The translations under genes were made by a program, and so were the position numbers. This document shows positions 1 through 31,737 of a stretch of DNA of 31,737 nt, piece by piece. This DNA comes from a virus, in IMG/VR virus record IMGVR_UViG_3300047373_000615, positions 1-31,737 of that record; one strand, given 5' to 3'. Within the stretch, counting starts at the first letter, position 1, and each line of letters opens with the position of its first letter. The notes beneath the pieces were generated by a model. The model worked only from the letters and a program-made list of their open reading frames with translations. It ran no database searches and was not told the origin of the DNA.

Positions 1-1
1 T

Positions 2-3000
2 ACTGGCTTGATGGCCGGTCGTGTAAGACAGTCAGCTCGATATCTTGGAATGAAAGGCGGTATGCTTACCAATGCATCTAAATTTGCGAAAGCAAATAAG
101 CGATCGGACTGGGCTCAGGCCGGGTTGGATGTGCCCGTATTTTCAAGATGGCAAAGAGCGTACGATGCGGTTGGGCCCGAAATGGGCGTTCAGATTGCGG
201 GTGGTGCTGGAGGAGAATATCTTAGTCAGCTTATTTCAAGAGATCCTGGTGAAGCGATTGATCACGATGCCGCGATGGCGGAAGGTGTGGTCGAGGTGTT
301 CAGTCCATTTGGTATGTACGGTACTCTTAAGGATACCTTTAGCGGGGCGAGTGCGGAGAAAACAGATTTTAGTAAAGCGACTCCAACCTATTCGAAACCC
401 GAACCTTTAGAAATAAATGGTCAGGTTATTGGGCAAAAGGGTACAGTTACCCGTGCCGGAATGCAGCAGAACTGGCAGAGCTTCGACAGCTCTGACTCCA
501 TGGCCGCATATCTTCAAGAGGTATCCGGAATTCAATTTGATCCAAATAACCCTAAGAGCGAAAGTAATCGTCGGGCTCAATGGATACAGGATTTTACAAT
601 GAGGCTTCAGGGAATGAATCCCCAGGCATTTAAAGATTTAAGATTAGTCGTCGCTGAAAGAACTCCCGACAGTGTTGAGCAAGAAGGTTTCTGGGAACAT
701 GACCCTGCTTCCGGCGCCCAGACAATATTCTTAAATGCTGAAAAAGTTAAAGCAAATCCGATGCGCGCATTCATGCACGAGTCCGGTCACTTTGCACGGA
801 AACAGATTTTTAAAAATAGCGATCAGTTCTATGAAATGTATGGAAACCTTGGTCAGCAAGCACAGCTTGATTCCTGGGCGGAGTATATTTTAAAAGTTCC
901 AAACATTAAATTTAATCAGATTAAAAGTGAGCAAGATAAACTTCTTGTGAGTGAAACTTTTAGAGAAGCATCCCCAAAACTAAGAGCCGAAGACTGGTTT
1001 GCAATGCAGTGGGCTAGAATCCTTGCAGGCAACCCAGCTGATCGAAGTGTAGCAAAACCCCTTGATCAGTTTAATAAGAAATTCATCCGCCCGCTTATGG
1101 AGGGTTGGATGGGTTCCGAGGAAAATCTTGGTGCCGATCTTGCCCTGGATGCAGAGGTTCTTGATGCAATGGGCTGGGGGCCGAACGGAACTCGCATGGG
1201 AGATACTCTTCCCGCAGATTATGACCGACCTGGAGTAAGAGCGGCCGCATTACCTGAAGGCTTCGAGCAAATGAGCGAAGAGGAGGGTATAAACTGGTTG
1301 AATAAAAAGATCAATGAGTACGATCTCGAAGACCGACACCAAATAGCGAGCACCCTTGAAGGAATACTAGGGAAGAAATTCTACACTCCTGAGGTTTCCG
1401 CATTTGTTTCTGGCGAAACAATTAGCAAAAAAGAGGCTGCAAAATTTTCCGACCCAAAAGCTGCGAAAAAATACTCGGCTGAAAAAGTAAAACTGGCTAA
1501 AGATTACCTAAAAGGCGAAAAACAAGCTAGAAAGTATCTAAAAAGCGGCGACTATAAGCGGGTAAAGGCGGAAGTCCTCGCTGAAGCCGATAAAATGGAT
1601 TTCACTGTTACTGATGCCGATACCGCTATGACGGTAGGTGCGTCGGAAAGCACCAGAGAGATCGGAGTTCACCCAACCGAAGTAAAACCTAAAAAAACAG
1701 GCCCAAAAGGGGCTAATCAAACTTTTGATATTCCGGGCACAAAAACAAAAGAAGTTAGCACGGGGGGTAGGGTTGATGTCTCAAAATACCCAAAAACTAA
1801 AGCGGGGGCTCAGGCAAAGAAAGAAGCATGGATTCAGTCTGAGATTAGAAAAAGAACCGATGCGGAGATTTCTAAGACAACCGACACGGCCGCCGTTTCT
1901 GAAAAAATCCTGAAGCTTCGTCAAAAGGAGCAAAAGTTTTTACCTAGAGATCTTAAATCCAAAGATAATAAAAAAGTCATATCGGCATTAAAAAAGGTCG
2001 AGAAGCTTGTTTCAGATCCCGCCCTGCTTAAAAAAGAAGTTCAATCCGCTGTTAGAAAGCGGGTGAAAGCGATGATGAAAAAAGCGGGCGTTGATTATGA
2101 CGCTTTAGACAAAGATGTAAAAGTAGAGACCTGGGATAAATTTGTTAAGAGAATCAACTGGCTTGAAGTTGTTGGCGATATAGCAGCATTCGACTCTATG
2201 CTGAATGTATCTAGAGCGGGATCATCTCGATGGGGTCTTGAACTAATTGGCGACCTAGGCCGGAAAGCTCCGCCCGAAATAGAGGTCTCAGATTCACTAC
2301 TAGCTGGAAGGGAAAACCTGGAAGATAGCCGAGCGTATCTAGACACAATTAAAGATGAACTCTCTAAAGAACTCGTCGGTTTAGAGGCCGCTCTCAAAAC
2401 CGAGAAAAAAGACTGGGGAGGCGAGAAAAAATCTAAAGATAAAACAAAAATTCTTAAGCTGTATCCGGCTAACCCTAACGCTCTTCGTGCGGATAAAAAC
2501 CCCGACTTCACAAAACAGATCGATTTGAAAAAGGGGAAGGTGGTTAAAGACCGAAAAGGGCTTTATGTGGGGGAGGGCGCAATCTCAAAATACGCAGAAA
2601 AACTTGCAAAAAGTAAAAAGGGGAAGAGTAAGGCTGCCAAAATTGTAGATCAAGCTCTTAGACTGCTGGAAAACTCCCAGGTAAAAAATAATAAATATAA
2701 GCAGATCGCCCTCCAACCAAAGACCGGCAAGTTTTTCATGCTGGCCGAAGAACTTGGTACTCCGCAAGAACAGCAGGCTGCCATTCCACAAGCTGATGCA
2801 AAAGTAATCAACCAGTCTATTACCGCTTCCATAAGTAAATATATTCAGGGATTGGATATGTCCAAGGGATTGAAACCGGCAATAGCGGAACAAAAATTTG
2901 CGGAGCGAGCTAAAGACCAAAATTTTCGCAACCTACATGCAGGATTTTTCAGAAGCCGAGGATGGAAGGAAACTTTTATCAAGGTATTTTTTGAAACTAT

Positions 3001-6000
3001 GTCTTTCGGCCCAAACGGAAAGGTTCTTCGACCAGGCGAATTAATGAAGCTAGTCGAAAAAGGTAGTTTGGCAGAAATAAGTGCTAAAGACCGTCAGGCA
3101 AGTAACACGGTTCGTCAGGAAATGGTTACAAAATTCAATAAAAATTTATCAAAATTATTGAAAGCCTCCAAGCCTGAAGGAGGTGACGGAAAGAAGAAGT
3201 CTCAACCCGACAATACAACTTTGACCTCTATGCAGAAAGAATGGCTGGCCACGGTCGAAGGCCTCAAGTCTACACATAAAAGGAGGTATCAAGCAGATAT
3301 AACTCCCGCCCAGTTAAAAAAGAAACTCGTAAGCGTGATGGCCGCGGGGGATAAGATGAAATCCCTCACTAATGCTTCACCGGAAAGACTAGCCGCTCTT
3401 AAGAAAAGGATAAACTTACTCGAAGAGCTTGAGATGCTGTACGCTCCGGAAAACCACCGTATCGATTGGGGGAGTACAGAAGTTCAAACCGGGATGTATA
3501 AAGGGATACGATTTAAGTATGGCGATGAACTGGTTGTACCCACTCTCGCGCAAATCTCCTCTCTTTCTACACCCACAAAAACCTACAATGCGAAAGGCCA
3601 GGCTAAAGGCGAAATTCTTAACCCGCAATCCACTTTAGCAAAGCTTTACACAGAGTTTGATTTATCGAAACAGAAAAAACCAGACGAACCCCATAAGGCT
3701 TTTAACTACTTAACTCCGAGGCAGTATCGACTCAGGCTTGCGGCTGCACTAGCTTCCGGAAAAACTGCCAACAAAGGTAAGACGAGAAAGACAAATCTTC
3801 AGGGAGATGACATTATTTCTTACTCACCCGACCAGGGAACACCTATCCTTCAACTCCTAGCCCGCCAGGTTTTCGAACTGAATAAGAGTGGACTGGAAGG
3901 AAAAGATCGAGCTCGCATGGATGCCGGCGAAGCTATTAGCCCCGAAGAAGCAATCCTTGCTGATGTTGTAAATGCACAGAACATGCTAGGTTCTCCCCAA
4001 ACCAGAAATCAGCTACGCATAATGTGGTTGATGTATAACCGGGCATTGGACTACAAGGCCGCCCTTGATGATCTTATAGATAATGGCCCGAAGCCAAAAC
4101 AGTCCAAAGAACATTGGGAAGAAAAAATTAAAGAGTACCAGGATGCAATAGCGGATCTACTAACTAACGAATTTGCACCCGGAGTTGATACCGAAGATGT
4201 CAGAATTCGAGAGCTGGATATTAAAAATAAGGATCATCTCAGAATACTTAAAGATAGATACAATAAGTATGCCGCACAGTTTGAACAAAAAGCGGAGGCA
4301 AAAGAGTTCTTACCCGATGACTCAAACAAAGAGATCAAGCCGCCTAAATACGATCCCGTCAAAAAAGTCTACAAGGATGTTTCAACCAAAGAAAAGCCGA
4401 CCCCAATGACTTTTAAAGAGTGGTTGGATGTAACTGAAACAAGAAGGGTTCGTGAAGACGGAGAATGGGTATCAAAAGAGTATAGAACGAATAGAATTGA
4501 TATGGTTACCTCAGGGCTCATAGCGCCGGCCGGACAGACTGAACAACCCTCCGAAGTCACGCCTAAAGAGCCTCAGGGCGGTACGCTTTATTCGGGAGCA
4601 CTGAGTGAATATGAGTTTAGCCACACAAGAGCAAAAGCTATCGATGATATTCATGCGGGTTGGAAAGATCAGCTAGAAAAAGCTGAGCTACTGACCTGGT
4701 CAGGTGGAGTTAGCAATTACCGGGATATTCTTAACTCTGTTGGTAATGAAGCAGCCGAGAATAAATTTATAGCTAAACTTTTAAAGGATCGGTATACCCA
4801 GGAAACGGGCGAAAAAATTAAGGATGAAAAAGGCAGCTACGATGCCTTCAATAAGTGGAAAAATAAGAACGGCTATAAAGCAATCCCTCGAAGTAGTAAA
4901 AAGCTGGAAAACTTACAGGCACGAAGAAGAAAAGGTTGGCGGGATAAAGAGTACACTAAGCGTGGCGACACCGACAGCATTGATCAACAAATTCGCGACG
5001 AACGCGAAGAGATCCGTAAAGATGCCGTAAAAATAAGAACCAAGATTTTTAACGATTATAAAGCTCTCCTTGATGAAAAACGAAAGGACGATATTGAAAA
5101 CGGAGCCGGCAAAAAGAAATCTAAAAAATTCAATAAGCTCATATTAAAACGCTTAGAAGATGAATTTGTAGAGCAAAAACCTGAGTACTACTCTAATGGT
5201 GCTATTACTTACCACAGCCCCTTCAGGTTGCGCGACAGTTCCGCGAAAAGATCACGCCGCACCCGGGAATTCCCAACTTTCCGTAGTGAGGGTTATGAGT
5301 ATGTAAGCGATCGCGAGGCCGTGGAGGATGGTGAAGTGATCGTAGAAATGTTTAATGATGTTCACGGTGATTTCAAAAGAAAGAAAGTAGATAAGACTTA
5401 TAATCTTCTTAAGATGTACCTTAAGGAATCTCGTGAGATTTTTGGAGCCCTCAAAAAAGAAACTATAACTAATGATGACGGAACCACGACTGAGGTTGCA
5501 GTTGCCGATGGAAAAGTTTTTGAGATTCCAGATAAAGTAAAAGAGGGTCTTGGAGAGGGAGCAAAGTCCTGGAATAAAGCATTTAGAGATCGAGAGCAGT
5601 TAAATGCTAGTTTTATGAGGGCCTTTGTTGTTCACGGCGATACAGTCGAATTTACAGGGTTTATTTCTGAGGATAAGAATATCGATATAAAAGCTCGATA
5701 TGACGGATTTAAAGAGCAGTGGGTCGATGAAACGGGTGATGTATTAAGCGAAGAACTTGGGTACGAGGAGTATACGATCGTTGGAACCGATGAGAAAATG
5801 AAGGTTTACAATGTGCCGAGTCTTCAGAATCAAGCGATTGAAGCATTTGCTGAAAGCGAAGACAAGAGGGGTACGGATTTCGCCAATCTGACCAACGGTG
5901 AAAATCACATAACCGCTACTCGCCTCGCACAAAGTATTTTTAAAGACGGCCCCGAATCAATCAAATGGTTCGCTAACAGTCAGGCTCGCGAAGCTGGTGG

Positions 6001-9000
6001 TGATAGTGCTCGGGAAATACCTGGAGCTCAATTTGCACCATATCTTATGTCTCGGGTTATGCACCCGCTTCTTAAAAAGATATTTGCTGATCTCAATGTC
6101 AATCTTAGCGCCTTAGTGCCTAAAAGCAGAAAAGATGATCCGGAAATAACTTTCGGAGAGCTGCTTGAAAAGCTGAACCTTCGACCAAATAAATCGAAGA
6201 AGGAGGAGGAGCCCGTTACCGAAAAATTCGAATCTGAACCGGTCACTCCAACAAGAGCCGTTCTTAGCGGCCAGGGTCAATCGGAGTTTATTAAAAACTG
6301 GCTGACCTCTAATCTAGATAAATACTCAGGAGAAAAAGGAGAGAAGAGATTCATCGGTGAAAATCACGATCGCGTTGGGGAAGTTACCAAAGAAGCTACG
6401 CTAACGAAAAAAGCGGAGAAAATTACTGATAGGGACATTGATCTCGAAAACGCAGTCTTAGCTGACGCAGTTGTCTATTTTAAGGTAAATGAAAAAAATA
6501 CCCGATGGGAGAGTATGAAAGGCTATCTCGATACGGAGCGTATTCTAGAGATCGATTTAACCAAAGACATAGACCCGAAAAAAGTTAAGAACCAGATTAA
6601 GCGAAATTTCGGGGATCTCCCGAAAAAATCAAAACTGAATCTGTTCTATTTTACGCTCGGAAAATCAGAGGATAAAAATGAGAAGATAGCAGAAGTTCTT
6701 AATGTTTTGCACAAGGGAGAGCCTGCCAAGAAGAAAGCTGAAAAAGAAGAGCCAAAGGTCGAAAGTCAAGAGCCGAAGGTCGAGACCAAAAAGGAAAAAG
6801 CGGCTCGTGAACTAAAAGAAGAGAGACGCTGGTTTGAAGACAGTGACCTATGGGGTGACCCATACATGAACTTCAGCCAGTGGTCAAAAAGCGTTGAGCA
6901 ATTAGTTGAACCTGTATTAACCGCGGTACTTAATGCACGCAGAATGGATATCTTCGATCAAAAGAAAAAAGAAGATAAAAACCAGCAAGTTTTACAGCGT
7001 GAAATTAGAGAAGGAGACACCGTTTCATTTTTTGGTAAAGAGGGCGCTGCACCAACTGAAGATGCACCGACCGAAGACCAAGAGTCAAATATGGGGGGAG
7101 ATGCACCATCTCAACCCTTTTCTGATGATGATAAAAGCCGATCAAGCGAGTCTAAAGACCCCGCAAAAAGAACAGAGAATTTCAAACCTGATGAACAACA
7201 GGTAGATCCAAATCTTAAGAGTTTAAACAAATTCATGGTCGAGAAAACTCGCGAGCGTGACATCCAAACCCGTCGCGCTCGAATACAAGGCCCAATTGGT
7301 CAAGCCGTTGCCGTAGGTGAAGGGGTGCTAGAATTTTTGGGTGAAGATATAGATACTCTTAAAAGACGCCTGCGCCTTAAAACCGGTTTAACTGCCTCCG
7401 AAATTAAAAACCTCAACCCTAATATAGTTCTTGGTCTAACCTTAAGCCGATTTGAAACTTCTATTGTAGATGAGGATATTTTTGATGCCTGGCCGGATGG
7501 TATAACCCCTCCGCCAGCTCTCCCAATGTGGGATCCTGAAATATCAGCGGATAATATAAAAGAAATAGATACTTGGCTGAAGGGTATGGATTCGCACAAG
7601 GATAAAGCGCTGGGGGTTTACTGGAAGTACTTGAAAGATAATTTTGGGAAGGAAGGAGAACTCAAAGATTTTAAAGGCTATCAGAAAAAAGTTTCAAAGA
7701 AAATAAAGGAGCTTGAAGAGAGCTACATAAACCCAAAAAAAGGAGAAACCGGAGTAGAGAAGTTTCAAAAAGACACCTCGACCTCCGATTGGGATCCATC
7801 AAAAGATCCTGGTGAAGCTTTTCAGAGTGGAGCGAGCTACAGCCTCAAAAACCAGAAAAGAATCTCCTCACTTAGAAAAATATTCGAGACGGTTAAAGAC
7901 CGAAAGAGCTGGGTTGAGCTAGGCAAAGAACAACCTTTTATACCTAAATTTAACGGGGAGAAATACCTCGGTGCTGGAGGAGTTCGAGATCAACTTACAT
8001 TAGACTATGTAGACAAATTTAGACCAATTAAAAATCTGTTCTACGATGTCAAAAGGCATCTTGGAGATAACATGGAAAAAGGTAGTGCTGTCTATGACTC
8101 CTTAAACACATGGGGTAAAATTCACACCTATCTCGGCATTGGTCATACAGATTTAGAGCAAGCCCGTCTCAAGTACCGCGAACCTATAGCTGAAGCGATG
8201 AGAGAGACTGGGGTTGCTCCAAAGGATGTAGGGCAATACCTCCAAGCTCGTATGGCTCCGAACAGAAATATTCACCATAGAAAACAGACTGAAGACCAAA
8301 TCCTAGAACTCGAAAACGAAAAAGATTTAGATAAGAAAGCGGAGAGAATGGAGTTGCTCCAGGAGCGTTTAAAAAATGACAAGCCTTCCGCTATAGGAAC
8401 CAAAGAGGCGATCAAAATGGTTAAATTTTTAGAGAGCGATGAAGAAGGGAACATATCAGCTTTTTTAAATCACCCCAATAACCCTCTCCAACTATTCTAT
8501 GAACAGCAAGCTGCTGACCTTCAAAATCGAGTCGAGAGTGAGCTTATCGACCCTGAAGAGCAATCCCGAATGACTGCGGCGGCATCCTATTTTGATTGGT
8601 CAAAAAACGGCTCAAAATTCAAATTTGTAGGTGCAGACGGTAAAAAATCAAACTACTCGTACGCACCCATGCAAGGATTTGAGGGTGAGTTCCAGTCGAT
8701 GGTCGACGCTGAAAAGGCGTGGGAGCTTTTAGGTCAAGGTACAAAATCCGCAGGTAAAGGTTTTGATCAGCCAAAATATAAATTTATGTATGACGGGGCC
8801 TTCGGTCGCTACGGAACAACTGAAAAGGACGGTAAGATGGGAGTGCTTGGGCCGGATCCAGAAATTGCGTTGGGTGTATCTGAGCAGCAATTTACTGAGG
8901 GGTCGATTAGAAGTAATAAGAATACGGTCTCCCAGTCTTTTGCTCAGCTTCATGATGTGATGAGGCGAATCGCTTACGGGGTCGAGGAGGAAGTAGACAC

Positions 9001-11158
9001 TCCGAGTGAATTTAACGGACTGAAATTGGATGAGTTGCATAAGGATGAAAATATCAGGGACAGCGTTAAAAAAGAGTACGACAAATATTTTAAGACCTAT
9101 GTCCAGAAAGTCCCTAAAACCGAATATGTGTGGGAAGATATTGCTCCCGAGGATGAAGAGGGGACTCAGTCGGACCGGTTAAAAATTTCAGTTAAAACAA
9201 TTAGCAACGCCTTTAAAGACGACCCACATGTATTTGTGTACAGAAAAGGGGGTATTCCGCACTACATTCAGTTTCAAGAAAATGTGCACGGTAAAATGAT
9301 GGCAGCTTCCCTTAAAAACATGCGCTACGAGGCAATGCCTGAACTACTAAAAGTAGTGGGTGAGGGAACTCGGTTCATGTCCCAGGTATTCACATCGAAA
9401 AACCCATACTTCATAGTCCCCAACTTTATAAAAGATTACGGCGCCGCGGCGATCAACCTATCAGAAGATGACAAAAGAGCGTTGGTAAAAGATGCACTAT
9501 CACCAGCCAACATTAAAAAATTCGGTCAAGCTCTCTTTAAAGCCGAGCGAGTCATACAAGGAGACAGAAAAAGTCCAGTCGATGTCGATGCCATTAAGAA
9601 AATGGATGCCCAAGAGATTTTGGCTCGAGGGGATGCGGTAGAAATGTACATGTACATGAAGCAAAAAGGTGGTCTAGTGGGGTACTTTAATGCAAAGAGT
9701 GTACCTAAATTAGTTGAGGATATGCTCAAGGACTCAGATCTTAAGAGTGAATCCTTTTTAAGAAGAAAATGGAGAGCGACTGCGGCTTATGTTAATGCGC
9801 TAAACTCAATAGCAGAAAATAGTATTCGTGTAAGCACATTCTGGGCTGCAATTAAAGATGGAAGAAGCACTCAGGAGGCTGCGCTTATATCTCGTAATGT
9901 CACAGTCGATTTCAATCAGGGTGGAAATAAATCGAATGCGATGAATTCGGTCTACATGTTCTTCAGAGCCGCGGTTAACGGTATTGACCGATCGTATAGA
10001 ACCTTAAAACACAGAACTCTCGCCCAACGATGGATGTTAGTCGGACAGATTGTCGGAGCGTCTTACGCGATCGGGGTAATAAATCGACTGATTGATGACG
10101 ACGAAGATGAAGAAACTGAACCGGTCTACGATCAACTTTCCGCTCATCAACGCCATCGTAAAGTTGTTATACCTTTCCCCAAGTGGTTAGCCGAGTCGCT
10201 GGGTATGGAGAAAAAAGCCAGACTCACGATGATCGATATCCCTCTTGGATTACCTGCTGGATTATGGGGCGCGGGTCAGTCTCTTGCTGATCTCACCGCA
10301 TACTACGGATTCGGTCGGGGTGGGGCAGGTCTATTGGAAACAGCCGGCAACTTAACGCAAGATATAACCGATGTAGTGAATCCGCTAGGCTCAGGGAGTT
10401 TCTTGAATTTACTAACTCCCTCCCTCGCAACCCCATTTATGGAGCTCGAATCCAATAAAGATTTTATGGGCCGCAAGATTGTGTACGATCAAGAACAGTT
10501 TGGAGGTACAAAAACACCTCCTCATGAACGCGACCCCAAAAGAACACCTTGGTTTTTTAACTGGTTTTCCGAGCAGATAAATAAAGCGGGAGGGGGATCC
10601 GATGCATCGGTTGGGTCTTTGCGGGGAGCACTAGGTCAGAATCCTTTGGAATTTAGTGAGGAGGAAGATTGGAAGTGGGATTGGAGCGGCAATCAAATTA
10701 GACATCTACTTTTTGGATTTCTCGGGGGCCCAATTAGGACTGTGGAAGACACATTCATAACAATGGACGCACTGTTTGATTCCAATAAAGAAGTAGATCT
10801 TCGAAGCGTTCCTGTAGTATCCAGATTTGTACGAAACTTCACCTACGGGGGTAACACCAGGAATAAACTGTACAACTTAAAAGAGGCCGTAGGACAGGCC
10901 GAGCAATTAGTTAAAGACGCACCCGCAATGGCAAAACCAGAGGCTAAGAAGTTTAACGCGAAACTACTGAGCTTTTCATCAGACATTGCACACTACGATC
11001 GCACCAGACAGCGTTATCGCGATCAAAAAAATAAGATCGAAGCCTCTAGTCGGATTGAACACCTGAAGTTACAACTGATTGCCGAACTAGAGGCTAAAGA
11101 ATTAGAATTGATGACGAAGATTATTAATCGTGCGCAAAAAGCCGGTCTATCCGTATAA
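2..11158 (+). CDS. Giant LPD38-type polyvalent virion protein with HExxH protease-like site (5' partial)
   Basis: The frame is open to the left edge, and TTG at 8 or ATG at 11 are only the first possible starts inside the window, so the true N-terminus probably lies upstream. Residues here count from position 8 (3,716 codons). HESGH at 257-261, with a possible third zinc ligand in AEDWFAMQ about 67 residues later (E328), resembles a zincin. Residues about 430-700 and several later stretches are Lys/Glu-rich and probably helical. The C-terminal quarter follows the layout of phage large polyvalent proteins: QARMAPNRN near 2745, YAPMQGFEG near 2888, NPYFIVPNFIKD near 3135, and the LPD38-like RNVTVDFNQGG at 3296-3306, followed by a hydrophobic segment and a coiled-coil tail. 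Such proteins are often internal virion proteins ejected with the DNA; that role and the protease activity are inferred. The stop overlaps the portal start (TAATG). Confidence 0.85.
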   Translation, partial: TGLMAGRVRQSARYLGMKGGMLTNASKFAKANKRSDWAQAGLDVPVFSRWQRAYDAVGPEMGVQIAGGAGGEYLSQLISRDPGEAIDHDAAMAEGVVEVFSPFGMYGTLKDTFSGASAEKTDFSKATPTYSKPEPLEINGQVIGQKGTVTRAGMQQNWQSFDSSDSMAAYLQEVSGIQFDPNNPKSESNRRAQWIQDFTMRLQGMNPQAFKDLRLVVAERTPDSVEQEGFWEHDPASGAQTIFLNAEKVKANPMRAFMHESGHFARKQIFKNSDQFYEMYGNLGQQAQLDSWAEYILKVPNIKFNQIKSEQDKLLVSETFREASPKLRAEDWFAMQWARILAGNPADRSVAKPLDQFNKKFIRPLMEGWMGSEENLGADLALDAEVLDAMGWGPNGTRMGDTLPADYDRPGVRAAALPEGFEQMSEEEGINWLNKKINEYDLEDRHQIASTLEGILGKKFYTPEVSAFVSGETISKKEAAKFSDPKAAKKYSAEKVKLAKDYLKGEKQARKYLKSGDYKRVKAEVLAEADKMDFTVTDADTAMTVGASESTREIGVHPTEVKPKKTGPKGANQTFDIPGTKTKEVSTGGRVDVSKYPKTKAGAQAKKEAWIQSEIRKRTDAEISKTTDTAAVSEKILKLRQKEQKFLPRDLKSKDNKKVISALKKVEKLVSDPALLKKEVQSAVRKRVKAMMKKAGVDYDALDKDVKVETWDKFVKRINWLEVVGDIAAFDSMLNVSRAGSSRWGLELIGDLGRKAPPEIEVSDSLLAGRENLEDSRAYLDTIKDELSKELVGLEAALKTEKKDWGGEKKSKDKTKILKLYPANPNALRADKNPDFTKQIDLKKGKVVKDRKGLYVGEGAISKYAEKLAKSKKGKSKAAKIVDQALRLLENSQVKNNKYKQIALQPKTGKFFMLAEELGTPQEQQAAIPQADAKVINQSITASISKYIQGLDMSKGLKPAIAEQKFAERAKDQNFRNLHAGFFRSRGWKETFIKVFFETMSFGPNGKVLRPGELMKLVEKGSLAEISAKDRQASNTVRQEMVTKFNKNLSKLLKASKPEGGDGKKKSQPDNTTLTSMQKEWLATVEGLKSTHKRRYQADITPAQLKKKLVSVMAAGDKMKSLTNASPERLAALKKRINLLEELEMLYAPENHRIDWGSTEVQTGMYKGIRFKYGDELVVPTLAQISSLSTPTKTYNAKGQAKGEILNPQSTLAKLYTEFDLSKQKKPDEPHKAFNYLTPRQYRLRLAAALASGKTANKGKTRKTNLQGDDIISYSPDQGTPILQLLARQVFELNKSGLEGKDRARMDAGEAISPEEAILADVVNAQNMLGSPQTRNQLRIMWLMYNRALDYKAALDDLIDNGPKPKQSKEHWEEKIKEYQDAIADLLTNEFAPGVDTEDVRIRELDIKNKDHLRILKDRYNKYAAQFEQKAEAKEFLPDDSNKEIKPPKYDPVKKVYKDVSTKEKPTPMTFKEWLDVTETRRVREDGEWVSKEYRTNRIDMVTSGLIAPAGQTEQPSEVTPKEPQGGTLYSGALSEYEFSHTRAKAIDDIHAGWKDQLEKAELLTWSGGVSNYRDILNSVGNEAAENKFIAKLLKDRYTQETGEKIKDEKGSYDAFNKWKNKNGYKAIPRSSKKLENLQARRRKGWRDKEYTKRGDTDSIDQQIRDEREEIRKDAVKIRTKIFNDYKALLDEKRKDDIENGAGKKKSKKFNKLILKRLEDEFVEQKPEYYSNGAITYHSPFRLRDSSAKRSRRTREFPTFRSEGYEYVSDREAVEDGEVIVEMFNDVHGDFKRKKVDKTYNLLKMYLKESREIFGALKKETITNDDGTTTEVAVADGKVFEIPDKVKEGLGEGAKSWNKAFRDREQLNASFMRAFVVHGDTVEFTGFISEDKNIDIKARYDGFKEQWVDETGDVLSEELGYEEYTIVGTDEKMKVYNVPSLQNQAIEAFAESEDKRGTDFANLTNGENHITATRLAQSIFKDGPESIKWFANSQAREAGGDSAREIPGAQFAPYLMSRVMHPLLKKIFADLNVNLSALVPKSRKDDPEITFGELLEKLNLRPNKSKKEEEPVTEKFESEPVTPTRAVLSGQGQSEFIKNWLTSNLDKYSGEKGEKRFIGENHDRVGEVTKEATLTKKAEKITDRDIDLENAVLADAVVYFKVNEKNTRWESMKGYLDTERILEIDLTKDIDPKKVKNQIKRNFGDLPKKSKLNLFYFTLGKSEDKNEKIAEVLNVLHKGEPAKKKAEKEEPKVESQEPKVETKKEKAARELKEERRWFEDSDLWGDPYMNFSQWSKSVEQLVEPVLTAVLNARRMDIFDQKKKEDKNQQVLQREIREGDTVSFFGKEGAAPTEDAPTEDQESNMGGDAPSQPFSDDDKSRSSESKDPAKRTENFKPDEQQVDPNLKSLNKFMVEKTRERDIQTRRARIQGPIGQAVAVGEGVLEFLGEDIDTLKRRLRLKTGLTASEIKNLNPNIVLGLTLSRFETSIVDEDIFDAWPDGITPPPALPMWDPEISADNIKEIDTWLKGMDSHKDKALGVYWKYLKDNFGKEGELKDFKGYQKKVSKKIKELEESYINPKKGETGVEKFQKDTSTSDWDPSKDPGEAFQSGASYSLKNQKRISSLRKIFETVKDRKSWVELGKEQPFIPKFNGEKYLGAGGVRDQLTLDYVDKFRPIKNLFYDVKRHLGDNMEKGSAVYDSLNTWGKIHTYLGIGHTDLEQARLKYREPIAEAMRETGVAPKDVGQYLQARMAPNRNIHHRKQTEDQILELENEKDLDKKAERMELLQERLKNDKPSAIGTKEAIKMVKFLESDEEGNISAFLNHPNNPLQLFYEQQAADLQNRVESELIDPEEQSRMTAAASYFDWSKNGSKFKFVGADGKKSNYSYAPMQGFEGEFQSMVDAEKAWELLGQGTKSAGKGFDQPKYKFMYDGAFGRYGTTEKDGKMGVLGPDPEIALGVSEQQFTEGSIRSNKNTVSQSFAQLHDVMRRIAYGVEEEVDTPSEFNGLKLDELHKDENIRDSVKKEYDKYFKTYVQKVPKTEYVWEDIAPEDEEGTQSDRLKISVKTISNAFKDDPHVFVYRKGGIPHYIQFQENVHGKMMAASLKNMRYEAMPELLKVVGEGTRFMSQVFTSKNPYFIVPNFIKDYGAAAINLSEDDKRALVKDALSPANIKKFGQALFKAERVIQGDRKSPVDVDAIKKMDAQEILARGDAVEMYMYMKQKGGLVGYFNAKSVPKLVEDMLKDSDLKSESFLRRKWRATAAYVNALNSIAENSIRVSTFWAAIKDGRSTQEAALISRNVTVDFNQGGNKSNAMNSVYMFFRAAVNGIDRSYRTLKHRTLAQRWMLVGQIVGASYAIGVINRLIDDDEDEETEPVYDQLSAHQRHRKVVIPFPKWLAESLGMEKKARLTMIDIPLGLPAGLWGAGQSLADLTAYYGFGRGGAGLLETAGNLTQDITDVVNPLGSGSFLNLLTPSLATPFMELESNKDFMGRKIVYDQEQFGGTKTPPHERDPKRTPWFFNWFSEQINKAGGGSDASVGSLRGALGQNPLEFSEEEDWKWDWSGNQIRHLLFGFLGGPIRTVEDTFITMDALFDSNKEVDLRSVPVVSRFVRNFTYGGNTRNKLYNLKEAVGQAEQLVKDAPAMAKPEAKKFNAKLLSFSSDIAHYDRTRQRYRDQKNKIEASSRIEHLKLQLIAELEAKELELMTKIINRAQKAGLSV

Positions 11159-13176
11159 TGAAAGAAACTAATTTACGCCTTACAAAAAAACAGGAGGAGA
11201 AACTTGTTAAATACGCACTAGAGCGTGTTGAGCAGTTAAAAGAGGATAATAGGGAACGCATTGAGAACGATAAGATTTCGTGGAAAATGTATCACAACGA
11301 TCGCACAGATCGGGTAGGGTACGACGGAATATTTAATCACTCTAATTTATCCGTCCCAATGACCTCACTGATTGTCGATCACTTCATGGCGAGAGCTGAG
11401 GACGAGATAACGGGAACCTCCCCATACTTCAAATTCGAGGCTCAGGGAGCTGGCGATATTGATATGGCTGAGACCTACGATAAATATTTTAACTGGAAGA
11501 TCGAGGACCGCGGAAACACTAGAGAGAGATTAGAAGAATCATATCTCCACCTATTTATCCAACGAGCTTTAGTCCTGAAGGCTGTGTACGAAGAAGATGT
11601 TTCTACCTGGTACGACTACGAAAGGAATGGTCTCTTCAATCTACAGACCCAGGAGTTTGAACAGATCCCAGGAGAAGGCCCAATCATTGAAGGCGAAGCA
11701 GAGTTTATACCTGAGCTAAATCCAATGACCGGAGAGTCAGAACTTCGACTATCATCCGACCCCACATTCCAAATGGTTCCGGGTATGCACGAATTCCAAC
11801 CGCTGCCGGAAGGAGTCCCAACTCAACAGGTGAAGTACAAAGGTCCAAGGTCGGAGGTCGTAGACTCAGATCGTTTTCTATGCCCCTCTGATGCAGAATC
11901 AATTCACGATGCCGATATCATTGTTGAACTATATGACAAGGATTTGAATTGGGCGAGAGACATGTTCCTTGAGCGTGAATGGTTAAGCTACGGCGATTTC
12001 TATAACATGATTAACAAGGACGCTAATCCAAGAAGTCCGATTGAAAAGAACGAGGAGAGAACAGAAAATCTTGATTTTGATTCTGATGAAAATCCAAGCA
12101 TTCAGGTTCTTGAATGTTGGATTAAGCGAGATGTCCTGGGAACAGGAAGCCCTCAAGAATTCTGCATCTTCATTGATCCCGAAACAGAGAAACCAATTTT
12201 TTACGAATATGTAGCAAAGCTTACCCCCGACAACTGCGTTCCTTACACCGCCGTCTCTATCGGAAAGGAAAGAAACCGGTGGTCAGGTCGCAGTTTACCT
12301 GAGCGAGTTCGAAGCTTTCAGGAATATGTAGATAAACAATTCAATTCCCAGAGCTATCGCAATGAGCTCGCTGCTAATCCGATCATTGGTGTTAACCCGC
12401 AGGCCGTGGAAGATGAGCCTGAGGATGTAGAATTGCACGCGGGTAAGATTTTCGAATTGAAGGATCAGTATACAATAGATGACTTCATGACTTTTGCGGC
12501 CGTACCTAATGTTGATATCCGAACCCAGGATCTGATTGATTTTGTATTTGGTATCGTCCAGCTCTGGTTAGGCGTTTCTAATATGGCACAGGGTGATTAT
12601 CAGGCATTGGCTCCCGCTAATACAGCGACTGGAGTGGAAGCAACATTAAGAGAGGCTTCTAAGATTGGTCGTCGATGGATGCGTAGAATTGTCCGTGGAT
12701 TTGAAGAGCATTTAACCAAGCTCGTTCAGGTTGCTATGGCGACTACCGATGAGGAAGAAGTATTTGAATATATGGAGGGCGATGTCAGTGCCTTTGGTCT
12801 TATGACCCCGGAAGCCATTAAAGATATCGGAATCAATGTTCGAGTTGTTTTGTCGCAAGACCAAGGTCAAAGGGCGATAGAAAAAGCCAATCTTGCTCTT
12901 CAGACCCAGGAAAGATATTTCCAATCACCACCCGAAATGCGTCCTTTCATGCGTCCTATGCTCAAGCGTATTCTTGATGCCATGGGATTTGAAAAGACCG
13001 ACGAATTGCTTCCATCAGAGGCTCCGCCCGATCCTAAGACTGAGGCTGAGATTGCTAAGATGCTTGGGGATAATGCTGCCCAGGGAGAAAGTCCTCAACC
13101 AACCGATGGCGTTCAAGCGGCTGCGGCTGGTATGGGTAATAGCAATCCACAGGGTATGAATCAATATCAAGCATGA
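11158..13176 (+). CDS. Portal protein (head-tail connector)
   Basis: The 672-residue product looks like a podovirus portal, the dodecameric ring at the capsid vertex through which DNA is packaged and ejected. Visible support: a charged helical N-terminus (LVKYALERVEQLKEDNRER), then SVPMTSLIVDHFMARAEDEI, typical of the wing region in P22-like portals; a mid-protein region with ERVRSFQEYVDKQFNSQSYR; and, after residue 480, GDYQALAPANTATGVEATLR followed by a basic helix, matching the late 'TATG' segment of many portals. The C-terminus is Gln/Gly-rich and low in complexity. Length suits the class. It starts one base inside the preceding stop and ends in an ATGA overlap with the next gene, so translation is probably coupled. 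The exact portal family was not tested. Confidence 0.85.
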   Translation: MKETNLRLTKKQEEKLVKYALERVEQLKEDNRERIENDKISWKMYHNDRTDRVGYDGIFNHSNLSVPMTSLIVDHFMARAEDEITGTSPYFKFEAQGAGDIDMAETYDKYFNWKIEDRGNTRERLEESYLHLFIQRALVLKAVYEEDVSTWYDYERNGLFNLQTQEFEQIPGEGPIIEGEAEFIPELNPMTGESELRLSSDPTFQMVPGMHEFQPLPEGVPTQQVKYKGPRSEVVDSDRFLCPSDAESIHDADIIVELYDKDLNWARDMFLEREWLSYGDFYNMINKDANPRSPIEKNEERTENLDFDSDENPSIQVLECWIKRDVLGTGSPQEFCIFIDPETEKPIFYEYVAKLTPDNCVPYTAVSIGKERNRWSGRSLPERVRSFQEYVDKQFNSQSYRNELAANPIIGVNPQAVEDEPEDVELHAGKIFELKDQYTIDDFMTFAAVPNVDIRTQDLIDFVFGIVQLWLGVSNMAQGDYQALAPANTATGVEATLREASKIGRRWMRRIVRGFEEHLTKLVQVAMATTDEEEVFEYMEGDVSAFGLMTPEAIKDIGINVRVVLSQDQGQRAIEKANLALQTQERYFQSPPEMRPFMRPMLKRILDAMGFEKTDELLPSEAPPDPKTEAEIAKMLGDNAAQGESPQPTDGVQAAAAGMGNSNPQGMNQYQA

Positions 13177-13901
13177 CGCGAAAGTATAGAAATTTAAAAG
13201 GTAGTCTTCAGCCGAAGCGGATCCTTAAATACTCGGAAGAGTGGATCCAGTATCGTAAACTTCGTGGTGCCGATTCGGTGAAAGTTGAACACTGTGATAT
13301 AGATGACGACGGCCATTTGGATTCAATTGTCCGTGCGTGGAGGAGCCCGGCTTTAAAAAAAATACAGATCTGCGACTACCTCCCCGGTTTAGGTCCGACT
13401 AATGTGGTAGTCAGCTTCGCAGAACCTCAGACTGGTCCCGCACAGCTTGTTGCAGAATCACTAACTCCCACAACTGGCCCGGATAATGTACAAGTCAATC
13501 CAGCGGGCCCCCTAACTGGCCCCACCGCTTTAAATGCAGCGGCAGTTCTTAACGCTCCCGCAGCTGGCCCGTCCTCTTTAAATGCAACTTCCGTCTTCAA
13601 TATATTGTTAATCTTCCCTCCAAACGACCGACCTACAGTTACGTTCTCGGATGGCGCAAGATTGATAGGAGATTCTGCCGGTATCTTTAATTACAGCTTT
13701 AACACGACTCCAGGAACTATAACTCTGACGGCAGTTCCAGTTGCGGGTATGGCGTTTTCGCACTGGTCAGGAATTCAGACAGCTCGAATAATAGGAGGCG
13801 GTACTCTAAATTCAAATCCAATAAGTTTTGAAGTCACGGAGGCAGACGCAAACACCCAGGCATTACCGAATCTTCTTCAAACGATCGCAAATTACGTATA
13901 A
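13173..13901 (+). CDS. Virion/fibre protein with TGP repeats and a bacterial-repeat-like domain
   Basis: No exact family is recognised for this 242-residue protein. Residues 1-70 are basic and include an EF-hand-like acidic loop, DIDDDGHLD at 42-50. Residues 72-141 hold five degenerate repeats of 14-16 residues with the pattern [TAL]GPxxLxAxxxxP (for example TGPAQLVAESLTPT and TGPTALNAAAVLNAPA). The C-terminal part contains ITLTAVPVAGMAFSHWSG at 183-200, which resembles the short beta-rich bacterial repeat found in surface proteins ('...aGyxFxxWSG'). The same TGP repeats recur in the gene at 16367. Position after the portal and the modules suggest a surface-exposed virion or fibre component. 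The start overlaps the portal stop (ATGA). Confidence 0.72.
   Translation: MTRKYRNLKGSLQPKRILKYSEEWIQYRKLRGADSVKVEHCDIDDDGHLDSIVRAWRSPALKKIQICDYLPGLGPTNVVVSFAEPQTGPAQLVAESLTPTTGPDNVQVNPAGPLTGPTALNAAAVLNAPAAGPSSLNATSVFNILLIFPPNDRPTVTFSDGARLIGDSAGIFNYSFNTTPGTITLTAVPVAGMAFSHWSGIQTARIIGGGTLNSNPISFEVTEADANTQALPNLLQTIANYV
13386..13600 (+). repeat. TGP protein repeats, five degenerate copies
   Basis: In-frame tandem repeats of about 42-48 bases encode [TAL]GPxxLxAxxxxP units. They are well conserved as protein and less so as DNA, so the array is not recent. A related, more regular 42-base array lies at 16568-16690 in a different gene. Confidence 0.7.
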
Positions 13902-13903
13902 AA

Positions 13904-15757
13904 ATGAAAAACTTAAAGATAACATGGGATAACCCCGCAAGCACTAGCGGCATTGATGAGCTTCATGTGTACCGTAAATCTGGGGATCACACAGTAAATA
14001 CTGATTACGACCTTTTCAGATCTGGGGCGACCTTAGTGGCCAATGTTAGCACCAATGTTGAATACTATGTGGATGCACAGGTACCCGTAGGATCCTATAC
14101 ATACGGAGTTTTTTCGCACAACTCTAGCGGCTACGGCCCCGGAGATTTGGCGAACACCGTATTTGATGTCAGCCCCGATTTCCCAATCGTAAGCATCAGC
14201 TCAACAGTCGGATTTAGAGACTATACATCTTTAGTTTTCGACCACACTCTTACGCGCCAAGATGGAACCGACATGGATGAAAGTTTAGCTGGTGTGCAGT
14301 ATGAGTTTAAAATAGCTACTGATAATCAGATGGTTAATGTTGTTGATACGATAACCAAAGCTTCGCTAGTGAACGGTGCGGATAGTGGCCTGAGTTACAT
14401 TTCGAGAGAGCCCTTTACCAATCTTACACCTAATACAACCTACTTTTCCCAGCTTACTATCACAGGTGCGCATCAAGGCCAGTCCAGCATTGTAGAATCT
14501 GCAACGAACCCATGCGCCGGATTTAACGCCACCCGCACTTCGGATGGTGACGGCACCCACACAATTGATATTACGACCACACCTGGGGCGACCGTTACGC
14601 TAACCGAAGAGCTTGTGTCACCGGGATTACGCGGTCACATGAGACCCGTGCTAAACGATGAGTTTGGGAATCTTTTTATCGGTATCGCGGAAGGGAGTTT
14701 CCGCGGGGATGGAGATAACGGGGGTAAACTTGTTTTGGATGGTGGGATGCCGAAATTTGCTTCGTATGTTCCAGATGAAATCCCTTACAATAGCTACGGA
14801 GGTAATTTGTGGTGGGCGCCAAACCCAGCAAGTGCTCACGCCGCCGGCGGTGATGCTATATGGACTACAGCAATGAGAGATTTCTTGCAGGGAGGTGGCG
14901 ACATATATGATGGCACGGTACCCGGACAAGCCGCTTATTTATTGAATGTATTTAATTTCACTAAGCGGATAGACAACCCCACTAATAAAATTCTTTTTAT
15001 CAATGACTACAAGGATGGTGCAACCGGTGCATCCGCGGCCAGACATGAGTATTACGGTGCGGCTAAATTTGTAAGTGTGTTTAAGGATGTCGCGGAATAT
15101 GGAGGTTTTACTCTCGAACAATTAGATGATACGATAGACCAGACGACTTTTTTATACGATCATAGCGATGCTCTGTTAAATAAATATAGCACCGCGGCTG
15201 ATTGGCTTACCTTTTTGAACGGTTACGATCTGGTTGTATATGTGGGAATTGAAGGGCCAAACCCAAGCGTCTGGAACGGTGGTACGGGTAAGTATTTAAC
15301 CCAAGCCTTTATAGACGGTATGTTAGATTTCTACGATGGCGGCGGAGGTTTGTTTGCAACAACAGATCACGAGAACTTCACCCAAGGGAGCGTCAATCAA
15401 CTCGTTTACAATTACGGTGTTCAGTTTACAGGTAATATAGATCGTACATCTGGAGATGCTGCTTATAAAGTATCGAATATTCTCTCGCAAAATGATTATG
15501 TGCAATACGGGTCACACCCACTATTTAACAACTTAGACCCAGAGAGTTTTCTATTCGCATCAACTAGTGAAGGCATGATTGCTTATAACTCGGGTCAGTT
15601 CCCAGCCGCTCCTCAAGTATCAAGGACTTCTGAGTTTACCGCGGATGCAAACGGTTCCGTAAGTGTTGGAGCTCATGTTTCCGGTAATGCTATCGAGAAT
15701 CGTAAACTGATAATCAGTACAAGTAATGGGTGTGGAACCACCCTCGACGCAATATAA
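13904..15757 (+). CDS. FN3 fibre protein with a ThuA/amidotransferase-like C-terminal domain
   Basis: This 617-residue protein begins with a fibronectin type III-like domain (residues 1-90: LKITWDNP, YTYGVFSHNSSGYGPGD), followed by a second FN3-like domain (about 95-205) and a beta-rich linker. From about residue 360 an alpha/beta segment begins with NKILFINDYKDG and continues with YDLVVYVGIEGP (near 443) and MLDFYDGGGGLFATTDHENF (near 473-492). That alternation resembles class I amidotransferase-like or ThuA-like folds, but I see no Cys nucleophile at the expected elbow, so activity is doubtful. It is probably a virion adhesin or fibre; a sugar-related role would be speculative. The first FN3 domain has a close stand-alone copy at 16083-16358. 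Start context is AT-rich with no clear Shine-Dalgarno sequence. Confidence 0.75.
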   Translation: MKNLKITWDNPASTSGIDELHVYRKSGDHTVNTDYDLFRSGATLVANVSTNVEYYVDAQVPVGSYTYGVFSHNSSGYGPGDLANTVFDVSPDFPIVSISSTVGFRDYTSLVFDHTLTRQDGTDMDESLAGVQYEFKIATDNQMVNVVDTITKASLVNGADSGLSYISREPFTNLTPNTTYFSQLTITGAHQGQSSIVESATNPCAGFNATRTSDGDGTHTIDITTTPGATVTLTEELVSPGLRGHMRPVLNDEFGNLFIGIAEGSFRGDGDNGGKLVLDGGMPKFASYVPDEIPYNSYGGNLWWAPNPASAHAAGGDAIWTTAMRDFLQGGGDIYDGTVPGQAAYLLNVFNFTKRIDNPTNKILFINDYKDGATGASAARHEYYGAAKFVSVFKDVAEYGGFTLEQLDDTIDQTTFLYDHSDALLNKYSTAADWLTFLNGYDLVVYVGIEGPNPSVWNGGTGKYLTQAFIDGMLDFYDGGGGLFATTDHENFTQGSVNQLVYNYGVQFTGNIDRTSGDAAYKVSNILSQNDYVQYGSHPLFNNLDPESFLFASTSEGMIAYNSGQFPAAPQVSRTSEFTADANGSVSVGAHVSGNAIENRKLIISTSNGCGTTLDAI

Positions 15758-15760
15758 TCT

Positions 15761-16051
15761 ATGACCGACCTAGTAGTATTCGACCAGCTCGCTGACATTA
15801 AAAAATTAACGACCGATGAAGCTTTTATCCATCTTGAAAAACGCTTTCAAAAAGAACGCGCCCGATACCTCAGTAAAATGCTCGACCGGGATACGACCCC
15901 GGAAGAAACTATTCAGACAAAGTCAATCATTAACGCGCTTGAAAGCTTATCGCCAATGGCTCTTGCTGAAAAAGTCCTCAAGATCGAGGTGAAGAACCGT
16001 AAAGTTGCACACCCCGAGCTCTTTCGAGTGAAGAGGGACGCAACCGGTTGA
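15761..16051 (+). CDS. Small helical phage protein of unknown function
   Basis: I do not recognise this 96-residue protein. It is charged and probably all helical, with LEKRFQKERARYLSKMLDRD followed by DTTPEETIQTKSIINALESL and a basic C-terminus. It begins four bases after the preceding stop, without a visible Shine-Dalgarno sequence, and lies in the same operon as the fibre genes. It could be an assembly factor or chaperone for the neighbouring adhesins, but only position supports that. No membrane segment or signal peptide is visible. Confidence 0.7.
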   Translation: MTDLVVFDQLADIKKLTTDEAFIHLEKRFQKERARYLSKMLDRDTTPEETIQTKSIINALESLSPMALAEKVLKIEVKNRKVAHPELFRVKRDATG

Positions 16052-16082
16052 AGAAAGTATTCCGTATTTTAATAATATACCC

Positions 16083-16358
16083 ATGGCAAAAGATATAGAT
16101 TTAACTTGGACGGCTCCCGTGAGCACTGGAGATATAGACACACTCGAGATTTTTCAGAAATCGGGTGACCATACGACGGAAACGGATATGGCTGTTTTTA
16201 GAACAGGCGCTACTTCGGTTGCCACTCCAGCAAAAACCGCAACAACCCACACTCACACTGGGGTTGCGCAGGGTACATATACCTACGGGATATTTTCTAA
16301 AAATCAAGGCGGTTACGGTCCCGGAGATTTAATAGATACAGCTCTCGTTGTTGTATAA
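16083..16358 (+). CDS. Stand-alone FN3-domain protein
   Basis: The 91-residue product is essentially one fibronectin type III-like domain and a paralogue of residues 1-90 of the protein at 13904. Shared landmarks in order are xDLTW/LKITW, KSGDHT, FRTGAT/FRSGAT, TYTYGIFSKN/SYTYGVFSHN and GYGPGDL. It has no signal peptide. The gene follows a 31-base AT-rich gap (tattttaataatatac) that could hold a weak promoter or simply serve as the initiation region. A single FN3 domain could decorate the virion surface or bind the larger fibre. The duplication is clear; its function is inferred. Confidence 0.75.
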   Translation: MAKDIDLTWTAPVSTGDIDTLEIFQKSGDHTTETDMAVFRTGATSVATPAKTATTHTHTGVAQGTYTYGIFSKNQGGYGPGDLIDTALVVV

Positions 16359-16366
16359 TTTTAGCT

Positions 16367-16999
16367 ATGCCCCTAAATACGACATGGGGTACTGAGTCTA
16401 GAACCCGCGACCCTCTACACCTGACCTCCGCCCCAAGGCCGGTGGTCTTGGATGCTAATCGAATAACCGATAGCCATCGTGATTTCGTATGCGACGATCC
16501 GACAAAAACAGGGGTATTCAATTTAGATTGCGGAGCTCCTCCGCCTCCTCCGCCTCCTCCTCCGACCACTGGCCCAAGCTCTTTGGGCGCAAGCGTCAAT
16601 GCTCCAGCCACTGGCCCAGGGTCGATGGTCGCAAGCGTTGCTCCTCCAGTCGCAGGTCCAGGGTCGTTGGATGCTGTCGAAGTACCCCCCTTCAATATAT
16701 CTCCATATATTGGAACCGCGTATGATACGGATTCGGAAATTCTTGCGCTACAACCGACTGCCCCGGACGGGCTTGTTGCCTACAATCAGACAGACCAAAG
16801 ATTGTGGATCTGGGTCTCCTCTCAAGCTGTGTGGCACAAATTTCAGATTCCGTTAGACATGAATATCGCCCCTATTGAAGACAATCAGATTTTCGTAAAT
16901 TCGGGACCGATTAACAACGATAACATCAAATTTGCCGAGGATGTAAACCACCTATTTATCCACGACGGAACAGACTGGCACAGATTTAAAGAGGAATAA
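16367..16999 (+). CDS. Virion/fibre protein with polyproline, TGP repeats and DGTDW motifs
   Basis: No family is recognised for this 210-residue protein, but its modules are clear. After a 55-residue N-terminus comes a run of nine prolines (58-66), then three 14-residue TGP repeats (68-108), then two short beta-hairpin-like motifs: GLVAYNQTDQRLWIWVS near 135-151 and HLFIHDGTDWHRF near 195-207. The last resembles the 'LYxYDGTxWxxI' element common in phage fibre proteins and present in four other genes here. The polyproline and repeats probably act as a spacer. It starts eight bases after the FN3 gene and ends one base before the next start. Confidence 0.72.
   Translation: MPLNTTWGTESRTRDPLHLTSAPRPVVLDANRITDSHRDFVCDDPTKTGVFNLDCGAPPPPPPPPPTTGPSSLGASVNAPATGPGSMVASVAPPVAGPGSLDAVEVPPFNISPYIGTAYDTDSEILALQPTAPDGLVAYNQTDQRLWIWVSSQAVWHKFQIPLDMNIAPIEDNQIFVNSGPINNDNIKFAEDVNHLFIHDGTDWHRFKEE
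16568..16690 (+). repeat. TGP repeats, three 42-base units
   Basis: Three in-frame units begin at 16568, 16610 and 16652 and encode TGPSSLGASVNAPA, TGPGSMVASVAPPV and AGPGSLDAVEVPP. They are preceded by a CCN-rich stretch (about 16535-16564) encoding polyproline. Confidence 0.8.
16991..16996 (+). promoter_or_regulatory. Ribosome binding site (GAGGAA) for the LamG gene
   Basis: GAGGAA lies four bases before the ATG at 17001. It stands out because most plus-strand starts in this window have no such site. Confidence 0.5.
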
Positions 17000-17000
17000 C

Positions 17001-17825
17001 ATGAGCGACTTAAGAGTATTAACAACTGCGGATATCAACAACTTAACCCCCTTGACGGGTGATGTGGTTGTTGATTCCGATCTCAATGCGGTCAAACTTT
17101 ATGACGGTACCGATTGGAAAATTTTTAATGCAGACTCTCTGGGGGTGCCATTCGGAAACCGCTGGGGCGTAGATTTTAATGGTGGTAAACTGTCGGTCGC
17201 TAGCACTACTGATTTTGCTTTTGGGACTACCGGTTTTACAATCAGCATGTGGTTCATTCACGATAATACCGATCAAGCACTTTTTGATTTCAGAGGCCCC
17301 AGCGCAACTCCAATGGTATGGCTAACTAGCAGCTCTATTAAATATTATGCTAATAGCGGCTACCGAATTACTGGAAGCTACACTTATCAAGTAAATACAT
17401 GGAGGCATTTAGTTATCCATAATGACGGTTCAGGCACAACCAGTATGTACTTAGATAATTTAAATACCCCTCTCGGTACATTTTCAGACTCAATAAGTTA
17501 TGTTCAAGCTCCTTTAACTATTGCGACTTATGGAGCAAATGCAGGTGGGGGTAGTAATAAAATAGACGAGTTTTCTGTTTTTAATTCTACTTCTTCTTTA
17601 AGCAGCCTAGCTGACTTAGTAAGCGGAGGTAAACCCGCAGATCTCGATTCGTACGACCCCGTTGCTTGGTACCGCATGGGAGACGATTCAAATGATTCAG
17701 CAACCTCAGGCGGAAGTATCGCAACCATAACCGATTCAAGCGGAAACGGAAATGATGCAACCCAGGGAACTGCAAGCCTTCAGCCTACATTCTCTGACCT
17801 AACCGGCGAAACGATTTACATATAA
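17001..17825 (+). CDS. LamG-like (concanavalin A-like) lectin fibre protein
   Basis: This 274-residue protein starts with a short module ending in AVKLYDGTDWKIFNAD (31-45). A LamG/ConA-like beta-sandwich follows at about residues 54-210, with WGVDFNGGKLSV, FTISMWFIHD, WRHLVIHNDGSGTTSMYLDN and IDEFSVFNS, the usual order of strands in phage LamG proteins. The C-terminal VAWYRMGDDSND and ITDSSGNGNDATQ are characteristic of these proteins. LamG domains commonly bind glycans, so receptor binding or virion decoration is likely. GAGGAA four bases before ATG gives one of the few plausible ribosome binding sites in the window. The C-terminal 117 bases are closely related to a segment of the next gene. 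Confidence 0.82.
   Translation: MSDLRVLTTADINNLTPLTGDVVVDSDLNAVKLYDGTDWKIFNADSLGVPFGNRWGVDFNGGKLSVASTTDFAFGTTGFTISMWFIHDNTDQALFDFRGPSATPMVWLTSSSIKYYANSGYRITGSYTYQVNTWRHLVIHNDGSGTTSMYLDNLNTPLGTFSDSISYVQAPLTIATYGANAGGGSNKIDEFSVFNSTSSLSSLADLVSGGKPADLDSYDPVAWYRMGDDSNDSATSGGSIATITDSSGNGNDATQGTASLQPTFSDLTGETIYI
17676..17792 (+). repeat. Duplicated LamG C-terminal segment, copy 1
   Basis: This 117-base stretch, coding for the segment from MGDDSNDSATS onward, aligns without gaps to 18561-18677. By eye roughly four in five bases or more are identical, which points to a fairly recent duplication within the fibre cluster. Confidence 0.75.
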
Positions 17826-17837
17826 CCTTAAAATCTC

Positions 17838-19424
17838 ATGGCAACTATAGACATAATCGCAGACAGAAGCACCGGAACCGCTGTAGCGGGTAAAGCGTAT
17901 TTCGAAACCTCGACGAATCAATTCATAGTATATACAGGCACCGCATGGATCAATATTGACTCCGATGGCACTGGCGCGTTCTTCGAAAACCTCTGGGGCG
18001 CGGGCTTTGACGGCAATAATGATTGTCTTGCAACTTACGATCTGCAAAAAGGCGGTTCTTCTGCTTTTACATCGAGCACCGATGATGTATCTATGAGCGG
18101 CTGGGTTAAGCTGAACAGTTTTCTTAATGACGCGGGTTTATTTGGATTCGGCAGAACTCAAAATGGGGCTGCGATGAATAGCGGCTCGGTGGCAAATATT
18201 GCCACCTACACCAACGGTTCGATTTATATGCACATTAACGGCAGTGCATTTAACGTCCCGGGCACTCTCAATACTGGTGAGTGGTATCATATTGCTTTCA
18301 CTCACAACAGCACTTCTGGCGCGGGAATAGTATATCTAAACGGAAACCAAGTTCATACATACACTAAGGTTGGCAATGGTTATCACACAAATTTAAGCGC
18401 ATATATAGGCGTTGGTCGTTGGGCTTATGCATTCTCCGATGCAGATATTGATGATGTAGCTATTTGGAATTCAGTTCTATCCCCATCCGACATCACAAGT
18501 ATATACAACAGCGGAGTACCGAGTGACCTCGCTCCGTTAAACCCTGTAGGTTATTGGAGAATGGGAGACCATTCAAACGATTCAGCAACTTCAAGCGGAA
18601 ACATTGCAACCATAACTGATTCAAGCGGAAATGGGAATGATGCGATTCAGGCAACTGCAAGCAAGCAGCCTTCATTCGCGGCGCTTGACCCTCTCAGCCG
18701 AAACTATTTACAATTTGATGGTTCATATCAGTACTTAAAGGGTACCCCGACTAGTAGTACAGATGTATACGGGGTTTCCGCATTTGTATTCCTCGATTCC
18801 GATATAACTCCTACTACTAGTCCGGCAGTTATATCTTCGGTATCCAACAATGCGATATTCGGACTTGGCGGCGATATTGCCGGCGCAGTACCCAATGAAA
18901 TAATTATAGTTTATCCAGCGGCGGCTTATGCATACGCCGATCCGAACGGGTCAATACCAAGAGGGTGGCATCATTTGATGATGGCTTGGTCACCAACTTC
19001 TCAAACTAATTCGGGTAGCCCGGGTTATGATATATATTTGGATGGTAATATTGTTGGGAATGTGATTAACACTCAGTGGGGGTCGCCGGGTTTAATTACA
19101 ATGGCGAGCAACATGCCATTCTATCTTGGCTCAAGAGGAGGTGGTGCGTATATGTGGTCCGGCTTAGTAGACGAGGTCGCAGTGTTCGGTACTCAGCTCA
19201 CTTCATCCGACATTACCTCGATTTACAACAACGGTGTTCCCGGGGATATAAGTGCATTAAATCCAGCCGCGTGGTGGCGAATGGGTGATGACGATTCTTT
19301 TGTCCCAGGCGGTGTCGTATCTCAGGTAACAGACCATTCCGGAAACGGAATACACCTAGAGCAAATCACGAATTATATGAAACCGATCGCGGGGGCATCT
19401 AATTCAATATATAAAGAATCTTAA
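17838..19424 (+). CDS. Double LamG-domain fibre protein
   Basis: This 528-residue protein repeats the plan of the previous gene twice. The N-terminal module includes YFETSTNQFIVYTGTAWINI (21-40). A first LamG-like domain (about 55-215) contains WYHIAFTHNSTSG and DIDDVAIWNSVLS; VGYWRMGDHSND and ITDSSGNGND follow. A second LamG-like domain (about 290-450) contains GWHHLMMAW, DIYLDGNIVG and VDEVAVFGTQLTSSDITSIY, ending with AAWWRMGDDD. Tandem ConA-like folds suggest multivalent glycan binding as a fibre or surface protein. Start context AACCTTAAA...ATGGCAACTA recurs at the next gene; there is no clear Shine-Dalgarno sequence. Confidence 0.82.
   Translation: MATIDIIADRSTGTAVAGKAYFETSTNQFIVYTGTAWINIDSDGTGAFFENLWGAGFDGNNDCLATYDLQKGGSSAFTSSTDDVSMSGWVKLNSFLNDAGLFGFGRTQNGAAMNSGSVANIATYTNGSIYMHINGSAFNVPGTLNTGEWYHIAFTHNSTSGAGIVYLNGNQVHTYTKVGNGYHTNLSAYIGVGRWAYAFSDADIDDVAIWNSVLSPSDITSIYNSGVPSDLAPLNPVGYWRMGDHSNDSATSSGNIATITDSSGNGNDAIQATASKQPSFAALDPLSRNYLQFDGSYQYLKGTPTSSTDVYGVSAFVFLDSDITPTTSPAVISSVSNNAIFGLGGDIAGAVPNEIIIVYPAAAYAYADPNGSIPRGWHHLMMAWSPTSQTNSGSPGYDIYLDGNIVGNVINTQWGSPGLITMASNMPFYLGSRGGGAYMWSGLVDEVAVFGTQLTSSDITSIYNNGVPGDISALNPAAWWRMGDDDSFVPGGVVSQVTDHSGNGIHLEQITNYMKPIAGASNSIYKES
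18561..18677 (+). repeat. Duplicated LamG C-terminal segment, copy 2
   Basis: This is the partner of 17676-17792, in the same orientation and frame, coding for the segment from MGDHSNDSATS onward. In this gene it lies between the two LamG domains, so the copy joins the modules here instead of ending the protein. Confidence 0.75.
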
Positions 19425-19435
19425 CCTTAAATACT

Positions 19436-19711
19436 ATGGCAACTAAATATAAATTACTTAGCACTCCTGCGGAGTTTGACGCGAAAGAAGCAGAGATGAA
19501 AACTTTGCTATCCATTCCTGATAACGCTGGAACAAGCGCCTATGCTGAGTCCCAAATGGTTGATAATCCCGATCACGCGGATTACGGGCTGTTCTTATTC
19601 CCGGTTGTAACCGAAGGAAAATGGAAATGCGATCAGCACTTCGACGCAGATGAGATTGTTGACTATGACCCTGACTGGATAAAACAAGAATCGCCTGAAA
19701 ACGATGGGTGA
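19436..19711 (+). CDS. Small acidic phage protein of unknown function
   Basis: I do not recognise this 91-residue acidic protein. It has an N-terminal helical part (LLSTPAEFDAKEAEMKTLLS) and a C-terminal part with HADYGLFLFPVVTEGKWKCD and DYDPDWIK. There is no signal peptide or membrane segment. It directly follows the double-LamG gene with the same leader pattern (AACCTTAAA...ATGGCAACTA), so it is probably cotranscribed with it. It could be a fibre chaperone or small virion protein; neither is shown. It overlaps the next gene by eight bases. Confidence 0.7.
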   Translation: MATKYKLLSTPAEFDAKEAEMKTLLSIPDNAGTSAYAESQMVDNPDHADYGLFLFPVVTEGKWKCDQHFDADEIVDYDPDWIKQESPENDG

Positions 19712-19961
19712 CATAAAAGTCTATAACGATGCGGGGTTAGAAGATACCCCTGAAACAGTAACCAGCTATAATGGCGAGGTTGCGAGAGTTTCTACTTTTA
19801 TAGAAAATTTACAACAGCTCACGGATGCCGTTACCGAAAATACGCAAACCGTTCAAGGTATAACCTCGGGCGCGAGCTCCTCTTTGGACAGCTTTAAAGA
19901 GGTTGAAGAAAATATGTCTGTTGATGATTTCCTTGCAGCTTTGAATGCGGAAGATGAGTGA
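19704..19961 (+). CDS. Small helical protein of unknown function
   Basis: This 85-residue acidic protein has a predicted coiled-coil middle (VARVSTFIENLQQLTDAVTE) and a Ser-rich turn before an acidic C-terminus (SVDDFLAALNAEDE). I recognise no family. Its ATG sits eight bases before the upstream stop (ATGGGTGA), the same arrangement used by the next gene, which suggests coupled translation. Proteins of this kind near fibre genes are sometimes assembly helpers, but nothing in the sequence proves it. Confidence 0.68.
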   Translation: MGDIKVYNDAGLEDTPETVTSYNGEVARVSTFIENLQQLTDAVTENTQTVQGITSGASSSLDSFKEVEENMSVDDFLAALNAEDE

Positions 19962-20169
19962 GGAGGATTTTACTCCACCTCCCCTGGAAACCTTAACGCT
20001 TCAAAAAGAGCTGCGAGAAGCTCAGGCAAAGATAGACGATCTCAAAGTCGTTATAGATACTGCCCAGGCGGCTTTAAGGCGCGCGGAAGCGACTCTCTCT
20101 GATGATGATCTTGCCCATGTAATCAACCGGTCTGCGAAATGGGTTTTAAGCTATTCGCTAAAATCGTAG
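19954..20169 (+). CDS. Small coiled-coil protein of unknown function
   Basis: The 71-residue product (from ATG at 19954, MSEEDFTPPPLE) contains a long amphipathic helix, LREAQAKIDDLKVVIDTAQA, and no recognised domain. I chose 19954 over the in-frame ATG at 19945 because ATGAGTGA reproduces the eight-base stop/start overlap of the preceding pair. It ends within the last codons of the convergent minus-strand glycosyltransferase gene (19-base overlap). It may be a phage assembly or structural protein; function is unknown. Confidence 0.65.
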   Translation: MSEEDFTPPPLETLTLQKELREAQAKIDDLKVVIDTAQAALRRAEATLSDDDLAHVINRSAKWVLSYSLKS

Positions 20170-20927
20170 ACAAACTCGTCGTAGTATCTTCCAGTAAATT
20201 CGTGACGGCCGCAGTGGGCGATGTAGTCTTTTGTGTATGCATGGATCTTACCGCCTAAGCCTCTCCACAATTTACAGAAGCTAAAATCTTCACCTTGGTA
20301 AATTCCCGATTTTGGGTTAAACTTAAAATCAAAAAAGTTATAGAGGTTCATATACTCCACCATACCGTTGGGGGTGAATATGTTTTTCTTAATCCGAAGA
20401 CTAGGTTTCTCCTGAATGATCTTTTCAAAGACATGACGACGAACCATCATGAACCCGGTTGTTCCGTGTTCCACCTCTAACCAAGCATCGTCGATAAGCT
20501 TAGCGCCTTTGGCGGCTTTAATGGTGTACTTATTACCCAATATTTTTGCGGTACTTTTTGGGTGGTTCGCAACAGCTTTCTTACTCTTATCCCAGAAGTG
20601 TTGTTTGACGGGGTAGGGAGCGAAGGCGACATCGTAGGGGCTGTTTAAAAGACTGAATGCAGTCTGGGCGTCAAAACGAATATCGGAGTCTATAAATAGA
20701 AAATTATCAAATCTTCTATCATTCAGAAAATTGGATACGCAAATATTACGCCCTTGAGTTAGAATGCTCGATGCAACGATGCTGTTGTGATTTAAAACCC
20801 CCCGCTGGTGGCACTGAGAGGCAAGCTCTAGAGTGCTTAAGTGGTATTGGTGGTCGACATCTCCGTTACAGACTGTCGCCACAAATAATGAATTTAAGTT
20901 ATTGTTTCCGTTTGTATTTTCACCCAT
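20151..20927 (-). CDS. GT-A fold glycosyltransferase
   Basis: This 258-residue minus-strand product resembles small GT-A glycosyltransferases (GT2/Anp1-like) found in phages and bacteria. Features: a beta-strand start LFVATVCNG (14-22), LTQGRNICVSNFL (56-68), the metal- and nucleotide-sugar-binding DxD in FLFIDSDIRFD (DSD at 80-82), HGTTGFMMVRRHVF (154-167) and GEDFSFCKLWRGLGGKIH (212-229), where the acidic pair is a likely catalytic base region. It has no membrane segment. It would transfer a sugar to a host envelope glycan, the virion or another acceptor; donor and acceptor are unknown. A strong AGGAGG six bases before ATG fixes the start. Its 5' end overlaps the upstream minus-strand gene by 34 bases. 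Confidence 0.8.
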   Translation of the reverse strand: MGENTNGNNNLNSLFVATVCNGDVDHQYHLSTLELASQCHQRGVLNHNSIVASSILTQGRNICVSNFLNDRRFDNFLFIDSDIRFDAQTAFSLLNSPYDVAFAPYPVKQHFWDKSKKAVANHPKSTAKILGNKYTIKAAKGAKLIDDAWLEVEHGTTGFMMVRRHVFEKIIQEKPSLRIKKNIFTPNGMVEYMNLYNFFDFKFNPKSGIYQGEDFSFCKLWRGLGGKIHAYTKDYIAHCGRHEFTGRYYDEFVYDFSE

Positions 20928-21103
20928 GTTCCGCCTCCTATATATAGTAGTAAGTCTTCCGTATCAGTAGCTAAGGCGGTAGTGCCAATCGGATCTGAAG
21001 ATCTTGTTGTTATGTTGTTCTTAGTATCTATTATTCTAACGACACCTTTGTGTGTAGCTACATGATTCTTAACGCTAGTCCCTATAAAACTTAAAATGTT
21101 CAT
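20894..21103 (-). CDS. Small protein with a fibre-type 'LYIGGGTWVKI' motif
   Basis: This 69-residue protein carries GTTALATDTEDLLLYIGGGT followed by WVKI, the same short beta-hairpin element (variable residue, Leu-Tyr-Ile/Asp-Gly, Trp, Ile) seen in the N- or C-termini of the fibre genes at 16367, 17001 and 17838. The first 40 residues (MNILSFIGTSVKNHVATHKG) may be an anchoring segment; a similar start (IFQSLGSAVKTK) opens the plus-strand fibre at 21413. It could be a minor fibre or capsid-associated protein. Its ATGA overlap with the HTH gene upstream supports a real gene. Confidence 0.6.
   Translation of the reverse strand: MNILSFIGTSVKNHVATHKGVVRIIDTKNNITTRSSDPIGTTALATDTEDLLLYIGGGTWVKIQTETIT
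20934..20939 (-). promoter_or_regulatory. Strong Shine-Dalgarno site for the minus-strand glycosyltransferase
   Basis: On the minus strand AGGAGG sits six bases before the ATG at 20927. It is the best ribosome binding site I see in the window and lies inside the upstream overlapping gene. Confidence 0.75.
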
Positions 21104-21282
21104 GAAAGAGGCACCCCCAATGTTTTTTCTACATCAGCTCGAAGGTATCTTATCACTCGGGTGTTGATACATTTTCGGGCCCACTCGTGCTGTTTCGCCC
21201 AACGCCGAACCGTTCCAGCAGAAACATCCATCTTTTCCCGGATTATTCTTGGAGAAATATAATCAGATTTAGTTCCGGTCAT
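21100..21282 (-). CDS. Small helix-turn-helix DNA-binding protein (excisionase/MerR-like)
   Basis: The 60-residue protein has a winged-helix/HTH pattern: YISPRIIREKMDVSAGTVRR (helix, turn, recognition helix), WAKQHEW, then a basic wing-like end with VIRYLRADVEKTLG. This resembles HTH_17/excisionase or AlpA-like proteins. It opens a three-gene minus-strand unit and faces the plus-strand fibre promoter region, so it might control its own cassette, the fibre, or both; that is inference. No integrase is visible in this window. A GGAG on the minus strand lies too far from ATG to be a good ribosome binding site. Confidence 0.68.
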   Translation of the reverse strand: MTGTKSDYISPRIIREKMDVSAGTVRRWAKQHEWARKCINTRVIRYLRADVEKTLGVPLS

Positions 21283-21316
21283 TAACGATTATTAACGCTC
21301 CTTATCGGTTTAATCT

Positions 21317-21332
21317 ACCGGTTGCAATCGGT
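21317..21332. promoter_or_regulatory. Imperfect palindrome, candidate operator
   Basis: ACCGGTTGCAATCGGT matches its reverse complement at 14 of 16 positions and abuts the -35 candidate of the fibre promoter. A similar element, ACCGGTTACTACCGG, lies at 24511-24525 ahead of the scaffold gene (12/15 matches). A regulatory role is inferred. Confidence 0.4.
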
Positions 21333-21359
21333 TGATGGGCGGGCGGAATGCCGTACTAT
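21332..21359 (+). promoter_or_regulatory. Sigma-70-like promoter candidate for the coiled-coil fibre
   Basis: TTGATG (21332-21337) and TACTAT (21354-21359) are separated by 16 bases, close to the TTGACA/TATAAT consensus. The predicted start lies about 45 bases before the fibre ATG. Its position in a divergent gap and the terminator after the gene support a separate fibre transcript. Confidence 0.5.
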
Positions 21360-21412
21360 TAAAGGCACACCGAAGCTTAGCTTCATCTTAACTCAAACCC
21401 AGTAATAATAAT

Positions 21413-22423
21413 ATGTCTAATATATTCCAGTCACTCGGTAGTGCAGTAAAAACTAAAATTGATAGCGCGGTAAGCGGTATTAATTCTGATATTGCTAGCG
21501 TTACCTCTAACTTAAACACAGAGATATCAAGAGCTCAAGCTGCTGAAGCTGCTAATTTAGCTTCTATTCAAAGCAACGACGTAGATATCGCATCAAACTC
21601 AACTGCAATCAGCACTGAAGAATCCCGTGCTCAAGCTGCTGAAAGCGTTCTTACTACAGACCTCGCGTCAGAAGTTTCTGATCGTGCGACTGCTGTCTCG
21701 AACGAAGCATCCGCAAGATCTTCTGCTGACTCAACTTTACAAGGTAATATCGACGCTGAAGCTACTGCGGCTCGTGCTGCTGAAGCTGCAAATGCTGCTG
21801 ATATTGCTGCTGAAGCTACTAGAGCTGCTGCTGCTGAAGCTACTAATGCTTCTGACATCAGTGCTGAAGCTACCAGAGCTGCTGCTGCTGAAGCTGTTAA
21901 TGCTGCTGATATCTCTGCTGAGGCTACTCGTGCGGCTGCTGCTGAAGCTGCCAACCTTGCTGCTATCCAGTCTAACGACAGCGACATCAGTGCTCTTAAC
22001 ACTCAAGCGGCTTCGCTTGCAGCTGACGGTAACTCCGCTTCCTTCAGTGGAAATGTTTCTGCTGCTGATATAACTGTTTCCGGTAACTTAACTGTTAGTG
22101 GAACGACTACAACAATCGACACTACTAATGTTGAAGTTAAAGACAGCATCATGAACATCTCTAAAGGTGCTTCTGGAGCTGCTAATGCTTCTAACGACGG
22201 TGGATTTGTTGTTGAGCGTGGATCCAGCGAAGACAATGTTGCTTTCGTATGGGACGAAGGAGCAGACCGCTTCCGTGCCGTATCGACTTCTGCTACCGCA
22301 GCTACCTCCGACATCGACGCTGCTGACAGCTCAATGAGCTATGTTGAAATGCAAGTTAGTGACCTCTACCTTGGAACCGATAACCTCGGATCTTTGTCTG
22401 ATTTCACAACAGCATTAGCATAA
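21413..22423 (+). CDS. Ala-rich coiled-coil phage fibre protein
   Basis: This 336-residue protein opens with a short anchor-like segment (MSNIFQSLGSAVKTKIDSAV), continues as a long Ala-rich helical stalk (about 20-205) containing four 18-residue repeats, and ends with a beta-rich region containing NLTVSGTTTTIDTTNVEVKD and FVVERGSSEDNVAFVWDEG, a segment common in marine-phage tail fibres. Such proteins usually form trimers. GCT, AAC and similar preferred codons dominate, as in the capsid gene and unlike most neighbours, so strong expression is likely. It has its own promoter candidate and a strong terminator 29 bases downstream. It may be a tail fibre or a multi-copy head fibre. No Shine-Dalgarno sequence is visible (aataataatATG). 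Confidence 0.85.
   Translation: MSNIFQSLGSAVKTKIDSAVSGINSDIASVTSNLNTEISRAQAAEAANLASIQSNDVDIASNSTAISTEESRAQAAESVLTTDLASEVSDRATAVSNEASARSSADSTLQGNIDAEATAARAAEAANAADIAAEATRAAAAEATNASDISAEATRAAAAEAVNAADISAEATRAAAAEAANLAAIQSNDSDISALNTQAASLAADGNSASFSGNVSAADITVSGNLTVSGTTTTIDTTNVEVKDSIMNISKGASGAANASNDGGFVVERGSSEDNVAFVWDEGADRFRAVSTSATAATSDIDAADSSMSYVEMQVSDLYLGTDNLGSLSDFTTALA
21749..21964 (+). repeat. Four tandem 54-base repeats encoding the coiled-coil stalk
   Basis: Units start at 21749, 21803, 21857 and 21911, each encoding 18 residues of the type xIxAEATRAAAAEAxNAxD. The array keeps frame, so copy-number change would lengthen or shorten the stalk in 18-residue steps. A flanking pair, AEAANLASIQSND and AEAANLAAIQSND, shows a further, longer internal duplication. 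Confidence 0.85.
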
Positions 22424-22452
22424 GCCAATAGCTTGATAATGTCTTAACTAAA

Positions 22453-22486
22453 GGGGTCGGAGCTAGATCTCCGGCCCCTTTTTTTT
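22453..22486 (+). terminator. Rho-independent terminator after the fibre gene
   Basis: A 10-base stem (GGGGTCGGAG with CTCCGGCCCC, one G-U pair), a six-base loop and eight Ts make a strong intrinsic terminator. The next gene's ATG (22489) begins only two bases after the T run. Confidence 0.92.
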
Positions 22487-22488
22487 AC

Positions 22489-22893
22489 ATGCGAATATTA
22501 GCACTAGTCTGTCTATTTTTTTTATCTTCTTGTACCAGTTGGAAAACAGTAGCACCCACGGCTCTGGGAGCAGTAGGTGCGGGAGTGGGTGCCTTGGGTG
22601 GTCCTGGTACAGCTTTTGCCGGAGGCGGGCTCGGAGCGGCCGCAGGGCAGATACTAAAGGGGGAGGAAAAAGTTAAACAGCAAGCAGAAGAATTAAAAGC
22701 TTTATCAGAGGGGGATGTTAAAAAACTCTTAGACATTAAGTTGCAAGAGGAGAGGGGTTGGTTCGAGAACCTAATTGAAGGCATCTACGATATACTAAAG
22801 CTGAGCGCTCTTGGGTTGGGTGTAATTTACATATTTCAATTTCTTTATCACAGGCATTTTGCCAAAAAAAACAATCAACATAAAAAACAATGA
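22489..22893 (+). CDS. Lipoprotein with C-terminal membrane segment, u-spanin-like
   Basis: The 134-residue product begins with a lipoprotein signal peptide, MRILALVCLFFLSSC, whose lipobox LSSC gives Cys15 as the likely acylated residue. A Gly/Ala-rich stretch (26-53), a charged helical stretch (EEKVKQQAEELKALSEGDVK) and a C-terminal membrane segment near 103-122 (ALGLGVIYIFQFLYHRHF) follow, then a basic tail. A lipid-anchored N-terminus with a C-terminal membrane segment is the layout of unimolecular spanins, which join the inner and outer membranes to disrupt the envelope late in infection. The next gene is holin-like, which fits. The assignment rests on architecture and context; a different envelope lipoprotein is possible. 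It starts directly after a terminator, without a Shine-Dalgarno sequence. Confidence 0.72.
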   Translation: MRILALVCLFFLSSCTSWKTVAPTALGAVGAGVGALGGPGTAFAGGGLGAAAGQILKGEEKVKQQAEELKALSEGDVKKLLDIKLQEERGWFENLIEGIYDILKLSALGLGVIYIFQFLYHRHFAKKNNQHKKQ

Positions 22894-23057
22894 ATGACGG
22901 ATATAACGCTAGCCTTGCAATAGTTGGATCGGGGGGAACAGTTGTACTGACTGATCTCAACCCTTACCTCGCTTTCATGTGCGGTGTATTAACGCTTGTT
23001 CATGTGACTTGGTCGCTCTCAATAATGTGGCAAAAACGTAATAAAAAGCGTAAATGA
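22890..23057 (+). CDS. Small holin-like membrane protein
   Basis: This 55-residue gene (MNDGYNASLAIVGSGG...) joins both neighbours by ATGA overlaps. It shows a short hydrophobic segment (ASLAIVGSGGTVVL), a turn with DLNPY, a longer hydrophobic segment (LAFMCGVLTLVHVTWSLSIM) and a strongly basic C-terminus (WQKRNKKRK), as in small class II or similar holins. Holins form inner-membrane lesions that time lysis. It follows the spanin-like lipoprotein. No endolysin is visible here. Length, topology and neighbour support the call; sequence homology was not tested. Confidence 0.65.
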   Translation: MNDGYNASLAIVGSGGTVVLTDLNPYLAFMCGVLTLVHVTWSLSIMWQKRNKKRK

Positions 23058-23773
23058 GTATAGATGTTATCTACATAAATCTCTCATATCGAGAGGATCG
23101 TAAACAGAACATGGAGATGACCCTCCCTATATTAGGTTATCCCATTACTCGGTTTGAAGCCCACCGACCTACAAAAGATGAAATTTTAACCGGGAAGTAC
23201 TCGCATTACTTTGTGCGAAGCATCAAACGGATAAGGAATTACCTCTACGATGAGGCGACTCTCAGTCGAGCCTACGGGATATTCGGGGTGTACGCCTCCC
23301 AATATGATATCCACCAGTCCAGGATTGGGAATCCTAACAATTATATAATTGTCGAAGATGATGCTGTAGTCTCACCGGAAACCGCGGAAAGGCTGGATTT
23401 TCTATCTCGCTCGGAGCATATACCCAGTGATTGGGATATGATTCGCAATATCTGGTCTGACGAGGGGGATCAGACTCTCGATCTACATAAGTTTATGCAT
23501 TGCCACGAAGAATCAAAATTCGCGGATAAATTCAGCCACGGCCGATTTGGCGGAGCCCATTTCAGCCTTTGCAAAGGCTCAAGCGCTCAGAAAATAGTCA
23601 ACTATCTTGATTCCGATTATTTCTATGCGATTGATTCGGCATATTCTACCAGCCGATTAAATGTCTACCACACTAACCTTGGTGTTAAAATTGGGGACTA
23701 TGGGACTGATATCCCTAAAGATAGCCACACCCCCGAACCTAACGAGAACGGGCCAGTCTGCCACATCGCATGA
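23054..23773 (+). CDS. Glycosyltransferase family 25-like protein
   Basis: The 239-residue protein begins VIYINLSYREDRKQNMEM (5-22), the usual opening of GT25 (LPS-type) glycosyltransferases, followed by YGIFGVYASQYDIHQS (74-89) and YIIVEDDAVVS (97-107), in which EDD is the metal-binding acidic motif. RFGGAHFSLCKGSSAQKIVN matches the later part of the fold. GT25 enzymes typically add galactose or glucose to LPS or protein acceptors; donor and acceptor here are unknown. ATGA overlaps join it to the holin-like gene and to the sulfotransferase, suggesting the two enzymes act on the same glycan. Confidence 0.82.
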   Translation: MSIDVIYINLSYREDRKQNMEMTLPILGYPITRFEAHRPTKDEILTGKYSHYFVRSIKRIRNYLYDEATLSRAYGIFGVYASQYDIHQSRIGNPNNYIIVEDDAVVSPETAERLDFLSRSEHIPSDWDMIRNIWSDEGDQTLDLHKFMHCHEESKFADKFSHGRFGGAHFSLCKGSSAQKIVNYLDSDYFYAIDSAYSTSRLNVYHTNLGVKIGDYGTDIPKDSHTPEPNENGPVCHIA

Positions 23774-24333
23774 TTAACGACGAACATAAATTCATATACA
23801 TCCACCCGCCAAAGACCGGCGGGACTAGTATAGAGAAGCTATTCATGTCGGATGCGGATGTAACCGATGTCCCTCAAAAGCATAAATACTCGGACTTCTA
23901 TAATCAGGGGCGGTATAGTGAATACTATTTTTTTGGAACCGTCCGAAACCCGTGGGATCGAATGGTATCGTACTATCACTGGAGACTGAAGAAAAAACTC
24001 CCAATGTTTGGGGTTGAAAACTTCGCTGACTGGTTAATTTTCATCACCGATCCGCAGACCTTCAGCCTATATAATGAGGCTAATTGGCATTTTACAACAG
24101 CCATAGACCGTCAGGCCAAAATGCTTACCTATGTAGGTAACATAATAAAATTCGAAAATTTCCAGGAAGGTTTTGATAAAGTTTGCGACGATATCGGGAT
24201 ACCTCGAATGGAGCTTCCTCATGTCAATGCATCCGATCGTGGTTCTTACAGAGACTACTATAATGATCATACGAAAGGCATAGTAGCTGATTACTATGAC
24301 CAAGATATAGATTGCTATGACTACAAATTCTAA
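23770..24333 (+). CDS. PAPS-dependent sulfotransferase (family 2-like)
   Basis: This 187-residue protein has both PAPS-binding elements of sulfotransferases: the 5' phosphosulfate loop IHPPKTGGTSIEK (11-23, with K15, G17, G18, T19, S20) and the 3' phosphate element FFGTVRNPWDRMVSYY (54-69, with R59 and S67). Later, FENFQEGFDKVCDDIGIP fits the family. It would transfer sulfate from PAPS to a carbohydrate hydroxyl. It is shorter than many relatives but the cofactor motifs are intact. Overlap with the GT25-like gene suggests sulfation of a phage-modified host glycan or virion glycan; the acceptor is unknown. Confidence 0.85.
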   Translation: MINDEHKFIYIHPPKTGGTSIEKLFMSDADVTDVPQKHKYSDFYNQGRYSEYYFFGTVRNPWDRMVSYYHWRLKKKLPMFGVENFADWLIFITDPQTFSLYNEANWHFTTAIDRQAKMLTYVGNIIKFENFQEGFDKVCDDIGIPRMELPHVNASDRGSYRDYYNDHTKGIVADYYDQDIDCYDYKF

Positions 24334-24499
24334 AAAGAAGGAAGATAAGCCTAAAAAGATGTGCGGCGATAAGTGTATCGCTCCCACAGTGTGCAAAGAG
24401 ATTTTTCAGGGACAATGTGCTCTTGAAATGATGCAGAACGAGAAGAGCGAATCTCCGTCGAAAAAACCCGGCAATGTGACCGGTAAAAATAAGTATTAA
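24317..24499 (+). CDS. Small Lys-rich four-Cys protein
   Basis: This 60-residue basic protein carries four cysteines in a compact block, CGDKCIAPTVCKEIFQGQC (16-34), flanked by Lys-rich ends. The spacing could support a metal site or disulfides, but I recognise no family. It overlaps the end of the sulfotransferase by 17 bases and lies ahead of the scaffold gene. A small structural or regulatory protein is possible. Confidence 0.55.
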   Translation: MTTNSKKKEDKPKKMCGDKCIAPTVCKEIFQGQCALEMMQNEKSESPSKKPGNVTGKNKY

Positions 24500-24550
24500 G
24501 TTGTTTTACAACCGGTTACTACCGGCTATCCGATTCGCTATAAATCGGAT
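24500..24550 (+). promoter_or_regulatory. Control region before the scaffold gene
   Basis: This 51-base gap contains ACCGGTTACTACCGG (24511-24525), a possible weak promoter (TTACTA 24516-24521, 16 bases, CTATAA 24538-24543) and a perfect 7-base inverted repeat, ATCCGAT (24528-24534) and ATCGGAT (24544-24550), whose second arm touches the ATG at 24551. No Shine-Dalgarno sequence is present. Transcription start or translational control is plausible but unproven. Confidence 0.4.
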
Positions 24551-25567
24551 ATGGAAACATCTATCGCGGAGGTTGAATCCCCGCAAGAAACGACAGAAGA
24601 AACGAGCATTGAGAACGCCTCAACCGAGGATCTTATCAATGCTTTAGGTATAACGCCAGAGACCGCAGAGCCTGCGACTGAAGAACCACAGCCTGAGGCG
24701 ACAAGCCCAGAGCCAGAGGTCGAAAGTCAGGAGCCGGAGGAATCAGAATCCGAAGAGGAAAAGCTCGCCAAAAGACGAATTCGTCCAAGGAATGAGTTAG
24801 ATCAGCAAGTCATCGATCTGTATAGATCTGAGGGCTTTAGTGGATCCTTCGCTGATGCCTCCCGTGTAATCTACGGTCAGGATGTACAACCATCTTTTCA
24901 ACCAACTTATCAGCCCCAGGAGCAAGTCGAGGCGTCCGAGCCCGATCCAATTCAAGGCATAGATAAACAAGCAGAAGACATACGGTCTACTATCATAGAG
25001 CTTGAAGGTAAAGTAGAGAAAGCAGCCGAGGAACTTGAAACCACAGAAGCGTTAAAACTTCAGCGGGACATAATGAAAAAGGAACTCGAATTGCAGAATC
25101 TAACCAGCCGTAAAGAGCGAATGGAAGAGGCGCAAAGTCAGCAAGTTTATCAGACCCATCGTTCTAAAGCGATGGAGAGTAGAGACAGAGTTTATGAAAG
25201 ATTCCCCGCATTGCAGGATAAGGCTTCGGTCTATCGTAAGCAGTTCGATGATTATGTTTCACAAGCTCAGTCCGACCCCGACTACGCCGCAGTTTTTGAT
25301 TCGCCAAAATGGCCAGAATTACTCGCCAACGAATTCGCATCAGTATCGCCAGCACCAGCCGTTGCGCAACAGCCTCAGGCCGTTGCCCCTCAGCCGCAGG
25401 CACCACAGATGGGAACTCAGGCGAAGGTCTTGACGACAGGAACTACGGCACAACCTGTAAGCGCTCCTATGACCGCAGATGGTTTGCTTCAACAGCTCCC
25501 GAATATAGGCAAGGAAGATATTTATGCCATGCTTGGAGCTCCTGGAGGAGTACAGCCACTGAGGTAA
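24551..25567 (+). CDS. Scaffolding-like protein
   Basis: This 338-residue protein lies directly before the major capsid gene, as scaffolds do. It has an acidic Glu/Pro/Ser-rich N-terminus (1-75), a basic patch (KLAKRRIRPRNELDQQVIDL), a coiled-coil centre (about 138-205, including IELEGKVEKAAEELETTEAL), and a Gln/Pro/Ala-rich C-terminal linker ending with a short helix. Scaffolding proteins guide capsid assembly and leave before or during packaging; this role follows from composition and position, not a matched family. The start lies just after an inverted repeat. Confidence 0.75.
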   Translation: METSIAEVESPQETTEETSIENASTEDLINALGITPETAEPATEEPQPEATSPEPEVESQEPEESESEEEKLAKRRIRPRNELDQQVIDLYRSEGFSGSFADASRVIYGQDVQPSFQPTYQPQEQVEASEPDPIQGIDKQAEDIRSTIIELEGKVEKAAEELETTEALKLQRDIMKKELELQNLTSRKERMEEAQSQQVYQTHRSKAMESRDRVYERFPALQDKASVYRKQFDDYVSQAQSDPDYAAVFDSPKWPELLANEFASVSPAPAVAQQPQAVAPQPQAPQMGTQAKVLTTGTTAQPVSAPMTADGLLQQLPNIGKEDIYAMLGAPGGVQPLR

Positions 25568-25604
25568 TAGGAGCAATAATCCTAATCTCAAATAATTAAA
25601 TAAA

Positions 25605-27089
25605 ATGGCTATTAAAAATATACCAGCTAATCCAAATCCAATTACCGCAGCACAAGTTGCCGGTAATGTGGATCTCGTAAACAACACTACTTCCTACCAA
25701 GATCTCTTGGCTGGTCCTAACTCTGACTTGCGTTCACGCCTTTGGTCTGAGCTCGTATCTCGCGACGCTCGGGAAAAAAACGTATTCGCGAAGTTCATGG
25801 GCGGGGAAGGAAGCGGCAAACCAATTACCGAAAAACGCGATCTCAGCGCAGGCGGAAGCGATAAGGTAACTTTCACAACTGTTGCTCCTATCCGTGGGCA
25901 GGGAGTTCGTGGGGAAGAAATCCTCAAGAATTCAACTGATACCTTGGACTTCGGAACATTCAGCATCGAAGTTGACCTTGTTCGTCATGCAGTTTCCTGG
26001 ACACAAGTCTTGAAGCTCATGAGATTCACCGGTAAGACAATTGACCAGCTTTCAGCTGAAGTTATGTCCGAGTGGATGAGCCGCACTGAACAGGATCAAA
26101 TCCAGTTCGCATTGCGTCAAATCTGCATCAAAAAAGGTGCTGCTAACACAATCAGTGGTTACGGAACAGGTGCTAACGGAGCTCTTAAATATGTTGACGG
26201 TCTTTCAACCGACATCATCCAAGAAGCAAAACAAGCACTTATTGCTAACGGCGCTGAGCCTATGAGCACTGGTGGAGACATCAACCAAGAAATTCCTGGT
26301 TACTTGTTCTTCGCTCCCGATGCTTGCTTACGCCCGCTTCGTTCTGACCCCGATTACTTAGAAGCTATTACTCAAGCAGACGCTAGAAGTGATAACAATA
26401 AGTTGTACAGCGGTTCATATGCTAAATGGGACAACAACATAATTGCGAACCATAATGTTCTTATCGACACAGCTCGTGGACGCCAAGGTTCTCCATTACT
26501 TCCTACTTACTATGAGTATAACTCACTCGACTTAGCGGCTGACCCATTGGGCGCTAATGACGGAGACTACGCGGCTAACTTCCGTGGTTCTTTCATCCGC
26601 CTTCCAGGTGGTGGAGGTGATGTTCTCGGTAACAACGACAACGGAACTTTCTACATCTTAGGTGTGGATACCGCCGGTGATGTTGCATTGTACACCTACA
26701 CTCAAAATGATGTAGCTGCTGATTTCTCAACGATTGCGTTGACTCGTGATGCTAACGAAGCTGCTAAGATTACTGCTGGAACCAAAGCTGACGATGTATT
26801 CGCTCAAGGTTCCTTGTTTGTTCAAGCGAATGAGCTCGGTACTCCTATCGGATATGCATTAGCGATGGGTAAGGACGCGATGTATTACGCAAAAGGAAAA
26901 ATCTACGGTGAGCAAATCTTCCATTACGACGATTTCGCGAACAGTGGTAACGAAGCACACTTGTCTGCTGTTGGTGTTCAATCCGTTTACGGAATGGGCG
27001 CACGCAAGGACACTCGTGGTAGAGTTCCCGCGGTTCAACTCATCGAGGTTGTCCGTCAGGTTCCAGGTCTTTCATTGACCCAAGCCTAA
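25605..27089 (+). CDS. Major capsid protein (N4-gp56-like, HK97 fold)
   Basis: The 494-residue protein forms the capsid shell. The N-terminal half fits the N4-gp56-like capsid family: LRSRLWSELVSRDAREKNVF, GKPITEKRDLSAGGSDKVTF, RGQGVRGEEILKN, FSIEVDLVRHAVSW and GKTIDQLSAEVMSEWMSRTE, in the order seen in HK97-fold major capsid proteins. A Gly/Asn-rich region near 335-400 may be an extra surface domain. Preferred codons (GCT, CGT, GGT, AAC) dominate, as expected for the most abundant virion protein. It follows the scaffold gene by 37 bases and is followed by a strong terminator. The leader is AT-rich with no close Shine-Dalgarno sequence (an AGGAG near 25568 is too distant). Confidence 0.88.
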   Translation: MAIKNIPANPNPITAAQVAGNVDLVNNTTSYQDLLAGPNSDLRSRLWSELVSRDAREKNVFAKFMGGEGSGKPITEKRDLSAGGSDKVTFTTVAPIRGQGVRGEEILKNSTDTLDFGTFSIEVDLVRHAVSWTQVLKLMRFTGKTIDQLSAEVMSEWMSRTEQDQIQFALRQICIKKGAANTISGYGTGANGALKYVDGLSTDIIQEAKQALIANGAEPMSTGGDINQEIPGYLFFAPDACLRPLRSDPDYLEAITQADARSDNNKLYSGSYAKWDNNIIANHNVLIDTARGRQGSPLLPTYYEYNSLDLAADPLGANDGDYAANFRGSFIRLPGGGGDVLGNNDNGTFYILGVDTAGDVALYTYTQNDVAADFSTIALTRDANEAAKITAGTKADDVFAQGSLFVQANELGTPIGYALAMGKDAMYYAKGKIYGEQIFHYDDFANSGNEAHLSAVGVQSVYGMGARKDTRGRVPAVQLIEVVRQVPGLSLTQA

Positions 27090-27121
27090 TGGTTCGGAAT
27101 TTTCCCACCCATTAACCCTCC

Positions 27122-27158
27122 GGCCTCTCCTCTGCTTAGCGGGGGAGAGGCCTTTTTT
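27122..27158 (+). terminator. Rho-independent terminator after the capsid gene
   Basis: GGCCTCTCC (27122-27130) pairs with GGAGAGGCC (27144-27152), followed by six Ts. The next ATG (27164) is only five bases after the T run, so downstream genes depend on read-through or another start. Confidence 0.9.
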
Positions 27159-27163
27159 ATACT

Positions 27164-27466
27164 ATGAAGATAATAATACTCGGAAAAAATAATCAAATGG
27201 GGTACACCCCAAATATTCGCATTAAAGGAATGTCTCAGTTAAGATACAATTTTATCTGGGATAAGGAGATTAGGCATTTTGCTTATGAGCCGAAAGACCA
27301 AAAAGAAGTGGACGATATCTTTCGGACGCAGGGTAGGCTATATAAGTCGATGTATTTCTCCGTGTATTTAGACGAAAAGGTTGAGGAGCCTGCTCCAAAG
27401 CCTGCGGCTAAGTCAAAAAAGAAGACTAAAAGTCAACCGGTAGCTGAACCGCTTCTTAGCGAATAA
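27164..27466 (+). CDS. Small phage protein with Lys/Pro-rich tail, unknown function
   Basis: I do not recognise this 100-residue protein. The N-terminal part is compact and aromatic (GMSQLRYNFIWDKEIRHFAY, then QKEVDDIFRTQGRLYKSMYF), and the C-terminal 30 residues are Pro/Ala/Lys-rich (PAPKPAAKSKKKTKSQP), probably disordered. Between the capsid and adaptor genes such proteins are often decoration or head-completion factors. It starts five bases after the capsid terminator. Confidence 0.7.
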   Translation: MKIIILGKNNQMGYTPNIRIKGMSQLRYNFIWDKEIRHFAYEPKDQKEVDDIFRTQGRLYKSMYFSVYLDEKVEEPAPKPAAKSKKKTKSQPVAEPLLSE

Positions 27467-27475
27467 TATGGCTCT

Positions 27476-28228
27476 ATGGCCGCGATTACATACTTATCCC
27501 TTAAGGATCAGCTTTCGAGTATGCTAGGTGCTGATTCTGTTGCTGATCTACCTCCAATTGATCAGGACAGAATCGGAATCTATATCAATCAAGCGTATCG
27601 GGAGTGCTACACCCCGATAGATGGGAAAAGACCCATGTGGGCTCAAAAAGGGTATTCGCTATCTTTTGTCGCAGATCAGGCGGGAGCGGATATGTCATCC
27701 GAAATCACTTCTGTTGATAAAATTCCTGAGCTAGTGGGCGAAGGGCCTCTGTCCCCAATGACTGGGCCGGAAGCTGAGATAAGAGCCCGATCAATTTTCT
27801 CATGGGATTTTATGTCTCCAGCCGGCCGAGGATTGAATTTTCCTCACTATAAAGAAGGTGAGCCCGAGAAAGGGAGACCTATTTGGTATTATGTAGACAA
27901 CCGAGATATGGGGGCCGATTCAAAAGTAATACCTAGACTGTATTTGTACCCAGTACCAGACAAAGAGTATACCGTGGAACTCTACGCCAATATCGTACCA
28001 CCAGAATTATCGCAAGATACGGACGAGCCAAGGATTCCTTCGGACCTGGTCTGGGACATTTTATATCCCATTGCCCAAGGTAAACTTCTGGCGGATCCCC
28101 GATATAACGGAGATAATAAAGAATTTATCGCTCGTATGGCGGATGAAGCGAGAAAGCGTCTCCGGCAAATGGTTACTCCTCAAAAACACAAAGGGTCGCT
28201 AAGATTAGGTAAACGACCAGGTTGGTAA
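27476..28228 (+). CDS. Head-to-tail adaptor / tail connector protein
   Basis: The 250-residue protein matches the general pattern of podovirus adaptor proteins that dock under the portal: an N-terminal helix with DRIGIYINQAYRECYTP, then RPIWYYVDN, VIPRLYLYPVPDKEYTVELY (the 'lyPvPd...vel' strand pair), PPELSQDTDEPRIPSDLVWD and a helical C-terminus (EFIARMADEARKRLRQMV). It would join the portal to the tail. Position between capsid and tail genes agrees. No specific family was matched. It ends one base into the next gene's start (TAATG). Confidence 0.72.
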   Translation: MAAITYLSLKDQLSSMLGADSVADLPPIDQDRIGIYINQAYRECYTPIDGKRPMWAQKGYSLSFVADQAGADMSSEITSVDKIPELVGEGPLSPMTGPEAEIRARSIFSWDFMSPAGRGLNFPHYKEGEPEKGRPIWYYVDNRDMGADSKVIPRLYLYPVPDKEYTVELYANIVPPELSQDTDEPRIPSDLVWDILYPIAQGKLLADPRYNGDNKEFIARMADEARKRLRQMVTPQKHKGSLRLGKRPGW

Positions 28229-29592
28229 TGACAGCTAGAGATCTTACCGTCCGCCTCCTTGGACGCCCCAAGGTAACTAAGGATTCTCAGGCTGGTTTTA
28301 ATACCTTGGTTAGAAGGTATGTGGCCCAAGGCCCGAGGGCGAGTAAGGCTGGTATTGAGGATCCTAACAACCCACTATTTTTAGATGTCGGGTCTGCGGA
28401 TGAAGAGTTTACTGAGTATAAATTGGTAAACCAAGCTATTGAACCAAGTAATAGTGTCGATAAGGCTTATTTGACGAGAACCTATGTGGATCTGCGGGAG
28501 CGTTGGGTCAGTGAATCTGTAACTCAAACACCTGATCTATTTAAATTAAATCGTAAATTTGTAGTCCTCCGCGGACAGGATGATGTTCACGGTTACAGCG
28601 CTGCGGCCTGGGCTAAGCACCCGAGCAATGCTGCTTCCAAAAACCCGAGCGAGGATGCGTGGGATTATGCACCTGTCCCTGTTTCACTTGGGCAACCGGC
28701 TCCGCGAAACATGTCTTTTAGTAGTGCTGCGGATGACGGCTTGGAAACTACACCTTTTGTATCTATAGCGGGAAACGCTCAACCTTTTGCAACCTACATG
28801 CAAGGTGTTTCAGTTGCGGAAACTGGTTTAGGGGATTGGCTCCCTGGGAAGGCGTCTGTTCAGATGTCGGCTCCTGGAATCGATGTTTGGGATGTTGAGT
28901 GGATAACTCACGGCGAACCTTACTGGACTTTTGGGACGACTAGCCAAAGAGGTGGTGGAAAATCTCAATCTATGACGATCGTAGATTTTGACTATCTCGG
29001 TTTAAAACTTTCTACGGTTGGCGGCTCGGGCGGTTCAAGTTCTGTTTCGGCGGCTAAAGCGAAAACCTATACTTTTTTTGTAGTTGCACCTGAAATGCCG
29101 GAGTCTGTCGCGAAAGTTGCGGGTGGATCAGGAACTGCGGGTGGAGGCGGAGGCCCATCTGTAAATCTCGATTTCCATATCCAAGGCTATGAAGGCCGAG
29201 GTTGGACATTTAAGCAGTTCATAAAGAATGCGGTTTGGACCATGAACACATCCGAGATGCTGAATTTCCCAACCTATGGTGGCGGGTCTGTGGCTGTTGG
29301 TGAGAAAGACCCGTACATTTTGAAGTTTAATAAAGGGCCTTTTGAAGCTGGAGTTGGGTATGTCGGAGGTGGGCAGTTTGCAAATGTGGACGGTTCTAAT
29401 CTTCCGATGTTTCAAGGAGCGATCATCTCTAATATAGGTGGGCAGATAACTTGGACGGGAACTCAGGTAACTGCGTATTCAAGTGGGGGTTCAAACACCT
29501 ATGTTTCAAATATCGTGTCCACAAAGATAAATCCGATTCACAGCTACGGATCCAACAAAATATGGAAGGTTCAGATTACTTATGTGGGATGA
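28228..29592 (+). CDS. Tail/virion structural protein of unknown type
   Basis: Starting at ATG 28228 (TAATG overlap) the product is 454 residues; a TTG two codons upstream is less likely. It has an N-terminal segment with NTLVRRYVAQGPRASKAGIE, a central region rich in Gly, Ser and aromatic residues (WDVEWITHGEPYWTFGTTSQ), Gly-rich turns (GGSGTAGGGGGPS) and a beta-rich C-terminus. I recognise no named family. The position between adaptor and nozzle-like genes suggests a tail-tube, collar or tail-tip protein. It overlaps the following gene by 11 bases. Confidence 0.7.
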   Translation: MTARDLTVRLLGRPKVTKDSQAGFNTLVRRYVAQGPRASKAGIEDPNNPLFLDVGSADEEFTEYKLVNQAIEPSNSVDKAYLTRTYVDLRERWVSESVTQTPDLFKLNRKFVVLRGQDDVHGYSAAAWAKHPSNAASKNPSEDAWDYAPVPVSLGQPAPRNMSFSSAADDGLETTPFVSIAGNAQPFATYMQGVSVAETGLGDWLPGKASVQMSAPGIDVWDVEWITHGEPYWTFGTTSQRGGGKSQSMTIVDFDYLGLKLSTVGGSGGSSSVSAAKAKTYTFFVVAPEMPESVAKVAGGSGTAGGGGGPSVNLDFHIQGYEGRGWTFKQFIKNAVWTMNTSEMLNFPTYGGGSVAVGEKDPYILKFNKGPFEAGVGYVGGGQFANVDGSNLPMFQGAIISNIGGQITWTGTQVTAYSSGGSNTYVSNIVSTKINPIHSYGSNKIWKVQITYVG

Positions 29593-30670
29593 GGATGAAA
29601 CAAAGAACCGACTTAAAGAGCTGGAGGCTAAGCTAGACGAGCTTCAGAAACATATTGAGGAAACCGAAGCGTCGCTCGAAGACCTAGAAGACGGTATTGA
29701 GGGTGAGAAGGCCAATATGTTTACGGTGAATCAGGACACCCCGCCGTTTCAGGTTCACTGGATAAAGCCGGAAGAAACTACATCTTTCAGCTCGTGTTCG
29801 AGTATCAACTCCGTAGAGGATGCGCAAAAAGCTTTTAAGGAAGCAGCGGTACATCGAGATAGCTCGGTTAAAAGGGTGCTCCATGGAGATGTCCTGTTTC
29901 TTCTTTGTAACAAAGCCCCCGAACCTGAACCGGATCCAAACGATCCTGACAACATTCCTGAAAAAGGGGTCTGCTACTATATCGGTATGTGCGTCAAGGT
30001 ATCTACCCTTCAGATGAAAAAAGACCCGAACTCGGACTATGACGAGCTCACGGAAACGATTTTAACAGATACTGGTGAACCCAATCGTGAATTCTTTGCC
30101 TGGGATTCTTGCGGAGGATCCTCTACTGGTCCAGAGTGCGATCGAGAGGAACAATATGTAACTGTTGTCACGGCATCCAAGGTCGTGGTCGAAACTTCCG
30201 GGATGGCACCTGAAAAAACCCACACTATTAGAGGCTACGAAAAAACTAAAGAGCTACAATTTGATGAATGTGGAACCTTGGTTTCCGTTGGTGATGAAAC
30301 CGATTGGACTGAGACCGGAGAGGAGCATGAAATTAAAGAATGCTGCGACGATCCTCCCCCTAACTGTAATCCCGCATCTAATGTATCTTCTGTTACGGTC
30401 ACTTTTACCTCAGACCCCGCAAATACCATGTCGCAATTTCAAGGTATCGCCGAGACTGAAACTCTAACTAAGAGTGGCTGTACATACGGCAGCGGGGCCA
30501 TGAGCATAATCGGAAACCCTAATACGGGGCTTTGGACTGCTAGTGGAAGTGGAGGCACTGGAGGTTGGAGCATAAGTGGAGGCACGGCGGGGGCCACTCC
30601 AAATAGTATTGGCGATGTAACCGTTAATGCGGGTGTCGCGGGTCAATTTATAAAGGTAAGTTTTTCATGA
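29582..30670 (+). CDS. Coiled-coil and Cys-containing virion protein
   Basis: This 362-residue protein begins with an acidic/basic coiled coil (RLKELEAKLDELQKHIEETE, about 10-45), then an extended central region with many cysteines (such as GVCYYIGMCVKV, DSCGGSSTGPECD, ECCDDPPPNC) and a beta-rich, Ig-like C-terminus (SVTVTFTSDP, GWSISGG, FIKVSFS). Cys spacing suggests disulfides or metal binding, unusual for a cytoplasmically assembled virion protein. No family is recognised; it is probably a tail or fibre-attachment protein. The ATGA overlap with the next gene suggests coupled translation. Confidence 0.68.
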   Translation: MWDEDETKNRLKELEAKLDELQKHIEETEASLEDLEDGIEGEKANMFTVNQDTPPFQVHWIKPEETTSFSSCSSINSVEDAQKAFKEAAVHRDSSVKRVLHGDVLFLLCNKAPEPEPDPNDPDNIPEKGVCYYIGMCVKVSTLQMKKDPNSDYDELTETILTDTGEPNREFFAWDSCGGSSTGPECDREEQYVTVVTASKVVVETSGMAPEKTHTIRGYEKTKELQFDECGTLVSVGDETDWTETGEEHEIKECCDDPPPNCNPASNVSSVTVTFTSDPANTMSQFQGIAETETLTKSGCTYGSGAMSIIGNPNTGLWTASGSGGTGGWSISGGTAGATPNSIGDVTVNAGVAGQFIKVSFS

Positions 30671-30825
30671 GCGATAAAGAGAAAGAGAAATCAAAAGGTC
30701 TTGGCGATACCGTCAAGAAAATCACAAACGCAATGGGGATCAAGCAGTGCGAGCCGTGTAAGCGCCGCCAGCAAAAACTCAACCGATTGTTCCCGTACGC
30801 GGATAAGGATAAAAATAAAGGGTGA
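30667..30825 (+). CDS. Small CxxC phage protein
   Basis: This 52-residue gene (MSDKEKEKSKGLGDTVKK...) fits exactly between its neighbours, with ATGA at 30667 and GTGA at the end. Its core, GIKQCEPCKRRQQKLNRLFP, matches a small phage protein type that I recall from many phages, with a CxxC motif followed by Arg, Leu-Asn and an aromatic-Pro end. The CxxC may bind zinc with other residues or subunits. Function is unknown; position suggests a minor tail or assembly role. Confidence 0.72.
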   Translation: MSDKEKEKSKGLGDTVKKITNAMGIKQCEPCKRRQQKLNRLFPYADKDKNKG

Positions 30826-31737
30826 GGTTTTTCCGGATACCGGCCTTTACTGGCATTGAAACGCACCGCGATGACGCCGATCGGGGATCCCTTAGGATTG
30901 TCGAAGGTTGCGTTCCTCACGGACCGGGAGGACTGCGTTCCGGCCCAGTCTGGAAAAAGGTTGGTGATGTTGATCTATTTTCGGATTCTGATCAGAACCA
31001 CATGCACGCAAGTGATGACGGGAAGGGAAACTCAGTAGTATATGTCTCTCGAACCGACGAAGTTCATGACATCGCTGTTTTCTCAACCGAGCACACTGAA
31101 ATTGTAAGCCTCGGAGCTTCATACAATGTCGCTGCACCCACGCCATACCGCTCAAGTGATGCGGTAATCACCCCCATCGGTAATAGACTTTATGCCATGG
31201 GTGATGGAACCGCAGAGGCTGCGTATGTTGGAAAAGGCCCACCGACCGCGACCGCATCAATATTCCCCGATGAAGTCTTATATGATTTAGAGTGGTCTAG
31301 ATTTCCAAGCTGTAAATTTTATACCCAAGGCCCAAAGAAAACTATTTTTGCTGCCGGGAATCCTGATAAGCCATTAACGGTTTACATCTCCGAGCCTGCG
31401 GGTTTGACATCGCCATATCGAGATAATCCATATTCGACTGAGGAGACGACCCACCACCCTGGAGCACTCAGCACGGTTGATATACTATCATCAAATGCTT
31501 CCAAAATTACTGCTCTTTCGACCCGCGGGGATCAGGTCGTAGTCCATACCGATAAAGGTTGCCATCTTTTATACTCACCCAAAGCAGATCAGGCTGAGAC
31601 TGGATACCGTGTGGAACAGGTACCAGCCACGAATTTTTCCGGTGCTGTCAATGCTCAGGTTGTAGCAGGGGAGAGCGGAAGCCAACATTTCTGGATGGGG
31701 CACGATGGTCAAATTTATAAGGATGAGGCCGCGAGTC
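30822..31737 (+). CDS. Tail nozzle/stabilisation-like beta-rich protein (3' partial)
   Basis: The frame from GTG 30822 is open to the right edge, giving at least 305 codons; an in-frame TAA lies just two codons upstream, and GTG is the only early start. It opens with FFRIPAFTGIETHRDDADRG, RIVEGCVPHGPGGLRSGPVW, then repeated short beta-strand blades (VVYVSRTDEVHDIAVFS, NRLYAMGDGTAEAAYVG, TIFAAGNPDKPLTVYIS, GDQVVVHTDKGCHLLYS). That resembles beta-propeller tail proteins such as P22 gp10-like stabilisation/nozzle proteins, though family membership was not tested. Position after the adaptor suits a tail-tube or nozzle. The gene is truncated by the window. Confidence 0.68.
   Translation, partial: MRFFRIPAFTGIETHRDDADRGSLRIVEGCVPHGPGGLRSGPVWKKVGDVDLFSDSDQNHMHASDDGKGNSVVYVSRTDEVHDIAVFSTEHTEIVSLGASYNVAAPTPYRSSDAVITPIGNRLYAMGDGTAEAAYVGKGPPTATASIFPDEVLYDLEWSRFPSCKFYTQGPKKTIFAAGNPDKPLTVYISEPAGLTSPYRDNPYSTEETTHHPGALSTVDILSSNASKITALSTRGDQVVVHTDKGCHLLYSPKADQAETGYRVEQVPATNFSGAVNAQVVAGESGSQHFWMGHDGQIYKDEAAS

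Follow-up and report, generated by a model that had tools for sequence, protein, structure and literature searches.

A candidate glycan-sulfation module co-inherited with a fibre-domain subtype in uncultured marine phages

A phage gene pair that couples a glycosyltransferase to a sulfotransferase raises the question of what the two enzymes build and on which molecule they build it. Such a pair lies in the window, by which is meant the whole stretch of DNA analysed here, namely the 31,737 bases of IMG/VR viral record IMGVR_UViG_3300047373_000615. The initial annotation had described two open reading frames, at 23054–23773 and 23770–24333, that share the four bases ATGA; both the positions and the overlap are correct. 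It had also proposed that a sulfated glycan is made on either the host envelope or the virion. It is reasonable to infer that the product of the pair is a sulfated glycan, and the choice between the two acceptors can now be narrowed by the genes with which the pair is inherited.

The phage and its overlapping gene pair

Profile searches indicate that the window phage has an SU10-like portal and adaptor and a capsid protein that matches Phage_capsid_3. The capsid protein has 104 relatives in IMG/VR, 80 of which were retained as the clade, a group of uncultured marine phages; capsid and portal found no match among 50,697 records of cultured phages. A search of 14 of the longer clade contigs detected no integrase above the cut-off, which makes the clade probably virulent, although these contigs may be incomplete. 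Two proteins with LamG/ConA-like lectin domains are encoded at 17001–19424 and have a mosaic distribution in the clade, which suggests that these adhesin genes are exchanged separately; the first is 93% identical to its counterpart in contig L026 and at most 44% identical to the other relatives listed. An open reading frame for 3,716 residues at 8–11158 has no match of at least half its length in the clade flanks compared.

The upstream gene of the pair (23054–23773, plus strand) encodes a predicted GT25-type glycosyltransferase of 239 residues. Its PF01755 score is marginal, at 26.2 bits against a Pfam cut-off of 24, which is also passed by two of the four copies from other carriers. The acidic metal/donor motif, E101-D102-D103, is invariant across the five phages that carry the pair. 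A structure model (pLDDT 68, pTM 0.75) has as its closest folds Mimivirus R655 (Z 13.5), a bacterial beta-1,4-galactosyltransferase (Z 13.0) and COLGALT1 (Z 12.8); GT25-type enzymes score between 11 and 13.5, whereas other GT-A folds remain below 10, and the viral models matched are mostly family 25 enzymes from giant viruses and tailed phages. The three closest enzymes share the fold and the acidic metal-binding motif at 14–22% sequence identity, and the window gene is distinguished from theirs by its position directly before a sulfotransferase gene. The family and the intact EDD motif assigned initially are thus borne out. A pN/pS ratio of 0.14–0.42 among the carriers shows that the gene is under purifying selection. 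The protein has a weak PHROG match named glucosyltransferase and would add a hexose; that this sugar is galactose is only suggested, by the fold neighbours and the PHROG naming. A tblastn search found no relatives in cultured phages, and in IMG/VR the relatives are confined to members of the clade.

The downstream gene (23770–24333, plus strand) encodes a sulfotransferase of 187 residues, assigned through PF03567 (Sulfotransfer_2; 48.2 bits against a cut-off of 22) and through phrog_3347, 'Galactose-3-O-sulfotransferase', which matches over the full length (residues 2–187, E=1.5e-21). Both PAPS-binding motifs are intact and had been numbered correctly: PKTGGTS, the 5'-phosphosulfate-binding motif, spans residues 14–20, and R59 and S67 belong to the 3'-phosphate-binding motif. 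An alignment of 52 viral sulfotransferases shows no variation at R59, P61 or S67 and at least 90% conservation of K15, G18 and S20. The single comparison computed gives a pN/pS of 0.33. The structural comparison that had been proposed for both enzymes places the GT25 protein as expected; the AlphaFold2 model of the sulfotransferase, built from five sequences, reached a pLDDT of 46, too poor for fold comparison, and was left unused. Profile comparison with PDB sulfotransferases yields weak matches (E about 1e-3). Cellular relatives, 24–34% identical, occur in Alphaproteobacteria, Pseudoalteromonas and Thalassomonas, and the bacteria concerned are marine and plant-associated. NCBIfam offers no name for either enzyme or for the second glycosyltransferase described below.

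Phage sulfotransferases have been reported before, and their function was called unclear (PMC10580990). The view that sulfation by a phage is unusual proves too strong: relatives are found in 47 phage records, 45 of which are Synechococcus phages, at least 168 IMG/VR stretches encode them, and several marine viral records contain 8–10 sulfotransferase profile matches each. The PHROG 3347/PF03567 enzymes of cultured phages, such as Synechococcus phage ACG-2014f, share family, size and PAPS-binding motifs with the window protein. They differ from it in that identity is about 25%, no GT25 relative was found in those phages, and the window phage has a single copy, placed in a late operon with GT25 and tracking a fibre domain. 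The 149 proteins that flank 40 viral sulfotransferase genes are most commonly sulfotransferases, methyltransferases, glycosyltransferases and sugar-nucleotide enzymes.

PAPS is made by APS kinase, and a convincing gene for this enzyme is present in two of 50 sulfotransferase-bearing records. In record G049 it lies directly behind a sulfotransferase gene (L165 4573–5064, E=4e-42), and in record G030 (L173 1426–1974) it stands beside an epimerase gene, with a GT25 gene about 1 kb away; most of the other APS-kinase profile matches are weak P-loop proteins. This proximity to sulfotransferase or glycan genes suggests that some phages may supply their own PAPS and supports PAPS-dependent glycan sulfation as the probable role of the viral family. 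Among the carrier contigs searched, none yielded such a gene. Arrays of sulfotransferase paralogs interleaved with glycosyltransferases occur elsewhere in large marine viral contigs (L003 1–9890, L004 4799–8561 and L099 3425–7400; records G007, G014 and G040). In L003, L004 and L099 the last 65 residues of the paralogs are 52–70% alike, against 38–41% for the rest, as if variable fronts shared one recombining tail.

A single slot and patchy inheritance

The pair is carried by five phages: the window phage, L001/L002, L006, L009 and L053/L054. Its slot is constant, with a gene for a 55-residue membrane-like protein on one side and, on the other, a gene for a small Cys-rich core protein (24317–24499, plus strand) and the scaffold gene; in non-carriers the Cys-rich gene directly follows the membrane-like gene. 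Accordingly the lipoprotein-to-scaffold distance is 2.0–2.3 kb in carriers and 0.6–1.0 kb in the others. Among the 56 contigs in which the slot is sequenced, six (five phages) have the pair and 50 lack it, and the two genes are never found apart there: they occur only together, in this one slot. Three of the phages have ATGA as the overlap, the other two GTGA. The linkage in related phages that the initial annotation had proposed as a check is therefore real. Its description of the flanks, lysis-like genes on one side and a scaffold gene on the other, holds for the scaffold; a lysis function is not established for the lipoprotein-like (22489–22893, plus strand) and 55-residue membrane-like (22890–23057, plus strand) products, which have no convincing family matches. 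These two genes are coupled by overlaps, are present in non-carriers and do not belong to the module.

On the capsid tree the presence of the pair requires five changes, the carriers forming five scattered lineages, and the closest capsid relatives of the window phage (88% identity) are without it. L001 and L009 are 83% identical in GT25 and 88% in the sulfotransferase, and only 58% in the adjoining scaffold gene. The pair thus has its own history, for which exchange between members of the clade is the best explanation. In GC3 the module is unremarkable. A chance pair of open reading frames is ruled out by the retention of both genes and their overlap in five phages, together with the pN/pS of GT25. 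PF01755 matches are present in seven of 46 unrelated viral records that bear sulfotransferases, mostly kilobases away from the sulfotransferase gene, so that the tight pair is clade-specific as far as has been seen.

Genes that track the pair

A third glycan enzyme had been overlooked when the two members of the pair were correctly named. It is a glycosyltransferase-like protein of 258 residues (20151–20927, minus strand), 2 kb from the pair and on the opposite strand, which matches phrog_1574 (E=2.1e-28) and the glycosyltransferase phrog_34859 (E=5e-5). Its presence or absence, subjected to a whole-contig check, follows that of the pair: it occurs in all four carriers in which the region is sequenced and in one of 28 non-carriers (Fisher p=1.4e-4, uncorrected for phylogeny). 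It belongs to a minus-strand mini-operon whose clade-wide part (20894–21282) encodes an HTH protein and a 69-residue fibre-end-like protein and lies within the plus-strand structural block; the non-carriers inspected have the HTH and 69-residue genes and lack the enzyme. The sole non-carrier with the second glycosyltransferase, L064, has an adjoining gene for a 211-residue protein (L064 4297–4932, minus strand). By eye its motifs GLQRTATNY and SKDPVMWVDS resemble those of a sulfotransferase, an assignment unsupported by Pfam, PHROG and hhalign. Besides the window, tblastn across the clade found a 74-residue coiled-coil-like protein (19945–20169, plus strand) only in the carriers L001, L002 and L054; in both the window and L054 its gene adjoins the second glycosyltransferase, and in L001/L002 it lies behind the sulfotransferase.

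When every gene of the window was compared across the clade, one structural part was found to vary with the pair. The gene at 21413–22423 (plus strand) encodes a fibre-like protein with an Ala-rich coiled coil and a C-terminal domain (about 22031–22423), a candidate acceptor or receptor-binding partner; its position and its weak matches to the phage structural protein phrog_697 suggest that it is part of the virion. Over its C-terminal 130 residues, any two carriers share at least 70% identity, whereas identity to a non-carrier never exceeds 59%. On the tree of this domain the pair requires a single change, a value not reached in any of 500 shuffles, and permutation of the identities gave a result as extreme in 1 of 5000 cases; 20 positions are carrier-specific. 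Branch support for the carrier clade is weak (SH-aLRT 11–80), and the carriers number only five phages. The second glycosyltransferase, GT25 and the sulfotransferase are, on these genomic comparisons, shown to be co-inherited with one subtype of the fibre C-terminal domain.

All these genes lie within 4.4 kb, and physical closeness must contribute to the covariation. Recombination tracts of a few kilobases might even be its whole cause, with enzymes and fibre domain functionally unrelated; the HTH and 69-residue genes beside the second glycosyltransferase also track the pair in part (two changes). A single recombination block is, however, not a full explanation of the match, since the intervening lipoprotein gene does not track the pair (four changes, 422 of 5000 permutations), and neither do the scaffold (five changes, 1859 of 5000), the capsid and the adaptor. 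Moreover, the membrane-like gene is of two types among the carriers, and the enzyme inserts, the pair and the second glycosyltransferase, occupy two separate sites. Linkage without function is on balance improbable.

The acceptor of the module

The preferred interpretation is that the enzymes form an optional, horizontally exchanged glycan-sulfation module whose acceptor is the phage's own fibre-like virion protein, to which we assign a probability of about 45%. Within the infected cell, the phrog_1574 glycosyltransferase and GT25 would assemble a short glycan on the fibre-like protein, and this glycan would be capped by the sulfotransferase with sulfate from PAPS, presumably that of the host. 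The charged glycan could then modulate adsorption, protect the fibre or reduce rebinding to debris. Two observations favour the virion fibre as acceptor: no structural part other than its domain tracks the module, and the genes are placed within the late structural block. The 14 clade contigs without an integrase above the cut-off point the same way. The presence of Mimivirus R655 and of the protein-modifying COLGALT1 among the closest folds of the GT25 model is consistent with this choice, and the placement of other viral sulfotransferases among glycan genes, one of them directly before an APS kinase gene, would fit a glycan module. By analogy with characterised bacterial GT25 enzymes, whose usual acceptor is lipooligosaccharide, a virion acceptor would be less expected. 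The fuller proposition, that a marine phage lineage adds a sulfated glycan to the tip of its own fibre through an exchangeable three-enzyme module co-selected with the matching fibre domain, is put forward tentatively.

The same covariation would arise if the module altered a host surface glycan, lipopolysaccharide or capsule, that serves as the receptor of the phage's own fibre, and so blocked superinfection and the sticking of progeny to debris. A receptor-binding domain matched to enzymes that change its receptor accounts for the fibre-domain data equally well, Pfam describes GT25 in terms of LPS biosynthesis, and the cellular relatives of the sulfotransferase belong to marine and plant-associated bacteria. 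Against this stand the location of the genes in the late structural block, a module that includes neither a flippase nor a membrane-bound transferase, and a clade with no detectable integrase, in which long-term surface conversion is unlikely; for the last reason superinfection exclusion of the prophage style is less favoured. Both acceptors named initially still stand, the host surface being possible but the less favoured of the two. The Gtr serotype-conversion cassettes of temperate phages, also small accessory sets that alter a surface glycan, are comparable in the way they work only: the window module has no GtrA-like flippase or membrane-bound transferase, the slot insert consists of GT25 and the sulfotransferase alone, and the 55-residue membrane-like gene is a core gene. 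A very different target would be the bases of phage DNA. In silico work has suggested this for certain phage systems of glycosyltransferases and sulfotransferases, which PMC10829341, citing Iyer et al. 2013, assigns to nucleotide modification; the glucosyltransferase name of the weak GT25 match would agree with it. It is very unlikely here, as it leaves the structural-gene location and the fibre-domain covariation unexplained, and no PF00303 (thymidylate synthase/hydroxymethylase family) gene was found in 17 clade contigs, some of them fragments.

Glycosylation of phage virions is known, for example in mycobacteriophages (Freeman et al. 2023, as cited in PMC12691614), where likewise phage-encoded glycosyltransferases lie near structural genes and a virion acceptor is proposed; the window adds a sulfotransferase, and its case is made from genes and fibre-domain covariation. 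A search of the open-access literature revealed no example of a GT25–sulfotransferase pair that forms a mobile module and is matched to a fibre domain. Each enzyme family is already known, and what appears to be new is the linkage of the pair, the second glycosyltransferase and the fibre-domain subtype. To our knowledge, a fibre sulfoglycan with a dedicated synthesis module would, if true, be the first phage sulfoglycoprotein of that sort. Many marine viral contigs encode sulfotransferases. The module described here points to a defined partner, the fibre-like protein's C-terminal domain, with which the question of virion or host receptor becomes testable. Were the virion the acceptor, sulfated glycans would be present on phage particles and would affect how these adsorb, which hosts they infect and how strongly debris inhibits them.
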